A stretch of 64,000 bases of DNA from NCBI GenBank assembly GCA_949383255.1, contig CASJPF010000013.1, forward strand, positions 1 through 64,000. The letters are read 5' to 3'. The stretch comes from Lachnospiraceae bacterium (GTDB taxonomy: Bacteria; Bacillota; Clostridia; Lachnospirales; Lachnospiraceae). Shown one piece after another: positions 1 to 64,000 of the stretch. The notes under the pieces are model-generated. The model was not told the origin of the DNA and searched no databases. It worked only from the letters and a program-made list of their open reading frames with translations. The position numbers were made by a program, and so were the translations under genes. Position 1 is the stretch's first letter. Every line of letters starts with the position of its first letter.

Positions 1-443
1 TTTTTATCCCGCATCCGAAGCACTGCGCTCTCCCAGTTGTTCATCACGTACTCCCTCCACTCATCTACCACTTTCTGATTGGGGGCACTCTTTTCTACTG
101 TTTTCAGCGTCTCCAGCTTGACCATCTCACTTTTCAGGAAATAATATTCCAGATAATAGTCCATCATAACGTGCTCCCTGCCAAATCGGGATAAATCCTT
201 TGTAATGATACAGTTTACCCTGCCAGACTCAATATCGTCCATCATTCTCTGAAACGAAGGACGCTCGAAATTTGTCCCACTCCATCCGTCGTCCACATAC
301 TCATCGACCAAACGGAATCCGTTTTCCTTTACAAACTGTGTCAGAATGGTTCTCTGCGTTTCGATGCTCACACTGTCGCCGTAATTCTCATCATCACGGC
401 TTAACCTCATATAAATTGCCGTATTGTTATTTGGCTGTTTCAT
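1..443 (-). CDS. Serine recombinase (resolvase/invertase N-terminal domain), partial and possibly chimeric
   Basis: Read from the minus strand, the frame opens at an ATG at 443 behind a good Shine-Dalgarno (GAAAGGAGATTAT) and stays open to the left edge, so the 3' end is missing (about 147 codons visible). The first ~100 residues are a serine-recombinase catalytic domain: IYMRLSRDDE, then GDSVSIETQR with the expected catalytic Ser, DDGWSGTNFERPSF, and TKDLSRFGREHVMMDYYLE. Family members normally continue with a FPEKKVRxIxV-type strand. Here the sequence changes to FLKSEMVKLETLKTVEKSAPN and a Trp-rich tail (DEWREYVMNNWESAVLRMRD) that I do not recognise. Either the gene was cut and fused to foreign sequence, or this is an unusual variant. 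It lies beside a TnpW-like gene, as in Lachnospiraceae integrative elements. Confidence 0.8.
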   Translation of the reverse strand, partial: MKQPNNNTAIYMRLSRDDENYGDSVSIETQRTILTQFVKENGFRLVDEYVDDGWSGTNFERPSFQRMMDDIESGRVNCIITKDLSRFGREHVMMDYYLEYYFLKSEMVKLETLKTVEKSAPNQKVVDEWREYVMNNWESAVLRMRDK

Positions 444-462
444 ATAATCTCCTTTCATGAAA

Positions 463-486
463 CAACCCACGCTTACAATACCTGCC
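463..486 (-). repeat. Left copy of an inverted repeat that recurs at 11360-11386
   Basis: On the minus strand this reads GGCAGGTATT then GTAAGCGTGGGTTG. The same string, with three extra T, is on the plus strand at 11360-11386, so the two copies are inverted relative to each other and enclose almost 11 kb of accessory genes. It sits about 20 bp upstream of the recombinase start. Possible identities are a terminal inverted repeat, a recombination core site or a shared leader of mobile-element genes. Confidence 0.6.
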
Positions 487-592
487 GCCGCCTTAACCCT
501 ATCATGTCAGACAGCTTATGCCAAGTATAGCATTTTCGTGGGTATATCTCAATGATTCTTTTAATATATTTGCTGCAAGCGGCAAGATAAAA

Positions 593-757
593 TTACGAAG
601 CCCTTTGTTTTTCGTGCTGTTTTGCTTCATGGATTATCAGGTTTTCCATAAGGCTTTCCATTGTTTTCCCGCTATCGGCAAAATGTTCCGATATGATTAT
701 CCTTACATTGCCGTACTCAAAATAGCCGGATTTTATAGTGTTGTTTGTTTTTTCCAT
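593..757 (-). CDS. tnpW: TnpW-like small mobile-element protein (54 aa)
   Basis: Too short for many gene finders. ATG at 757 follows a perfect ribosome site (GGAGGAGATAT), and the frame ends with TAA at 593. The protein starts MEKTNNTIKSGYFEYGNVRI and continues IISEHFADSGKTMESL, the layout of TnpW-family proteins (a short 'GNxxYxIxxxF' strand pair followed by a helix ending in a charged tail). TnpW proteins have no established biochemical function but occur in clostridial integrative elements beside serine recombinases, which is the case here: the recombinase starts about 150 bp downstream on the same strand. Family assignment is by pattern recognition of a very short sequence. Confidence 0.6.
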   Translation of the reverse strand: MEKTNNTIKSGYFEYGNVRIIISEHFADSGKTMESLMENLIIHEAKQHEKQRAS

Positions 758-933
758 ATATCTCCTCCAATTCTCTTTTATTGGGAGATGGTTTGTGCTA
801 TACTCATTCTTTAGCAGTACCAGCTTCCGTGATATTGAAATACCATTTTTAGTCTAAAGAAAAGCAGGCAAATCCACATTGAGCACGAACTGACTGCTGA
901 TTGACTAAAAATGGAAAAAGGAGTTTTAAATTT

Positions 934-2352
934 ATGGAGCGTCTTGATTTTTGTTCTGTTATGAGTGTCATGCGCCGCTATGTAAGTGAAGATAGAGGAA
1001 TCAGCCAAATTGATTTTCTGTATATGCTGTTTGATGATTATTTCCAAAATAGCGATACTGATAATTTTGTGCTGGATAACGGGCTTGTCTGCCGCTGGAT
1101 AAACGGTCAGGCAAAAATAAGCCCCAAGATTACGGGATATTATATTTCTGATAAAAAGGGCAGGAATGACTTTGTAAAGAATTTTGAGGAAAATATATTG
1201 CCTTTGTTTTATGATGCGGGGAGTGTGATAACCGAGATACATGATTTACTGGTACAGGATAATTCAATATCGGAAATGCAACGGCAAAAACTCAACAATA
1301 CATATCCGTGTAAAACAGAAAGGACACAGGCAGAATATTTTACTGACCTGCTGTTATTCAGTATGGAGCGGAATTTTGTAAAAAGGGACAGCAAAACAAA
1401 AGAACTTCTTGCCACTGGAAACCTTTCTCCAGTGATGGCAGATTACATATATGAAAATGAAGTGCCGAAACCATGCCGCTATTTCTGCGGACGCGATAAA
1501 GAGCTTGATACGCTGCATCAATTACTTACTGACGAGGGGAAAATATTTTTACATGGTATTGCGGGAATTGGGAAAAGCGAGCTTGCAAAAGCATACGCAA
1601 AGCTGTATAAGAAAGAATACACCAATATTCTTTACATCATATACAGCGGGGATTTAATGCGTGATGTTACCAATATGGATTTTTCTGATGACCTGCCGGA
1701 AGATACTGCTGATGACCGTTTCAGGAAGCATAACCGTTTTTTACGGTCTTTAAAAGAGGTTACGCTAATCATTATCGACAACTTTAATACCACGGCAGCA
1801 AAAGATACATTTTTATCTGTCATGCTCAAATATAAGTGCCGCCTGCTTTTTACCACCCGCAGCAGGATAGAAAGCAGTCCCTGTATGCTGCTCGAGGAAA
1901 TCAGCGACAGAAATATACTTTTAGAACTTGCTGGAAACTACTTTACAGATGCACCGAATTACAAGATAGTCATGGAGCAGATTATAAAAACTGTACATTT
2001 CCATACCTTAGCCGTGGAACTGTCCGCGCGGCTGTTACAGACAGGAATATTAGAGCCGGAAGAACTTCTTAAAAAGCTGGAGGAAGAAAAGGCGGGAATA
2101 TCGGCAACCGACAAGATTGGCATCACAAAGGACGGCGAGAGCCGCAGGGCAACTTACTATGACCATATCCATACACTGTTTTCGTTGTACAATCTTGATG
2201 AAATGCAGACCGAAATCATGCGCTGTCTGTCACTTGTCCCATTGTCGGGAATCCCGTCAAAACTGTTTGCAGCATGGTTAAGGCAGCTTGACATGAACAA
2301 TATAAATGATTTTCAAAGAGCGCGGCATCACGGAACATCCAACCATACATGA
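934..2352 (+). CDS. NB-ARC/STAND-type ATPase, C-terminally truncated
   Basis: The start is taken at ATG 934, behind AAAAAGGAG, rather than an in-frame TTG at 901. The 472-residue product has a helical N-terminal region of about 180 residues, then an NB-ARC nucleotide-binding core: Walker A HGIAGIGKSELAKA (about 207-220), Walker B LIIIDNF (about 278-284), an RNBS/sensor motif LLFTTRS (about 304-310) and a later FHTLAVELSARLL segment. STAND proteins usually end with long TPR/LRR-type sensor repeats. Here the coding sequence stops soon after the winged-helix part, at a junction with relaxase sequence (from about 2315). In bacteria such ATPases often act as phage sensors or regulators, but without a sensor domain this copy is probably inactive or altered. 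Its island neighbours include several defence genes. Confidence 0.75.
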   Translation: MERLDFCSVMSVMRRYVSEDRGISQIDFLYMLFDDYFQNSDTDNFVLDNGLVCRWINGQAKISPKITGYYISDKKGRNDFVKNFEENILPLFYDAGSVITEIHDLLVQDNSISEMQRQKLNNTYPCKTERTQAEYFTDLLLFSMERNFVKRDSKTKELLATGNLSPVMADYIYENEVPKPCRYFCGRDKELDTLHQLLTDEGKIFLHGIAGIGKSELAKAYAKLYKKEYTNILYIIYSGDLMRDVTNMDFSDDLPEDTADDRFRKHNRFLRSLKEVTLIIIDNFNTTAAKDTFLSVMLKYKCRLLFTTRSRIESSPCMLLEEISDRNILLELAGNYFTDAPNYKIVMEQIIKTVHFHTLAVELSARLLQTGILEPEELLKKLEEEKAGISATDKIGITKDGESRRATYYDHIHTLFSLYNLDEMQTEIMRCLSLVPLSGIPSKLFAAWLRQLDMNNINDFQRARHHGTSNHT

Positions 2353-3190
2353 AGGAGTGACAGCCCGTATTATGGAACAACAGTGGAATGTGTCGGAACG
2401 CTGTGAGTTAAACCGTCAAATCAGGGCAGACAACAGGCTCTTGCGCGGACTGAAAATGGAACTTCAAAAGATTGCCGAAGCAGTAAAAACTTCCATTCCA
2501 AAGATAGCAAAGGCAATGGAAAATATTTTTGCTAATCTGATTATCAGTCACTACAAACACAAACAGGCACAAAAAGCAGTAGCGCAGTGTGATGAATGGC
2601 TTAACTGAATAAAGCCTGAATATCAGAGATATAACGATATAAAGAGAGAAAACAAGTCGAAAAAATGCTTTCTGTGTGACCTCAGATCAGAGCAAAAGGC
2701 AACCTCAAAATTAAACATCTCCAAACAGGTCAGTCTGTCAAAAGAAATTGCGAAACTGATTGAGGACATGGAGGAATTAAAATCCGAGCTTTCCAATCTG
2801 CTTTTATATTATAAGGACGAAGTAGAATTCAAGGAAGTATGTTCAAAAATACCTGAATATGAGGAAAAACGCAAGGTGTATTCAGACTTACAGCATACCC
2901 TTGAAACGAGGATTGCAGAACATACAAACAATTTTCTTTCCTTAAAAGATAAAATTGCACCAAATGAGGAAGCAGCCCTCAAAAAAGAACGTGAGTTACT
3001 GCACCCTGATACAGTCACACAGGCACGGGAACATCTCCAGTCTGCTTATAAAGATAAGTTTGACAATAATCAATTTGCAGAAGCTAAATCTTATGTTTCT
3101 GATTTGCTGAACGAAACAGAACGGGAGTATTCCATCAGGCAACGATTGGAGCAGGCAAAGATTCAATCTAAGCAACAGAATCACCAATAG
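2306..3190 (+). pseudogene. mobL: 3' remnant of a MobA/MobL-family relaxase
   Basis: One reading frame carries relaxase-like C-terminal sequence across this stretch, interrupted by an in-frame TGA at 2606-2608. Upstream of the stop it reads ERGITEHPTIHEGVTARIME and later RCELNRQIRADNRLLRGLK, which is characteristic of the region after the catalytic domain of MobA/MobL proteins. Downstream it continues as a long coiled coil (EEALKKERELLHPDTVTQA, then YSIRQRLEQAK) typical of the same family's tail. The catalytic N-terminus with the His triad is absent. The start of the homology falls inside the end of the STAND gene in another frame, so the two genes were joined by deletion or recombination. 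Part of the tail could be translated from ATG 2768, but nothing suggests that it is functional. Confidence 0.75.
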
Positions 3191-3229
3191 GTTAATAAAA
3201 GCCAGAAAATTATATGTTAAATAGATTAT

Positions 3230-3266
3230 CTCAAATGCCATGTGTCTTTATCACACGGCATTTGAG
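3230..3266. terminator. Strong hairpin in the 3190-3590 gap; probable terminator or element-associated palindrome
   Basis: CTCAAATGCCATGTG and CACACGGCATTTGAG pair almost perfectly around a short loop. The T-rich stretch that follows (GATTTTCACTTTTTC) is some distance away. The rest of the 400-base gap up to the XRE gene is AT-rich and shows no convincing gene or other element. Confidence 0.5.
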
Positions 3267-3589
3267 GTCTGTTGATTTTCACTTTTTCTATTGCATTTTT
3301 CCTAACTCTTTCTGCTTTATGCAAAAAGTTCATTTGATAACTTGCGATTTTTTTCAACACAGAAAATCTCTCTGACTTTGACTTGCAGTTCCTAATTGTC
3401 TGTATATTATGGGTTTATGACATCTACAATTCTATTTTTAACTATTGTTTCACCAACTTTCTGTACCGCTCAGATAGTATTTCCCTTGCGTGAGTGTAGA
3501 AACAATTAAAAAGCATGTGGCAAAAGAACAAATATTTTCTAGCAGTAATATATTATACTGTTTGTGTCGGCTTACGCTAAGGTAAACGA

Positions 3590-3784
3590 CTATTCAATAA
3601 ATTTTAAAATATCGTTTGGTGTACAGTCTATGAGCTTACATAGTTTTTCCACAGTCGCCGTTGAAATATAACAATTTCTTTTCATGTTGTATATCGTCTT
3701 ACCTGCAATTCCGTGTTGAATCAGGAAATATTGCGATATTCCCTTTTCTTCCATAATCTTCCAAAGTGGAGAATAGTCAATCAT
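3590..3784 (-). CDS. Small XRE/Cro-type HTH transcriptional regulator (64 aa)
   Basis: Start chosen at ATG 3784, 8 bp after GGAGG; an upstream in-frame GTG (3793) would overlap that site. The whole protein is a single helix-turn-helix domain of the Cro/C1 type: MIDYSPLWKIMEEKGISQYF, KTIYNMKR, and a last helix STATVEKLCKLIDCTPNDIL. This short one-domain type is very common on clostridial mobile elements. It is divergent from the small gene at 3937; the 14-bp palindrome at 3869-3882 over that gene's -35 box is a plausible binding site. Function as a repressor is inferred. Confidence 0.85.
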   Translation of the reverse strand: MIDYSPLWKIMEEKGISQYFLIQHGIAGKTIYNMKRNCYISTATVEKLCKLIDCTPNDILKFIE

Positions 3785-3866
3785 TTTTATCACCTCCGTC
3801 TGCCTATATTATCTCCAAACGGAACGAAATTTTGCAGGCTGTATATTTACGTTACGATAATTTATA

Positions 3867-3895
3867 TTGCGATACATATCGCACTATGTTATAGT
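3867..3895 (+). promoter_or_regulatory. Sigma-A promoter overlapped by a palindromic operator
   Basis: TTGCGA (3867-3872), a 17-bp spacer and TATAGT (3890-3895) form a good vegetative promoter reading toward the gene at 3937. The perfect palindrome GCGATAcaTATCGC (3869-3882) covers the -35 end and spacer, the classic position for a repressor site. The divergent XRE gene at 3590-3784 is the obvious candidate regulator. Confidence 0.65.
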
Positions 3896-3936
3896 GGATA
3901 TGTATCTAATACAAACATGGAAGGAGTGTGAGCAAG

Positions 3937-4203
3937 ATGGACAATGAGATTTTTGAGATGATAACAGAATCCCTAACAGAAGGCAGGATAAGCCAGATAA
4001 TGAATTGCGATGAGGAGTATCAGGCGGCAAAATTACATGAAAGAGTGGCACACGATAAACTTATGGAAATGCTGAACGACCAGCAAAAAGAACTACTTGA
4101 TAATTTTACAACAGCGGCATGTGAAACAAATGCCAATGCCGAACGGATAATTTATCAGCAAGGCATGAAAGATTTGTATGCATTGATTATGGCATTAGCA
4201 TAA
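3937..4203 (+). CDS. Small helical protein of unknown function (88 aa)
   Basis: ATG at 3937 is preferred because AAGGAG lies 10 bp upstream; the in-frame GTG at 3928 would be almost on top of it. The product is acidic and entirely helix-like (ITESLTEGRISQIMNCDEEY, then LMEMLNDQQKELLDNFTTAA) and ends with GMKDLYALIMALA. It resembles small DUF6809-type proteins of Lachnospiraceae mobile elements in size and layout, but I would not assign the family firmly. It follows a promoter with a palindromic operator and ends 24 bp before the toxI promoter, so it belongs to the same regulatory neighbourhood as the type III toxin-antitoxin locus. Confidence 0.7.
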   Translation: MDNEIFEMITESLTEGRISQIMNCDEEYQAAKLHERVAHDKLMEMLNDQQKELLDNFTTAACETNANAERIIYQQGMKDLYALIMALA

Positions 4204-4226
4204 TTTTAAAAAATTTATGAAATAAG

Positions 4227-4254
4227 TTGTAATTAATCAGAAATAGTGTATACT
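4227..4254 (+). promoter_or_regulatory. Promoter of the tandem-repeat antitoxin RNA
   Basis: TTGTAA (4227-4232), 16 bp, TATACT (4249-4254). The expected transcription start, near 4261, coincides with the first base of the first RNA repeat (4262), which fits a dedicated promoter for the antitoxin RNA and its toxin gene. Confidence 0.65.
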
Positions 4255-4261
4255 AAATATA

Positions 4262-4332
4262 GCAGGTGATGCACAGCCTTATAAATGAGCGAGTTTTAAG
4301 CGGGTGATGCACAGCCCATAAGTGAGCGAGTT
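4262..4332 (+). ncRNA. Type III antitoxin RNA (ToxI/CptI-like), two tandem repeats
   Basis: Two near-identical units, 4262-4295 and 4300-4332, have a period of 38 bp. Both contain GGTGATGCACAGCC followed by TGAGCGAGTT; they differ at only a few positions. Directly after them comes an intrinsic terminator (4340-4368) and then a ToxN/AbiQ-family toxin gene. In known type III systems the toxin is an endoRNase that cuts its own repeat RNA into pseudoknotted units, which inhibit it, and the weak terminator sets the RNA-to-toxin ratio. Position, period, terminator and neighbour all match. The pseudoknot fold itself was not computed. Confidence 0.75.
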
Positions 4333-4339
4333 AACAGAT

Positions 4340-4370
4340 GGCAGAGGCAATTAAAGTCTCTGCCTTTTCT
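4340..4370 (+). terminator. Terminator between antitoxin repeats and toxin gene
   Basis: GGCAGAG (4340-4346) pairs with CTCTGCC (4358-4364) and is followed by TTTT. Its place between the RNA repeats and the toxin gene is diagnostic of type III toxin-antitoxin loci, where partial read-through supplies toxin mRNA. Confidence 0.75.
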
Positions 4371-4391
4371 GTAAACAGGCAAAGGAGCTTT

Positions 4392-4871
4392 ATGAAAGAC
4401 AATATTAAAATATATGGCGTAAAAGATGCCTATATAAAATACTTGAGCCAATATCAGGAGCACTTGTTTCTGCACGAGGGCGGAGCGTTCGGACGAAAAT
4501 ACATAGGCACTGTCTTGGAGATTAACGGATTATCTTATTTTGCACCATTATCTTCATTTAAGTCCAAACACAAGAAAATGAAAGAAAGTGTAGACCTTAT
4601 CAAAATAAAAGACTATGCTGTTATCAATCTTAATAATATGATTCCTGTACCAAAAGAACAATTGATTGCGCTAGATATTAACGCAGAAAAAGATCCGCAC
4701 TATAAATTTCTTCTGCAGGCTGAAAGCCGTGAAATTAACAGGCAGAAAAATCGAATAAGAAAAAATGCGGAAATAGTTTATAACCATAAAAAGCGAAACA
4801 GGGATTCCACGCCGTTAGCGAAAAGGACGAATGACTTTGTATTATTGGAAAAGAAATGCAGGGAATATTAA
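4392..4871 (+). CDS. toxN: Type III toxin, ToxN/AbiQ-family endoribonuclease (159 aa)
   Basis: The start is ATG 4392 after AAAGGAGCTTT; an in-frame ATG at 4338 lies inside the terminator and is rejected. The product has the family's hallmarks: an opening strand IKIYGVKDAYIKYLSQYQ, then RKYIGTVLEINGLSYFAPLS with the SFKSKH segment around the presumed catalytic lysine, the NLNNMIPVP strand, LDINAEKDPHYKFLL, and the C-terminal FVLLEKKCREY, which closely parallels the AbiQ and ToxN ends. Length is normal for the family (about 160-180). These toxins cut host or phage RNA and cause abortive infection; the preceding repeat RNA is the antitoxin. The locus is encoded opposite to the downstream restriction operon. 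Confidence 0.85.
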   Translation: MKDNIKIYGVKDAYIKYLSQYQEHLFLHEGGAFGRKYIGTVLEINGLSYFAPLSSFKSKHKKMKESVDLIKIKDYAVINLNNMIPVPKEQLIALDINAEKDPHYKFLLQAESREINRQKNRIRKNAEIVYNHKKRNRDSTPLAKRTNDFVLLEKKCREY

Positions 4872-4953
4872 AACATAATTTCTAAAAATGATAACAAGTG
4901 GAGAAATTATTAAGTTTTTTAATTCTGTAACAAGTTTAATAATTTTGTTTTAA

Positions 4954-4999
4954 AATATGAAATGGGTGAAGCCCAATTTTTGCTTTCCCATTTCATATT
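4954..4999. terminator. 13-bp inverted repeat in the 4871-5295 gap
   Basis: AATATGAAATGGG (4954-4966) pairs with CCCATTTCATATT (4987-4999) and is flanked by AT-rich sequence (TTTTAAA before, GCAAAATAG after). It lies between converging genes, the toxin and the RES gene, so it may serve as a bidirectional terminator. Nothing else is seen in this 424-base gap. Confidence 0.45.
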
Positions 5000-5294
5000 G
5001 CAAAATAGTGGTATGAAGATAGAATTTATCCAAATTTGAAGTAACAAATTTAGAACTGTTTCTATAAAAACAAGAATAAATGTGCTAGAAAACCATGTAA
5101 GGCATTTTGGATTCAAATAATTGAAACCATATTATTATGACTATCATTTGACATATTAATAACAATATTTTATTCAATCCGTTATAGTTTATCTGCCTGT
5201 TTCAAAATATTCGCATATATTGCCTGTTTGTGTATCTGCTGAATACAAATTTTTTCTTTTGACATATTTTTACTACATGAATTCATATCTATGA

Positions 5295-6215
5295 TCAAAG
5301 CTTTGTCCCTTTAAGCGTCTGACGGCTTTTTATCTGATTCATAAGTTTATCCTTTGTTTCCCTCTCTACCACTTGTTCTACATTTGCTATATTACGAATA
5401 TCTTTATGTTCTTCCAACTTATCCATTGAGACAAATAAACTTGCTGTTGCATAATGAATCAACACACGACTGTCTATCCACCGAAACTTTTTCATCGTGT
5501 CATCAAAAAAGGTATAATTATTCCCATTTGTATAAAAACTCCTATAAGCAAATCCTGTAAAATTCTTTTCACGAAAATGATCTACTATTTTCTGAGTTAT
5601 ACAATAATCATTTGGATTATCAATTAGTATTGGTATTGTAAAAAGAGCAAGCATTTTTTCTAAAAACTGACGTGCATTTGCATTATACTTTTTATCATTA
5701 ATATCTAATGGTTCCGAATATTTCAACTTTGAAAAGTCAATTACCTGAACATCTTCCGTTGATTTAAATTCTGCAACCGAAACTAATTGGCGAATTGGCG
5801 GTTTTATTTCTGAACAAGCAGTGATTTCATCAGACGCTAAATACAATGCCACCTCACCTTCACGGCTTGTACGACCAGCCTTTGCCTTTTGAGCAGGCGG
5901 TTCTTTCGATTCTTCCCAATTATATCCATACAACCGTTCCTCTGAATAGCCGATTCCTTTGTCAACTCTTTTATCATCTTCTTTGTCTAAAATGCGGGCG
6001 CGATAAAAAATTGTGTCTTTAGGTATAGAAATAACAAATTGTTCTTTGAAATCATTTAATATAATTTCATCCATTAACCATAATGCTTTCTGCACTTCCG
6101 CTGTATTAGCTTCCTGACTGCCAGATGCCCAACTATATAGGTTATTAAACAGTGCTGCGGATGTGTTTTCTCTTGAATCAAATTCTGCTATTTTCCTTAA
6201 ATCTTCATCGTTCAT
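5295..6215 (-). CDS. RES-domain protein coupled to the restriction-modification operon (306 aa)
   Basis: The start is ATG 6215, 8 bp after GGAAGG; it overlaps the end of hsdS by 11 bp, a sign of translational coupling. RES domains are ADP-ribosyltransferase-fold toxins; characterised members degrade NAD+. The signature residues are visible: Arg in FYRAR (about 72), Tyr in ALYLAS (about 125), Glu in ACSEIKPP (about 136) and Ser in YRSFYTNG (about 226). About 65 residues precede the domain and 60 follow it, so the protein is longer than stand-alone RES toxins (about 150-230 aa). Normal RES toxins pair with a small Xre-type antitoxin; none is adjacent here. The gene instead ends an operon RM-S-RES, suggesting that the enzyme complex controls or is backed up by an NAD-depleting effector. 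That role is inference. Confidence 0.8.
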   Translation of the reverse strand: MNDEDLRKIAEFDSRENTSAALFNNLYSWASGSQEANTAEVQKALWLMDEIILNDFKEQFVISIPKDTIFYRARILDKEDDKRVDKGIGYSEERLYGYNWEESKEPPAQKAKAGRTSREGEVALYLASDEITACSEIKPPIRQLVSVAEFKSTEDVQVIDFSKLKYSEPLDINDKKYNANARQFLEKMLALFTIPILIDNPNDYCITQKIVDHFREKNFTGFAYRSFYTNGNNYTFFDDTMKKFRWIDSRVLIHYATASLFVSMDKLEEHKDIRNIANVEQVVERETKDKLMNQIKSRQTLKGTKL

Positions 6216-7656
6216 AACAAATTCCTTCCCCATGCATATATTTTAATACTGCGTTTTCTCCCTGCTCAATTGCTATTTCAACTAATTCAATGGCTTTATT
6301 TAACAGATTTTTTCCTCTCTTTCTTGCTACATTACTTTCAATAATTAAACTCTTTATTTTATTTTGTATTTCAATATCAATTATCGGCAATGGAATTTTT
6401 AATAATTCATCTTTCCCAATTGCTGAAAGAATCGTTCCTGAACAGCCCTTTTTCAATAATGCCTGAACAGGTTCACTTTTAAACAGTAACATTAATGTTT
6501 CCGCATTTATAAAATCACTATTAAGGACGTAAAAACCGTTTGTACAAACATATCCATCACAGTCATCCGTTACAAGGGCACACTTCGACAAAGAGCCTTC
6601 AACAGATGATATTATAACATCATTTGTGAAAACTTTTCTTCTCGCCCTCGTTGGTAAATCAATACCATAAATTCTGTCACATTCGGAAATATCCCCCTGT
6701 TGTCCCACATTAGACAATTCAATATATTGGTATTCAGTCTTGTCGTCAGGATTATAATTCACATCTTTAATCGTACATATATCACCAACAAGTGCATATC
6801 CACAACGATATTGTTTTAATACTGTTTCATAGTTATCATATTCACACTGATAAAATTCTGCGTCCAATCTTCCTGTATCTCCAAAAGAAGTTTTAAATGA
6901 TTTTATTGCATACCTTTCAATTTGGGTATTAAAATCCTGCAACCCCAATGTTTCTATCAACAATTGTTCTGCCTCACTATAAATCTGTACTGCCTCATCC
7001 ATAAGCATTTTTATTTTGTCTACATACTTTTTGCAAATATACTGTAGCTTTTTTGAAAATTTCGGAATAAATAATTGCTCAAAGTCTTCTAATAATAACC
7101 CTGTCTGTGCTGCACCCCGCTTAAATTTTTGAATCTGGTTCTGCCCATATTTTGTCTTAATAAATACAAGCATTGTTTCTGGCATAATACTTTCATCATA
7201 TGACCGCAATATTGCCAATTTACAACTACAAGTTGCCTCCCTGCCGGATGTTACCAATGCACTATTTCCAATAATCGCTCCGACAATTGACATCAGCACA
7301 TCACCTTTCTTTAAATAGGAGCGTCGCATTGTAGGTTTATTATATGCCTCATTTGAAATGTGTAGCGGGCTTGAATTTTCGATGAACAAATTATATATAT
7401 CTTGCCCTCTGTAATATGGTACACCTTCATTACAAAATTCATCGCTAATAGACATATGATTCCCATCAGACACATTAAAGCACTCGCTGAATGCACTCTT
7501 ATCCCATTTATTCAAAATTTGTTTTACAAGAAGGTTCTTTTTTTGATAAAACTCTGCATCAATTCTACTTGTTCTTTCTAAATCTGATAACCTTATTTCA
7601 CTAACTTCTAACCCATCCATCAACTTCTCATAATACACTTCATCAAACTCCGCCAC
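6205..7656 (-). CDS. hsdS: Restriction-modification specificity subunit (HsdS-like), two target-recognition domains
   Basis: The product has two half-repeats: TRD1 at about 40-190, ending in KYVDKIKMLMDEAVQIYSEA, and TRD2 at about 265-430, ending in NKIKSLIIESNVARKRGKNL. Both halves carry typical specificity-subunit phrases such as GDVLMSIVGAIIGNSALV and NDVIISSVEGSLSKCALV, and each ends with a spacer helix. The annotated start is a GTG at 7656 with no clear ribosome site; an ATG 12 codons later is an alternative. The frame is open further upstream, back to the T8 run at the end of the methylase gene, so a fused product by -1 slippage is possible. This subunit would direct the nuclease-methylase encoded just upstream to a bipartite site. 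Confidence 0.85.
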   Translation of the reverse strand: MAEFDEVYYEKLMDGLEVSEIRLSDLERTSRIDAEFYQKKNLLVKQILNKWDKSAFSECFNVSDGNHMSISDEFCNEGVPYYRGQDIYNLFIENSSPLHISNEAYNKPTMRRSYLKKGDVLMSIVGAIIGNSALVTSGREATCSCKLAILRSYDESIMPETMLVFIKTKYGQNQIQKFKRGAAQTGLLLEDFEQLFIPKFSKKLQYICKKYVDKIKMLMDEAVQIYSEAEQLLIETLGLQDFNTQIERYAIKSFKTSFGDTGRLDAEFYQCEYDNYETVLKQYRCGYALVGDICTIKDVNYNPDDKTEYQYIELSNVGQQGDISECDRIYGIDLPTRARRKVFTNDVIISSVEGSLSKCALVTDDCDGYVCTNGFYVLNSDFINAETLMLLFKSEPVQALLKKGCSGTILSAIGKDELLKIPLPIIDIEIQNKIKSLIIESNVARKRGKNLLNKAIELVEIAIEQGENAVLKYMHGEGICYER

Positions 7657-7667
7657 AGATGGGTCAT

Positions 7668-9653
7668 CTAAAAAAAACTTAAATGCTCCTTCTTTGCAAA
7701 TTCTATAAACGCCTCGGCAATTCCATCTTCCGTCAATCCATCATGATTATACAAATCGTGTTTTACAATCAAATGATTATGCATGTCCAACATATAAGAA
7801 CCATCTGCATTTACACGATAAATCTTATCCCCTGAATTATCTTTGCTCGGCTCTCGCATTGTCGCAAAGAAAATCGGATAATCTTCCTTTTTTGGACACA
7901 ACTTGTCATCCCACTTTTGGACGAACAATACTGAGGTTTTTGTTCCCGTATGTGGTTTAAAAACATTCCCATGTAACCCAACAACGGCAAGTATTCTGCA
8001 TCTTTCTGCAATAAAATCCCGAATATATTTATCGGAAGCATTATTAAATCTCCCTTGAGGCAGAACAATTGCCATCCGCCCCCCATCTTTTAGAAATGAT
8101 AAATTCCTCTCTATAAACAAAATATCCCTTCCGACTTTAGACTGGTATTTTCCCTGTGCATTTTTGCCCAACTCATATTTTGAAATAATGCGGCTTTCTT
8201 TGATATCTCCTGCAAATGGAGGATTTGCCATAAGTACATCAAACTCGAAATCTCTATTCTGATTCTTGGTCTTACGCATGGCTTTAAGACCTCTCCATCC
8301 ATCATAGTAAATATCTTCCCATTCTTCATCTTTCGTCAAATCGTCCCATCGTTCATAATCAAGAGTGTTCAAATGCATGACATTTGTTCGGCCATCTCCT
8401 GCTATCAAATTGAGTGTCCTCGCCACACGAACCGCTTTTGTATCAAAGTCTATTGCAAAGACATTCTCTTTAACATAATCTTCACATTCTGGTGGTTTCT
8501 TTTCTGTTGTGAATAAATGACTCTGCGATATACCTTTCTCTGCCAATATGCTTTTCCAAACATGAAATATGGTATGTACGGGAAAACCGCAACTCCCAGC
8601 AGCAGTATCAATCATCTTCTCATTTTTCTTTGGGTTAAGCATTTTAACGCACATATCAATTACATATCTCGGCGTAAAATATTGCCCTTTTTCCCCTTTT
8701 TGTGACTTTCCCATTAAATATTCAAAAGCATCATCAACTACATCCAAATTAGAATTAAAGAGCTTTACGTCCTGTAAGCTCGCCACACATACCGCAAGAT
8801 GGGAAGCTGTCAGTATAATCTTTTCATCTTCATTAAATACGCCCATCCATTTTTTCTTAGCTCGGTTAAATAAATCCTGTATGGTAGTTTTTAAGTCCTC
8901 ATCCGTATCGCCATAATTACGAAATTCAAGAGTCCTGCTTTTATCTCTTCCACTTTCCATTTCATCATACAGTTTTGTAAATATCAGTTTAAATACTTCC
9001 TCAAAGACATCTACTCCAGCATTAGCTAATACTTCATCTTCCATTTCCTCTATCAAATCTTTCAACGATTTCTTTTCGCTTACAAGCTTGTCTTTTGCCA
9101 CAAGGTCATCTATCGTCCATCTTTCCGTCAAAATATCTTTAAGTTTTTGCGATTCCTTTGGAATATTAGGTATATCTTCAAAATAATTAGGGTCTTTTCT
9201 ATGATAATATGATATTTGATCGCCATTCGTCCATATGCCAATAATTGCCCCTGTAGCATTGCAATATGATTTTAGTTGCTCCTTTCCGTCCTTGAGTTTC
9301 GGCTTTTTTAGTTCTACAATAATTTCCTCTGCGGTAGGATTTGTCTTAGAGAAAATAACTATATCTGCACGTTTTTTTTCTCTGCCAAAAGAAATAGCCC
9401 TTTCAAGTTCCATTCTCTCAATAGGATAACCATATTCTGTAACCAGTTTATGAATATACAATTGCCTTACGAGTTCTTCTGGCGTCAGCTTAATTTCCTT
9501 ATCTCTAACAAGACATTTTACATATACTATATCCTTGCCCTGTTTATTTTTTCTAATGCTCAAACGCTTTCCAATCTCGTCTATTCCAGTTTGCGAAAAC
9601 TGTGTCAATTTATAATTAGATTCTGTAATAATATCATAAAGCATTTCATTCAT
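7668..9653 (-). CDS. Nuclease-methyltransferase (RM) subunit of a BcgI-like restriction system (661 aa)
   Basis: Two enzyme domains are fused. Residues about 60-145 form a PD-(D/E)xK nuclease of the HsdR_N type: RADIVIF with Asp 97 and IIVELKKPK with Glu 114 and Lys 116. From about 210 onward it is an N6-adenine methylase like HsdM: QYFTPRYV (324), the SAM motif DTAAGSCGF (349-357) and the catalytic NPPF (477-480). No SF2 helicase or HsdR gene is present in the window, and the partner is a separate HsdS, so the architecture matches type IIB/IIG enzymes (BcgI A plus B) rather than classical type I. The start ATG 9653 follows GGGAG by 8 bp. The gene ends in a run of eight T, and the specificity gene begins 11 bp later in the -1 frame. 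Confidence 0.85.
   Translation of the reverse strand: MNEMLYDIITESNYKLTQFSQTGIDEIGKRLSIRKNKQGKDIVYVKCLVRDKEIKLTPEELVRQLYIHKLVTEYGYPIERMELERAISFGREKKRADIVIFSKTNPTAEEIIVELKKPKLKDGKEQLKSYCNATGAIIGIWTNGDQISYYHRKDPNYFEDIPNIPKESQKLKDILTERWTIDDLVAKDKLVSEKKSLKDLIEEMEDEVLANAGVDVFEEVFKLIFTKLYDEMESGRDKSRTLEFRNYGDTDEDLKTTIQDLFNRAKKKWMGVFNEDEKIILTASHLAVCVASLQDVKLFNSNLDVVDDAFEYLMGKSQKGEKGQYFTPRYVIDMCVKMLNPKKNEKMIDTAAGSCGFPVHTIFHVWKSILAEKGISQSHLFTTEKKPPECEDYVKENVFAIDFDTKAVRVARTLNLIAGDGRTNVMHLNTLDYERWDDLTKDEEWEDIYYDGWRGLKAMRKTKNQNRDFEFDVLMANPPFAGDIKESRIISKYELGKNAQGKYQSKVGRDILFIERNLSFLKDGGRMAIVLPQGRFNNASDKYIRDFIAERCRILAVVGLHGNVFKPHTGTKTSVLFVQKWDDKLCPKKEDYPIFFATMREPSKDNSGDKIYRVNADGSYMLDMHNHLIVKHDLYNHDGLTEDGIAEAFIEFAKKEHLSFF
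7670..7677 (-). other. T8 homopolymer at the RM/S gene junction (possible slippage or phase-variation site)
   Basis: On the coding strand the methylase ends AGT TTT TTT TAG. Slipping back one base on this run avoids the stop and continues SFFLDDPSVAEFDEVYY straight into the specificity subunit frame. An extra T in the DNA would have the same effect permanently. Whether either happens is not known. Confidence 0.45.
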
Positions 9654-9822
9654 GGCATTGTCTCCCTTATTTATAGGTATATAAAATAAATTTTACCATA
9701 ATTGTATTCTTTTTACAGTAATTTAAGTTTTTCTGTGTAAGCATAAATCAGTATCTTTTCTATCAAAAACAAAGTCATTTAAATCTGGCTGTTACTATTG
9801 TTTTTGAAAGTATGTTTTACTA

Positions 9823-10764
9823 TTATTTATTTTTTATGTTGTTTATTAAATCATTTAGTTCACTCATACATTGAATTGCCTTTTCTGAACCAAATAAATA
9901 TTTTTGAGACATCCCAATTTGTATAAGATTATAAGCCGTAACTCCTTGCAATGACATATTTATAATATTACCATCGGAAATATCTTTTGAAAACAAAGGA
10001 GCATCCTTCGCTTTGACTCTTAAGATAATTGCTAATTTTTTTGAAATTGGGATACAAATATCATTAAGACCTAACCAAATGGGTTTAGCTGGATCATCAC
10101 TTATAATAAAATCCAAATCTGTATAGTTATAAGCAATATACCAGTTATAGTTAATAAGTAACTTATTCATTGTCCCTAATGTTGGAACGAGTGATACTAA
10201 GTTTTCTATCTGTTGCTGTTGCCCTGATATGCAATTTGTTTTTATTGAATTTGCCTTATCTTCTTCACTTAATCCAACATTATCACACATTTCCCTCAAA
10301 ACTTGTTCTGTTTTTTCATTCATTTTATCGATCATATCTCTAAAACTTTTCGTGCGATATGCTAAACTATGAACAAAAGAGATAAAAATGGCTCTCGTTT
10401 GTTCGGTATAAATGCTCTGGGAATTAGCTTCTAGGTCATTTAACATTTGATTATATGCACCTTCTTCTCTAGATAATGCATGTTCAACAAATTGTTCATC
10501 TTGAAGGTATTTATTGTCTTTTAACTCTGGAAAAACATCAAAATCATTTTTTAGTACTTTTTCTAATATGTCTTTAGGTACATCATAAAAATAATTAGTT
10601 GATGCAAAATTCCATGGACTCTGGTTATGTAACACCTTTCCATCTTTTTTGAATAATACGGATATTTTTGGCTTTTTGTCTGTGCCATAACCAAACCTTT
10701 TTAGGTACATTCGAGGAACGTAGTGTTGATTTTTGGTCTTTTTTATAGTTATATCATTACTCAC
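9823..10764 (-). CDS. DUF4238 family protein (313 aa)
   Basis: The GTG at 10764 is 7 bp after GAGGT. The N-terminal signature KNQHYVPRMYLKRFG is the defining DUF4238 motif, followed by a WNFASTNYFYD segment, a central helical region with FISFVHSLAYRTKSFRDMI, and a C-terminal strand region DLDFIISDDPAKPIWLG with PISKKLAIILRVK. The family has no proven biochemical function, but members are frequently found in mobile and defence islands. No signal peptide or membrane segment is seen. It lies about 170 bp upstream of the restriction operon on the same strand but probably has its own transcript. Its role here is unknown. Confidence 0.75.
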   Translation of the reverse strand: MSNDITIKKTKNQHYVPRMYLKRFGYGTDKKPKISVLFKKDGKVLHNQSPWNFASTNYFYDVPKDILEKVLKNDFDVFPELKDNKYLQDEQFVEHALSREEGAYNQMLNDLEANSQSIYTEQTRAIFISFVHSLAYRTKSFRDMIDKMNEKTEQVLREMCDNVGLSEEDKANSIKTNCISGQQQQIENLVSLVPTLGTMNKLLINYNWYIAYNYTDLDFIISDDPAKPIWLGLNDICIPISKKLAIILRVKAKDAPLFSKDISDGNIINMSLQGVTAYNLIQIGMSQKYLFGSEKAIQCMSELNDLINNIKNK

Positions 10765-10899
10765 TGTCTTTACCTCGCGATTCCGCTTCCAAATCTAAAA
10801 GTTGTATAATAGTTACTTAAATAAAAGGCTTGATATGATATTCTATCATAAAAACGAATAAAATAACATAAAAAGCATACATTTTTGTAAATTAAATAT

Positions 10900-10922
10900 G
10901 GACAGATTGCTTATGTCTGTCC
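10900..10922 (-). terminator. Hairpin downstream of tnpV
   Basis: GGACAGA and TCTGTCC (10900-10922) pair perfectly around 9 bases. On the minus strand a T/A-rich tail (TATTTAATTT) follows. It lies 10 bp beyond the tnpV stop, so it is a likely but weak terminator. Confidence 0.45.
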
Positions 10923-10932
10923 ACATGAATAA

Positions 10933-11313
10933 TTATTGATATATCAATTCGTTACAAACTATTTCTTCTGCTGCATTGCGAATATTATTTACAGCTCTTA
11001 CCCAGCCAAGCCAATCCTCTGACTTTAAATTTTCTGTAATGCCCTGATGCTTCATCAGTTGCTGTACTAATATTTCCATCTGTTCATTAGCAGCATCGTC
11101 TATTTCGTTTAAATGACTGATAAGTCTACCCTCCATGCGGAGCGAACTGTATAACCCTTTTTTGTGTTTCTTGATATAATTCAACCTCATACTGCCATAT
11201 TTGCCATAATGCGGATCTTCGTCCTTTGGGAATTCCAAGTTGGGATAGTAGTAATCCCCAATCAATACATAATCAATTCCCTTCTCTGTGATTCTTGGCT
11301 TTAGTTCTTTCAT
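10933..11313 (-). CDS. tnpV: TnpV-type transposon-encoded protein (126 aa)
   Basis: ATG 11313 stands 9 bp after GGAGG. The sequence has the TnpV layout: an opening DYVLIGDYYYPNL, then GKYGSMRLNYIKKHKKGLYS, a helix SHLNEIDDAANEQMEILVQQ and the C-terminal GWVRAVNNIRNAAEEIVCNE. TnpV proteins are cargo or accessory proteins of clostridial integrative elements such as the Tn4451 and TnpX-type families; no catalytic activity has been shown. Together with the TnpW-like gene and the recombinase at the left, it marks this 11 kb as mobile-element DNA. The inverted repeat at 11360-11386 lies just upstream. Confidence 0.85.
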   Translation of the reverse strand: MKELKPRITEKGIDYVLIGDYYYPNLEFPKDEDPHYGKYGSMRLNYIKKHKKGLYSSLRMEGRLISHLNEIDDAANEQMEILVQQLMKHQGITENLKSEDWLGWVRAVNNIRNAAEEIVCNELIYQ

Positions 11314-11359
11314 TGTCGTATACCTCCATAATCGTTGTATTTATTAGTTTTTTACTTAT

Positions 11360-11386
11360 GGCAGGTATTTTTGTAAGCGTGGGTTG
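11360..11386 (+). repeat. Right copy of the inverted repeat (see 463-486)
   Basis: GGCAGGTATTTTT then GTAAGCGTGGGTTG on the plus strand. It is identical to the minus-strand copy at 463-486 except for three extra T. It lies 14 bp from the point where the XRE gene at 11400-11537 breaks off, so it probably marks the right end of the island. Confidence 0.6.
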
Positions 11387-11399
11387 ATGGTTCGTTTCC

Positions 11400-11537
11400 T
11401 TAACTATGTGAAATTCCTGTTTCCCATTTTGAAACAGCCTGTCTTGATATGTCTAATTTTTTTGCTAAGTCCTCTTGTGTGTAATGATGGCTTTTGCGTA
11501 GAAATTGTAAATATTTTGATATAATATTCATATTCAT
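11400..11537 (-). pseudogene. XRE-family regulator truncated after the HTH (45 aa)
   Basis: ATG 11537 follows GGAG by 8 bp; a longer in-frame start at 11660 has no ribosome site. The product MNMNIISKYLQFLRKSHHYT then QEDLAKKLDISRQAVSKWET is a textbook XRE helix-turn-helix, but it stops at KWETGISHS. Intact homologues continue with a PDLExLxKL helix and usually an effector or membrane domain. The break lies beside the inverted repeat at 11360-11386, which suggests that insertion of the island removed the 3' part. The short product might still bind DNA. The SdpI-like membrane gene upstream (11767-12120) could have been its partner. Confidence 0.7.
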
Positions 11538-11766
11538 AAAAATCACTCCTTTATACATGATAATACATATAGAAAGAAGAAAAAAGAATTTGGTGCGTGC
11601 GCAAAAGCAAATATCAGTTGCGTAGTTATGGTTCATTCTGTCCTGTGCAAAGCGTAACATTGCATAGTTTCAACCATTCAAGGCGGCTATTTGAATTTTT
11701 GTTGTATAATAGTAACTGTCTGCCAGAGCATGTTAAAAAATACTGTAAGATACTTTAGAACCTTTC

Positions 11767-12120
11767 TTATTTGTTTATAAACTTCTTTTCTATTTCCAAA
11801 TCAGTTTTATAAAATCCCAAAAGCAAGAATCCCAGTCCTACAAAACATCCAACGCTGAGAGTAATATGAATTGAGACATGAAATAAAAACATCACTATAC
11901 TTACTACAATCTCAATTATTCCCAAAGTTTTTCCAATAGATATAAAAATATCAGGCGCAATACTTTGTGCATAATCCCAGTGTGCTTGCGTCTTTCGTGA
12001 AATTGGCGTGTTATATCCATTGCCTGACTTCATATCTGACACAGGATGCTTTTTTAGAGTATATCCCACTAAAATCAATACAAATGGCATAATTAAGTTT
12101 GTAATTAGTAAAAAATACAT
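11767..12120 (-). CDS. SdpI-like small membrane protein (117 aa)
   Basis: Start set at ATG 12120, 8 bp after GGAGG, instead of the longer ATG at 12135 that contains that site. It has three predicted membrane helices: FLLITNLIMPFVLILVGYTL, then FISIGKTLGIIEIVVSIVMF, then HITLSVGCFVGLGFLLLGFY. Between the first and second lies NGYNTPISRKTQAHWDYAQS, which matches the SdpI-family GYRTxxSMKNxxxWxxAN motif. SdpI is the immunity protein against the SdpC toxin in Bacillus, but most family members are uncharacterised. The nearby XRE remnant suggests a regulator-membrane protein pair disrupted by island insertion. Confidence 0.7.
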   Translation of the reverse strand: MYFLLITNLIMPFVLILVGYTLKKHPVSDMKSGNGYNTPISRKTQAHWDYAQSIAPDIFISIGKTLGIIEIVVSIVMFLFHVSIHITLSVGCFVGLGFLLLGFYKTDLEIEKKFINK

Positions 12121-12337
12121 GCACTTTTCCTCCATAAATTTCGATTCTTATTTGACTGAATCTTATAGCATTTAATAAGTTTATATTTTGTCCTTGTGAA
12201 GCCTGCAGACCATTGAAGATGCTAAATTTATAGTAGAGAGGCTTGCCCTCACGCTTTTCCTTGTGTTATATCTTTTTCCCAAACAATCCAATAGCCTATT
12301 TTTGTTATGAAACCTTATAAGGAAAAAAATAAATTTT

Positions 12338-13060
12338 TCAGCGCAAAGTCTCCATTTGCCATCTTAATTCATTCCAAGTCTTTACTGTCAAAATATCTTT
12401 ATCCTCTGTGTATGGTAAATCAATCGCTCCAATATACCATACCGGAAATAATCCTGCACATAACGCACCCTTTATGTCGCATTCATATTGATCACCGATA
12501 TACCACACATCCTCTGGCGCAAGTTCTGCTTTTTCCAATGCCAAATCAAATATTCTTTTATTTGGTTTGCGAAATATATAATTGCTTGAAGCGATAATAA
12601 ATTCAAAAGCATTTTCTGGTAGCAATCTATCAATACGTTTTGTGACAACAGTTTCTGCATAGGTAATATTACTGATTACTCCTGTGCGGATATTATTATT
12701 CTTTAAATATTCCAAAAATTCCTCAATTCCCTCCGTAGGCTTTCCCTGTGCAGCAGCATTCCAAAATATAGTGTCAATTTCTTCATTATTTAATGGAATT
12801 TCTATTCCCTGCGATTCATAAAGATATGATGTAAACATCATATTAGGAACTTCTATCTGCATCAAGTGCCTTCTCTGCGGATCAAATCTTCCCAATTCTT
12901 GATTAATTTCATTTGCTTTTTCTTGCACCTGTTCGGCACACAAATGATATTTATTTTTTGTGGCATATTTTAGCACTGCCTCCGTTCCTTTTACACCATC
13001 AAATTTTTCCTCTATAAGCGTTTGCCCATAATCAAACAGAACCATTTTAGGCACTTTCAT
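12338..13060 (-). CDS. HAD-superfamily hydrolase (240 aa)
   Basis: ATG 13060 lies 8 bp after GGAGG. Haloacid-dehalogenase motifs are in order: motif I FDYGQTL (nucleophile Asp 10; the second Asp of DxD is replaced by Gly), motif II in TGVISNIT, motif III Lys in FRKPNKRIFDLAL, and motif IV YIGDQYECDIKGAL. A helical cap lies between motifs I and II, as in subfamily IA phosphatases. The Gly in motif I is common in Firmicute members annotated as phosphatases or pyrophosphatases, so the substrate, probably a small phosphorylated metabolite, cannot be named. Monocistronic; the 218-base gap downstream (12120-12338) shows nothing clear. Confidence 0.85.
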   Translation of the reverse strand: MKVPKMVLFDYGQTLIEEKFDGVKGTEAVLKYATKNKYHLCAEQVQEKANEINQELGRFDPQRRHLMQIEVPNMMFTSYLYESQGIEIPLNNEEIDTIFWNAAAQGKPTEGIEEFLEYLKNNNIRTGVISNITYAETVVTKRIDRLLPENAFEFIIASSNYIFRKPNKRIFDLALEKAELAPEDVWYIGDQYECDIKGALCAGLFPVWYIGAIDLPYTEDKDILTVKTWNELRWQMETLR

Positions 13061-13272
13061 CCATTATACCTCCACTTGAAAATTTATAATAATCATACTT
13101 TTTGCTGTGAATAATTGCTACTTTCCTACTTTTGATGATAATACCGCTTACAGAAAGTCTGCAAAAACTTCCATTCAGATTATAATCTTTTTTATTCATT
13201 CAAACAACATATGTATTTTATAAATCCCCGCTTTAAACAAATTTATAGAGTTTTTTATCACAGCTCCTTATA

Positions 13273-13917
13273 TTATATCTTAAAAGAAAGTATGAATAAC
13301 ACACAAATGATAAGCATTAGTAGTGCCGCTAATAAAACTCTAATATTTATCTGCATTTTACTGGAATCCGTCTTAGACTCAATCAAATTTGATCGGCGCA
13401 AAGCAGTGACAATAGGTTTATACAATAGCATTGTTATTGCTGCATTCAGCCCGCCTTTAATCAAATTGAACGGTAAAAATGCTGGAATTAATAATTCTAC
13501 AATCGCTTCCCTTGGATAGCCCATATAGATAGGCGCAATCAAATAATTCCAAAGCATCATAACTACAGCCTGACAACCACAGCCGCAAAAAAGCCCGAAT
13601 AATGCACCAGATAGCCTATGTTTCCTTTTATAAATAAATGCGGCAGTACACGCAAAGGAACAGCTCGAAATAATGTTCATAAAGCAGCCCAAAATTCCTG
13701 TTCCGCTAATCGTAAACATTTGTACTATAGAAACAATTATTGTTATCGCAAATGATGTAAGTGGTCCAAAAATAAATCCACCAATTACTATAATAACATC
13801 TTTAGGGTCATACTTCAAAAAAAGTACGAGCGGGATACGCCCAACCACCACTGCGACATAAGCAAGGGTGCATAGCATACTTATTGTTGTTAGTTTCTTT
13901 GTTTTACTGATCTTCAT
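13273..13917 (-). CDS. ribU: ECF transporter S component, riboflavin-type (RibU-like)
   Basis: Product of 214 residues with five to six membrane helices: LTTISMLCTLAYVAVVVGR, DVIIVIGGFIFGPLTSFAIT, IVSIVQMFTISGTGILGCFM, LFGLFCGCGCQAVVMMLWNY and a last helix VLLAALLMLIICVLFILSF. The GTGILGCFMNIISS segment is typical of RibU. Substrate binding proteins of this class join the shared ECF energising module (EcfA, EcfA', EcfT), which is encoded elsewhere, and import riboflavin. The assignment rests on the FMN riboswitch directly upstream as much as on the protein. ATG 13917 is 7 bp after AAGGAGG. Confidence 0.88.
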   Translation of the reverse strand: MKISKTKKLTTISMLCTLAYVAVVVGRIPLVLFLKYDPKDVIIVIGGFIFGPLTSFAITIIVSIVQMFTISGTGILGCFMNIISSCSFACTAAFIYKRKHRLSGALFGLFCGCGCQAVVMMLWNYLIAPIYMGYPREAIVELLIPAFLPFNLIKGGLNAAITMLLYKPIVTALRRSNLIESKTDSSKMQINIRVLLAALLMLIICVLFILSFKI

Positions 13918-13931
13918 TGAAATACCTCCTT

Positions 13932-13977
13932 AAAAAAATTAACACTTGAAAGTGTCTGACTGCCTTTCAGGTGTTAA
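13932..13977 (-). terminator. Riboswitch expression-platform terminator before ribU
   Basis: The arms AACACCTGAAAG and CTTTCAAGTGTT form a 14-bp stem that includes flanking bases and one G-U pair. Seven T follow immediately, and then the AAGGAGG of ribU. Transcription would stop before the ribosome site when FMN is bound. Confidence 0.8.
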
Positions 13978-14067
13978 AATTTAAGGTGTATTGTAAATGC
14001 CTACAGAGCAATTTAATAAAAAAGAGTGCAAAAAATAATGGTCAGTTTAATTCTGACAATTTCAATA

Positions 14068-14184
14068 CACCTTCTTTAATCCGGACTATACCGTCGGTTT
14101 TGGAATTTCACCAACCCCCGCGCTTTCGCGCCCGCGGACTATAACCGCCGATCGGGAATTTCACCCTGCCCTGAAGACATCATC
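14068..14184 (-). ncRNA. FMN riboswitch (RFN element)
   Basis: The minus strand shows the conserved RFN core in order: CTTCAGGGCAGGGTGAAATT, CCCGATCGGCGGTTATAGTC, CGCGGGCGCGAAAGCGCGGG, TTGGTGAAATTCC, CCGACGGTATAGTCCGGAT and the closing GAAGG that pairs with the 5' CTTC. It is complete and lies about 90 bp before the terminator hairpin and ribU. FMN binding is expected to switch off the riboflavin transporter. Confidence 0.95.
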
Positions 14185-14322
14185 GCTATTCAATTGTTTA
14201 AAAAATTATAGCACACAACAAAGAAAAAGTCAACTTTCGTTTGGCTTAAAACCTAAGCTATTGTTACAGTTCAGTTACTGTTCAAGGCATGAAAACCTCT
14301 TATAGCAACGAACTTCTACAAA

Positions 14323-15069
14323 CTAACTATGCCAATTTACAAAAAGCATTCTTATCCGCACAGTCAGCCAAAGAAACAGCACAATCAACATACAGATTCC
14401 TGTCACAAGCAATGTATACTGCCAAAATCCAGACCAGTCACCACGATATAACCTCCCAATAGCAGGAATCCCAAGCACCATTGCAAAATACCAAAACACA
14501 GGAATAAAAAAACGTCCTATGGTGGTCTTTTGTACTGTTTCTATACCCATAAAAAATTGTTTACAAAGCTTTCCTGCCAGATAATAAATAACAAAAAGCA
14601 TTGAAAAATATACTGCTGTACCAATCATTGTATGAAGCTGTTCTGCCGTTATCCATGCTGGTAAAATCTTCTTGCCGGCTAAGGCAAGCGGTAAATAAAT
14701 TGAAACTGTAATCCGAATTCCATTGACAAAGATAGTTGCTATATAAGAAAAGATAGTACTAAATCCCAACCAGCACACCTTCTTTCTCATAGAATCTACT
14801 ATAGGAACAAATGTAAAAACTATCATAACAAACGCAATGAGCAGGAACCGCACACCAGAACAAGACGGCGCTATAATAAAACGATATTCATGACTCACAT
14901 ATCCAACCTGTGTAATCTTCTCAAAAGAAATGCCGCTTAGAATCTGCACCCACTTTGTAGTGGGTGCTAGAATCCAGAAAAGCTGTTCACTGTCCGCTGT
15001 ACGATAATACACCTTAACTGCAAGTACAGCTAGAATCGCCGGAATATAGATTGTTAGATTCTTTTTCAC
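14323..15069 (-). CDS. Exosortase/archaeosortase-family membrane protease (248 aa)
   Basis: The start is GTG 15069, 6 bp after AAGGAGG; the longer ATG at 15093 would contain that site. The protein has about seven membrane helices and the three exosortase catalytic positions in the right contexts: Cys 70 in APSCSGVRFLLIAF, Arg 119 in FVNGIRITVSIYLPLAL and His 146 in EQLHTMIGTAVYF. Exosortases are transpeptidase-like membrane enzymes that process proteins with a short motif, one membrane helix and a basic tail. The protein encoded 74 bp upstream (VIT/vWA) ends exactly that way, so it is the likely substrate. The XrtK subtype is my guess. Exosortases are mainly known from Gram-negative bacteria and cyanobacteria, which makes the host unusual. 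Confidence 0.8.
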   Translation of the reverse strand: MKKNLTIYIPAILAVLAVKVYYRTADSEQLFWILAPTTKWVQILSGISFEKITQVGYVSHEYRFIIAPSCSGVRFLLIAFVMIVFTFVPIVDSMRKKVCWLGFSTIFSYIATIFVNGIRITVSIYLPLALAGKKILPAWITAEQLHTMIGTAVYFSMLFVIYYLAGKLCKQFFMGIETVQKTTIGRFFIPVFWYFAMVLGIPAIGRLYRGDWSGFWQYTLLVTGICMLIVLFLWLTVRIRMLFVNWHS

Positions 15070-15143
15070 AACAAACCTCCTTGTCATTGGCATCTCAACT
15101 CATTTTGTGCAGAACACTTCCACAGCTTTCAAAAACTGTCTTT

Positions 15144-17363
15144 TCACACTGTTCTTTTGTGCAGTTTTTTTCTAATACATGGCAATTGCAACAGCATAAC
15201 CAGTACGAGTGCACTTATCAAAAGGATTTCTGATGGTTCTGATCCAAACAGATAACCACCTACCGCAAAGTTTGAAACTTCCAGTGGTAGCGAAAGGGGT
15301 TGTTTTACATCCTCACCGTTCTTGTCTGGATTGCGCACAGTCTCTGTCACAGCGATAAATGATGTGTATGGTGTTAGCATACTATATGTCAGCCCAAGCT
15401 GTGTTACTTCCTCTTTTATATCTGGATTGTTGTCATTGAGCCCATAATCTGTCAATCGCTCTATTCTCTTCTGCGCCCACAGATAACTTAAAGTATTCCC
15501 TTCAAGAGAGACTGCTGAGACAAGCTGCTTGTCCATTTTTGCTCCAGAAAGTGTTGCAGATGTTGCATCTTCATCAGAAAGCGCCCCACTTGACACATTT
15601 AACGTATTTGCAGCGGCTTTCATATCTGCACTGTTTACATGGGCAGTTTTTGTATCTGTTATATTCGCATTTACCACTTTTGTCTCCGCAGCGGTTTCAT
15701 CCACAAGCAATTCTGCAATTGAGATCGTCTGTTCATAATCACTACTTCCCGTCTTTCCTGTAATCTGGACTGTACCAGATGGTTCCCCGCGCCATTTTCC
15801 CAAAAGAACTATCGGCTTCTGCGCAAACAAGGTCGGTAAAGCAACAGGTTCCACATCATACACATTAAATCCATCAAACTTCACTTTAATATCAGTCATC
15901 ACTGGTGACTGAATATAGGTTTTAAAACGCTCAGCGGTATCTGACGCCTCCTCTTTCTCTGTGACTACAAAGGACTCTCCCTGCCCCGTCTTTGCAATTC
16001 CTTCGATTAAATAACGATTTACTCCCATTCCAATACCAAATGAGAAGAAATCTGTTTCGCTCATATGACTGTGAATCATTTCAAATATTTCCTTCTCACC
16101 ATAAATATATCCGTCCGTAATAACAACAATGCTGCGCGATACATTTTTATCACTTGGAATTGCAAGCGCATCTTTTAACGCTGGCGCAAGCTCCGTACCG
16201 CCGCCCCCTTCTTGCTCATCTATCATTTTGATTGCTCTTTGAATGTTCTCTTCGTTTGCCGATACAGATTTATCTGACAGTTTAATATTATCACTTGAAA
16301 ACAAAACTAAATTAAAGGTATCTGTCTCTCGAAGGTCCGACACTAAATTCCGAATCAATTCTTTTGCTGTCTCTAAAGGATAACCTGACATTGAACCAGA
16401 AACGTCAAGCACGAAAATATATTCTCTTGGTGGGATATCCTCTATATTACAACGCTCTGGCGGCTGCACCATCAACATAAAGAAATTTTCATTTTCCCCA
16501 GTATTGAGCATCAGTCCTGTTGAAATTTCCTGTCCTGTCATCTTATAATCCAATATAAAATCCCGATTGCCTGCATAGTCAGATGCGTCAGCAAGCGACA
16601 CTGTCGCCTTTGTATTTTCCTCCCACTGAACCATAATTTCATGAGAACTACTTGCAAGATCTGTGATTGGAACCGCTGCGGAGAGATTGACACAAATATC
16701 ATAAACATCTTTAGATTTTGTACCCTCTGGCAGATATGGTGTCGCAGTCCACTCCTCACGTGTTCCACAGTCATCAATAATAGGTCCCACATATCGCGGC
16801 CCTACAACTGTAGGATACACAAACTGATAGATTCCATCGGTAGGTGTTATCAATTCCGTATAGTGCAAATCAATAGAAACGTTATCGCCGGGCATAATAT
16901 TTGCAATGTTCATTGTAAATACATTGGGACGTTCTTCCGATAATAAAGAAGCGCTTTTTCCCTCTTCTTTTGCTTCCTCAAACTCCTGTTTGGCTTCTTC
17001 CTTTTCCTTAATCTTTGCAGTGACTAACTGATTTCCAATCTGCATTTGCATACCATGAACAGTCACCTTTGTAGAAGCTGGAAATACATAACAGGCGTTA
17101 ATCGGCTTTTTTCCTTTATTTTCATAAGATTGCCGCACATGGATATCTGCAATCATACCATTAATGTCTGCCACCACACTTGTCTTTTTGAGCGGAAAAC
17201 TGTCCACAGAGACATCATCTGTCTCCACATAAAAATAAGGGGCGCCTGTTTTATCCTCCTGAACAGTAGTTTCTTCTTCCTCTGCATGTACTGGATACAC
17301 TGGAAACATAAATAAAAGTAACATCACACTCAAAAAACATAAAAGTCTTTTGTATTTTTTCAT
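15144..17363 (-). CDS. Secreted VIT/vWA-domain protein with exosortase-style C-terminus (739 aa)
   Basis: Domains in order: signal peptide (KRLLCFLSVMLLLFMFPVYP, cleavage near VHA-EE at 27); VIT domain at about 45-175 (DIHVRQSYENKGKKPINACY, then FPASTKVTVHGMQMQIG); vWA domain at about 312-490 with an intact MIDAS, Asp 320-Val-Ser-Gly-Ser 324 in FVLDVSGSMSG; a less conserved region; and a C-terminal tail SEPSEI, a hydrophobic helix and KKLHKR. VIT plus vWA is the inter-alpha-trypsin-inhibitor architecture; bacterial members are surface proteins, several processed by sortases or exosortases. No LPXTG is seen. The exosortase-like gene follows in the same operon, and its recognition of this tail is inferred. 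Confidence 0.85.
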   Translation of the reverse strand: MKKYKRLLCFLSVMLLLFMFPVYPVHAEEEETTVQEDKTGAPYFYVETDDVSVDSFPLKKTSVVADINGMIADIHVRQSYENKGKKPINACYVFPASTKVTVHGMQMQIGNQLVTAKIKEKEEAKQEFEEAKEEGKSASLLSEERPNVFTMNIANIMPGDNVSIDLHYTELITPTDGIYQFVYPTVVGPRYVGPIIDDCGTREEWTATPYLPEGTKSKDVYDICVNLSAAVPITDLASSSHEIMVQWEENTKATVSLADASDYAGNRDFILDYKMTGQEISTGLMLNTGENENFFMLMVQPPERCNIEDIPPREYIFVLDVSGSMSGYPLETAKELIRNLVSDLRETDTFNLVLFSSDNIKLSDKSVSANEENIQRAIKMIDEQEGGGGTELAPALKDALAIPSDKNVSRSIVVITDGYIYGEKEIFEMIHSHMSETDFFSFGIGMGVNRYLIEGIAKTGQGESFVVTEKEEASDTAERFKTYIQSPVMTDIKVKFDGFNVYDVEPVALPTLFAQKPIVLLGKWRGEPSGTVQITGKTGSSDYEQTISIAELLVDETAAETKVVNANITDTKTAHVNSADMKAAANTLNVSSGALSDEDATSATLSGAKMDKQLVSAVSLEGNTLSYLWAQKRIERLTDYGLNDNNPDIKEEVTQLGLTYSMLTPYTSFIAVTETVRNPDKNGEDVKQPLSLPLEVSNFAVGGYLFGSEPSEILLISALVLVMLLQLPCIRKKLHKRTV

Positions 17364-17481
17364 CTACCTATACCGCCTTTCTCTAAATTATCTATTATAA
17401 AGAACTGTACGAAATTATTGTAAAATAGATATAACTCACCTTTTCCAGTTCTTTTGTTAGTGTTATCATACAATTTGAAAT

Positions 17482-17738
17482 CATCAAAGTTGTATCGTTC
17501 TTGCATCAAAGAAGCATATTTTTTGCATCAAAGTTGTATCATAGGCGGTATTAAAATAATTATTTTATGAAATTCAAGAATGCCATTGGCATTCTTGCTG
17601 CGGCGTGCAGGTCAGCTCTGCTGACAGATTACGATTTATCCTGCCGATGGTTTATCTCAGTCGGAGATTGTACTCCCACTGAAACAAAATTGTATTTTAT
17701 TCGCCACTTATAGAAGAGGAGGTTTTCTCCGACTGAGA
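17482..17738. repeat. Repeat-rich gap between dnaJ and the VIT/vWA gene
   Basis: CATCAAAGTTGTATC occurs twice (near 17483 and 17523), and TTGCATCAAAG is repeated between them, in the leader upstream of the VIT/vWA gene. Further left is a long inverted repeat, TTATCTCAGTCGGAGA (17653-17668) against TCTCCGACTGAGATAA (17723-17738), and small palindromes GAATGCCATTGGCATTC and GTCAGCTCTGCTGAC. The last resembles GTCAGCTTCGCTGAC at about 22960. No gene is visible. Confidence 0.55.
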
Positions 17739-17743
17739 TAAGC

Positions 17744-17794
17744 AAAAAAACTTCTGCATAATATAGCATTTAGATTGCTATATCATACAGAAGT
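17744..17794 (-). terminator. Terminator of the hrcA-grpE-dnaK-dnaJ operon
   Basis: ACTTCTGTATGATATAGCA and TGCTATATTATGCAGAAGT form a 19-bp stem with two mismatches, followed on the minus strand by seven T. It lies about 13 bp after the dnaJ stop. Confidence 0.85.
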
Positions 17795-17806
17795 CTTATT
17801 GTGTAT

Positions 17807-18988
17807 CTATTTTCCTTTAAAAAAACCGCGTTTCTTCTCTTTTTTGTCTCTCTCGTCGCTTGAATCAGTTTTTTCCATATTCTTGACAGCTTCCAGACTG
17901 TTTCCTGTCTGCGCGTCAAACTGGCGCAAAAGATCTTTTGCCTCGCTTGAAAGTCTCTCTGGCACTTGTACGACTAGAGTCACATAATGATCGCCGCGGA
18001 TATCTTTATTTCTGAGGGAAGGAACTCCTTTTCCCCGCAGCCTTACGCGCGTATCTGTCTGTGTGCCAGCCTTCACATCATAGACAACTTTACCATCTAC
18101 TGTGTCAATCAAAACTTCACCGCCAAGCGCTGCCACCGCAAAAGATACTGGAACTGTGGAGAAAATATTCATATCCTGCCGTTGGAAAATAGGGTGTCTG
18201 TCAACCACAACCTCCACCAGCAAATCACCTCTTGGTCCACCATTTACACCGGGCTCACCCTTATCGCGGATGCGCACACTCTGCCCATTGTCAATCCCTG
18301 CCGGAATTGACACTTGTATTTTCTTTCTGCCTGCAATATAGCCGCTTCCATGACAGTCTGGGCACTTTTCCTTAATCGTTTTTCCAGAACCACCACAATC
18401 AGGGCAAACTGACGCATTTCTAATAATGCCAAACGGTGTCTTGCTTTGTGTCACTACCTGACCGCGCCCACCACAGCGATGACAAGTTTCCGGTGATGTG
18501 CCCGGCTTTGCACCGCTGCCGTTACAAATTTTGCAAGTATCTTTCAGATTAAGCTCTAACTCTTTTTCTATACCAAAAACTGCATCTTCAAATGTAATAC
18601 GCACACTAGTACGAATATTGGCGCCTTTCATTGGTCCATTATTCCTAGAACTGCTCCTGCCGCCACCAAAGAAATCACCAAAAATATCGCCAAAGATATC
18701 AGAGAAATCAGCCCCGCCAAAGTCAAATCCGCCAAACCCGCCTGCGCCGCCTTCAAATGCAGCATGCCCAAACTGATCATACTGGCGCCTCTTGTCAGGA
18801 TCACTTAATATGGCATAGGCCTCTGATGCTTCCTTGAATTTCTTCTCAGCCTCAGCATCACCCGGATTCATATCCGGATGATATTTCTTGGCAAGCTGTC
18901 TGTATGCTTTTTTAATACTGGCATCGTCTGCGCCCCGCTCAACGCCTAACACCTCATAATAATCTCTCTTCTGCTCTGCCATGTTCAT
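17807..18988 (-). CDS. dnaJ: Chaperone protein DnaJ
   Basis: Hsp40 co-chaperone that stimulates the ATPase of DnaK. All domains are present in the 393 residues: J domain with HPD at 38-40 ([10 protein letters not shown]), Gly/Phe-rich linker ([19 protein letters not shown]), four zinc-finger repeats ([32 protein letters not shown]) and the C-terminal substrate-binding region. The tail [20 protein letters not shown] is longer and more charged than usual. It is the last gene of the heat-shock operon, 34 bp after dnaK. Two ATGs lie two codons apart (18988 and 18982) after GAAAGG; either may be used. Confidence 0.97.
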
Positions 18989-19022
18989 CCATGCCTTTCT
19001 TTATAATACAGTAAAATGGAAA

Positions 19023-20909
<1,887 letters not shown>

Positions 20910-20957
20910 CTAATCATATTAAAATCACTTTTTACTATCTTTTATCAAAACGCTCTA

Positions 20958-21617
20958 TTACTGAACAACTGCTACCATACTGTGTCTCACGACACTATCG
21001 CGGTATGTGTACCCCCTCTGAAGCTCTTGAGCAATAATTCCTGACTCATACTCCTCGCTTTCCACTTGCATAACCGCATTGTGAAGCCCAGGGTTAAATT
21101 CGCATCCAACTGCCTCGATCGGCTTTACTTCCAACTTTTCAAGCTCTGTGATAAGCTGCTTGTAGACCATATTCATCCCCTCTGCAAAAGGCTGCTTGCG
21201 CTCCTCCTCAGAAAGTCCTGCAAGTCCTCGTTCAAAATTGTCCACAACCGGTAAAATCTTTTCCACAACACTCTTTGCACCGGTCTCAAACATGGCAGAT
21301 TTCTCTTTCTCAGAGCGCTTTCTAAAATTCTCAAACTCTGCCATCTGGCGTTTCACTCTGTCCTCAAGTTCATCGACCTTCTCCTGAAGTTTATTTGGCT
21401 TCTCCTTTTTCTCTCTGCCAAAAAAAGATTTCTTCTTGGTCGTGTCAGCCTCAGAAGTTGTATCTTCCTCCGAAGCCTCTACTTCTGGTTCTGTGCTCTC
21501 TGGATTTGATTCCTCCAAAATTTCCTCCTCCGAATCGCCTTCTTCGGAATCTACTTCTTTTTTAATTTCCTCATCCAATTCCTTTTCTTCCACTACCACT
21601 CGTTTCCTTTCTTTCAT
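20958..21617 (-). CDS. grpE: Nucleotide exchange factor GrpE
   Basis: GrpE releases ADP from DnaK. The 219-residue product has a long acidic, low-complexity N-terminus (EEGDSEEEILEESNPESTEP), the coiled coil (KLQEKVDELEDRVKRQMAEF, then ENFRKRSEKEKSAMFE) and the C-terminal beta domain with NPGLHNAVMQVESEE and GYTYRDSVVRHSMVAV. The ATG at 21617 lacks a clear ribosome site; a GTG seven codons in (after AAAGG) is an alternative start. It is the second gene of the operon, 38 bp after hrcA. Confidence 0.96.
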   Translation of the reverse strand: MKERKRVVVEEKELDEEIKKEVDSEEGDSEEEILEESNPESTEPEVEASEEDTTSEADTTKKKSFFGREKKEKPNKLQEKVDELEDRVKRQMAEFENFRKRSEKEKSAMFETGAKSVVEKILPVVDNFERGLAGLSEEERKQPFAEGMNMVYKQLITELEKLEVKPIEAVGCEFNPGLHNAVMQVESEEYESGIIAQELQRGYTYRDSVVRHSMVAVVQ

Positions 21618-21655
21618 GCATCTATTCTGAATCGTATTATCGGGAAGTTCTATGC

Positions 21656-22720
21656 CTACCCACTGTGCCCATCATCTTTTTTGTAGATTGTATCCAACTG
21701 ACTTTTCAGTGTCTTCAATGTATGAATCACCTTGTCATAATCCATACGCCGCGGACCAATAATTCCAATCGTCCCTTTCATGCCCTCCTCAAGCTCGTAA
21801 GTCGCTGTGACAACACTGCAATCCTTCATGGTTTTTACTGGAGTTTCATTGCCAATGTATACCTGTATCCCTGTGCCGGTTTCATCTGTCAGTGTGTCCT
21901 GTACCAATTCACTCAACAACTGTTTCTCCTCAAAAGTAGTAATCAATTCGCTTGCCCTTTGGTTATCCGCAAGCTCTGGGTATTTAAAAATATTATTTGC
22001 ACCACTTGTATAAATTTCTACATGCTCACCTTCCTTGATTACTTCTGCCACCGCATCCATCACTTCTGCAATAATCCCAGCATGAATGCCTGCCTGCTGC
22101 TTTAATTTTGATATTATTGCCAAATTAATCTCTTCAATTGGAAGACCATTGAGATTGGTGTTCAAAAGAATATTGAGCTTTAAAAGTACTTCATCGTCAA
22201 GCATCTGCTCCACTGAAATCATATTATTTTTAATTACGTTACCCTCGACAACAATTGTCGTCAAAAGCTGTCTTGCATCGACTCTGGACAACTGTATAAA
22301 TTTCAGTTTATTGCCCCTAACCTGCGGTGCGGATATCATTGTAGCATAATTTGTATTGGCAGCAAGCATCTTTGCCATCTGTTTCAGCACAGCTTCCATC
22401 TTATCCTCACGCTCCAACACCATTCGCTGCATTTCCCGCACTTCTTGTGTTGCCTGACTGAGTTGCTCTTCCTTTTCAAGCATCATCTGATCCACATATA
22501 GGCGATACCCTTTATCGGATGGAATACGCCCCGAGGAAGTATGCGGCTGTATAATATACCCCAATTCCTCAAGATCTGACATTTCATTTCGGATTGTAGC
22601 AGAGCTTAGATTTAAATCTGTATATTTGGAAATCGTCCTGCTTCCTACAGGTTCCCCTGTCTCCAGATAATTGCGAATAATCGCCTGCAAAATCTTTCGC
22701 TTTCGCTCGTCTAAATCCAA
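21656..22720 (-). CDS. hrcA: Heat-inducible transcription repressor HrcA
   Basis: Repressor of class I heat-shock genes that binds CIRCE and needs GroEL for activity. Its 354 residues contain the winged-helix DNA-binding domain (RKRKILQAIIRNYLETGEPV, then SSATIRNEMSDLEELGYI and HTSSGRIPSDKGYRLYVD) and the GAF-like and dimerisation regions, ending with IIGPRRMDYDKVIHTLKTL. The start is TTG 22720, 9 bp after AGGAG; the sequence LDERKRKILQAI immediately after it matches family N-termini. It is the first gene of its operon and therefore autoregulated through the CIRCE element at 22765-22791. Confidence 0.97.
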   Translation of the reverse strand: MDLDERKRKILQAIIRNYLETGEPVGSRTISKYTDLNLSSATIRNEMSDLEELGYIIQPHTSSGRIPSDKGYRLYVDQMMLEKEEQLSQATQEVREMQRMVLEREDKMEAVLKQMAKMLAANTNYATMISAPQVRGNKLKFIQLSRVDARQLLTTIVVEGNVIKNNMISVEQMLDDEVLLKLNILLNTNLNGLPIEEINLAIISKLKQQAGIHAGIIAEVMDAVAEVIKEGEHVEIYTSGANNIFKYPELADNQRASELITTFEEKQLLSELVQDTLTDETGTGIQVYIGNETPVKTMKDCSVVTATYELEEGMKGTIGIIGPRRMDYDKVIHTLKTLKSQLDTIYKKDDGHSG

Positions 22721-22764
22721 CCTGCCACTCTCCTTTCCATTTTCTTGTCTATCCTATTACCTTA

Positions 22765-22791
22765 TTAGCACTCATTGTAATGGAGTGCTAA
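22765..22791 (-). promoter_or_regulatory. CIRCE operator
   Basis: Perfect consensus TTAGCACTC-N9-GAGTGCTAA, 45 bp before the hrcA start, within the transcribed leader. It is the binding site for HrcA, encoded directly downstream. Confidence 0.98.
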
Positions 22792-22805
22792 CATTTACAT
22801 ATACT

Positions 22806-22834
22806 AACTTACTACTTTCAGTTTTTATTGTCAA
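22806..22834 (-). promoter_or_regulatory. Promoter of the heat-shock operon
   Basis: On the minus strand TTGACA (22829-22834), 17 bp, TAAGTT (22806-22811). The -35 box is perfect and the -10 is weak. The start would fall just before the CIRCE element, as in other class I heat-shock operons. Confidence 0.65.
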
Positions 22835-22904
22835 CAATCTTTTTCATTTTATTTATTAATAAATTATAAATCGTGAAAAAGGTACAACCACACTCCTAAT
22901 TTTC

Positions 22905-23000
22905 TAATAAACCACTCGAGCAGGAAAGTTTTATCCTCCCTACCCGCGCGCTGGGCACCCGTCAGCTTCGCTGACAATATCCTTTTGGGTGACCATCTGC
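22905..23000. repeat. Palindromic intergenic repeat (family also at 48478-48610 and 52621-52790)
   Basis: The order of parts, a GAG(T/C)AG-type stem with TTATCCTCC, a GC-rich CCCGCGCGC core, GTCAGCTTCGCTGAC, and a closing GGTGACCATCTGCATAAAA, parallels the two other copies, which contain CTACTCGC, GCGCGACC and GGTCTGxGCATAAAA. Similarity is structural rather than base for base. Confidence 0.5.
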
Positions 23001-23002
23001 AT

Positions 23003-23046
23003 AAAAAACGAGCATACACATACTGTTTTTGTATGTCGTATACTCG
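23003..23046 (-). terminator. Terminator after the cytidylate-kinase-like gene
   Basis: CGAGTATACGACATAC and GTATGTGTATGCTCG pair, with one bulge, around AAAAACA, and six T follow on the minus strand. It lies about 75 bp after the stop codon of the gene ending at 23122. Confidence 0.8.
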
Positions 23047-23121
23047 CCTTTATAAAAAAACTTCTACAAATGGCACGGAAGACCGCAAAATCACTTTATA
23101 AAGTAGAAACTATACCATTTC

Positions 23122-23721
23122 TCACGATTGCATCATACCTGTAAGAAGCTCCACACAAGTATCCATGCCAAGACTCTTACTATTCAGACACAAATCAAAT
23201 TTTGACAAGTCGCCCCACTTCCACCCTGTATGGGTATTGTAGAAACTGCTTCTTCTCTTGTCCGACTTCCGCAAAAAGTCTTCCGCCTGTCCCGGCTCAA
23301 TTTTCTCTGTCTGAATCGCTCGTTCAATACGATAATCCTTGTCTGCATGTACAAACACTTTCAGGCAGTCTTTTCTGTCTTTTAATATGAAGGAAGCACA
23401 TCTGCCAACAATCACACAGTCATGCTTTTCCACAATTTCCTCAATAATCTTTTTTTCCTCCAAAAACAGTTTTTCAGACATTGGTAAATTAGAATTGTCT
23501 TTTCTTCCGCCAATCGCTGTCTTAGAAAGGTTGAAAATAATACTGCCTGGTGCTGTCTCCTCCAAATCTCCAATGTAGATTGGCGGAATATCAAGCCGTT
23601 TTGCTGCCTCTACCAAAATATTTCTGTCGTATAACTCTATTCCCAGCTTCTTTGCGACCCGTCTGCCAATCTCATTTCCACCGCTTCCAAATTCACGTTC
23701 CATTGTGATGATTTTATACAT
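23122..23721 (-). CDS. Cytidylate-kinase-like protein (199 aa)
   Basis: Start at ATG 23721, 8 bp after GGAG; the longer frame to 23772 lacks a ribosome site. The fold is a P-loop nucleotide kinase of the Cytidylate_kin2 type: MYKIITMEREFGSGGNEIGR with a GSGGNEIG phosphate loop, a YDRNILVEAAKR segment, HDCVIVGRCASFILKD and a DKRRSSFYNTHTGWKWGD region typical of the family. Housekeeping cmk is usually 220-230 aa with a GPAGAGKST loop, so this is the paralogous family abundant in Clostridia whose substrate is unproven. It is transcribed alone. Confidence 0.8.
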   Translation of the reverse strand: MYKIITMEREFGSGGNEIGRRVAKKLGIELYDRNILVEAAKRLDIPPIYIGDLEETAPGSIIFNLSKTAIGGRKDNSNLPMSEKLFLEEKKIIEEIVEKHDCVIVGRCASFILKDRKDCLKVFVHADKDYRIERAIQTEKIEPGQAEDFLRKSDKRRSSFYNTHTGWKWGDLSKFDLCLNSKSLGMDTCVELLTGMMQS

Positions 23722-23817
23722 ACTATCAGCTCCTTTCTCACTTGTTATTCTCATTTTAACATAACAAATCAAAATTTGCTAGGGCGTGTATGAAAAATGC
23801 TTTCTGACAGGCATGTG

Positions 23818-24669
23818 TCACACCGTTGCATCAATAGCTCCGCCTTCAACAATAGTCATCGCATCTGGTGCAGCTTCCACAGGAATATCCACACCACCCA
23901 ATTGCAGTGAAACACCTTGATTACTGTTGTTACTGTTTCCCAAATTCAAACCAAAACTGGCACTGCTATTGCTCTGTTTCTCTTTCTCAAGCTTGTTGAA
24001 CATAAACTTGAGATATTTCATATCCGCTTCCATAATATCCCGCATTTCATCAGCCCGATGTTTCTTTTTCATAAGCTCCAGATCTTCTGGATCCATACTA
24101 ATGGAGCCATTAAGCCCTATCTCATCAGATAATTCATCCATACCTTCTAAGCGCTCAAGCTCTTTCATAGCCTCTTGCATCATCCGCTCATACTGTTCCA
24201 TAAGCTTCTGCATACGCCTAATGTCCACTTCTGCTTTATCTTCCCTGTATAGCTGCTTCTCAGACGCCTCCTCGGTTTTCTCTTCCAAATCACCTTCACA
24301 AAAACCGCCTTTCTTGTCTACTCTCTCCTCTTCCTCTAGATGTTTCATGCGCTTTTTTGCTACGCGGGTGATTGCCTGTGCATGTAAAAGTGCAGCAAAC
24401 ACTTCATCATCATTATACACACCATTTTTGTACATCAGTCGGAGTGATACGACCTTCTGCTTTGCACTAATCAACACTTGATGTGCACTTCCTGATTTTT
24501 TTGTTTGCAAAAGCCTCGTAGAAATCTGCTTGTAGCTGTATGGCAGACGTTTTTTTGTCGTCTTCTCCGGGCTTTTACTGATTGAGATAGAACCAACTAC
24601 CTTTCCACCAGAATCCTTGATTTCCAATCTTTTTGTATTTGTTTTCATTACTCCTAACATTATACTCAT
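23818..24669 (-). CDS. Uncharacterised coiled-coil protein (283 aa)
   Basis: I do not recognise this family. ATG 24669 stands 8 bp after AAGGAGG. The N-terminus (NTKRLEIKDSGGKVVGSISI, then KKRLPYSYKQISTRLLQTKK) is basic. The middle is a long charged coiled coil (KLMEQYERMMQEAMKELERL) and the tail is Ser/Asn-rich (NLGNSNNSNQGVSLQLGG). There is no signal peptide, membrane helix or enzyme motif. The acidic stretch near 115-145 (HLEEEERVDKKG, EKTEEASEKQ) interrupts the helix. It is isolated, 97 bp from the kinase-like gene. It resembles structural or assembly-associated proteins of Lachnospiraceae in style only. Confidence 0.7.
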   Translation of the reverse strand: MSIMLGVMKTNTKRLEIKDSGGKVVGSISISKSPEKTTKKRLPYSYKQISTRLLQTKKSGSAHQVLISAKQKVVSLRLMYKNGVYNDDEVFAALLHAQAITRVAKKRMKHLEEEERVDKKGGFCEGDLEEKTEEASEKQLYREDKAEVDIRRMQKLMEQYERMMQEAMKELERLEGMDELSDEIGLNGSISMDPEDLELMKKKHRADEMRDIMEADMKYLKFMFNKLEKEKQSNSSASFGLNLGNSNNSNQGVSLQLGGVDIPVEAAPDAMTIVEGGAIDATV

Positions 24670-24788
24670 GTCATCATCCTCCTTGATTCAAACACGTTTT
24701 TGGTGACCTCACTTCTGTATCACAAAAATGAATTTGTTCCATATTATATATCGGTCATTAGAAATTAATTTTGAATGCATGTTTGCAT

Positions 24789-25505
24789 TTAAAGAATCAT
24801 TCGTCCAAAATGAAGCTCTCGCAACTCCTCTATCTCGTCACACACCACCTTAAGGCCACAAGTATTGCAGTCCATATTTACAGTCGTAAAAATATGATTT
24901 AGAGATTGTGTGATTTGCTCCGCTTTGCAAAGTAAACCGTCTAATGCCCGATAATTATAACCGGTGTGTGTTATATAGATCACATTAATATTCTTCACCT
25001 GATGAATTTTGTGATATTGTGTAAGATACATTTGACCGATATCCGCAAAGCTAATTCCTTTTTTCAATGCCTTTCTGCTAATGCGCACTGGTTCCCGCTG
25101 ACAAACTGGCGAGATTCGCGCCATATATCCTTCTGGGTGAACATGATAGCACACATAATCTATCTCTCGAATTTTCCGGTAAAGCGCCTCTTCACTGTGG
25201 CTTTCTTCTAATTGAACAAACACAAGCCGCGCATAAGACTGACTTTTTGTGATTTGTGCCAAATCCTTTCCATATAAATAGACTCCTTGTGGAAACAGGA
25301 TTGGTTCTGTTGTATAAAGACAGCCGCTTAATCCAAGTGTACCCTGCCCGCCAAGCTCATACGCGGTCTCTTTTTCAAGTATCATGTGATGTTCTCCTAC
25401 ATCTGCCCATGTCCTTGATGGCGTTGCCAACCTTGCATTTTCTATTGTTGAGAGACCATTTAGCTGAGCTAATGTTTTGTCTATCATTTTATCAAAAAGG
25501 TTCAT
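24789..25505 (-). CDS. Stand-alone acetyl-CoA-synthase-like domain protein (238 aa)
   Basis: The middle region EPVRISRKALKKGISFADIG, then YHKIHQVKNINVIYIT parallels the CO-dehydrogenase/acetyl-CoA synthase beta subunit (AcsB/CdhC) segment WIRISKDAAAKGxSLKDFG with KVQVTLYT. The N-terminus also fits, with FVQLEESHSEEALYRKIREI and an AYELGGQGTLGLSG motif. The protein ends in a cysteine motif, MDCNTCGLKVVCDEIEELRE, which could hold a metal or Fe-S cluster. It is much shorter than true ACS (about 700 aa) and lacks the full A-cluster region, so it is unlikely to be a complete synthase. It is the last gene of the CooC/dehydratase-like operon. Confidence 0.65.
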   Translation of the reverse strand: MNLFDKMIDKTLAQLNGLSTIENARLATPSRTWADVGEHHMILEKETAYELGGQGTLGLSGCLYTTEPILFPQGVYLYGKDLAQITKSQSYARLVFVQLEESHSEEALYRKIREIDYVCYHVHPEGYMARISPVCQREPVRISRKALKKGISFADIGQMYLTQYHKIHQVKNINVIYITHTGYNYRALDGLLCKAEQITQSLNHIFTTVNMDCNTCGLKVVCDEIEELRELHFGRMIL

Positions 25506-25524
25506 GTCTATGTTATTCCTTATC

Positions 25525-25689
25525 CTACAATCGCTTTTCCTTCTTTACTTTATCGTACTGTTTTGAGATCATTGGCATTATTTTCTCTGCCATTTTCATA
25601 TCAAGGTTAAAAAAATAAATGGTAAATGTCAACACAAAAAATACTACAGCCACAAAACCCGCTCTAAATATTATTTTTTTAAGATTCAT
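25525..25689 (-). CDS. Small single-pass membrane protein (54 aa)
   Basis: Start at ATG 25689 after AAGGAGCAGAT, not the upstream ATG at 25749 that overlaps the activator gene. The product MNLKKIIFRAGFVAVVFFVL continues as one hydrophobic helix (TFTIYFF), followed by an outward or inward basic helix (MISKQYDKVKKEKRL). No family is recognised. It lies 19 bp after the activator and 19 bp before the ACS-like gene, so it is co-transcribed. It may anchor the soluble redox proteins of this operon to the membrane; this is inferred from position only. Confidence 0.65.
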   Translation of the reverse strand: MNLKKIIFRAGFVAVVFFVLTFTIYFFNLDMKMAEKIMPMISKQYDKVKKEKRL

Positions 25690-25708
25690 ATCTGCTCCTT
25701 CTCTTGTA

Positions 25709-26500
25709 TTAAATAGGGCTTTTTTGTTTCGCATACTCTGCTGCCCCAAATGCCCCTATAAGTTGCGGGTCAATTGAAAGATTTACCACCTTAATTTTGA
25801 GTACTTTCTCAATCGCCTGCTTTAGACCTTCATTTTTCGCGCATCCCCCAGTCAGCGTAATGCTGTCTGTCGCCCCCGCTTTCTTTGCCATAACAAAGCA
25901 CCGCTTTGCAACAGAGAGCTGTATTCCTGCTGCAATCTCCTCCATCGGCTTTCCCTCACCAACAAGAGAAACCACCTCACTCTCAGCAAAAACAGTACAC
26001 TGTGCAGTGATTGGAATCACGTTTTTAGCCTTTAATGACAATTTGGAAAATTCCTCCAGTGACATTTCAAAGGCATTTGCCATACTCTCAAAAAAGCGCC
26101 CTGTTCCAGCCGCACACTTGTCATTCATTGCAAAGTTGAGCACCGTCCCATCTGTGTCAATCGCAATCCCTTTGACATCTTGACCGCCAATATCAATGAC
26201 AGCGTGTACTTTGGGATTTGCCATGTGCACTCCCATCGCATGGCAGCTAATCTCTGATATATTTTCATCGGCAAAAGGCACTTTATTGCGTCCATATCCT
26301 GTACCGACTAAATAGGTTAAATCTCTTGTCGAATGCAAATCTGCCACCTGCGAAACAGCTTCATTAAGCGCCGCCTCTGCACTTAATACAGGATTGATAC
26401 GGCTTCTGTTGGTGACATGTGCCACAATTTTACTATTTTCATCAATAATCACACACTTCGTATAGGTGCTCCCTGCATCACAACCACCATAATATCTCAT
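25709..26500 (-). CDS. ASKHA-family activator ATPase of 2-hydroxyacyl-CoA-dehydratase-like enzymes (HgdC/BadF type)
   Basis: The 263-residue protein has the actin-like fold of HgdC and FldI: phosphate-1 loop GGCDAGSTYTKCVIID, DIGGQDVKGIAIDTDG, the cluster-bearing NDKCAAGTGRFFESMA with Cys 129, and AQCTVFAESEVVSLV with Cys 168, then the adenosine motif LTGGCAKNEGLKQAI. In characterised members a homodimer holds one [4Fe-4S] cluster between Cys 129 and 168 of both subunits and injects one electron into the partner at the cost of ATP. The two partner-like proteins are encoded directly upstream in the operon. ATG 26500 follows AGGAG by 9 bp. Confidence 0.9.
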   Translation of the reverse strand: MRYYGGCDAGSTYTKCVIIDENSKIVAHVTNRSRINPVLSAEAALNEAVSQVADLHSTRDLTYLVGTGYGRNKVPFADENISEISCHAMGVHMANPKVHAVIDIGGQDVKGIAIDTDGTVLNFAMNDKCAAGTGRFFESMANAFEMSLEEFSKLSLKAKNVIPITAQCTVFAESEVVSLVGEGKPMEEIAAGIQLSVAKRCFVMAKKAGATDSITLTGGCAKNEGLKQAIEKVLKIKVVNLSIDPQLIGAFGAAEYAKQKSPI

Positions 26501-26523
26501 AAGCTCAATCTCCTAAACACTTT

Positions 26524-28062
26524 TTACCAATTATTATCGTCGTCAAAGTCCTCAAGACTTGGGTCAAGCGGTTCCTCACGGAACACTGTACGCATATACC
26601 GATTCACTTCTGTTCGCATGTCTTTTCTCGAGCCGTCCTCCGGTTTCATTAGATTGTGATTAACCCAAATCAGATGAATGCCGCGTTTTCTCGCCTCCTC
26701 CTCAAAAAGTCCATGATAGCCGGACATTGCCTTGCACCCCATATGGCAATACATAATGACCACATCCACATCAAAGCTCTCGCAAAAACGCCATAAATCC
26801 TCAACACCAACCTCATAACCGCCATTTGAGCGGCTTCGCATAATCATCTTTCCATATAAGTATGCCAGATCTTTAAGCGCCTGTTGCTTGTCGTGGGTGT
26901 CTATCATACGCGTAGAACATAAACTTAACATATCCACAAGCGCCGCAATACCCCAGCAGTTTTGCAGCCAGACTGTAAATGCAGTGTAATATGCAGACTG
27001 CACACCCCAAGTAATTGCGCGATGACGAATTTCACGGCAGACCAGTTCTTTTCGCTCATAGCCTCTTCTAATATAACGATTGAGCTTTTCCTCAACTTTT
27101 CGGAACACCTCATATCTGCCACCTGTTGCCTGATAGACACAATATCGGTAAAGTGCCAAATTCGTACCAATCATCTGTGGATACTTGGTGCGGCTAATCT
27201 CAAACCAATCCAACATATTCTGTGTCTCGACATTAAAAAGCTCCATACTTTTGAAAAAGGCGTTCCAGTCAAAAGTTTCCCCAGTGTGCTTCTCAATAAA
27301 GGCAATACAATTTTGAATTTCCTCCACCGCATACGGCTGCACACTGTCATATGTATGACGGATTGGCACAGCAAGCTCAAAGGTGGGAATGCCAAAATAT
27401 TGGCCTTCAATGCTGTTTCCCATAAGACTTCCGTCACAAGTTGTATTACAATGCACCGCACAGGCGCCAATTCTGGGATAATCATCCTCCAAAGCAACGC
27501 CAAGTTCCGCAAGCGGCATTGGACAGACATCTGACGGCACACCGTAGGTCTGCGCCGCGTCTGTATAATGAACCACACCGTTTTGGACCATCATAGCGCA
27601 AGTATACACCGCAGGCACCTCCACCGAAACCCAAATCAGATTCGGAAATCCATTCATAATCTCACTCATCATATTTTCATCAAAGAGTACCATTTTCTTT
27701 CTAAGTTTTTTATCATTACCAATATTCGGATCCGCCTTAAACATTCTAGTCATGCTCTTGCACATGTCGATAACGACAATGCTGAGCGCTGTGTGCGTGA
27801 TGCGAAGCTGTGCGCCACGCATACCCTCTGTATGTCTGTCAAAAAAGTCTGGCACCACCAAGTAGTTGACCATCCAGCGATAACGAAAAAATGCTTTCAC
27901 ATTATTAGGTTTTGTGGCAAAACCAATTAGCACACCCCAGATACGCAGCCACTGCGCATAATCATACATTGTATCTTTAAAGCCGCGCCACTCACGTCGC
28001 TTTCTTGCTTTTTTTCCTGTATAAAATGAACCAAGTTTCTCACTGCCCATCTGTTTTCCCAT
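26524..28062 (-). CDS. 2-hydroxyacyl-CoA dehydratase-like iron-sulfur protein, large (512 aa)
   Basis: A member of the HgdA/HgdB/FldBC superfamily, larger than the usual 400-430 aa through an N-terminal extension of about 90 residues (basic helix KKARKRREWRGFKDTMYDYA). Superfamily features include conserved cysteine clusters (PSDVCPMPLAELG; GACAVHCNTTCDGSL) and VDVVIMYCHMGCKAMSGYHG near the C-terminus, the usual cluster-ligand positions. It ends with an acidic tail (LEDFDDDNNW). The substrate is unknown. With no CoA-transferase or acyl-CoA dehydrogenase gene nearby, it could belong to the double-cubane-cluster reductases rather than to a dehydratase pathway. Start ATG 28062 has only a distant AAAGG, so the exact start is uncertain. 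Confidence 0.75.
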   Translation of the reverse strand: MGKQMGSEKLGSFYTGKKARKRREWRGFKDTMYDYAQWLRIWGVLIGFATKPNNVKAFFRYRWMVNYLVVPDFFDRHTEGMRGAQLRITHTALSIVVIDMCKSMTRMFKADPNIGNDKKLRKKMVLFDENMMSEIMNGFPNLIWVSVEVPAVYTCAMMVQNGVVHYTDAAQTYGVPSDVCPMPLAELGVALEDDYPRIGACAVHCNTTCDGSLMGNSIEGQYFGIPTFELAVPIRHTYDSVQPYAVEEIQNCIAFIEKHTGETFDWNAFFKSMELFNVETQNMLDWFEISRTKYPQMIGTNLALYRYCVYQATGGRYEVFRKVEEKLNRYIRRGYERKELVCREIRHRAITWGVQSAYYTAFTVWLQNCWGIAALVDMLSLCSTRMIDTHDKQQALKDLAYLYGKMIMRSRSNGGYEVGVEDLWRFCESFDVDVVIMYCHMGCKAMSGYHGLFEEEARKRGIHLIWVNHNLMKPEDGSRKDMRTEVNRYMRTVFREEPLDPSLEDFDDDNNW

Positions 28063-28086
28063 CTTTTTGACACCATGCCTTTCTTG

Positions 28087-29262
28087 TTAAATACCACGCT
28101 TCTTGATTTCTAGGCTCTCCACAAACGCCTGAAATCTAGTCCTAAGCTGCCCTGAAATTCCTGTCACATAGGGTCTATCTATAGAAAGTGTTGGCACTCC
28201 ATATGTCTCCCGCATAGTTTTTGACGCATACGCACGCTCATATCCCCAATAATCACAGAACTTCATCTGTTGATAAATTACACCGTCCGCATGGTATTCT
28301 TGCACTAATTGCCGCACATATTCTTGACGCTCTAAGACTTTTTCTGCATTCATATACCGCGGACACTTTCCAATTTTAAGATAGTGTCTGCACACCTGTG
28401 TCAGCGCATCTTCCGCGTCATTGAGTACAATCGGCTCCCGCTCTGGAAGAGCACCAAAACAGAAGCGGTCCGCCACCACTCTAGCCCCTGTCTCCTCTAT
28501 TAATTGAATAAGATTAGGATCATCAATCTCTGAGCCTGCAACCACTACTTTTACACGAAACGCCGGTTTTTCATCCGGTTTCCGTGTCTTCAACTCCTCT
28601 GCCACTGAGGTAAGTTTTTCGATTAAAAGCTCCTTAGGGCAACAGTAAGTGGCTGTGCACAGAACTGCAAACTCATATCCTGTAATACGTGGATTTTCCT
28701 CCTTGCGGTACTCTGATAACTCCTGCAAAACACAACAGATTTGATTGTGCTGTTCCACCGCTTTTCGGATACTTGCATCTGAAATGTCCACTCCTAACTT
28801 TTCATATAATGGTTTTAGCACATGCTCTTGCATCTGCCGCACATAATGGCGCAGTGCGGTCTCATCCGATTTCATAGGCGCATCAAAATAAGAGACAAAA
28901 GCGTTCTCAATACAATTTAAGTGCTCAATATTCTCCACACATCGATTCATCTGAGAACACGCATCTGGGGCAATAATACAATCAAGAAATTGATATCCAC
29001 CCTCAACGGCCCGCTCTAAAATTGCACGGCAACACTCACACAGCAAGCTTGACATGTAATATGTACCGATATCAATAGATCCTGTTCGTGGTGCCCGCAG
29101 CCGAACCGAAAAGCAACCTGGCAAATTCAATAATGGCTCCGGCGCTAACGAACAGACACTTCCAATTGAGTGAAGCCCCCTTTTTATCCCCTCGCGCACC
29201 AACGCATTATTTGCCTCCTCCAAAAGCTTTTCAAATGTATATAGCTGTGATAAATCTCTCAT
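28087..29262 (-). CDS. 2-hydroxyacyl-CoA dehydratase-like iron-sulfur protein, small (391 aa)
   Basis: The start is ATG 29262 behind GGAGG; the GTG at 29274 would overlap that site. It is a HgdB-type two-lobed Fe-S protein: SLLCECCRAILERAVEG and LDCIIAPDACSQMNRCVENI carry the first cysteine cluster region; then ATYCCPKELLIEKL, a second-lobe phrase RVKVVVAGSEIDDPNLI, and KFCDYWGYERAYASKTMRE near the C-terminus. Length is normal for the superfamily. It probably forms a heterodimer with the 512-residue protein encoded 24 bp downstream and receives electrons from the ASKHA activator. The reaction is unknown; no pathway gene for a hydroxyacyl-CoA is adjacent. Confidence 0.8.
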   Translation of the reverse strand: MRDLSQLYTFEKLLEEANNALVREGIKRGLHSIGSVCSLAPEPLLNLPGCFSVRLRAPRTGSIDIGTYYMSSLLCECCRAILERAVEGGYQFLDCIIAPDACSQMNRCVENIEHLNCIENAFVSYFDAPMKSDETALRHYVRQMQEHVLKPLYEKLGVDISDASIRKAVEQHNQICCVLQELSEYRKEENPRITGYEFAVLCTATYCCPKELLIEKLTSVAEELKTRKPDEKPAFRVKVVVAGSEIDDPNLIQLIEETGARVVADRFCFGALPEREPIVLNDAEDALTQVCRHYLKIGKCPRYMNAEKVLERQEYVRQLVQEYHADGVIYQQMKFCDYWGYERAYASKTMRETYGVPTLSIDRPYVTGISGQLRTRFQAFVESLEIKKRGI

Positions 29263-29325
29263 GTTTGCCTCCACTATTCTATATTTTTAGAAATTCTTGT
29301 CGCTGCTTTTGCATCACCCAATTTG

Positions 29326-30099
29326 TCAAATACCCATCTTTTCAAGCACCTCAGCCGCTCCCCGCACCAGCTCTGTATCAAAAGGAAGTGCCAGAACACT
29401 CTCCCCTCTTAAATCTGTCTCTGCGAGCTGTTGATCCGAGTAAATATAACTTACAACCGGAAGATTTCCTGTGTCAATCAGTTTGATGGAGGCTTCTGAT
29501 AGCACACGGTTCACCACAACTCCCACTTTCTCGTACATCACCAGCTCATTTGCCACCTGATGAATGGTCTGAATGACTTGTGTTCCTTTACGGCTTGTGT
29601 CTGTCACCAGAAGTAAATGTGTCACCTTCTCCATTACACGCCGGTTAATCTGCTCAATACCAGCCTCCCCGTCAATTACCACATAGTCAAAGTTTTGAGC
29701 AAGTAACTGTATCACTGCTTTCAGATAATTATTAATTTTACAGTAGCATCCTGCACTCTCAGGGCGCCCCACTGCAATAAACACAAAGCCATCACACTCT
29801 GTCATCGCATCATAAATACGATATTCCGACTCTGCTAGAAGCTCTAGCGCTGTTCTGTTATTCCCTTCCTCTACCGTGGCCACAACCGCCTTTCGGATAT
29901 CGTCAATGGTCCCGCGTACCTCCACCCCTAGCGCAGTAGACAAACCAACCGCTGGGTCTGCGTCAATGGCAAGGATCCTCTTGTTGGGATAGCGGTTTAC
30001 TAACACTTTGACCATTGCTGCCGCCAGTGAAGTTTTTCCCACGCCACCCTTTCCTACCACTGCAATTATTTTTGTGTTATTTTGTATTGCTTCTGCCAT
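29326..30099 (-). CDS. CooC-like metal-insertion ATPase (257 aa)
   Basis: MinD/NifH-type P-loop ATPase with deviant Walker A VVGKGGVGKTSLAAAM (about 14-29), a switch region LAIDADPAVGLSTALG and VVIDGEAGIEQINRRVM. The CxC motif in AGCYCKINNYLK (Cys 118 and 120) is the dimer-interface metal site that marks CooC/AcsF maturation factors for Ni-Fe enzymes. No CO dehydrogenase gene is seen in the window; instead it is the first gene of an operon with dehydratase-like Fe-S proteins and an ACS-like domain. A maturation role for one of these metalloproteins is the simplest reading. ATG 30099 follows AGAGGTG. Confidence 0.85.
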   Translation of the reverse strand: MAEAIQNNTKIIAVVGKGGVGKTSLAAAMVKVLVNRYPNKRILAIDADPAVGLSTALGVEVRGTIDDIRKAVVATVEEGNNRTALELLAESEYRIYDAMTECDGFVFIAVGRPESAGCYCKINNYLKAVIQLLAQNFDYVVIDGEAGIEQINRRVMEKVTHLLLVTDTSRKGTQVIQTIHQVANELVMYEKVGVVVNRVLSEASIKLIDTGNLPVVSYIYSDQQLAETDLRGESVLALPFDTELVRGAAEVLEKMGI

Positions 30100-30129
30100 T
30101 ACACACCTCTTTATGACTATTTATTATCT

Positions 30130-30290
30130 ATATTCATCAAACAGGAAGACTTATCTTTCCTCCTTGATGTGTTAGATCTGATAAGAAAACATACGCTTCC
30201 TATCAGACCGGACAGGAACTTTGCCCGCCAGCAAAGATTCCAAGTACCAGTCAGCTTTACATACCGATTTTAACTGACAAAATCATTATA
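30130..30290. repeat. Palindromic repeat-like stretch in the 30099-30592 gap
   Basis: It contains AGGAAGACTTATCTTTCCT, TCTGATA...TATCAGA (about 30177-30207) and GTCAG...CTGAC arms, in the style of the dispersed palindromic repeats elsewhere in this window. From 30290 to 30530 the gap is AT-rich and shows nothing convincing. The operon promoter of the CooC-like gene must lie in this region, but I cannot place it. Confidence 0.35.
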
Positions 30291-30531
30291 CCACAAGGCA
30301 GATATTTTTCATACCTGTTTATTTGTTATGTAATAAAAGAAAAACACTACTTAGCAAATGGCATTATGCATACCATTTGTTCCAAGGTTCATTTCTAAAT
30401 AACTCTTTATTCCTATATTCAGACTATTTATGTGATTTTCATAATTCTTAACGAACTGACATTGCTTGTAAAAGTAACTTTATCTCCGTTTTATTACTGT
30501 TCACAGTTGACAAAAGCTTGTCTTGTCTAAT

Positions 30532-30587
30532 AATCGCAATACAATAAAACCATGACACGCATGTCATGGTTTTATTGTATTGCGATT
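30532..30587. terminator. 56-base perfect hairpin after argS (probable bidirectional terminator)
   Basis: The arm AATCGCAATACAATAAAACC plus ATGACA (26 bases) pairs perfectly with its complement across a four-base CGCA loop. The inner part, AAAACCATGACA...TGTCATGGTTTT, has the A-stem-T layout of a bidirectional terminator. It starts 5 bp after the argS stop. Confidence 0.7.
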
Positions 30588-30591
30588 TCCC

Positions 30592-32364
30592 TTACATTCT
30601 CTCTGGCGCAGAGAAACCAAGCAAATCAATAGATGTCTCAAGCACATCTCTTGTAAGTGTAAGAAGTGCTATCCATCCTGCCTTCTTCTCTGCATCTTCC
30701 TCCGCTAGAATCTTAGTATCATGATAGAAATGATTCAATGCGTTTGCAAGGTCATAGATATAAGCACAGAGCTTATGCGGCGCATACTCTTCACAAGCTG
30801 TCTCAACACTTGCATTAAACTTCGCAAGTTCCATCATTAGTTGTTTCTCACTCTGATTCACAGGCGGCTTAATCTCAGAACATACTGCTTGCACATCACC
30901 GCCATTTTCTGTATATTTTGCAAGAATGGACTTAATGCGCACAATTGTATATAGAATATAGGGACCTGTATCCCCCTCTGACGATGTAAAACGGTCAATG
31001 TCAAAAATATAATCCTTGCTCGCCTGATTAGACAAATCACCGTATTTTAATGCTGCCAGCGCAACAGTCTCCGCAGTTTGGCTTGCTTCCTCATTTTCTA
31101 TACTGCGATTTTCCGTAATCTTTTTAAACATCTTGTCATGAATTTCCTGAATTAAACTTTCAAGACGCATCACACCACCATCACGTGTCTTAAATGGTTT
31201 CCCATCCTTGCCATTCATCGTTCCGAAACCGATAAATTTCAATTCCGTCTCAGGTTTTACAAGTTTTGTTTTCCTTGCACAGCGGAACACCTGTTCAAAG
31301 TAAAGCTCTTGGCGCTTATCTGTCATATAGATTATTTTATCTGGTTTATTTTGTTCCATACGCATCATAATCGTCGCAAGATCTGTTGTGTTATATAATG
31401 CTGCACCGTCTGATTTTAATATCATACACGGTGGTATCTCCTTCGTATCTGTCTCTTCTTTCACATCAACCACAAGAGCACCCTCACTTAGATATGCATA
31501 CCCTTCTTTTTTCATGGATTCCACCATTTCGGGTATCATATTATGCACAGCAGATTCCCCATTCCACAAGTCAAACTCTACATTTAAACGCGCATAATTT
31601 TTCTTTAAATCGGTGACAGAAATAGCGATAATGTGATTCCAAAGTGCCCGATACCCCGCTACACCACTTTGCAATTTAAAGGTACAATTCATAGCATCTG
31701 CCTTGTATGCATCATCCTCTTTGGAACGCTTACTTGCAAACGGATAAAGTTCCTCAAGCTCCGAGAGTGTAAACGGCGGTTCTTCTGGATACACTCCTGT
31801 ATAGGTTTCATCAAAGTATATCAGTTCTGGCTTTCTAACTTTCAGTTCGTTCATAACAAGCCCCATCTGTAATCCCCAGTCGCCCAGATGCACATCACCG
31901 ATTACATTATGTCCTATATATCTTAAAATACGCTTCACACTCTCTCCTATAATTGCAGAGCGAAGATGCCCTATGTGCAACGGTTTTGCAATATTGGGTC
32001 CGCCGTAATCTATAATAATCGTCGCAGGAGCCTTGGTCTCCTCCAGACCGTATTTTTTATCAGCGCGCATATTTTTCACATAGTTTCCCACAAATTCTTT
32101 TTTCAGTGTCAAATTTAAAAATCCCGGCGCGACTGCCTCAACTTTCTCAAACACCAAACTGTCACAAAGTTTTGCAGCGACATCATTTGCAATCATAATC
32201 GGTGCTTTTTTGTACTGTTTTGCACCTGCCATTGCACCGTTACACTGATATTCACACAAGTCAGGGCGATTTGACAGCGTTACAGTTCCAAGAGTACGCG
32301 CATATCCGGCCTGCTCAAATGCTTGCATCATTTCATCAGAAATCAAATCTAATATTTTTTTCAT
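30592..32364 (-). CDS. argS: Arginine-tRNA ligase (ArgRS)
   Basis: Class I aminoacyl-tRNA synthetase charging tRNA-Arg. Start at ATG 32364 behind GGAGG (5-bp gap); the longer frame to 32412 has no ribosome site. The 590 residues contain the N-terminal Add1-like domain, the HIGH motif in PNIAKPLHIGHLRSAIIGES, the catalytic core LGDWGLQMGLVMNEL, a KMSKS-equivalent GKPFKTRDGGVMRL (ArgRS commonly lacks canonical KMSKS) and the anticodon-binding DALR domain with YDLANALNHFYHDTKIL. It follows queH by 26 bp, so both are probably co-transcribed. Confidence 0.97.
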   Translation of the reverse strand: MKKILDLISDEMMQAFEQAGYARTLGTVTLSNRPDLCEYQCNGAMAGAKQYKKAPIMIANDVAAKLCDSLVFEKVEAVAPGFLNLTLKKEFVGNYVKNMRADKKYGLEETKAPATIIIDYGGPNIAKPLHIGHLRSAIIGESVKRILRYIGHNVIGDVHLGDWGLQMGLVMNELKVRKPELIYFDETYTGVYPEEPPFTLSELEELYPFASKRSKEDDAYKADAMNCTFKLQSGVAGYRALWNHIIAISVTDLKKNYARLNVEFDLWNGESAVHNMIPEMVESMKKEGYAYLSEGALVVDVKEETDTKEIPPCMILKSDGAALYNTTDLATIMMRMEQNKPDKIIYMTDKRQELYFEQVFRCARKTKLVKPETELKFIGFGTMNGKDGKPFKTRDGGVMRLESLIQEIHDKMFKKITENRSIENEEASQTAETVALAALKYGDLSNQASKDYIFDIDRFTSSEGDTGPYILYTIVRIKSILAKYTENGGDVQAVCSEIKPPVNQSEKQLMMELAKFNASVETACEEYAPHKLCAYIYDLANALNHFYHDTKILAEEDAEKKAGWIALLTLTRDVLETSIDLLGFSAPERM

Positions 32365-32390
32365 TACTACCTCCATACTTTTTGCTGTTA

Positions 32391-33023
32391 CTATCTCTGC
32401 GAATACACACACCCGCAGTAATTCTGTCGATATAAATCATACTCTGCCGATAACTCAATTGAACGCTTATAGCCGTTTTTTTTCTTAAAATCAGATGGCA
32501 ACCACGGTATCTGATACACTTCTGCCAAATGCTCGCCAATCTCATTCAGCTTTGCAGCATTCTTTAATGGGCTAATTGTAAGAGTCGTTGTAAAATAGTC
32601 CTGCTTTAACTGTTTCGCAAGCTCTGCTGTTTTTCTCAAGCGCAATTCATAACAGGCAAAACAGCGTTCCCCACCTTCGGAACACTGTTCCAAGCCCTTT
32701 ACAGCCGCATAAAAAACATTTGGCTCATAATCTCCTTCTATCACAGAAATTGGATATGCATTATCAGGCAATTGATGATTATAAGCGTCAATCAAACGTT
32801 TTTGCTCTGCCATACGCTTTTGATACTCCGCGTCTGCCGAGATATTCGGATTGTAATAAAATACTGTAATCTTAAAATATTGTCTCAAATATTCCAGCAC
32901 ATAACTACTGCACGGCGCACAACAACTGTGCAATAATAGATTTGGTGCAGTTGTAATCTGTATTAATAATTTGTCCAACTCCCGTTGAAAATTTCTTGTA
33001 TTTGGTGTTTTAGATGTCAACAT
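32391..33023 (-). CDS. queH: Epoxyqueuosine reductase QueH
   Basis: Performs the last step of queuosine synthesis, reducing epoxyqueuosine in tRNA, and replaces QueG in many Firmicutes. The 210-residue protein shows the family cysteines: LLLHSCCAPCSSYVLEYL at about 30-47, GERCFACYELRLRKTAELA in the middle, and NYCGCVYSQR at the C-terminus; these bind a [4Fe-4S] cluster and a neighbouring iron. Other conserved phrases are VFYYNPNI and TTTLTISPLKN. ATG 33023 has only a weak ribosome site. argS follows 26 bp downstream. Confidence 0.93.
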   Translation of the reverse strand: MLTSKTPNTRNFQRELDKLLIQITTAPNLLLHSCCAPCSSYVLEYLRQYFKITVFYYNPNISADAEYQKRMAEQKRLIDAYNHQLPDNAYPISVIEGDYEPNVFYAAVKGLEQCSEGGERCFACYELRLRKTAELAKQLKQDYFTTTLTISPLKNAAKLNEIGEHLAEVYQIPWLPSDFKKKNGYKRSIELSAEYDLYRQNYCGCVYSQR

Positions 33024-33055
33024 AGTATCTCACTTTTCTATTACAACGATATTTC

Positions 33056-33191
33056 GTAACAGCTCAGACAGGTCTTCGCAAGACCTGCGAAGACCATACA
33101 AAAACATAAAGCCTGAGAGCAAAAATCCCATCGCCAAAGGCGATTTTGAATGGATTTTTGCAGTAACAGGTCAGCTTGTCTGAACTGTTAC
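33056..33191. repeat. GTAACAGTTCAG inverted-repeat element, overlapping the carB 3' end
   Basis: The left arm GTAACAGCTCAG (33056-33067) and right arm CTGAACTGTTAC (33180-33191) enclose inner hairpins (GGTCTTCGCAAGACC, ATCGCCAAAGGCGAT). The right arm lies inside carB and encodes its last residues VTVQTS. Related elements are at 37601-37668 and 37747-37883. Confidence 0.65.
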
Positions 33192-36100
33192 GATATTTAT
33201 GAGTGTCAGCGGATTGTCATTTTTATTTTCTAGGCTTGTAGCGAGCGCCTTTGCAGTATCCAGTGCTGTAATACAGTTGACGCCAGTCTCAATAGAAGTC
33301 CGTCGAATCAAAAATCCATCTCTTGACTTATCACGCCCCTGCGTTGGCGTATCAATGACAAGGTCAATTTTATGTCCCAAAATCAAGTCCATAACAGTCG
33401 GTGATTCCTGCTGAATTTTATTGACTTTTTTTGCTTTGACACCCGCGTCATTTAACGCTTTTGCTGTGCTGCGCGTCGCATAAATAGTATATCCTAATTT
33501 TTCAAAACGCCTTCCAATCTCAATAGCCTCTCCCTTGTCCGCGTCTTTCACAGTGATAATCATTCGCTTATGTCTTGGCAAATCAATGCCAGCCCCCAAA
33601 AATGCTTTGTACAGTGCTTCATTAAAAGTTTTTGCAATTCCCAAACACTCTCCAGTTGATTTCATTTCTGGTCCAAGGCTAATTTCCGCCCCTCGGATTT
33701 TCTCAAAAGAAAACACCGGCATTTTTATTGCAACATAATCCGCCTCTTTCTGTAATCCTGGCTCATAGCCAAGCTCCCGAATTGTCTTTCCAATAATCAC
33801 TTCTGTCGCAAGGTCTACAATTGGGATTCCAGTCACTTTGCTAATATAGGGAACTGTTCTTGAGGAGCGCGGATTGACTTCTATTACAAACACTTCCTCT
33901 CCAACTGCAATAAACTGAATATTAATCAATCCCTTGACATGCAATGCCTTTGCAAGCCGTCTTGTGTACTCCGCAATCGTTTCCTTTACCTTATTTGTTA
34001 TGGTATGCGCTGGATAAACAGAAATTGAGTCGCCAGAGTGAACGCCCGTTCTCTCGATATGTTCCATAATCCCCGGAATTAAAATATCTGTGCCATCACA
34101 TACTGCATCTACTTCAAGTTCCTTGCCCTGTAAGTATTTGTCAACAAGAATGGGGTGGTCCTGCGCAATGCGATTGATAATCTCCATAAATTCCTCAATC
34201 TCCTTGTCAGAAATTGCGATTTGCATTCCCTGTCCCCCAAGCACATAGGAAGGTCGAACAAGCACTGGATAACCAAGACGATTTGCAACCGTTTTCGCTT
34301 CCTCTGCTGTGTAGACTGTACCACCCGCCGCCCGAGGAATCTGCGTCTTTTCAAGAATTTTATCAAAAAGTTCTCTGTCCTCCGCCGCATCGACGTCCTC
34401 CGCTTTGGTTCCCAAAATTGGCACACCCATTTTCATTAAGCTCTCTGTAAGTTTAATTGCTGTCTGACCGCCAAATTGCACTACTGCGCCGTCAGGTTTC
34501 TCAATATTGACAATATTCTCCACGTCTTCTGGCGTAAGCGGCTCAAAATAGAGCTTGTCGGCAATGTCAAAATCTGTGCTGACCGTCTCAGGGTTGTTGT
34601 TAATAATCACTGTCTCATATCCCGCTTTTGAAAATGCCCATGTTGCATGTACAGAACAGTAATCAAACTCAATCCCCTGTCCAATACGAATTGGTCCAGA
34701 ACCAAGCACAAGCACTTTTTTTGGCGGTGTTGTCTCCACCGCTTCATTGATACCATCATAACACGAATAATAGTATGGGGTGCTCGCCTCAAATTCTGCT
34801 GCACAAGTGTCTACCATCTTAAAGGAAGCTGTCACATGATTTTCATAGCGCATCTGTTTCACTTCCGATTCCTCAATGCCAACAAGTCGCGCAATTACAC
34901 TGTCAGGAAATTCCAGTCGTTTTGCCTCCTTCAACAGTTCTAGGGTGAATGGCTGTGTTTCTAGTGCGTGCTCCATCTCCACCAAAATTGCAATCTTATC
35001 AATAAACCATCGATCAATCCGTGTGATATTATAGATTGTATCGTAGTCTATTCCTTTTCTAAGAGCTTCCGCAATGACATAAATACGCTGGTCATCCACC
35101 TTCTGCATACGCCGCAGCAATGCTTCTGTGTCAAGCTCTGAAAAATCATAACTTCTAAGACAATCCACATGTTGTTCTAGCGAACGGATTGCCTTCATAA
35201 GCGCGCCCTCAAAATTCGTGCAAATGCTCATAACCTCGCCTGTCGCCTTCATCTGTGTAGTGAGCGTTCGCTTAGCTGTAATAAACTTGTCAAAAGGAAG
35301 CCTTGGCATTTTTACAACACAGTAATCCAGTGTCGGTTCAAAACTTGCATAGGTCTTCCCAGTAATGGCATTTTTAATCTCATCTAACGTGTAGCCTAGC
35401 GCAATCTTTGCCGCAACCTTTGCAATCGGATAGCCAGTTGCCTTGGAAGCCAGCGCAGAAGAACGGCTCACACGAGGGTTCACCTCAATCACACAATATT
35501 CAAAACTTGTTGGGTGTAATGCAAACTGCACATTGCATCCACCTGTAATATTTAACTCTGAAATAATATTCAGTGCCGATGTGCGCAGCATTTGATACTC
35601 TTTGTCACTTAAAGTCTGTGAGGGCGCTACAACAATGCTGTCGCCCGTGTGAACACCAACCGGATCAATATTTTCCATATTACATACTGTAATACAATTT
35701 CCAGCGCTGTCACGCATCACCTCATACTCAATTTCTTTCCAGCCTGCAATACAACGCTCTACTAAAACTTGTCCCACCCTAGAAAGTCTCAAACCATTTT
35801 CAAGAATTTCTTCTAATTCAAGCTGATTGTGTGCAATGCCACCACCACTGCCGCCAAGCGTATATGCGGGGCGAAGCACAACCGGATAGCCAATGGTGTT
35901 TGTGAATGCCACCCCATCCGCAACATTCTCGACAACAAGAGAGGCAGCACAAGGCTCACCAATCTTTTCCATAGTGTCTTTGAACGCCTGTCTATCCTCC
36001 GCCTTTCTGATTGTGGCGGCTGTCGTGCCAAGCAATTTTACATGATGAGAAGCCAGAAATCCACTCTCCTCAAGCTCCATTCCAAGATTTAACCCTGCCT

Positions 36101-36377
36101 GTCCTCCCAGTGTTGGCAGAATTGAGTCTGGTTTTTCCTTCTCAATAATCTGTTCTAAAACCTTTGTTGTCAGAGGCTCAATATAAACCTTGTCCGCAAT
36201 GTCTCTGTCTGTCATAATCGTCGCAGGATTAGAGTTTACAAGCACTACTTCAATCCCTTCCTCTTTGAGTGAACGACATGCCTGCGTACCTGCATAGTCA
36301 AATTCAGCCGCCTGTCCAATAACAATTGGACCAGAGCCAATCACCATTACTTTTCTTACATCTGGATTCTTAGGCAT
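33171..36377 (-). CDS. carB: Carbamoyl-phosphate synthase large subunit
   Basis: Makes carbamoyl phosphate from ammonia (delivered by CarA), bicarbonate and two ATP for arginine and pyrimidine synthesis. The start is ATG 36377, 9 bp after GGAGG and overlapping the carA stop by 8 bp. The 1068 residues show both ATP-grasp halves: [20 protein letters not shown] at the N-terminus, repeated as [20 protein letters not shown] at about 550, each with a GGxGGGI or GGQGMQI loop and an EVNPR motif ([16 protein letters not shown] and [16 protein letters not shown]). A C-terminal MGS-like allosteric domain follows ([20 protein letters not shown] onward). The final residues come from a dispersed repeat. 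Confidence 0.98.
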   Translation of the reverse strand: [1068 protein letters not shown]

Positions 36378-37578
36378 TTTTTGACACCTCCATCTTCGCA
36401 CTTTTTATCATATCAATAAACCGGTCAAACAGAAAACTGGAATCCTGCGGACCACAACATGCTTCTGGATGAAACTGAACAGTAAAAATATTTTTTCCTG
36501 TGTAATACAACCCCTCATTTGTACCATCATTGACATTGATAAACGCAGGTGTTGCCACATTGGGGTCTAGTTTATCCATATCCACAACATAACCATGATT
36601 CTGTGAGGAAATATATACCCTTCCTGTAGCCAAATCTTTGACAGGATGATTGCCTCCTCTGTGTCCGTATTTCATTTTATAGGTGTCTGCTCCTGTTGCA
36701 AGCGCCATCAACTGATGCCCAAGGCAGATAGCAAAAATTGGAATATTGGTATCATACAGTTTTTTGATTTCTACAATAATAGAAGTGCACTCTTTGGGAT
36801 CTCCTGGACCATTGGAAAGCATAATGCCATCAGGATTTGCATCAATAATCTCTGCGGCAGAGGTCGTCGCTGGATAGACGGTAACATCACACCCTCTTCT
36901 TTTAAGGGAATCGGCAATATTATCTTTCATGCCAAAATCAAGCAGCGCAATATGTATACCTGCGCCATTTAAGTTTTTGACAAGAGATGGCTTCTTCTCT
37001 CTCTTTCCAGCCTCATAATCTGCCAATACAAATTTCGCACTTCCAGAGAGTGCACCATTTTCTGATAAATTCTGAGAGCCCTTTAACTTATATTTTTCTT
37101 TACAGGTAACTTTCTCAACGACTTTACCCGTTGTGTAGGCTTTTAATCTCGGCAATATCTTATCAAGCTTATATTGCTCGTCGGTTGTTATCATACCGTT
37201 CATTGTACCTTTTTTTCGCAAAATCTTTGTGAGTGCTCTTGTGTCAATTCCTGCGATACCTGGTATATGATTTTCTTCTAAAAATTGTTGAATGGAAAAG
37301 TCTGCTCTGAAATTGCTGAAATTTCTGGATAATTCTCTGACAATGAATCCGTCAGGCCAAGGTTTTTTTGATTCCATGTCATCTATACAAATGCCATAGT
37401 TTCCTATTAATGGGTAGGTCATACACACCGCTTGCCCCGCATAAGATGGGTCTGTAAGCACTTCAAGATACCCAGCCATAGAAGTATTAAAAACAATTTC
37501 ACTGACGACTTCCCTGTCCGCACCAATATGAGTCCCTTCAAATACGGTGCCATCTTCCAAAATCAAAAATGCCTTCAT
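36370..37578 (-). CDS. carA: Carbamoyl-phosphate synthase small subunit (glutaminase)
   Basis: The 402-residue glutaminase subunit feeds ammonia to CarB. The N-terminal CPSase domain (FLILEDGTVFEGTHIGADRE, NTSMAGYLEVLTDPSYAGQA) is followed by a class I glutamine amidotransferase with the nucleophile in IFAICLGHQLMALATG, a NHGYVV motif and the catalytic His-Glu in VQFHPEACCGPQDSS. A linker of about 30 residues (KYKLKGSQNLSENGALSGSA) near 165-200 is longer than in E. coli. ATG 37578 follows AGGTG. Gene order carA-carB, overlapping, is standard. Confidence 0.98.
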   Translation of the reverse strand: MKAFLILEDGTVFEGTHIGADREVVSEIVFNTSMAGYLEVLTDPSYAGQAVCMTYPLIGNYGICIDDMESKKPWPDGFIVRELSRNFSNFRADFSIQQFLEENHIPGIAGIDTRALTKILRKKGTMNGMITTDEQYKLDKILPRLKAYTTGKVVEKVTCKEKYKLKGSQNLSENGALSGSAKFVLADYEAGKREKKPSLVKNLNGAGIHIALLDFGMKDNIADSLKRRGCDVTVYPATTSAAEIIDANPDGIMLSNGPGDPKECTSIIVEIKKLYDTNIPIFAICLGHQLMALATGADTYKMKYGHRGGNHPVKDLATGRVYISSQNHGYVVDMDKLDPNVATPAFINVNDGTNEGLYYTGKNIFTVQFHPEACCGPQDSSFLFDRFIDMIKSAKMEVSKNA

Positions 37579-37600
37579 CTAATCACCTGTACTTTCTTTT

Positions 37601-37668
37601 GTAACAGTTCAGATACCTTCACTGTTATGGTCAGCGCAGCAAATACGCAGACCTGTCTGAACTGTTAC
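37601..37668. repeat. GTAACAGTTCAG inverted-repeat element upstream of carA
   Basis: GTAACAGTTCAG (37601-37612) and CTGAACTGTTAC (37657-37668) are perfect inverted copies with 44 bp between. It lies directly in the carA leader, 22 bp before the start, so it could affect carAB expression. Confidence 0.7.
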
Positions 37669-37746
37669 TTTCTTTTCATAATCGGTTTATTATATCACAA
37701 GAAATTATAGCATTCAAGAATTTCTAAGCGAGTAGAAAGAAATTTT

Positions 37747-37883
37747 GTAACAGTTCAGCCCTTGGCTTCCTGTTACAGACATCAAGCCATGCAAAACCAC
37801 TTCGTGGTGGCTTGATGTATCTCTGCCACTACACAGTTTTACGGACTTTGCAGCAAATGCAAAGTCCTAGACTGAACTGTAAC
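37747..37883. repeat. Second GTAACAGTTCAG element in the gap upstream of carA
   Basis: GTAACAGTTCAG (37747-37758) and CTGAACTGTAAC (37872-37883, one T missing) enclose two inner stems, CATCAAGCCA...TGGCTTGATG and GGACTTTGCAGCAAATGCAAAGTCC. The carA-to-DHHW gap (37578-37951) is thus almost filled by two elements and a terminator. Confidence 0.7.
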
Positions 37884-37887
37884 GAAA

Positions 37888-37918
37888 TTTTCCCCTACTA
37901 CAATCGAGTAGGGGAAAA
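37888..37918 (-). terminator. Terminator of the surface-polysaccharide operon
   Basis: TTTTCCCCTACT and AGTAGGGGAAAA form a 12-bp stem with a seven-base loop. On the minus strand the T-rich TTTCG follows. It lies 33 bp after the last gene (stop at 37951) and could also act from the other side. Confidence 0.75.
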
Positions 37919-37950
37919 CTTCTATGCTTTCTAAATATAAAATTATTGGT

Positions 37951-39021
37951 CTACTCAGGAATAACCATCTGACCAAGGTCCTGCAAATTGCGCTCCACAA
38001 TCTCAAATAATACATAATCACATTCTGTATTTTCTATAATTGAAAGATCATAAGGTGTAGAGCGGTTAAATACTGCCTGTGAAAAAGAACCTCCCATAAA
38101 AGGAATCATTGCCCTGCCAAAACTATCTCGATATACTAAAATAGAACCATTTTGCGCTGATGATGTTGTCCGAATTTTAATGTCATCGAGACTGTGTAAT
38201 CTTCCAACATAATCATATTGCTGATTGTCCTCATAAATATGCTGGGCTTCAAAATACTCTGATGAAGGAAACAAAATTTTATACAAATCAGGCTCATGGT
38301 TTTTCTCAATTGTATATCCTGTAAGTGTATATTGTTCTGAGATTCCAAATGCCGCATAAATTTCATTGAGCACAAGTCTAGCACCTGTATGATTCCAGTG
38401 TGTATCCTCATGTAAATATACTTCCTCTGTATCCTTATATGCAGTCAGTAAATGATATGCATCCACAAAAGGTATTTTTTTGTCAGTCATGCGCTCTTGG
38501 AGCAGTGTGAGATTTCGACACTCTGCCCTGCTGCCAAATCGCGCTGGCATATACTCTGGATAGATACTATTTTTGTTTGGCACTATGACAAAGAGTGGTT
38601 TTTTTCCCATATGTTCTACATATTGGCTCACTTCTAACAGCGTGTTGGCAATCTTGTCAATCTCCTCATCAGGCAAGGTAACACCTACATAATCCGCAAG
38701 TGTCTGTCCAAAAAACAGCCATCCTTCCTTTCCAATCACAACTTGGTCGTCATTGGGCGTGCGCAGCAGTTTATATTTTATGAAACTGTCCGCCTCCACA
38801 AGCTCTCCGCGAAAGGCAAAATGTTCTGATACATAGGTCTGTAGCTCCTCAAAAAAATCCTGATTCCACTTCCCCTCTTCTGTTCGGAATTTTGGCTTCT
38901 CGGAAAGCGTTCGGTTTTCCGCAAGCTCAGAATGATAAAACAACATTCCTGCGGAGGGAATTATGCAAATTATAAAAAATACAATTACAAATCCCCACGC
39001 TGTAAGTCTTTCTTTGTTCAT
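37951..39021 (-). CDS. DHHW/AlgJ-like SGNH-fold surface protein (356 aa)
   Basis: An N-terminal membrane anchor (GFVIVFFIICIIPSAGMLFY) is followed by the extracellular AlgX/AlgJ-like domain. Features are the NRTLSEKPKF entry motif, GKEGWLFFGQTLADYVG, VIVPNKNSIYPEYMPARFG, the catalytic-type motif HEDTHWNHTGARLV with Asp and His, and SILVYRDSFGRAMIPF. AlgJ and AlgX proteins transfer or remove acetyl groups on exported polysaccharide and act together with an MBOAT protein such as AlgI; an MBOAT gene is in this operon. ATG 39021 follows AGGAG by 6 bp and lies 9 bp after the lipoprotein gene. The polymer modified is not known. Confidence 0.82.
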   Translation of the reverse strand: MNKERLTAWGFVIVFFIICIIPSAGMLFYHSELAENRTLSEKPKFRTEEGKWNQDFFEELQTYVSEHFAFRGELVEADSFIKYKLLRTPNDDQVVIGKEGWLFFGQTLADYVGVTLPDEEIDKIANTLLEVSQYVEHMGKKPLFVIVPNKNSIYPEYMPARFGSRAECRNLTLLQERMTDKKIPFVDAYHLLTAYKDTEEVYLHEDTHWNHTGARLVLNEIYAAFGISEQYTLTGYTIEKNHEPDLYKILFPSSEYFEAQHIYEDNQQYDYVGRLHSLDDIKIRTTSSAQNGSILVYRDSFGRAMIPFMGGSFSQAVFNRSTPYDLSIIENTECDYVLFEIVERNLQDLGQMVIPE

Positions 39022-39030
39022 TTTTGTCTC

Positions 39031-39822
39031 CTACCTGCCAAACAACTCCATAAACGATACTTTATCATTTGTCATCTGCAATCCGATTGTCTTACCTCCC
39101 AGTTCGTACAAAAGTTCTGACCCTTCCTCTGTATAGTTCCTTCCATACGCCGCAATCACTTCATCCTTTGTGCTGCCAATATGGATTCCAGAAGGAAGCA
39201 CTTCGCCGCCTGTCACCTCAATCAATGATATAATATCCGCACCGTTTGTAATGTAAGTGTAGATAACGGTACCTCCATATGTGTAAACTTTATCTTCTCC
39301 TGCTTCTGTACAGCTCTTAGCAAAACCAAACTCATCTGGATCTCCTAGTGTACCTACATAGTTTCTCATATCTCCGCCAAGGGGAATCGATGCGCCTTTC
39401 ACAACCACTGCATAATCACCCTCTGATACAGAACCTTCTGCCGCAGCAACTGGCTCTGGCTCCGCTTCTGATTCTGGGGTCACTTGTGTCTCTGAGGGCG
39501 CTTCTGGCTGGGATACTGTTTCTGTCTCTTTTGTCTTCTCTGTTTCTGTCTGTGTCTCTATTTGTGTCTCTGTTTCTGTCTGTGTCTCTGTTTCTGTCTG
39601 CGTCTCTGTTTGTGTTTCTGTCTCTGATGAGAGCTCTGACGACGTTTCTATTTCTGTTTGCGTTTCTGTCTCCTGCACAGATTGTGTTTCAATTACAGGT
39701 TCCGATGTAACTTCTGATGTAATTTTTGATGTTGGCTTATCAGATGCACCACACCCTGACATCGCCGCAATGCTCCCTGCTAAAATAGCTGCTATAACCA
39801 ATGATTTTCTATTATTTTTCAT
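39031..39822 (-). CDS. Lipoprotein with a long Thr/Glu/Gln-rich repeat stalk (263 aa)
   Basis: The signal peptide ends in a lipobox, GSIAAMSGCGAS, with the lipidated Cys at about residue 24. Residues about 45-110 are low-complexity (ETETQTETQTETETQTE and variants), encoded by tandem TCTGTCTGTGTCTCTGTT-like units, and are likely a cell-wall-spanning stalk that can change length by slippage. The C-terminal globular domain (about 135-263) has GASIPLGGDMRNYVGTLGDP, then IHIGSTKDEVIAAYGRNY, a pattern seen in small Gram-positive surface domains of unknown function. The position between the DUF3048 and DHHW genes places it in the surface operon. GGGAGG precedes the ATG by 11 bp. Confidence 0.8.
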   Translation of the reverse strand: MKNNRKSLVIAAILAGSIAAMSGCGASDKPTSKITSEVTSEPVIETQSVQETETQTEIETSSELSSETETQTETQTETETQTETETQIETQTETEKTKETETVSQPEAPSETQVTPESEAEPEPVAAAEGSVSEGDYAVVVKGASIPLGGDMRNYVGTLGDPDEFGFAKSCTEAGEDKVYTYGGTVIYTYITNGADIISLIEVTGGEVLPSGIHIGSTKDEVIAAYGRNYTEEGSELLYELGGKTIGLQMTNDKVSFMELFGR

Positions 39823-39847
39823 AGTATAAATTCCTCCCTAAATTTTT

Positions 39848-40996
39848 TTATTGAATCACGACATTTGCCCATGTATCAGAAGGCACTAGCGCGATATAGG
39901 TCTTTCCTGTGTTGATTTGTATCTGTTCTCCTGTCAACTTATCAAAGTAAACAGTTGGTGTATTTTCACCAGTTTTTGCCCAAATTACTTCAATCGCCTT
40001 TCCATTTGTGATATAGTAGCCAGAACGCCCAACATCCATAACGTTATAAATCATATATCCATTGCGGTCAAGCTGCGAGAACGTCGTATCTTGTATCAGC
40101 AAATTCTTAAAAGTAAGTTGTGCATTGTTGTGCTGTGGGTCAACATGGGCTTTCCCATACTCATAATAATCATATGTTTTTGTCGCAGCATTATAGATTA
40201 GCTTGGACTGATTGTGTGGAAACGGCAATTGAATTTGAGTACATGCAATTGCATTTGGCTTCAAAGACAAATCAATCTCTGTGTCAGAAAAACGAAAATG
40301 CTTTCCCGGATAAAATGCATTGTATTCTTTGGAATAGCCTGCGCTTTGAAATCTTTTGCTCAACTCACCTGTAGAAATATACTCCGTAAATTCTCGCGCC
40401 TTTCCATTATTGATACGTGAGAAACCACCACTGAGATTTGCAGAGTAATCTCTTGAAAGATACGTATCAACATAAAATGGGCCTCCGTCATGGCACAATA
40501 CTGCGTTCCACTCTGCTGCAATCATAACATTTGTCGATCTCGTACTGCGAATATTTCCAAACCTTTTAATTTTTTCCCAATCTTTCACAATTGCCATAAG
40601 GCGTGTAATACGGCCATTTGCAGTGCTGTTCATCATCTCATACACCACATCAGCCTCTGTCAGACCATAATGTGGCAGCGATGTTTTTTCATTGTCAACC
40701 ATAATCGCAACTGGTCTTTGCTTCTCTAACTTCGCATCAATCCATTCATTTGTCAATTCACTGCGATACATATTACTATACGGCGTAGGCATCTGCGCAT
40801 ATCCTTGTGTTGGTATCTCATCTGCGGTCATCTCAAGTAATGTTACTGGAAGCACATGCTCCTTTGCCGCATACGCAAGAGAAACTGCTGTCACTTTTTG
40901 CTTGTCTATTTGTTCTTTCCTCTCAACACTAGGAATGATAGAAAGGCTCGCCGCGAGTGCGGCAGAAAGCATAATATATGTCTGCTTTTTTCTCAT
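39848..40996 (-). CDS. DUF3048 (YerB-like) secreted protein (382 aa)
   Basis: N-terminal signal segment (YIMLSAALAASLSIIPSV), then the DUF3048 core: RPVAIMVDNEKTSLPHYGLT, EADVVYEMMNSTANGRITRL, and FGNIRSTRSTNVMIAAEWNA. The C-terminal part has DVGRSGYYITNGKAIEVIWA and TGEQIQINTGKTYIALVPSD, typical of the family's second domain. Bacillus YerB is a lipoprotein of unproven function; related clostridial proteins are surface-exposed. No lipobox Cys is present here, so it may be released or held by its N-terminal helix. AGGAGG precedes ATG 40996. It lies 37 bp after the MBOAT gene. Confidence 0.85.
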   Translation of the reverse strand: MRKKQTYIMLSAALAASLSIIPSVERKEQIDKQKVTAVSLAYAAKEHVLPVTLLEMTADEIPTQGYAQMPTPYSNMYRSELTNEWIDAKLEKQRPVAIMVDNEKTSLPHYGLTEADVVYEMMNSTANGRITRLMAIVKDWEKIKRFGNIRSTRSTNVMIAAEWNAVLCHDGGPFYVDTYLSRDYSANLSGGFSRINNGKAREFTEYISTGELSKRFQSAGYSKEYNAFYPGKHFRFSDTEIDLSLKPNAIACTQIQLPFPHNQSKLIYNAATKTYDYYEYGKAHVDPQHNNAQLTFKNLLIQDTTFSQLDRNGYMIYNVMDVGRSGYYITNGKAIEVIWAKTGENTPTVYFDKLTGEQIQINTGKTYIALVPSDTWANVVIQ

Positions 40997-41033
40997 AAAT
41001 TCTCCTCCTATTTTTCATGCTCTAACAAGGGTC

Positions 41034-42407
41034 CTAAAAACGGAAATAAATAAATGGATTGTAACTGCTTGTTGCCAGATTCATAATACAGAAAATTAGT
41101 AATATCATTGAGGCGCCATAAAAAACGATTGGAGCGCTAATTCGCTCTTTTAGTTTAACGCTCACTGGCGCTGAGAGCACAATTGCTGCCAGCAAACACA
41201 ATACATTATAGGGCGTCAGTAGTTTTGCAATCAGCATCCACTCATCTGGAACCGCCTGAAAACCAGTAAACATTGTCAATAGCAAATGTCCTGCCTGCCC
41301 AATTGTATCTGCCCTAAAAATAACAAATCCACAAATGACAACAAGCATTGTATAGATATGGGAAAACACTTTATTTTTCAATGGAATCCAGTTCTTGTAT
41401 TCCAAGGTGATAAACAGACCATGAAACAGTCCCCACACAAGAAAGGTCCAGTTCGCCCCATGCCATATTCCTGTCGCCATAAAGACAATCAATTTATTAA
41501 TCATTGTTCTTGTCTCACCTTTGCGATTTCCTCCAAGCGGAATATATAGATATTCCTTAAACCATGTGGACAGTGAAATATGCCATCTTCTCCAAAATTC
41601 CTGAATACTTGCCGATATGTAGGGATAATTGAAATTTTCTAGGAATGTAAAACCAAACATCCTTCCAAGTCCAATTGCCATATCCGAATACCCGCTAAAA
41701 TCAAAATAAATTTGAAATATGTAGCAGATTGCTGCCAGCCATGCTGTAAGGAAAAAATTCATCTGCGTCGTATATAGCGTGTCTACAATATAAGCCATTG
41801 CATTGGCAATAAGTAATTTTTTGCCGAGTCCGCAGAGAAAGCGTTGGATTCCAGACGCTGTATCTTTTATTGTAATCTGTCTGTCCGAAAGTTGTTTCTC
41901 TATATCATGATATTTCACAATTGGCCCTGCAATAAGCTGTGGAAAAAATGAGATATACAACATTAATTTCCATACATTTTTCTGCACAGCTTCTCTATCC
42001 CTGTACACATCAATACAATAGGAAAGTGCCTGAAACGTATAAAACGAAATACCAATTGGAAGCGCAATTTCCGGAACAGGAATCTGCAAGCCAAGGACAT
42101 GCCCTATTGTCTCTGCCAAAAGCGCGCTATATTTGAATGCGACAAGTAATCCAATATTAAATAGCACTGTCAGGGCGAGAATCCACTGCGCCCCCTGTTG
42201 TTTTGACGCAATCAAACGCGCCATCACATAGTTTACTAAGATAGAGCCAATCATTAGAAAGATATAAATCGGCTCTCCAAAAGCGTAGAAAAACAAACTC
42301 GCCAAAATGAGCAAGGCATTTTTTATTTTCAGATTGGGGCAAATCCAATATACAAGATAGATAATCGGCAGAAAGAAAAATAAAAATATACACGAACTAA
42401 ATACCAT
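41034..42407 (-). CDS. MBOAT-family O-acyltransferase (AlgI/DltB-like, 457 aa)
   Basis: The start is ATG 42407 after GGAGGTGTCCA, overlapping the upstream gene by 11 bp. A polytopic membrane protein of 10 to 12 helices with MBOAT landmarks: PIGISFYTFQALSYCIDVYR, YISFFPQLIAGPIVKYHDIE, FWRRWHISLSTWFKEYLYIP, LGGNRKGETRTMINKLIVFM, and the catalytic His in GIWHGANWTFLVWGLFHG. These enzymes move an acyl group, usually acetyl, across the membrane for transfer to a secreted polysaccharide or teichoic acid. The partners are probably the SGNH-fold proteins and the DHHW/AlgJ-like protein of the same operon. Confidence 0.92.
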   Translation of the reverse strand: MVFSSCIFLFFFLPIIYLVYWICPNLKIKNALLILASLFFYAFGEPIYIFLMIGSILVNYVMARLIASKQQGAQWILALTVLFNIGLLVAFKYSALLAETIGHVLGLQIPVPEIALPIGISFYTFQALSYCIDVYRDREAVQKNVWKLMLYISFFPQLIAGPIVKYHDIEKQLSDRQITIKDTASGIQRFLCGLGKKLLIANAMAYIVDTLYTTQMNFFLTAWLAAICYIFQIYFDFSGYSDMAIGLGRMFGFTFLENFNYPYISASIQEFWRRWHISLSTWFKEYLYIPLGGNRKGETRTMINKLIVFMATGIWHGANWTFLVWGLFHGLFITLEYKNWIPLKNKVFSHIYTMLVVICGFVIFRADTIGQAGHLLLTMFTGFQAVPDEWMLIAKLLTPYNVLCLLAAIVLSAPVSVKLKERISAPIVFYGASMILLIFCIMNLATSSYNPFIYFRF

Positions 42408-43500
42408 TGGACACCTCCGATTTCTCACTCAATCCCGCTTCAGGAATATAACAGGTCAATTGATCGAGCATAATCTGATAAAATCCATTTTCTGTTCTTC
42501 CTGTCACTTGCACTGGAAGGTCTGCTGGACAAGAAGGCAATAAAATATTTTTTGTAAGATTTGGCTGTAAACAAATCACAGTTTTATCATTTGTATAAAG
42601 TACTGCCTGCATCTCAAAAACGGTAATATTCTGTGTATCTATGCCTCTTCTCTCTTGAATTTGCCTAAGCACATCTTTTGTCAGCGCAATATAAGTATCA
42701 TTGTTCCAGTGAATGTCATCTGTTTTAAGTGTCGGATCAATCATTTCCTGCGGGTATCTCTCTCTTAGAAATGCAGTATAATCCAGATACTGTTCAGGAA
42801 AAGCTTGCGCCAACGCATTGTTTATTGCGTTTGCATCTTTCACATTGTCATACCATCCTGTCAATGTAGGAATTGATATAAAATAACAATCCGCATCTGG
42901 AAACTCATAATCAATCCAGTTTCTATACGATTTTACATAATAACTGCTGGATTTACTACTTCTTGTTTTTGCTTCCAGCGCCCCTTGAAAAGAGATAATA
43001 TTCCAGTGCTCTATATTTGGATTTCCATTCATAATGTCATGAATCTTTTGTACTGCACGCCCTCTAGCTCCCTTTCCATCACTGTAAATATAGCTTCTAT
43101 CCAATTGTGTACTGCGTTCTTCTGGTATATTTAAGCCTTCGTATACAAAAAATAAATTCCCTTTCATATACATTGTATTTGGATTTCCATATTGATCTTG
43201 TGATATTGATTTATCATTTTTATAGAAATATCGAACGTCATTTAGCTCCTCTATATATCCCTCTAAATCGGTAACGCTATTCATAACCGCTGCGGAAAGA
43301 TATACATGACTTTCACCCACAAAAATATAACCTTCTCTATGATAAATTCCATCACTTTCATAAAAACATACTGCGTTTGCAGACAACTCCGGAAAAATCA
43401 TCAGAATCCAAAGCATAAGACAACTTATCCAACGTTTGTATCTGTGATTGCTCTTTTTTTTCTCTTTATATAACATCATCTTATTTTTTCTATTTTGCAT
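42397..43500 (-). CDS. SGNH-like surface protein with C-terminal SH3-type domain, paralogue 2 (367 aa)
   Basis: Start at ATG 43500 after GAGAGG; the GTG at 43533 overlaps the previous gene and lacks a site. It has a basic N-terminus and a signal anchor (WISCLMLWILMIFPELSANA). The body carries the block shared by four proteins in this region: REGYIFVGESHVYLSA (GESH replaces the GDS of SGNH hydrolases), EHWNIISFQGALEA, SYRNWIDYEFPDADCYF, and DIHWNNDTYIALTKDVL, whose Asp and His sit like the SGNH catalytic pair. The last ~65 residues (VFEMQAVLYTNDKTVICLQP) are an SH3b-like wall-binding module. A role in acyl transfer with the overlapping MBOAT gene is inferred. Confidence 0.75.
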   Translation of the reverse strand: MQNRKNKMMLYKEKKKSNHRYKRWISCLMLWILMIFPELSANAVCFYESDGIYHREGYIFVGESHVYLSAAVMNSVTDLEGYIEELNDVRYFYKNDKSISQDQYGNPNTMYMKGNLFFVYEGLNIPEERSTQLDRSYIYSDGKGARGRAVQKIHDIMNGNPNIEHWNIISFQGALEAKTRSSKSSSYYVKSYRNWIDYEFPDADCYFISIPTLTGWYDNVKDANAINNALAQAFPEQYLDYTAFLRERYPQEMIDPTLKTDDIHWNNDTYIALTKDVLRQIQERRGIDTQNITVFEMQAVLYTNDKTVICLQPNLTKNILLPSCPADLPVQVTGRTENGFYQIMLDQLTCYIPEAGLSEKSEVSNGI

Positions 43501-43522
43501 TTGTATCCTCTCTCGAATTGGA

Positions 43523-44584
43523 CTATTGTCCACTCCGGGGATCTACAAGACCACTTCCTAAAATATATCCAACAGTCCCATCTAAATCAATCCGGAAATA
43601 TCCATTGTCCGTCAAACCTGTCACTTGTATTGGAAGCCCTGCATCACAACTTGCCACGATAACACTACTATTTGTATCAGGCTGCGTATAAATAACCGTT
43701 GTATCATTTGTATAGAGAACTGCCTGTGCTTCCGTAACTGTAAAATCATATGTTGTCGCTGTTGTGGTGCTTACACCTCTTTTTTCCTGAATCTGTTTGA
43801 TAATCATAGAAATCATCTCATAATATGTGTCAGAACTCCAATGTACCAAATCTGATTTCTGGTCTGGGTCCATCAATCCCCACGGGTAATGTTCCCAGAA
43901 AAATGGCATTAGGTCGATATACTGATCTGGAAACGCTTTTGCTAACGACCGATTTAAGGCTTCCTTATCTCCTCTGCCAAAAATTTTAAAATTCTTTGTC
44001 ATTGTTGACTGTGGTAAAAAGTAACAGTCTGCCTCTGGAAATTCATAGTCAATCCAATTTCTGTAGGAAGCCACATAGTAATCTGCAACTGGCTGTCCTC
44101 CGTGTAATGCCGAATTTGCCCCGTGAAAAGAAATAATATTCCAATGCGCAATATTGGGATTCGTCTTCATAATATTGTGAATCTTCTGCACAGCACCACC
44201 CTGTTTTCCAGCGCCATTACTGTAAATATACTCTTTGCTAATCTGTTTTTGCAGTTCATCTGTTTTATCTGTTCCTTCAAATACAAAAAACAAATTTCCA
44301 GCCATCGTAAAAGTACCTGGTCCACCATGATCGTTAGAAACAATAGAACTGTCCGCTTTAATATAATACTTCACACCGTCAAGCCCTGGTATATTTCCTG
44401 CTGCGTCTTGCTTCATAGCAAATGCCGCTACATGCATATGACTTTCTCCAATAAAGATATATCCTTCATCGTAAGACATTCCATCACTTAGATAGACTGT
44501 CGCTGCGTCTGCTGTTACTGCCGGACAAAGAACTGCCATAAGCAGCATCACACTACACATAAAAAAACTAAGTATCTTTTTCAT
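43523..44584 (-). CDS. SGNH-like surface protein with C-terminal SH3-type domain, paralogue 1 (353 aa)
   Basis: Signal peptide LSFFMCSVMLLMAVLCPAVT with cleavage near ADA-AT. Same layout as paralogue 2: DEGYIFIGESHMHVAAFAM, GNLFFVFEGTDKTDE, AHWNIISFHGANSALHG, SYRNWIDYEFPEADCYFLPQ, DLVHWSSDTYYEMIS, then a TTTATTYD linker and the SH3-like EAQAVLYTNDTTVIYTQPDT to the end. The start codon overlaps the stop of the DUF6020-type gene (ATGA), so translation is coupled. The GESH and DxVHW motifs suggest an SGNH-fold esterase or transferase, although the usual catalytic Ser context (GDS) is changed, so activity is not certain. Confidence 0.75.
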   Translation of the reverse strand: MKKILSFFMCSVMLLMAVLCPAVTADAATVYLSDGMSYDEGYIFIGESHMHVAAFAMKQDAAGNIPGLDGVKYYIKADSSIVSNDHGGPGTFTMAGNLFFVFEGTDKTDELQKQISKEYIYSNGAGKQGGAVQKIHNIMKTNPNIAHWNIISFHGANSALHGGQPVADYYVASYRNWIDYEFPEADCYFLPQSTMTKNFKIFGRGDKEALNRSLAKAFPDQYIDLMPFFWEHYPWGLMDPDQKSDLVHWSSDTYYEMISMIIKQIQEKRGVSTTTATTYDFTVTEAQAVLYTNDTTVIYTQPDTNSSVIVASCDAGLPIQVTGLTDNGYFRIDLDGTVGYILGSGLVDPRSGQ

Positions 44585-46212
44585 TTTCTAAATCTCCTAT
44601 TCAATGTTTCGTTTCCTTCATCTACCTTCCCAATCAAAAGCGCCAACAACCACGGTATCATTATCATAAGCGGGTACAAATAACGAACAAGTGCTGTTGG
44701 CCCTAACATTAAAGTACCAAAAAAGACCATACATACCATTGTCACCAAAAAGACCACTCTATCTTTAAACGCAATTGCAATTCCAACCAATGCAGTTATA
44801 ATCCAAATACATAATCCTGGCTGTAACAACCAAGAAATTATCTGCCAAGGTTTTTTCAGTTCTGGCGGAGTATGGTCAAGCAGAGAACTTAGCCGTTCCT
44901 GATAACGAGGAAAACAGGACTGCTGCGATATTCCATATTGCTCAGACACCATTGGAAAGGTATTTTCTCGAATCAGGTCTTTCGCACCGTTCTTTGTCAT
45001 ATCCCAATAGGACTCCACCATACACCGAAACGCTGTCATATACCCTCCCGGATTATGGATTCCTATTGAAAAATAAAGCCTGATATATCCTGGCAAATCT
45101 GAGAATAACATTGCTGTATTAAAATACGATTTTATTGGGTCTGCAGTATCTGGTATATAATTACTTATATATTCGGGTGCGACCAAAGTCGCAAATTTAT
45201 CAAATTCTTCCTGCGTCAAGTTAACTGGTTGTCCTTCCAGATATGCCTTACAGACAACCGTCATCTGTTGCATTGGCACACTTAACATCTCACGCGCATC
45301 CCCTTTTTGTACGTTCAACACACTGGTAGAAAACACGAAAAAAAGCTGACTGAAAACCATAATTCCCGCAAGACATATCAAAAATTTTTTGTTTTTCCAA
45401 ACAACAAACATGCTGATTAGAAAAAGTGCCAATATAACATATATCCCTTGATTTCTAAGCAGACAGACAAGGATTCCTGTCAAGAGAAACAGGATTGTCT
45501 GTAATGCTGTCTTTTTCTGTCTCGATTCTATCCAATTATGACACTGCATCACAAAACACAAAAGAACTGCGCCAAATAAAACGTCTTTTGTAATATTAAA
45601 TGTTAGCACTTTCAACATTGGATAACATAGACACCACAACAGAGAAAGCACTGCTATCGGAAATGGAGTGTTGTGTCTTTTCATATAGATAAAAGAGTAT
45701 GCAATGCTTGCTGACACAACCAATCCCTGAAAAATACAAAACAGTGCAATTCCACCATTATAATTTCCAAATATCATTTTCCCAGCATTTAGAAAAACAC
45801 CAAGAACTATTGTGTGAAAAAACGGGTGATGGGCAGAGTATGGCTGATTCCCCACAATCTGTTCCAACTGAACTGGCGCATCATACCCAAAAATCCCAGG
45901 AAAAAATGCCAGATATGTTGGAAGCCATCCCACAATAAGAATCAGCCATACAGTCAGGAAAAAACGTCTATCTGTCCATCTGTGATAAATCCGTTTCTCC
46001 ACTTTCGTACAGTGCAGTTTCGGAATCACAATACAGGCTGTCTTCCATAAAATAGGAAGAACCACCATAAATAAAATCCAAAAAACAATAAATCGGATTG
46101 CAACTTTTTCTATGGAGTCCACACCAATGTATGGCAGCGAATGATACAACGAAAAGAATACTGCCACCAAAAAGATACCAATTCCTTTTCTGCGCGCTAT
46201 CTTCTTGTCCAT
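44581..46212 (-). CDS. Polytopic membrane protein, DUF6020 type (glycosyltransferase-C-like, 543 aa)
   Basis: About 12 membrane helices. The extracellular loop after helix 3 holds FFPGIFGYDAPVQLEQIVGN and SAHHPFFHTIVLGVF, the acidic and histidine motif that DUF6020 proteins share with GT-C glycosyltransferases (Asp in GYDAP as a candidate metal or base residue). A large extracellular insertion, FNTAMLFSDLPGYIRLYFSI, lies between later helices. GT-C enzymes transfer sugars from lipid carriers outside the cell; this activity has not been shown for DUF6020. It is the first gene of the surface operon. AAGGAGG lies 12 bp before ATG 46212. Confidence 0.72.
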   Translation of the reverse strand: MDKKIARRKGIGIFLVAVFFSLYHSLPYIGVDSIEKVAIRFIVFWILFMVVLPILWKTACIVIPKLHCTKVEKRIYHRWTDRRFFLTVWLILIVGWLPTYLAFFPGIFGYDAPVQLEQIVGNQPYSAHHPFFHTIVLGVFLNAGKMIFGNYNGGIALFCIFQGLVVSASIAYSFIYMKRHNTPFPIAVLSLLWCLCYPMLKVLTFNITKDVLFGAVLLCFVMQCHNWIESRQKKTALQTILFLLTGILVCLLRNQGIYVILALFLISMFVVWKNKKFLICLAGIMVFSQLFFVFSTSVLNVQKGDAREMLSVPMQQMTVVCKAYLEGQPVNLTQEEFDKFATLVAPEYISNYIPDTADPIKSYFNTAMLFSDLPGYIRLYFSIGIHNPGGYMTAFRCMVESYWDMTKNGAKDLIRENTFPMVSEQYGISQQSCFPRYQERLSSLLDHTPPELKKPWQIISWLLQPGLCIWIITALVGIAIAFKDRVVFLVTMVCMVFFGTLMLGPTALVRYLYPLMIMIPWLLALLIGKVDEGNETLNRRFRK

Positions 46213-46244
46213 ACTTATGTATTTCCTCCTTTTAGAATATCTGC

Positions 46245-46283
46245 ATCATGCAGCTAAACCATAAGGATTCGCGGCTGCATGAT
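46245..46283. terminator. Hairpin between the DUF5722 gene and the surface operon
   Basis: ATCATGCAGC (46245-46254) pairs with GCTGCATGAT (46274-46283), 12 bp after the stop of the DUF5722 gene on the minus strand. The T-run (TTTT) is on the plus-strand side only, so termination of minus-strand transcripts is plausible but not certain. Confidence 0.5.
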
Positions 46284-46295
46284 TTTCATAGGAAC

Positions 46296-47885
46296 TTATT
46301 GTAATCCAAGCTGTGCCCAACTAGAAGCACCAATGAGTGGAAGGGCAAAATCTGTATATGCTGTGTTTCCTGTATCCATAAATTTAAACACATCATATGC
46401 ATAGCGTTTTCTGTCCCCTACACGAAGTCCATAAGATACTGGCGATGCAGCCTCTGCCGCATCATCATGCTGTTTATGAACAATAAAAGCTTCTATCTCT
46501 GGCAATGACATTGCTTTCTTGTAAGCATAGACAAGTGCCGCTGCCTGATACTGCTCATTGCTGCCATATGGACTTGCTTCCGATGCATTAAATCCAAGCT
46601 CTGTTATCATCATATGGCGAACTGTTCCATTTGGACTAAGCAATGCTGGCTGTTTCATATGATTTGTAAATACTTCCATGTTCTGCACTGTTGCAAATTT
46701 AGAGTCATCTGAATGTTTTACTAGGTTCATTGCAGCATATGCTCCAGGAAGCTCCCAGAAACGACAGTTATCCATTGGCACTGGATGTGGGTGAATGGTT
46801 AATCCCCAATCAATATTTCCGGTCTCTGTGATTGCCGCTGCAAACTTGTCCAAAAATGTTCTGGAAGGATATTGTAATGGCGAACTTGTATCAACCCAAT
46901 TCCAGCGCTGGTCAATATCTGTATAAACTCTTGCATCTTTGTTATGGCTCTTAATTGCGTTGTAGCAAACACGGAACTGTTTTGCATAATCTGTAGCAAA
47001 TTCATCTGCTGAAATATTTCCCTGATAATGTGCTGGATAGTTATTGTTCACTTCGTTTCCAATAATCCATGAGTGAATCACTCCATGTCCGCTGCCATCA
47101 TAGCGCTCTGCTAAAAAGCTCATCAGCGCTTCTAATTTTTCTGTTGGCGCCTGTTCTTGAACATTAAATGCATAGGTTGTCATTCCTGGTGTTCTACCCA
47201 TTGGAGGAATCATATCCACTGTTGCAGGATTATAGTAATTTGCAACCACCATCACAACATTACAGCCCTGCTCTGCAAAAATAGAACATGCCGCGTCATA
47301 CTCTGCCACAGCAGTGCTACTAAAACTATAATTTTTGCCATTGTAAGTATAATTCGTTCCACCACTCTGAACGAATTTGCTAATATCCAATACATAGATT
47401 GCATATCCTGCATTTAAATCTGTCAGGTCACTCGCATAACGCCAGTCTGCAATCACACCTTTTTTGGATCTTGCAGGATAACCAGTTGACACAGTAGCTA
47501 CCGCCTCTGGATTTGTAAGGTACATCTCATTGCTAATTGGAACATAAACTCCACCGCGAAGCGCTGTCACTACAAATCTGCTATATAATTTAGAGGACGC
47601 ATTATTCAAGTTAAGGTCTGTTGTAAACATTACATTGTCAGAGGCTGGAACAGCAGCACAATAGTCTGTTCTCGCGCCTACACTGGTCTCGTATGGCTCT
47701 AGTGCAAACAAATAATACTGTCCAGAATCACTTGGCTGTACTGCACCTGCCGCTGCCACCTGTACCTGGTCGCCTGCGATTACACATGCGACTATCGACA
47801 CAGGCTCTGCTGCAAAAGCGGTCAACTGTAATGAAAAAATCAGCGTTAACACCGCTACAAAACATAGTTTTATTTTTTTCTTCAT
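46296..47885 (-). CDS. Secreted DUF5722 protein, glycoside-hydrolase-like barrel (529 aa)
   Basis: Signal peptide (LCFVAVLTLIFSLQLTAFAA, cleavage near AFA-AE). An N-terminal beta-domain of about 130 residues (DQVQVAAAGAVQPSDSGQYY) is followed by a TIM-barrel-like region. This has YVLDISKFVQSGG, NVVMVVANYYNP, an acid motif HSWIIGNEVNNNYPAHYQ where clan-A glycosidases carry the acid-base Glu after Asn, HPHPVPMDNCRFWELPG, and MMITELGFNASEASPYGS with a second Glu that fits the nucleophile. Family DUF5722 has no characterised substrate; polysaccharide trimming or remodelling is inferred from fold and neighbours. It seems to be transcribed alone, with a hairpin at its end. Confidence 0.78.
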   Translation of the reverse strand: MKKKIKLCFVAVLTLIFSLQLTAFAAEPVSIVACVIAGDQVQVAAAGAVQPSDSGQYYLFALEPYETSVGARTDYCAAVPASDNVMFTTDLNLNNASSKLYSRFVVTALRGGVYVPISNEMYLTNPEAVATVSTGYPARSKKGVIADWRYASDLTDLNAGYAIYVLDISKFVQSGGTNYTYNGKNYSFSSTAVAEYDAACSIFAEQGCNVVMVVANYYNPATVDMIPPMGRTPGMTTYAFNVQEQAPTEKLEALMSFLAERYDGSGHGVIHSWIIGNEVNNNYPAHYQGNISADEFATDYAKQFRVCYNAIKSHNKDARVYTDIDQRWNWVDTSSPLQYPSRTFLDKFAAAITETGNIDWGLTIHPHPVPMDNCRFWELPGAYAAMNLVKHSDDSKFATVQNMEVFTNHMKQPALLSPNGTVRHMMITELGFNASEASPYGSNEQYQAAALVYAYKKAMSLPEIEAFIVHKQHDDAAEAASPVSYGLRVGDRKRYAYDVFKFMDTGNTAYTDFALPLIGASSWAQLGLQ

Positions 47886-48008
47886 GATTTCTTTTCCTTT
47901 CTTTTTGCATACTCACAGCAAGAACCTCCCCCTCCTGTCTGTCTCCCCCCTTCCTGTGGGCTGCTGTACAATCAAAATGGTATCTATTAAAAGCAGAAGC
48001 TTCTGCAT

Positions 48009-49670
48009 TTAATCACTTAGCTTAACAATAATACAGTCATCATGCAGCACAATACTGCCCTCCATCGGCCAACTGTTCATACTCTTGCTATACTCTGCTG
48101 CCTTCAACGCCTGTGCCTCATTTCCGCGATGATAGTCTCCTCCCAGCACATGAAAAAAGTGGATAATCCTGCGCGTGTTATAAAATCCTTGCGGCGCAAC
48201 ATCTGTATCCCACTCAAAAAAGGAATATCCAATGGTATCCCCCATAACGCAGGAATTGTTTAATTCTGCAGCACGCTTTCCTACAAAAATAATAGGATAT
48301 GCATGTGCGTCATCACCCAGTTTGTCCAAATCCTCCATAATGGCCTGTGCTGTGCGCACATCACTTTCATATCGCACACTATCTGTATAATTCAACCGCA
48401 TTGTGCCCGACAATTGCACATACCCTGTAGTCACACATAATACTAACAACACAATATATGTTATCTTTCCCATGCTCGCCGTGCGACTCGTTCGTGGCAT
48501 ATCTCCTATGCATGGGTCTGTGTAATCGAGTAGAGAAGTCTTATCTTCTCTACTCGCTGCGCGACCCGTGCGCCACGCCAGTGGCATATCTCCTATGCAC
48601 GGGTCTGTGCATAAAATAAGAACATAGGCAACAAACGCAAGGGCAAACGGCATTACCAATTGAGATCGCCGTACTGGCTCCACTGCACAGAGAATTGTCA
48701 TATAAAAAGGGGCGGCGATTGTCATCAGTAGGCTAATCACAGTCCCAACAAACACCGCTTTTCTCTTCTTGTCCCTACCGCTATAAAGCACAATACCTAT
48801 TAAAAATAGACATCCTACTGGATAAAATTTTGAATAATACATTCCCTGTCCCAGCAAGACAGCTTTCACATGCCAATAGATATTGATAAGACAATCCTTA
48901 AAAGATTGCGTAAACCATCGAACCTGCCCTGTCAGATAACCAGCCCCTGCACTAAAACAAACCATAGTAAGTATTTGATTGCATATAAATCCAATCAAAA
49001 ATACTGCCAGATACAAAATCCCCAACTTTTTCATTTCCCTAACGGATACATCTTTTTGGAAAAAACAGTACAGAAAAAAACAGGCTGATGCTCCGAAAAG
49101 GAATAGTGGAACCATTACCTGATACAAACTAAATAAAACAACATTAAAAAGCACAGAGCCACAAAAAAAATACATACTTTTTTTGTGATTCTTTGTTGTA
49201 GTGCTCCAGTACACCAAAAGCAGGCTGACCGCCATCAAGCAAAATCCAAATGCCACCTCCATAGACTGAAGCTTAAAATACATCTGTTCTGTGATAAGCG
49301 GGGAGACAAGAAGCAGCCCTGAAAAAACGAATACGGCTGCTTGGCTGTCCCTTCCCGATACACAGGAAAAAAGGCTTGTCCAAAGCATACACGCCACTAC
49401 CAGAAATAATAGCGTCATCACCCCCGCAAGCTGCGGATTAAAAATACCTGTCCCAAACAATAATTTTAAAAGAACCAATCCCTGCCTTCCCATAGAAAGC
49501 CATTCTCCGTAGAAAGCCTCTTGCAGTGCAATAAGATCCTCTGTATCAATCCCAATGCTTCTGCCCAAAAGCATGGTTCCATGACTTAAAACCGCAAGCA
49601 AAAACACAACAATCCACAAACCACTTTTTTCTCGAACATCATTATAAAATGATCGCATTATATCCCTCAT
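48009..49670 (-). CDS. GtrII-like polytopic membrane protein (glucosyltransferase domain, 553 aa), with in-frame repeat insertion
   Basis: About 11 membrane helices. The N-terminal periplasmic motif SHGTMLLGRSIGIDTEDLI, then EWLSMGRQGLVLLKLLFGTG, matches GtrII-type O-antigen glucosyltransferase-like proteins (Asp-Glu-Asp as candidate catalytic acids). After helix 9 there is an odd 40-residue insertion, CTDPCIGDMPLAWRTGRAAS then REDKTSLLDYTDPCIGDMP, which is the translation of a dispersed palindromic DNA repeat (48478-48610) and has no place in the family. The last ~130 residues are an extracellular domain. It starts 14 bp after the SGNH-SH3 paralogue 3 gene, so both are in one operon. A role in decorating a surface glycan is inferred. 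Confidence 0.72.
   Translation of the reverse strand: MRDIMRSFYNDVREKSGLWIVVFLLAVLSHGTMLLGRSIGIDTEDLIALQEAFYGEWLSMGRQGLVLLKLLFGTGIFNPQLAGVMTLLFLVVACMLWTSLFSCVSGRDSQAAVFVFSGLLLVSPLITEQMYFKLQSMEVAFGFCLMAVSLLLVYWSTTTKNHKKSMYFFCGSVLFNVVLFSLYQVMVPLFLFGASACFFLYCFFQKDVSVREMKKLGILYLAVFLIGFICNQILTMVCFSAGAGYLTGQVRWFTQSFKDCLINIYWHVKAVLLGQGMYYSKFYPVGCLFLIGIVLYSGRDKKRKAVFVGTVISLLMTIAAPFYMTILCAVEPVRRSQLVMPFALAFVAYVLILCTDPCIGDMPLAWRTGRAASREDKTSLLDYTDPCIGDMPRTSRTASMGKITYIVLLVLCVTTGYVQLSGTMRLNYTDSVRYESDVRTAQAIMEDLDKLGDDAHAYPIIFVGKRAAELNNSCVMGDTIGYSFFEWDTDVAPQGFYNTRRIIHFFHVLGGDYHRGNEAQALKAAEYSKSMNSWPMEGSIVLHDDCIIVKLSD
48478..48610. repeat. Palindromic repeat inserted in frame in the GtrII-like gene
   Basis: Contains GGCATATCTCCTATGC twice, a stem GAGTAGAGAAG...CTTCTCTACTC and GCGCGACCCGTGCGCCACGC. 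The half at 48545-48615 matches the intergenic copy at about 52728-52798 along its whole length with scattered substitutions, and both end GGTCTGxGCATAAAA. Inside the gene it is translated without a stop. Confidence 0.75.
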
Positions 49671-49684
49671 AAAATCAGATTTTT

Positions 49685-50773
49685 CTACGGCAATGGCGTT
49701 AATCCAGCTCCTGCCACATAAGATTCAGCGCCATCTGCACTTACACAAATACGGAAAAATCCATTGCTTGTAATTCCTGTTACCTGAATTGGAAGACCTA
49801 CCTCACACGATGCTAAAATAACATTGCTGTCCAAAGAGGGTTGTGCATAGATTACAGTCTGCTTATTTGTAGCAAATACTGCCTGTACCTCTGTCACAGT
49901 AAACTCAACTGGAATTTCTGGTGTCTCCTCTGGTTGTGTCTCTTCTGGAATTTCTGGTTGTTCTGCAGCCTGACGCATCTGCGTAATTTTCACAATAACG
50001 TCCATAAATAACTCTGCATACGTAGCATGGTCAAAATGAATGGTATCAATCATTCTTTTTGAAGTTCTCGCTGCATAAAAATCTGTATAGTCCAGAAATT
50101 GATCGGGAAACGCTGCCTTTATTGTATTGTTAAACACGTTTCTATCTGGCGTGCTCTTATAATACTTGGTCATCGTAGATACAGAAAGGAAATAACAATC
50201 CGCCTCAGGAAACTCATAGTTTATCCAATTGCGATAGGAATTGACATAAAAATCAGCAACTTGTTTCGAGCCCTTTGACGCGGATACTGCCCCATGAAAT
50301 GAAATAATATTCCAGTGTGCAATATTGGGATTGGTATTGATAATCTCGTGAATCTTCTGCACACCGCGCCCCTGTTTTCCTTTTCCATCACTGTAAATAT
50401 ACTGCTGGCTTGTCTGGCGCACATCATCCACACCAGCATTATTTCCCTCAAAAACAAAAAATAGATTTCCCTTCATCGTAAAGGTGTTGGGTTGTCCATT
50501 ATTTGTTTTCTCCCTGCTGCTATCCCAGCGGTATTCATAATAAATATCATTGTTTTCTCCTAGAGAAATAACACTATTTGTCTCTGTCGCCCTCATGCTA
50601 AGCGCATGTGCTGCAAGGACATTGTGACTCTCTCCTATAACAATATATCCTTCCTCATGATAAAGACCATCACTCTCAAACACGGTCATCGCATTTACTG
50701 TAAACGGCTGCATTACAGTGACAAGCACAATAATCCATGCCAAGATGATTGTTCTTAATTTTCTTTTAGACAT
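49685..50773 (-). CDS. SGNH-like surface protein with C-terminal SH3-type domain, paralogue 3 (362 aa)
   Basis: Start at ATG 50773; a TTG eight codons earlier would swallow the ribosome site AAAAGGAG. Signal peptide TIILAWIIVLVTVMQPFTVN with cleavage near VNA-MT. Motifs as in the other paralogues: HEEGYIVIGESHNVLAAHAL, GNLFFVFEGNNAGVDD, AHWNIISFHGAVSASKGSK, SYRNWINYEFPEADCYFLSV, and DTIHFDHATYAELF (HF instead of HW). A Glu/Pro-rich linker (PEIPEETQPEETPEIP) leads to the SH3-like domain. It is about 80 percent identical by eye to paralogue 4, so this is a recent tandem duplication. It is preceded by its own promoter with two TCTCTTnAAGAGA-type sites. Confidence 0.75.
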   Translation of the reverse strand: MSKRKLRTIILAWIIVLVTVMQPFTVNAMTVFESDGLYHEEGYIVIGESHNVLAAHALSMRATETNSVISLGENNDIYYEYRWDSSREKTNNGQPNTFTMKGNLFFVFEGNNAGVDDVRQTSQQYIYSDGKGKQGRGVQKIHEIINTNPNIAHWNIISFHGAVSASKGSKQVADFYVNSYRNWINYEFPEADCYFLSVSTMTKYYKSTPDRNVFNNTIKAAFPDQFLDYTDFYAARTSKRMIDTIHFDHATYAELFMDVIVKITQMRQAAEQPEIPEETQPEETPEIPVEFTVTEVQAVFATNKQTVIYAQPSLDSNVILASCEVGLPIQVTGITSNGFFRICVSADGAESYVAGAGLTPLP

Positions 50774-50808
50774 TTTAAAGCAATCTCCTTTTCTCAATCT
50801 CGTTTATT

Positions 50809-50872
50809 TCTCCTAAAGAGATTTTTTCTTCTCTTTAAGAGATAATATATTTCCTTTTTAGAAAAAAAGCAA
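50809..50872 (-). promoter_or_regulatory. Promoter with two palindromic operators, SGNH-SH3 paralogue 3
   Basis: TTGCTT (50867-50872), 17 bp, TATATT (50844-50849) on the minus strand. Directly after the -10 come TCTCTTAAAGAGA (50830-50842, perfect around its centre) and TCTCTTTAGGAGA (50809-50821, one mismatch). The same layout occurs at 52019-52083. Confidence 0.75.
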
Positions 50873-50912
50873 CCCTTTTTTCACTTTGGAAAGTATTTTC
50901 GTTGTTTCCACA

Positions 50913-51989
50913 TTATTTCAATAACGGAGTTAATCCATCACCTGCTACATAGGATTCTGATCCATCTGGACTTACACAGATACGGAAAAATCCATTGCTT
51001 GTAATTCCTGTTACCTGAATTGGAAGACCAATCTCACACGACGCGAAAAGAACATTGCTGTCCAAAGAGGGTTGTGCATAGATCACAGTCTGTTCATTTG
51101 TGCCAAGCACTGCCTGCACCTCTGTCACAGTAAACTCAACTGGAACTTTGGGTGCTTCTTCTGGCGTCTGTGATTGCTCCTCCTTCTGTCGCATCTGCGA
51201 GATTCTTAAAATAACATCTGTAAATAATTCCACATAGGTAGCATGGTCAAAGTGGATGGTATCAACCATCCTTTTTGAAGTTCTTGCCGCATAAAAGTCT
51301 GTATAATCCAAAAATTGATTGGGAAATGCTGCCTTTATTGTATTGTTAAACACTTTTCTATCTGGAGTGCTTCTATAATATTTGGTCATTGTAGATACAG
51401 AAAGAAAATAACAATCCGCTTCTGGAAACTCATAATTTATCCAATTGCGATAGGAATTGACATAAAAGTCAGCAATCTGTTTTGATCCCTTTGATGCAGA
51501 TACCGCACCATGAAATGAGATAATATTCCAGTGCGCAATATTGGGATTGGTGTTGAGAATCTCATGAATCTTCTGTACACCCTTTCCACGACCTCCTTTT
51601 CCATCACTGTAAATATACTGTTGACTTGTCTGACATACATCATCTACACCTGCATTAATTCCCTCAAAAACAAAAAACATGTTTCCCTTCATTATAAAAG
51701 TATTCGCTTTTCCATCATTTGTGACTTCCCTGCTGCTGTCCCAGCGAAATTCATAGTAAATGTCATTGTTCTCTCCGAGAGAAATAACATTATTTGTCTC
51801 TTGCGCCTTCATACCAAGCGCATGTGCTGCAAGACCATTGTGACTTTCTCCTATAACGATATATCCTTCCTCATGATGCATACCATCACTCTCAAATACA
51901 GTCATAGCACTCACTGTAAACGACTGCGTTACAGTAACAAACACGATAATCCATGCCAAGACCGTTGTTCCTAATTTTGTTTTAGACAT
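50913..51989 (-). CDS. SGNH-like surface protein with C-terminal SH3-type domain, paralogue 4 (358 aa)
   Basis: Near-duplicate of paralogue 3 over its whole length: signal peptide TTVLAWIIVFVTVTQSFTVS, HEEGYIVIGESHNGLAAHAL, GNMFFVFEGINAGVDDVC, SFHGAVSASKGSKQIADFYV, SYRNWINYEFPEADCYFLSV and DTIHFDHATYVELF. The linker before the SH3-like domain is shorter (SQTPEEAPKVP), the main length difference. It ends in TSNGFFRICVSPDGSESYVA. No catalytic Ser in a GDS context is visible, so enzymatic activity is open; the SH3 module suggests retention at the wall. AAAAGGAG precedes ATG 51989. Duplicated genes with duplicated operators suggest selection for dosage or variation. Confidence 0.75.
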   Translation of the reverse strand: MSKTKLGTTVLAWIIVFVTVTQSFTVSAMTVFESDGMHHEEGYIVIGESHNGLAAHALGMKAQETNNVISLGENNDIYYEFRWDSSREVTNDGKANTFIMKGNMFFVFEGINAGVDDVCQTSQQYIYSDGKGGRGKGVQKIHEILNTNPNIAHWNIISFHGAVSASKGSKQIADFYVNSYRNWINYEFPEADCYFLSVSTMTKYYRSTPDRKVFNNTIKAAFPNQFLDYTDFYAARTSKRMVDTIHFDHATYVELFTDVILRISQMRQKEEQSQTPEEAPKVPVEFTVTEVQAVLGTNEQTVIYAQPSLDSNVLFASCEIGLPIQVTGITSNGFFRICVSPDGSESYVAGDGLTPLLK

Positions 51990-52018
51990 TGAAAAGCAAT
52001 CTCCTTTTTATCTTATTT

Positions 52019-52083
52019 TCTCTTTAAGAGATGGTTTGTTTCTCTTCAAGAGATAGTATATTTCCTTTTTAGAGAAATTGCAA
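52019..52083 (-). promoter_or_regulatory. Promoter with two palindromic operators, SGNH-SH3 paralogue 4
   Basis: TTGCAA (52078-52083), 17 bp, TATACT (52055-52060). It is followed by TCTCTTGAAGAGA (52041-52053) and TCTCTTAAAGAGA (52019-52031). Spacing of sites to the -10 is nearly identical to the paralogue 3 promoter, so both should answer to the same regulator. Confidence 0.8.
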
Positions 52084-52153
52084 CCTTTTTTTAATTTTAT
52101 GGACTATTTCCAGTATTTTCTTAGATATATAATGCGACTTTTTGCAATTTGAC

Positions 52154-52168
52154 GTCTCTTATTGAGAC
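52154..52168 (+). promoter_or_regulatory. Inverted repeat upstream of the XRE regulator gene
   Basis: GTCTC-TTATT-GAGAC, located just after TTGACG (52149-52154) and about 120 bp before the regulator ATG. It contains TCTCTT, the half-site of the operators at the neighbouring SGNH genes, so it may be an autoregulatory site. The promoter -10 is not clear. Confidence 0.4.
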
Positions 52169-52285
52169 TTTTATTTCTCTGTATGTTTGTTTTCATCAAA
52201 TTCCATTCTCTATATGCTTAATAAAGCATGTTCCGAACATGCAGAAAACCACAGTAAATTCATATAAGAGAAAGGAGTATATGCA

Positions 52286-52624
52286 ATGGAAAAAGGAGTT
52301 CTTGGAACTGCAATACGCACAGCACGCATTAAAATGAATCTGACACAGGAACAGGTCGCAGAGATGGTGGACATCTCTCCAGTTCACTATATGCACCTAG
52401 AAAGTGAACATCGTATGCCATCGATCAAAGTGCTTTTTAAACTGTGTGACATTTTAAATCTGTCTCTGGACAGTCTTATGTTTCTGTCTACAAATGACAG
52501 TCCTCTTATCCAGGAAATCAACAACTATGCGCACAAGTGTACGGATCGTCAACTACAAGTTATTTTAGCGGCAATGCAGGTTATGGTTGCGCAGAATATG
52601 ACAGATATGAAAACTACCGAGTAG
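52286..52624 (+). CDS. XRE-family transcriptional regulator (112 aa)
   Basis: N-terminal Cro/C1-type HTH: GTAIRTARIKMNLTQEQVAE, then MVDISPVHYMHLESEHRMPS and IKVLFKLCDILNLSLDSLMF. A short C-terminal helical region (QEINNYAHKCTDRQLQVILA) may dimerise. There is no sensor domain. AAAGGAG lies 8 bp before ATG 52286. It is one of very few plus-strand genes in this half of the window and is divergent from the duplicated SGNH-SH3 genes, whose promoters carry paired palindromes; it is therefore the leading candidate to bind TCTCTTnAAGAGA. That link is inferred. Confidence 0.88.
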   Translation: MEKGVLGTAIRTARIKMNLTQEQVAEMVDISPVHYMHLESEHRMPSIKVLFKLCDILNLSLDSLMFLSTNDSPLIQEINNYAHKCTDRQLQVILAAMQVMVAQNMTDMKTTE

Positions 52625-52790
52625 AAAAGAACAATCTCTCCTACTCACTGCACCGAACGCAGGCAGGTTTCGCAGCATAGTTTCTCTTTGCATTCGTATG
52701 CAACCGAGTAGGGAAGAACAATCTCCTCTACTCGCCGCGCGACCTGCGCGCCACTTTAGTGGCATATTTCCTTTGCGCAGGTCTGCGCAT
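52621..52790. repeat. Intergenic palindromic repeat (same family as the copy inside the GtrII-like gene)
   Basis: Two successive units each hold GAGTAG(A/G)(A/G)AAGAACAATCTC and CTACTC; the second continues CGCCGCGCGACCTGCGCGCC, ACTTTAGTGGCATATTTCCT and GGTCTGCGCATAAAA. The minus-strand translation, MPLKWRAGRAASRGDCSSLL, mirrors the peptide MPLAWRTGRAASREDKTSLL in the GtrII-like protein. Confidence 0.75.
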
Positions 52791-52834
52791 AAAAATAAGG
52801 CGTAAAGTCATATCAGACTTCACACCTTATTTTT
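52791..52834. terminator. Bidirectional terminator after the XRE gene
   Basis: AAAAATAAGGCGTAAAGTC and GACTTCACACCTTATTTTT pair with two mismatches around ATATCA, giving A-rich and T-rich tails on both strands. A second small hairpin, GCGGTCA...TGACCGC, follows at 52843-52863. Confidence 0.75.
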
Positions 52835-52928
52835 GATATTGGCGGTCAAAAAGACTGACCGCTCAAATATAAAGTAATATACACTGCCGCATGAGGAAAT
52901 ATGCCGCTTTGCGGCTGCGGTTGACGCA

Positions 52929-52961
52929 ATACTCACGGCAAACTTCACTTACCGTGAGTAT
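52929..52961 (-). terminator. Hairpin at the 3' end of the eCIS operon
   Basis: ATACTCACGG (52929-52938) pairs with CCGTGAGTAT (52952-52961), 26 bp after the last eCIS gene. No long T-run follows, so it may act as an mRNA 3'-end stabiliser with the terminator at 52791-52834 doing the stopping. Confidence 0.5.
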
Positions 52962-52986
52962 AATATATACACATCCCCATAATGGA

Positions 52987-53688
52987 TCAGCCAAAAAGCG
53001 ACACCTCCACTATCTCACCCTCACTCCAAAATAAGACTTCATCCTTTTCTTGTGTCTCTTTTTGAAATCCCATAAAAAATTCTCCATTACAATCTATTTG
53101 TACTTTTGCAGCTTTGTACAGTTTTGCTTTTCCTCTGTGAAATACTTGTTGTATAACTGTTTTTGTGTGATAAGTGTGTATTCCCTGTTCCACCTGCCCT
53201 ACAAGAGTGACAAGCTCCATTTTGTCCTCACGAAGAACAAACATTCGTCCCTCAATACTTCCGTCAATCCCCCAAATAGAAATGCAATTACTTCCCACAA
53301 TTGTTGTCTCTAGCAACTTATATTTTGTATTGTCTGCCGGCCATAAAATATAGAACTCTTTTTTCAGACAGCGCCCGCGCAGTATGGTCATATTTTCCAG
53401 AAATGGATAATATTCTGAAGGGGAAAGCCATATTGTGTGCACTTGTGGTGCATTGTCTGACCGCAGCTCTATCTGCATATGAACTTCTTGATAAAATTTC
53501 CCCAAAATTACAATATCCATCTTACAAATATTTTTCTGTGCCAAAATTACGGCACAGTCCATATCTTTCCAAACCACTTTGCTCGGGGGATTCGTGCGTA
53601 TCTGCAATCCCCGATATCTTACTCGCCTCTCCGCCACAGCATCCACAAACATCAATACTGCCGCCACTTTAGTATGAACAACTCCCAT
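52987..53688 (-). CDS. Unrecognised protein at the end of the eCIS operon (233 aa)
   Basis: I do not recognise the family. ATG 53688 follows AGGAG by about 9 bp and lies 11 bp after the Pvc16-like gene, so it is co-transcribed. It starts MGVVHTKVAAVLMFVDAVAE and seems to be mostly beta-strand (ILGKFYQEVHMQIELRSDNA, YKLLETTIVGSNCISIWGID). The first ~90 residues, with a VDAVAERRVRYRGLQIRTNP phrase, suggest a carboxypeptidase-like or Ig-like fold similar to small domains of other eCIS terminal genes, but this is weak. There is no signal peptide or membrane helix. It could be a fibre, an adaptor or an effector-loading protein. Confidence 0.7.
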   Translation of the reverse strand: MGVVHTKVAAVLMFVDAVAERRVRYRGLQIRTNPPSKVVWKDMDCAVILAQKNICKMDIVILGKFYQEVHMQIELRSDNAPQVHTIWLSPSEYYPFLENMTILRGRCLKKEFYILWPADNTKYKLLETTIVGSNCISIWGIDGSIEGRMFVLREDKMELVTLVGQVEQGIHTYHTKTVIQQVFHRGKAKLYKAAKVQIDCNGEFFMGFQKETQEKDEVLFWSEGEIVEVSLFG

Positions 53689-53699
53689 TCCACAATCTC

Positions 53700-54275
53700 C
53701 TATTTCTCTGGTTTAGGACCAACATGAATATCAACCTCTGTGACACGCGAGAATTTCCGGCTAACTGCTGAGTCAATTGCAATCGGTGATACTTTGTAAA
53801 ACAGGGACAGACGATTGCTTACATTTGGAAAACTCCAAATCTTTGACTTTTCATCAATATCGGGATTCATCATCTGAATATGCAAATCAAAGTCGCCTGT
53901 TGTCTGCGAGTCAATCCGCTCGATTGGTATAATAGAATTATCATAAAAAATCTGAATAACTCGCCCTAAAATTTGTTCTTCCTGTATTAACCTGTACATC
54001 GCATCCCCTTTGCCGTAGGCAGTGATCATATAGCAAATGCTTAGATAAAGTGGTGGTTTAGAAATCCGCTCCTTTGCCACAGTGCGCAGTTGCTGAAAAA
54101 CCTCCTCGCTCTGTCTTACATCATACAAAAAAACGCCAAGAACAATGTCTCCCTTCTCCTCAGGACTTCTAAGACCAATTTCGCTGACGTCTGATATTAA
54201 TTCAGGAACTAACGCTTTCTGTAACAGTTCAATCAAATATGCACTGGTATCTGCAATTATTGTATAATTCCCCAT
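53700..54275 (-). CDS. Pvc16/DUF4255-like tube-terminator (cap) protein (191 aa)
   Basis: The N-terminal half matches the DUF4255 pattern: IIADTSAYLIELLQKALVPE, then RSPEEKGDIVLGVFLYDVRQ, and KPPLYLSICYMITAYGKGDA. The C-terminal part has PNVSNRLSLFYKVSPIAIDS. In Photorhabdus PVC and Serratia Afp particles, Pvc16/Afp16 caps the tube and fixes its length; the same role is expected. Length is short against Pvc16 (about 290), lacking most of the C-terminal domain. AGGAG precedes ATG 54275 by 7 bp. It is 11 bp from each neighbour. Confidence 0.85.
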   Translation of the reverse strand: MGNYTIIADTSAYLIELLQKALVPELISDVSEIGLRSPEEKGDIVLGVFLYDVRQSEEVFQQLRTVAKERISKPPLYLSICYMITAYGKGDAMYRLIQEEQILGRVIQIFYDNSIIPIERIDSQTTGDFDLHIQMMNPDIDEKSKIWSFPNVSNRLSLFYKVSPIAIDSAVSRKFSRVTEVDIHVGPKPEK

Positions 54276-54286
54276 AGACTTCTCCT

Positions 54287-55396
54287 CTATTTTAGAACCG
54301 ATGTTCCATTCATTCGGATGCCGTCATCCATACTGCCCTCTCCTTTTACAGAAAGAACCGCATTGTAATCCAAATAACAGTATGTATCTAAACTGCTTCT
54401 ACTTGGACAGAATACTAGTCTGATACGGCTTCTGGCAGGTTTAAACTGATTTAATAGATATATCATTTGTGCTTGTAACCTCTCACTTCCTGATCGTTTT
54501 AAAAGAATTGTTACATCCTGTATGGAAGTACCATACAATCTCTGATAAGTCTCCCTTGTCTCCTCTGAAAAACATCCCTCTAGCCTGTTTCGCTCCACAA
54601 TAACAGCCTCCTCGCCAAGTGCCAGCTTTATTAGCTTGCGGATCACTTCCTTTGTCCCTTTTATACGATTGAGTGCATAAATTTCCTTAATAAGACTGCG
54701 CAGCATAAACTCGTCAAGAAAGTCTCTCTCCACCGCAAAGCCAAGCCACCCCGCAAGTTCCAAAAGAACCTCTATTGGGGTTGTATCCAAATCAAAAGCC
54801 TTTTCCATATTTGCAATTTGATCGCTCATATCTTGATACATAGATGAAAAAATGGACATATATCGGTGGAAAAATCCACCCTCGCTCTGATAAATTTCAG
54901 GAAATGTCCACATAAAATTATCCCCTTGACTGTCCAGAAACATCTCTTTAATCCATTCCGCACTTCCCTTATTAATCTCGCCATCATCAATTTCCACCGC
55001 AATCCACAAGTATTCACCTACAAGCGTGTAGAGCAACACATCTTCATGATTTACATACTGTATTCCATTTTGTTCAAAATAGGTACGTTTTTCCGCCCAT
55101 GATACACCGCTATCGTGAAAATAGCAATTCCACTCCTCTGCTTCCGTCTCCTTTGCATCAACTGCAAATGCATATATTTTAAGCATACTACTTACAAAAA
55201 GCTGGCTTCGACAATGAAAACGTCCCCATTTGGTGCCCCTTTCATAACTGCGAAAACGATTGAAAATCACAAAATGTCTGCCCTCATCATTCGCATTGCA
55301 AACGGCAAATAAGGTGTCCCCACTCTGGGTAAAACCTTCATAATACGCCATTGCAAGTTTTGATTCGCACAATGTGTATCTTCTTTTTCTCTGCAT
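54287..55396 (-). CDS. Phage-tail-protein-I-like baseplate protein (369 aa)
   Basis: The C-terminal half is a tail protein I domain: YQDMSDQIANMEKAFDLDTT, PIEVLLELAGWLGFAVERDF, LDEFMLRSLIKEIYALNRIK and GTKEVIRKLIKLALGEEAV, then a beta region to YLLNQFKPARSRIRLVFC. The first ~170 residues (LAMAYYEGFTQSGDTLFAVC, WGRFHCRSQLFVSSMLKIYA) are an extra beta domain seen in eCIS versions of the protein. In P2-like tails, protein I connects the baseplate wedge to fibres. Its place after two J-like proteins is the standard order. GGAG lies 9 bp before ATG 55396. Confidence 0.82.
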   Translation of the reverse strand: MQRKRRYTLCESKLAMAYYEGFTQSGDTLFAVCNANDEGRHFVIFNRFRSYERGTKWGRFHCRSQLFVSSMLKIYAFAVDAKETEAEEWNCYFHDSGVSWAEKRTYFEQNGIQYVNHEDVLLYTLVGEYLWIAVEIDDGEINKGSAEWIKEMFLDSQGDNFMWTFPEIYQSEGGFFHRYMSIFSSMYQDMSDQIANMEKAFDLDTTPIEVLLELAGWLGFAVERDFLDEFMLRSLIKEIYALNRIKGTKEVIRKLIKLALGEEAVIVERNRLEGCFSEETRETYQRLYGTSIQDVTILLKRSGSERLQAQMIYLLNQFKPARSRIRLVFCPSRSSLDTYCYLDYNAVLSVKGEGSMDDGIRMNGTSVLK

Positions 55397-55413
55397 GTAC
55401 TATCTCTCCATTA

Positions 55414-57573
55414 TTATCCAATACTCTCAATTTGTAGATCACCGGGAAAACACAGTGCGTTCGGTTTAAGCTGAATATCCAATCCATCTCTCTGTGCCCA
55501 TTGGGAATGTTCGGGAACTACAGACAGCTCAATTATTTCCTCCACACAACCCATATTTTCTAAACAATGATACAGCTCATAAAACACAATCCTGCTGCCG
55601 AATGGCATCTTTGAGTGAACACCATCTAACAATTTTATAAGTGTTTGTTTTATCATTTCTGCAACTTGTTCCTTATTATAGACAGAGTGCTTTCTAACCA
55701 GAACGACTCCCTTCACATGAATTGCTACATAGACTGGCTGTTCCAACACAATTTTTGTCGTCAACATACGATAGCACTCCAAGTAACGATTAATCTCTCT
55801 TTGGTAAACCGCTGATAACCGTGGAAACGCCACAGTACTGTTTGGCATCACTGCAATATGGATTTCATTCCGTTCGGGAACTGGACAGACACCAATCTTA
55901 CTAATAGACAGTCCGGGAATTCTTCTAAATATCTGGTCGCAATCCGCCTCTGTCACCATAGTAACTGATTTTGTCAAATCCTCCACAAACCGCCTTCTAA
56001 CCTGCTCAAAGCACTCTGCAAAGCTTCCAGATGTATTCCAAGTCTTGTCTATATCTGTATTGTTGAGAAATTCCAGTTGAGAATTATTGTCTGTACGTGA
56101 TGCTATAAGTCTTGTCTCTGCACGTATATTTCCCCCATCACCTTTATAAAATGAAAAATTTCCAAGATAAAGTTCTGCGCCTTCATACTGACCACAATCA
56201 TGCACAATCAACTTGTGTTCTTGCTCACAAACACTATAGTAAACTTCTGCCGCTGTATGATTACCGGGCTTAACCACATGACAAAATTCGTCTCCATCAA
56301 AGTTCCTTTCCACTACCAAAACGGAAAAATCTTGTATTGATACAACACCGAAATCAGGAAGTGGAAACTCCTGTTCATCATAGCCATAAAGTTTTCCAAG
56401 ATTGCTGTGTTCCATCAAGGTATTATCCCTGCACACTACGAATGCCTCTCTCCCAAGCCGTAAACCATCACACTCCACTAAAGTCAAAACGACAATGTCA
56501 CCATCGTCGTATTCCAACTCGAAAAGTCGTTTTGACATAGTTCCTTCTTGGTTTGCAGGAACGTATCTGTGATAAACACCATCTATTTCCTTTGCATAGA
56601 CCATAAAAGATCCATTTCCACCATAATCTTTTTGTAAGAGACTATTTCTAATACAAACCTTTCCGTTTTCCACAGGCAACATCATCACATCCGAACGTGT
56701 ATCTCGTTGCACTGCTGGAATTAAAAGACCACAAATCCGCTGGATTCTAGGAATAATATCGTAATCTGCGCGCAGGAGCGTCACCTGAATTTGATATTCA
56801 TTCTCCACAAAGTCTTTTGCCAAATTACGATAAAGCTTTTCTTCTATAGTAAAAGCAACATATCCACTCTGCAAAAAACCATACGTTCCATCCTCGACAG
56901 GAAGTGGTACATTGCCCTTTTGTGTTCTAATTGTCCACTGAACCTCCGCAAAAGGATTCTCATAAAATTTCCCGTTCAAAGATTCCACTGGATTGCGCGC
57001 AAATTGCTGTGCAAGTTCTATATAAAATGCTACCTTCTGCCCTGCCTGCGGAATATCGCTTAACGTGAGTAAAACCGTTTCGCCGCCTGTTGGCTGCTCA
57101 CCAAACAAAGGAACACCACCCTTTACACCATAACGGCTCAAAAGCGCTGTCTGATAATTCGTTTGATTTAATATCAAATTATTATCGCCTACACAGACTG
57201 ATAAAAGGCGCATTTCTTTAATGACTGCGCATTGTTCCAACTCAAAACAGATATCCTGTGTATGCAGTTTCATGCACGCTGGCGGCAAATAGGGTGTTTC
57301 TATATGCTCTGGCAACAAATATGCTCTGGCACACCTTCCTTCCTTTGGTGTAAAACCTGCAAGCGCTAGAAGACGCAGTTTTATTTTCTCAGGTATCTCA
57401 TTGATTTCACTCTGTTGTAATGCCATAAATGCCGAAAAATTTTCTAGTATTGTAATTCCCGGATCAGAGATATTGTAGTTTGTCCACTCTTTGCTATAGA
57501 GTGATATACGCGCAATAGCCTCCTCCCGAATTCGGTCATATCCCTTGTCGTCCAGATTAATATCGCTCAGCAT
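55414..57573 (-). CDS. Baseplate J-like protein, second copy (Pvc12-like, 719 aa)
   Basis: Wedge component of the contractile baseplate. The N-terminus RISLYSKEWTNYNISDPGIT, then ILENFSAFMALQQSEINEIP, is the typical J/gp6-like opening. The C-terminal J domain holds FVEDLTKSVTMVTEADCDQI, GLSISKIGVCPVPERNEIHI and MPFGSRIVFYELYHCLENMG. The central region of about 350 residues is beta-rich and poorly conserved. GGGGAATCCT precedes ATG 57573, which overlaps the upstream gene by 17 bp. Two J-like genes in a row correspond to Pvc11 and Pvc12 of PVC clusters; I assign this smaller, later one to the Pvc12 position by order only. Confidence 0.85.
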   Translation of the reverse strand: MLSDINLDDKGYDRIREEAIARISLYSKEWTNYNISDPGITILENFSAFMALQQSEINEIPEKIKLRLLALAGFTPKEGRCARAYLLPEHIETPYLPPACMKLHTQDICFELEQCAVIKEMRLLSVCVGDNNLILNQTNYQTALLSRYGVKGGVPLFGEQPTGGETVLLTLSDIPQAGQKVAFYIELAQQFARNPVESLNGKFYENPFAEVQWTIRTQKGNVPLPVEDGTYGFLQSGYVAFTIEEKLYRNLAKDFVENEYQIQVTLLRADYDIIPRIQRICGLLIPAVQRDTRSDVMMLPVENGKVCIRNSLLQKDYGGNGSFMVYAKEIDGVYHRYVPANQEGTMSKRLFELEYDDGDIVVLTLVECDGLRLGREAFVVCRDNTLMEHSNLGKLYGYDEQEFPLPDFGVVSIQDFSVLVVERNFDGDEFCHVVKPGNHTAAEVYYSVCEQEHKLIVHDCGQYEGAELYLGNFSFYKGDGGNIRAETRLIASRTDNNSQLEFLNNTDIDKTWNTSGSFAECFEQVRRRFVEDLTKSVTMVTEADCDQIFRRIPGLSISKIGVCPVPERNEIHIAVMPNSTVAFPRLSAVYQREINRYLECYRMLTTKIVLEQPVYVAIHVKGVVLVRKHSVYNKEQVAEMIKQTLIKLLDGVHSKMPFGSRIVFYELYHCLENMGCVEEIIELSVVPEHSQWAQRDGLDIQLKPNALCFPGDLQIESIG

Positions 57574-60487
57574 AGGATTCCCCCACTATAAAAATCTGAT
57601 GTGTTCCATTTGTACAAATCATAAGTGGATTGACCACCACTTCATCCAATTCCTTCACAAAGGTATGAGAATCTTCTACATACTCTGCCTGTATACTCAT
57701 ATGTACAATCTGCGCAGAATCTGTCAATGTATTGAGCATCAGCCGAATCTGCCCTGTCCTTGGAAGCTTGCCAAACCTCCACTGAATTTCTCCCTGCGCA
57801 TTGACTGGAGCAAGAAATGCCATAATTCGTTCCAGCCAGCGCTGTCTAATCTCAATACTTTTGGATAATTCTGACAAGTTAAGCCAGAGTTGAACAGATA
57901 TCCTTACAAAAACAGGTGGGCAGACCTGTATCCAATCTCTTCCACAAACCGCCTCACAATATTTAGTCAAATGTTCTTTTAACGGCTCTTGTATTCTCCG
58001 AAAAGAATATGCTCCCTTTTGATAGTCTCGCATTAACAAAACAAGCCTAATCACACCATCCTGCGCCATGACACACATCGCTTGTACCACCATATCCGAA
58101 AAAGCTAACGCTTCTCGAATATAATCCTGCTCTGTCACCATCCGCCTTTGAGATGAAAGATTATCACATCCTCTTTTCAGAGCATGCTGCAATCTTTCCA
58201 GATCTGTCCCACCATAAGCATCAATCGGGTTGGCTACTTGCTCTACTGAAATCACAGTGCTTCGGAAACGGTCAATTTTCCCTGCCTTAACGTTGGCCTT
58301 CTTACCATCACAGCACAAAACTTTTGTTTTAAATGCAATACTAGTGGTATTCTGTGGAATCCTCACAGATATCCCATCTCCAAAAATCAGTTCGTTACTG
58401 TCTCTATCCACACAATAGCAGCGGTCCATAGATGAGGCAAATGCAAAATTTTCCACTTCATGCCACAGCACATAAAAGTCTTCCACTTCCCCAAGAAAAT
58501 TGTACTCTATTCTAGTCTCCATAGACGCTTCTAACTGTATCATCTCGTCCTTTGTAAGCTGTTCTTTCTCATTCACCCACACCTGAACGGACAAAATATT
58601 TTCCGCGTATAATGGAAAGCGCATATCAGCTCTTACAATATCAATATAATAATCCTGCTCCTCTCTTGCAATAATATTTTCTGCAGCCACAGCATTCGTA
58701 TAAATCTTTTTTATCATAGGTGTATCGCCTTGATGTTGCACTTGCACGCGGATCCAGTATCGCCTAACGCCATCTACCTCGCTCTCCACCATATCAGCAG
58801 GAGGCACAAATACGAGAAATCCAGAATTTTGCAATCCATTGGTATCATCCACAACTTTTAGCGGCTGAAACCCATCCGCGTTCGGATAGGCAAAGGACAG
58901 CGTTACTCCCACTGAAATTTCCCGTTTCTCCAACTCCACAAACAACGAGACTGGACCTTTGCCAAAAGGGCGGTCAAATCCTAGGTACATATAATCTCCT
59001 TGATACTGCGACTGCAAAAAAGCACAAAATCTGGTGTTTTCCCTTAGTCTATTCTGCACCTCCACAGCCTCTGTCCCCTGTATGGCAACCGTAAAAGTTG
59101 GCGCGATCCCTTTTTCCTGTTCTTTCATACACAGCGTAACCTCTGACAACACAGGATAGATGTACTCCACATCTTGCAAATAGCAGTTCTCTGCCCGGAC
59201 AACCTGCATGCGGATACATTTTCCTTCATACCCGTCCTGCATTGTACTCTCCCAGTCATCAGGAACCACAAAATCTATCTGATACTCCCCCGAATTTTCC
59301 TCCCGCGCAAAAAGAGTTGCGATTTCTATATTTGTTTCCAGTCGTCTCCAACCCTTTCCATTAAAATATCCTAATGACACCTCTTCCACACGACACTCAT
59401 ACTGTATTCTTTGCTCATACCTTCGCGGTTTTCTGCGAACAATTCGCAAGTCCTGTGGAATATTGACTGGCTTATGTGGGCAATATCTACCAAATTCCAA
59501 ACGAAAACGCAAAGTAGCAATTGCGCCCTGTCGGTCAAACAAAAAATTCTGTCCAATAAAACATTCGTCGTACAGCGCAGGCTGTTCTGTAAACGGTAAA
59601 AAGCGCTCTACAGTAACTTCTTCTTTTCCATTTCGGATAAAATCTGGGCGGACAGACTGACGGGCGGCAAACAATTCAATTGTGTCAATGAAAAGATCTT
59701 GATACTGAATTTTCTCTGCAGGTGGTTTTATCATCTCCAGAACAAGCACCATCATCTCTTCCCCATTTACAGTTGCTGAAGCGGTTGAAAGCATTTCATC
59801 ACACGCAATCTCAATCCAACCATCATGCCCCTTTCTGCCATTTAAGGCAATTGTCTGCATCCTTTCCAGATAAAAGTCAACTGGGCCAATAGCAGCAGAC
59901 AGCGCAAAATACTCTTTGTCCGTAAATAGCTCTGCCATAAAATCTGCCTCAAAAGTTCCCCCAAGTCGAAACATTATCTGTCGCTTTCTCAAATCCATAT
60001 ACGGAAACTTTTGAAAACACATCGCAACTGCCTGTCTACGAAATGGTCTTTTCATTTTAGGAAACAAAGAAAAGCAATCTGATGTCTCAAAGACATCTGT
60101 CAGTTCTGTATTTGTAGCATAAATATCCCTAGCAAAAGAAAATAAAACCTCCTCGCCTGAATCTGTTGTGCCAATTACCTGTGTTCCCCTAGGCAACTCT
60201 ACGCCACCCTGAACGCTTTCGCGGACCTTGAGTGTACAGATTGTCTTTGCAGGGACAGCAGGTTTGCGTGACACTCCATACATATTGCCAAACGCAATGC
60301 GATATTTTTCCCACACCTGATTTAGTTTTATGACATTCTCCATCATCTGGTGCGAAAAAATCAACCCAATCACAGACGCTGCATCTGGCTGTATTGTATC
60401 AAACTTCCACTCTGGTGTGTAAGCACACGCCAGACTTTGTAGCTCTTCCAAAATATCGTCACGATCTCTATTGTCAATCTTTATCAT
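57557..60487 (-). CDS. Large baseplate J-like protein (Pvc11-like, 976 aa)
   Basis: Putative baseplate assembly protein. It opens with DDILEELQSLACAYTPEWKF, DTIQPDAASVIGLIFSHQMM and a helical region, then TLKVRESVQGGVELPRGTQV, the entry to the J domain. Later landmarks are CYCVDRDSNELIFGDGISVR (the GDG motif), NPIDAYGGTDLERLQHALKR and RRMVTEQDYIREALAFSDMV, conserved in phage J proteins. About 400 extra central residues form beta-rich insertions, usual in eCIS homologues. ATG 60487 overlaps the gp25 stop by 4 bp (ATGA). It builds the wedge that couples sheath contraction to the hub. Confidence 0.88.
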   Translation of the reverse strand: MIKIDNRDRDDILEELQSLACAYTPEWKFDTIQPDAASVIGLIFSHQMMENVIKLNQVWEKYRIAFGNMYGVSRKPAVPAKTICTLKVRESVQGGVELPRGTQVIGTTDSGEEVLFSFARDIYATNTELTDVFETSDCFSLFPKMKRPFRRQAVAMCFQKFPYMDLRKRQIMFRLGGTFEADFMAELFTDKEYFALSAAIGPVDFYLERMQTIALNGRKGHDGWIEIACDEMLSTASATVNGEEMMVLVLEMIKPPAEKIQYQDLFIDTIELFAARQSVRPDFIRNGKEEVTVERFLPFTEQPALYDECFIGQNFLFDRQGAIATLRFRLEFGRYCPHKPVNIPQDLRIVRRKPRRYEQRIQYECRVEEVSLGYFNGKGWRRLETNIEIATLFAREENSGEYQIDFVVPDDWESTMQDGYEGKCIRMQVVRAENCYLQDVEYIYPVLSEVTLCMKEQEKGIAPTFTVAIQGTEAVEVQNRLRENTRFCAFLQSQYQGDYMYLGFDRPFGKGPVSLFVELEKREISVGVTLSFAYPNADGFQPLKVVDDTNGLQNSGFLVFVPPADMVESEVDGVRRYWIRVQVQHQGDTPMIKKIYTNAVAAENIIAREEQDYYIDIVRADMRFPLYAENILSVQVWVNEKEQLTKDEMIQLEASMETRIEYNFLGEVEDFYVLWHEVENFAFASSMDRCYCVDRDSNELIFGDGISVRIPQNTTSIAFKTKVLCCDGKKANVKAGKIDRFRSTVISVEQVANPIDAYGGTDLERLQHALKRGCDNLSSQRRMVTEQDYIREALAFSDMVVQAMCVMAQDGVIRLVLLMRDYQKGAYSFRRIQEPLKEHLTKYCEAVCGRDWIQVCPPVFVRISVQLWLNLSELSKSIEIRQRWLERIMAFLAPVNAQGEIQWRFGKLPRTGQIRLMLNTLTDSAQIVHMSIQAEYVEDSHTFVKELDEVVVNPLMICTNGTHQIFIVGESYAERY

Positions 60488-60891
60488 TGCAATTCCCCTT
60501 CTGCATTTAGATAAAAAGGAAAAACAAGGCTGTCCTCTGTATAATTCTGTGTAATGGTATAACGGATATCCACAATTAGGCAGCCTCTATCAAGCTCTGG
60601 TTTTATAGTTACTTCCACATTAGAAATTCTAGGTTCCTGTTCCAAAAGTGTCTGTTCTATTTCATTTGCCATGATATTCATACGTGTAATAGAAGTGTCC
60701 ATAAAAGTATATGACAATAATTTGCTGCCAAAATTTTCTCGCGTAAAGCGCTCTCCTTTTTGCGTCATCAATATCATATACACAGATTCTCGCACACTTT
60801 GTATTCCGTCCACCATCACAATCCGCCCTGTCGCGGGGTTTACCTGCAATGGAAACTTAAATCCACTTCCAAGAAATGTATTGTTTTCCAT
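60484..60891 (-). CDS. GPW/gp25-family baseplate protein (Pvc9-like, 135 aa)
   Basis: Small wedge protein that primes sheath assembly. The 135 residues carry the gp25 core: GSGFKFPLQVNPATGRIVMV, DGIQSVRESVYMILMTQKGE and RFTRENFGSKLLSYTFM, in which the EPR-like turn of the family is represented by TRENFGS. A NVEVTIKPELDRGCLIVDIR strand pair follows. Size is normal (about 110-150). AAAGG precedes ATG 60891 by 9 bp. Gene order gpV, gp25, J, J is as in PVC and Afp clusters. Confidence 0.92.
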   Translation of the reverse strand: MENNTFLGSGFKFPLQVNPATGRIVMVDGIQSVRESVYMILMTQKGERFTRENFGSKLLSYTFMDTSITRMNIMANEIEQTLLEQEPRISNVEVTIKPELDRGCLIVDIRYTITQNYTEDSLVFPFYLNAEGELQ

Positions 60892-60916
60892 CTCTGCTTT
60901 CCTTTCACAATCCTTA

Positions 60917-61729
60917 TTATCCCAATTTTATAGGTTTCCCATTTAGCGTCAACATTCCACTACTCTCATTCTTTAAAAGTGATGTCGCTTCTGTGCTCAC
61001 CTGTCTACCCGAAATTTTTACATTGCCATCCGCTTCTATCTTTATGTTTGCAGATGCACCTACAGAAAGTTTTTTCGACTCAATGCCTATGCTGCCACTC
61101 TCGCCATTCAATATAATGTGAATGGTATCTCCAACCGTAATTTCAAGTTTCTGATCCGCATGGATTTTTATGTTTCCCTTGTGTGTCCCCATCTCCACAA
61201 GACAGTGTTTTTCCTTGTCATACACTGCGATTTTGTCTGTCTCGTTGTCAATATCAATATGATGCTCATCCTGTGCTGTTGCAATTGTGATTTTATCCTT
61301 TGCACCATCTTCATTTTTGTCGTCCCAGAAGGAAATTTTACTGCCATTTCGTGTCTGTATTTGCTTGGTCTGATTGTGTTCCTCTGCCGCCTTCTTTAAG
61401 AACTTGTCGTTATCTTTTGGAATACAGCCAATAACATAGGGTTTCTCTATATTACCATCCTCAAAGATCAAAAGTACCTGATCTCCTTTTTCTGGTAGAA
61501 AATAAAATCCCCATCCTGAACCAATATAGGGCATTGCCATCTTTGCCCATTTAAGTTGATTGGCATCTGTATCCCGCACTGGAATCGTAACGCACAATCT
61601 CCCTGGCATTTCTTGTGTATAATTTTCTGCCACAATTCCAACCACAGTTCCATAAATCCGCTCATCCCCATATTCAGTCTTTGTCACCTGCTTCTCGGAA
61701 ATAGAGTCAAATACATCAAAAAGCGCCAT
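60917..61729 (-). CDS. gpV-type baseplate spike protein (OB fold plus beta-helix, 270 aa)
   Basis: The start is ATG 61729, 6 bp after AAAGGAG; the longer frame to 61780 lacks a site. N-terminal OB-fold domain: ERIYGTVVGIVAENYTQEMP, GRLCVTIPVRDTDANQLKWA, and PEKGDQVLLIFEDGNIEKPY, the VgrG/gpV signature. From about 125 on it is a repetitive strand-turn region (KISFWDDKNEDGAKDKITIA, IHADQKLEITVGDTIHII, KLSVGASANIKIEADGNVKI) that should form the trimeric beta-helix spike. No toxin domain is attached, and the tip is blunt, so a PAAR protein may be encoded elsewhere. In PVC this part is fused to the hub as Pvc8; here it is separate. Confidence 0.88.
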   Translation of the reverse strand: MALFDVFDSISEKQVTKTEYGDERIYGTVVGIVAENYTQEMPGRLCVTIPVRDTDANQLKWAKMAMPYIGSGWGFYFLPEKGDQVLLIFEDGNIEKPYVIGCIPKDNDKFLKKAAEEHNQTKQIQTRNGSKISFWDDKNEDGAKDKITIATAQDEHHIDIDNETDKIAVYDKEKHCLVEMGTHKGNIKIHADQKLEITVGDTIHIILNGESGSIGIESKKLSVGASANIKIEADGNVKISGRQVSTEATSLLKNESSGMLTLNGKPIKLG

Positions 61730-61864
61730 GATCTTCTCCTTTCTGCGATAGATTCGTAATCGTTGAGCCCTGCCATTCATAAATCACCAGAATGTATATT
61801 TTATCAACGATATTAAGTCTTTTCTGGCGGTCTATTTCATGATAGGGTTGCACTGTTACACAAA

Positions 61865-63022
61865 TTATTCCAGCGCAGCCGCCACTGCTGTAAGATATGT
61901 ATGATATCCGTCCTCCGAAGACATTCTGTGCTGCACCTGCGTAATATAAAAGCGGTTGTCGCAGGGACCGCCAAGATTTGTCAACCGGATAAAGTGCCCG
62001 GGCTTTAACTCCGGTATTCCAACACAGTGACACACAAGCGTTCCAAACCGATATGAAATATCTTCCATCAAAGAATCTGCGCGATATTGCGCCTGCTCCT
62101 TGGACACTGCATTCGCGTCGATCACCACTCGTTGTGTCTGTCCAATCAATGCCTTCGCTCTGTTTCCAGTAGATATTTTGTTAGAAACCTTTTTCACTGC
62201 AGCAACCATTGTCGCCTTGGCAGTATCCATTCCTCTGACTTCCACACTCTTTACTAAACCTGTGATATCATAAGTTAAATCATAGTCAAGAACACCTTGC
62301 TCCATTCCAATCTCCAACAGACATTCCTCCACAGATTGCTTTGCCTTCCGAAAAAGAATTACACCTGTATCCACAAAGAACTCATAGCGAAAACGCTTTG
62401 CCGCACGCACTATAAATTCATAATCGCTCTCCGAAACCATCTCCACTGTATAGGAAGTCGTTTTATTGCCTGTTGTACTATTGTTTTGTGTACTGTTTCT
62501 ATCTGGGGTATCCTCTATTTGAATAGACCTGTAGATTCCTTCTGCGTTCATTTTTTGATACAACGGTTGATTAAAGATTTCTCTAACTGCATCTCCATAA
62601 TTATTCGCTGTCATCTGTCTTGCATAGCTGCCTGACATCATCAGTCCTTTAGCATCCATAGCAGTAACTTCCACATGATGAATATCCTTCTCGCTGCACA
62701 CAAAGCGCGTCTGTGCCACAAAACCAACAAAAATTTCTTCCTCCGCCCCATTGTATCCAATAGAAACTGTGACAACACTCCCCAACTGCACATAGTCCTT
62801 AAAATTAGAAAACTCATAGCATCCTTTTTCCAAATTATATACATTATAAATCGAATACGTAACAGCAGATGCTTCCAGACCACAACTCAATTCCACCTCA
62901 ATACTGCTAAGCACCAATTGATATTTGTTCTCGGAAAACAGCTTATCGCCAACTTGCAGCTTGACGACCGGATAGGTGAATGCAGCATATTTTTTTCTAA
63001 GATCAGAATACCGTTTTTCCAT
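61865..63022 (-). CDS. gpD-like baseplate hub protein (385 aa)
   Basis: Hub protein of the gp27/late-control-D type, which links the tube to the spike. Landmarks are VELSCGLEASAVTYSIYNVY, GSVVTVSIGYNGAEEEIFVG, VEVTAMDAKGLMMSGSYARQ and MVSESDYEFIVRAAKRFRYE with FFVDTGVILFRKA, the conserved middle of the family. The C-terminal IPELKPGHFIRLTNLGGPCD with FYITQVQHRM is also typical. An Asn/Thr-rich loop (RNSTQNNSTTGNKTT) interrupts it near 175. The 135-base gap to the spike gene shows no separate gene. ATG 63022 has a distant GAGAGGG. Hub and spike encoded separately differ from the fused VgrG or Pvc8 arrangement. Confidence 0.87.
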   Translation of the reverse strand: MEKRYSDLRKKYAAFTYPVVKLQVGDKLFSENKYQLVLSSIEVELSCGLEASAVTYSIYNVYNLEKGCYEFSNFKDYVQLGSVVTVSIGYNGAEEEIFVGFVAQTRFVCSEKDIHHVEVTAMDAKGLMMSGSYARQMTANNYGDAVREIFNQPLYQKMNAEGIYRSIQIEDTPDRNSTQNNSTTGNKTTSYTVEMVSESDYEFIVRAAKRFRYEFFVDTGVILFRKAKQSVEECLLEIGMEQGVLDYDLTYDITGLVKSVEVRGMDTAKATMVAAVKKVSNKISTGNRAKALIGQTQRVVIDANAVSKEQAQYRADSLMEDISYRFGTLVCHCVGIPELKPGHFIRLTNLGGPCDNRFYITQVQHRMSSEDGYHTYLTAVAAALE

Positions 63023-63071
63023 GCGCTCACTTACCCTCTCTTATCTCAAAATCTAAGACCCTAACAATTCC

Positions 63072-63644
63072 TTACAATTTATTTGTCTTTTCCACTTTTG
63101 TCGCATTCTCAATTGTCATATCCATATGTCCGCTAATAGGTATTCCCGCTGTGTCAAACATGTCGTATTCTCCTGAAAAAGAGACCAATCTTCCTTCCAT
63201 ATGTATCTTTGCCCACTGAAATTCTACATGTCTAGTTGGGCTTTGGCGTATCATTTCAAAAATACATTCCATCTGTTCCTGCACAGAAGTATCCCCTGAA
63301 AAGCGACTGTGAAATACTAAGGTAAATGACATCTCAACAGAATTTTCACCTGTGGCAGACGCAATCTGATAACTTTTATCCCCTTGATTTTCATATTTGA
63401 TATTATTGTTCTCAGTCACGCTAGCGCGGTATTTGATGGTGGCAGGATTATACTGCACTGTGATTTCAGCTCCATTATGCAACTCCTTCTGTGCTGCAAT
63501 ATTATTCCCTCCCTGTTCCAAGGCTCTTTTTGCAGACTGATTGCATGATTTCTTTTGATTGTCTGTTACATTGGACACTGTGTTTTTCCCTTTTTTTGCA
63601 CAGTCAATTGTCAAGACTGCCTTTTGTAACATTTCCTGACTCAT
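63072..63644 (-). CDS. Contractile-injection-system tube-associated protein (Pvc6/Pvc7-like, 190 aa)
   Basis: Resembles the CIS tube protein domain (LysM-associated, Pvc7/Afp7 or gp53-like): an opening LQKAVLTIDCAKKGKNTVSN, the family phrase ITVQYNPATIKYRASVTENN (the FNPxxx pattern), a strand VEMSFTLVFHSRFSGDTSVQ and a closing VEFQWAKIHMEGRLVSFSGE with MFDTAGIPISGHMDMTIENA. A LysM motif is not present, so it is shorter than Pvc7. About 45 residues near 20-65 are an unusual Asn/Gln/Lys-rich insertion. It lies between a related partial gene upstream and the hub gene. Confidence 0.78.
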   Translation of the reverse strand: MSQEMLQKAVLTIDCAKKGKNTVSNVTDNQKKSCNQSAKRALEQGGNNIAAQKELHNGAEITVQYNPATIKYRASVTENNNIKYENQGDKSYQIASATGENSVEMSFTLVFHSRFSGDTSVQEQMECIFEMIRQSPTRHVEFQWAKIHMEGRLVSFSGEYDMFDTAGIPISGHMDMTIENATKVEKTNKL

Positions 63645-63650
63645 CTTGTA

Positions 63651-64000
63651 TCAGACTCCTTCCAAAGTCAGATTTATTGTAGCTCTCGTAGGTGTTCCAA
63701 GCGCACTAAATAGCACATATTCTGCCTCTACATTTTTTAATAGCCCCTTGTATGACAAATCTCCCCAACAAAAAGCTACCTGTCGCACATAAGGGTCCTG
63801 AATCAATACAAGAAATTGCTGTACATCTGGCTGTACATCTGTAGTTTTTTCCGTTGTTTTATCAAATATTAACTGAAAACTTACACTAATGGACGAATCT
63901 AGATTATCTGCAAAGGAAAACGCCACTTCCTCCTGACCACTCTGAAGCAAAGACGTTTTCTTTTTTCGGTTTGCCTCTTTTGACGACCACACTCTGTCAT
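63651..64000 (-). CDS. CIS tube-associated protein, 5' end beyond the window
   Basis: The frame is open to the right edge, so only the last ~115 codons are seen. The visible part repeats the C-terminal pattern of the next gene: SISVSFQLIFDKTTEKTTDV (outer strand), QPDVQQFLVLIQDPYVRQVA, and WGDLSYKGLLKNVEAEYVLF with SALGTPTRATINLTLEGV. The shared end motif, 'V-x-F/A-x-W-x-x-x-x-x-x-G-x-x-x', suggests tandem tube-adaptor genes, as with Pvc5/Pvc6. The stop lies 6 bp before the next start, so translation is coupled. The sheath, tube and ATPase genes should lie further right. Confidence 0.72.
   Translation of the reverse strand, partial: DRVWSSKEANRKKKTSLLQSGQEEVAFSFADNLDSSISVSFQLIFDKTTEKTTDVQPDVQQFLVLIQDPYVRQVAFCWGDLSYKGLLKNVEAEYVLFSALGTPTRATINLTLEGV

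Follow-up and report, generated by a model that had tools for sequence, protein, structure and literature searches.

A Type IIB-like restriction-modification operon with a coupled RES gene: a candidate three-gene defence system

Introduction

The stretch of DNA analysed here (the window; 64,000 nucleotides from a Lachnospiraceae bacterium) carries on its minus strand a three-gene operon, which we hold with moderate confidence to be a defence operon: a Type IIB-like restriction-modification (RM) enzyme and its specificity subunit, with a coupled gene for a RES-fold abortive-infection effector. According to the accessible text of PMC11535050, a paper of 2024, immune systems known to target NAD do so with TIR and SIR2 enzymes, and no RES-domain toxin-antitoxin system had been implicated in immunity. 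With its RES gene coupled to restriction genes, in a position that AbiJ fills in a close relative, this operon offers a concrete case for asking whether enzymes of the RES family serve as effectors of phage defence, and whether an RM complex can be the antitoxin to a metabolic toxin in the way that EcoprrI is to a tRNA nuclease. Guarding of the RES protein by the RM complex, if true, would mean that a RES enzyme acts directly in immunity.

The restriction-modification genes

The first gene, M (7668-9653, minus strand; 661 aa), encodes an RM fusion in which Pfam recognises HSDR_N_2 (1e-27), N6_Mtase (3e-32) and Eco57I, that is, an N-terminal HsdR-type nuclease domain fused to a C-terminal N6-adenine methyltransferase. 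Residues D97, E114, K116 and Q126 and the NPPF motif (477-480), which we take to be the catalytic motifs, are unchanged in an alignment across seven homologues. The top PDB match of M is RM.BsaXI (8w0p; E 2.2e-24, residues 215-581), a Type IIB enzyme (PMC11997821, accessible text). The second gene, S (6205-7656, minus strand; 483 aa), has no Pfam match at E 0.01 and is recognised by the PADLOC Type I specificity models (best 6e-27), mostly as two stretches, while its halves match S subunits in the PDB, namely 7vru_C over residues 72-198 and 5ybb_D over residues 290-445. The pair thus displays two of the three features of Type IIB enzymes, a nuclease and an N6-adenine methyltransferase joined in one subunit and a separate S with two target-recognition halves. 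As for the third, cutting of both strands on either side of a bipartite site without an ATP translocase, the Pfam scan found no translocase domain in M, S or RES. To judge from these domains, M and S form a Type IIB-like RM enzyme and a predicted cutter, which resembles BcgI and BsaXI in its RM fusion and separate S gene, the RM subunit of BsaXI being the best solved relative, and which differs from them in having a third, coupled effector gene. Membership of the MADS family of systems was rejected, since the MAD2 model gave 322 bits (cut-off 720) and the MAD5 model 115 bits (cut-off 400).

Coupling of the RES gene to the operon

The three genes are transcribed head to tail in the order M, S, RES. 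The longest reading frame of RES (5295-6233, minus strand) would give 312 aa from an upstream ATG at 6233, but the second ATG, at 6215, is the likelier start (5295-6215; 306 aa), because it gives an 11-bp overlap with the S stop (6205-6215) and because the motif AAGGA, lying inside S, ends 7 bases upstream of it. The sequence-only reading had described both an 11-bp overlap of RES with hsdS and a ribosome site within hsdS; the overlap is borne out with the start at ATG 6215, its coordinates being correct, and the AAGGA motif supplies the ribosome site. The operon therefore shares with PrrC the coupling of an effector gene to RM genes, here through an 11-bp overlap that recurs in a second genome (L051, below). 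Directly before the RES start, at 6269-6240 (minus strand), lies a promoter-like 9-of-12 match to the consensus, one of 39 such consensus matches against 25.4 (sd 5.8) in shuffled sequence, a number somewhat above chance, and separate expression of RES from a promoter of its own is thus possible. This match would suit a different account of the operon, which we consider rather unlikely, namely that RES arrived behind S as a defence or toxin gene in its own right and draws on S translation or its own promoter for expression only, with no physical or regulatory link to the RM genes. An Rfam scan of window positions 1-14000 gave no match.

The same account could draw on the company that the operon keeps, as other defence-type genes lie nearby. 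A ToxN/AbiQ toxin gene occupies 4338-4871 on the plus strand (Pfam ToxN_toxin, 3e-47) and is preceded by a 38-bp tandem repeat of 1.9 copies (4261-4332), so that 4261-4871 (plus strand) probably constitutes a Type III ToxIN system beside the RES operon; further along, a STAND/NB-ARC-like ATPase (901-2352, plus strand), whose matches to anti-phage models fall far below their cut-offs, is possibly another defence gene.

The RES protein

The third protein matches the RES family (PF08808) with 40.8 bits against a cut-off of 23.2, and the Pfam scan found in it no domain other than RES. Its residues R72, R115, Y125, E136 and S226 (306-aa numbering) are invariant in 30 of 30 aligned RES rows, and asparagine stands at the position of N233 in 26 of the 30. 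The predicted structure has the RES/ART fold, with the RES toxins MbcT and NatT as its best matches. The active site of NatT comprises R23, R82, Y93, S184 and N193 (PMC11535050, accessible text); in a profile alignment of RES with NatT the serine and the asparagine line up at a non-significant E of 0.99 and with an inferred offset in chain numbering, and the two arginines and the tyrosine were paired by motif and order only. Sequence searches of solved structures reached NatT or ParT at E values of about 1-2 only, one such search ranking them behind unrelated bromodomains and another giving chance matches; PHROGs held no match for RES or for three of the slot proteins discussed below, and viral contigs searched with RES yielded nothing informative.

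The sequence-only reading stated that RES proteins destroy NAD+, and this stands for NatT, for which it has been demonstrated (PMC11535050, accessible text); carried over to the present protein, a predicted NAD+ phosphorylase effector, it is our inference from family and fold. That the protein is instead an ADP-ribosyltransferase of the ParT kind, modifying a protein or nucleic acid rather than acting as an NAD+ phosphorylase, seems to us quite improbable. In its predicted fold and conserved residues the protein resembles the toxins of the MbcT-MbcA, ParT-ParS and NatT-NatR systems, from which it differs in being longer, with helices flanking the RES core on both sides, and in having RM genes as partners where those systems have an antitoxin: no Xre, MbcA or ParS antitoxin was found here.

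The upstream neighbour of RES is S, not an Xre/MbcA/ParS gene, the family Xre_MbcA_ParS (PF09722) has no match in the genome's own assembly (86% complete), and the small HTH proteins at 3590-3793 and 11400-11660 match other HTH families, so that the earlier remark that no Xre-type antitoxin is present proves sound. The missing antitoxin would also be expected if RES and the RM genes served to stabilise a mobile cassette, with M-S as the antitoxin, harm to the cell upon cassette loss, and phage defence secondary, a possibility to which we give little credence; against it, an RM system can already serve as an addiction module (PMC12707154, accessible text). That no Xre partner is present is not enough to identify the RM complex as the antitoxin, since at nine of the 21 distant RES loci without detected RM genes, where 10 proteins were scanned, no Xre_MbcA_ParS antitoxin was found upstream of RES either.

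A second genome and the limits of the cassette

When the RES protein was scanned against 84,980 species genomes, two close relatives were found. The first lies on a contig of a metagenome-assembled genome (L051), where M is 89%, S 61% and RES 84% identical and where S and RES again overlap by 11 bp; the RM-S-RES arrangement is accordingly shared beyond one strain, and the reading that RES is adjacent in this strain only is rejected. DNA similarity to this genome runs over 9527-6831 and 6282-5221, with nothing else within window positions 1-20000, and it ends some 75 bp beyond the stop of RES, which places RES inside the shared cassette. A cassette edge just past RES, like the retention of the 11-bp overlap in two diverged cassettes, speaks against RES being an independent gene that merely follows S.

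The ratio dN/dS is 0.12 for RES, 0.29 for S and 0.03 for M, and the RES gene is thus under purifying selection; with its open frame and conserved residues, this led us to reject the idea that RES is degenerate here. Synonymous divergence amounts to 2.2 for M against 0.64 for RES, and within 8150-5301 the end of M and the first half of S reach a higher DNA identity, 85-96%, so that the cassette looks like a mosaic. By segment, the identity is 85-94% in the first half of S, 37-67% in its second half and 80-91% in RES, a pattern which suggests that the second recognition half of S has been swapped.

The second close relative (L052) is an orphan RES gene, 47% identical, whose N-terminal part is interrupted by an in-frame stop; its stretch contains no match to M or S. 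Such a stop is what one would expect of a toxin cut loose from its cassette, and it therefore favours the stabilisation of a mobile element, as does the finding of related M-S cassettes on plasmids and viral contigs; against this, the distant RES matches carry no internal stops although for most of them no RM genes were detected nearby. Just upstream of M, a DUF4238 protein (9823-10764, minus strand) shows a weak match to the PADLOC DUF4238-Pers model; it was rejected as a fixed part of the operon, having no match in the L051 stretch.

The slot behind S in related loci

To place RES among its counterparts, we examined 37 loci bearing M, a sample that excludes the phage matches H32-H38 and the plasmid matches H42-H43, and counted the 19 in which M was 59-100% identical, S was complete and at least 585 bases lay beyond it; a gene was assigned to the slot if its ORF was 100 aa or longer and began within -13 to +10 bases of the S stop. 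Left out of the count were a duplicate (L062), 11 loci whose M fell below about 57% identity over the aligned length (L038-L041, L058, L067, L070 and L080-L083, among them L038, which reaches 63% in its best 375 aa but 50% in 564 aa, and L083, a fragment with 54% over 307 aa), and six loci in which M or S was cut by a contig end, S was broken or no S was adjacent (L021, L033, L054, L064, L068 and L069); L063, which is the L031 contig again, stands outside the 37.

A coupled gene follows S in 11 of the 19 loci and is a RES gene in two, AbiJ in one, a member of a family with an invariant R-x4-H motif in four (L057, L059, L061 and L066) and something else in a further four (L034, L036, L055 and L084). 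AbiJ occupies the slot in a close M-S relative on a viral contig (L031; M 80% identical), where PADLOC AbiJ scores 6.5e-81 and Pfam Abi_C 8e-21. The R-x4-H gene also follows S in L040, outside the 19, and a fold search with the R-x4-H protein gave no HEPN structure among the matches listed; the slot gene of L036, a HAD hydrolase, may be unrelated. The eight loci without a coupled ORF include L078 and L079 (M 81% and 75% identical) and L065, which may retain a broken remnant of a slot gene. Since the slot is filled by differing genes in 11 loci and empty in eight, it is optional and variable, with at least one occupant a named abortive-infection protein. Two loci deserve separate mention: the L031 cassette (7992-12338) lies on an IMG/VR contig of 118 kb, and in L084 (7942-9345) a 252-aa slot protein without family overlaps S by 13 bp and is followed by an 8xMP membrane protein.

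These counts cut both ways. M-S pairs that lack a coupled third gene are what one would expect if RES were independent of the RM genes, and those with M as close as 75-81% argue against restraint of RES by the RM complex; that a close relative has AbiJ where RES lies here argues against such independence. An abortive-infection role for RES seems reasonable, given its presence beyond one strain, its conserved residues and the AbiJ gene in the corresponding slot. Together with the RM genes that lie beside five of 27 distant RES genes (below), the filled slots, with AbiJ once among them, suggest that RM systems carry a range of interchangeable suicide effectors, RES being one.

RES and RM genes at distant loci

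The distant loci (27; RES 22-36% identical) were drawn from 392 order-level genomes at E 1e-5 and 397 family-level genomes at E 1e-10. Type I or Type III-like RM genes confirmed by Pfam lie beside RES at five of them, and a sixth possible case (L107) has a helicase-like match, by phmmer only, 4.9 kb from RES; the resulting five to six of 27 is a rough figure, as the two samples overlap and differ in their E limits, contig ends truncate several of the stretches, and the RM queries were for the most part taken from loci that were themselves RM-positive. In L111 a Type I operon of order R-M-S is followed by RES 14 bp after S, in L108 RES comes 278 bp after a Type I M-S-R set, and in L044 two further genes separate it from Type I RM genes. 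By its domains, L099 (2674-12145) has RES within a Type III-like RM operon, in a row of SNF2 helicase, RES, DUF4391, a Mod-like methylase and an endonuclease. The window's own genome supplies the fifth (L042; 934-11352 of contig C80), a second RES gene that lies downstream of a Type III-like methylase/helicase pair, within a same-strand run that also holds a protein kinase and a Schlafen-AlbA_2/HATPase gene.

The L111 arrangement, in a separate Type I operon, speaks against RES being an incidental neighbour of S. The remaining loci point the other way: no RM genes were detected near RES at 21 of the 27, and none of the seven plasmid regions viewed, out of 46 RES-matching records, has an RM subunit annotated beside RES in what is an incomplete gene table. 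This commonness of RES without nearby RM genes supports an independent RES gene and tells against RM restraint, and the scatter of the RM label on the RES tree (six changes, a number as low in 82 of 500 shuffles) is likewise to be expected of an independent gene; the scatter fits repeated recruitment and also proximity in defence islands. In the window's own genome both RES genes fall within the RM methylase or S matches and their 9-kb flanks, which cover at most 6.0% of the assembly, a post hoc comparison with a flank made generous because the second RES lies 8.3 kb from its methylase match.

Proposed mechanism and relation to known systems

In the mechanism that we propose for the three-gene defence operon, M and S would, to judge from their families, mark self DNA and cut unmodified DNA, and RES would be made in step with S through translational coupling. 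Once switched on, RES would, as expected of its family, break NAD+ (perhaps also NADP+) with phosphate, and the loss of NAD+ would stop the cell before the phage completes. The weakest step, taken from the analogy with PrrC-EcoprrI, is that the RM complex would hold RES inactive and release it when restriction is blocked or overwhelmed; by this analogy, restraint of RES by the RM complex is plausible. The broader proposition that RM systems of Types I, IIB and III have repeatedly recruited guarded RES NAD+ phosphorylases, with RM-S as the antitoxin and phage anti-restriction as the releasing signal, is possible, and we advance it tentatively.

In PrrC-EcoprrI an anticodon nuclease lies latent in a Type Ic RM complex and acts when restriction is blocked (PMC3506569, PMC3710099 and PMC12707154, accessible text). 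The likeness consists in a suicide effector encoded with RM genes and no separate antitoxin, and the difference in that the effector here is a RES enzyme rather than an ABC-HEPN nuclease, that the RM enzyme is Type IIB-like and that RM control of RES is proposed by analogy. The underlying idea, that immunity genes restrain a linked suicide gene, has already been published (PMC3506569, PMC3710099), and the coupling hypothesis holds that RM loci carry suicide genes which immunity proteins restrain and that the toxins replace one another (PMC3506569). HEPN and Abi genes in RM operons (AbiJ, Abi2, Ymh and others; PMC3710099) follow the same operon logic, to which the L031 cassette, with AbiJ in the RES slot, conforms; a table in that paper notes AbiJ solos in RM operons, and its text describes an N-terminal domain common to HEPN and RES proteins. 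The RM-linked toxins named in its accessible parts are HEPN, Sir2, ParB, REase, Doc and RhuM, with RES not among them.

A full-text literature search, with most subscription papers and bioRxiv preprints outside its reach, did not find RES as an RM-linked gene, and the accessible parts of PMC3710099, PMC12707154, PMC7301842, PMC2701414, PMC3482391, PMC8987985 and PMC7824862 contain no mention of RES tied to RM genes; within these bounds, the sequence-only reading's view that no RM-RES system of this form had been described agrees with what we found.

Other RES neighbourhoods

The distant loci also showed RES in other company. In L050 (5561-11108) RES lies directly downstream of a TIR-domain gene and is flanked on the opposite side by a protein whose N-terminal sequence is similar, and in L104, where no RM genes were detected, a ParE-RelB pair adjoins RES. 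In six loci from genomes of the window's order (L045, L049, L097, L098, L113 and L114), which form one clade, RES stands beside sce7725; sce7726 is also present in five of them, L098 showing sce7725 alone before its contig ends. The sce7726-sce7725-RES module, which is also found on a Pseudorhizobium plasmid (L115), is a candidate for a separate RES system.
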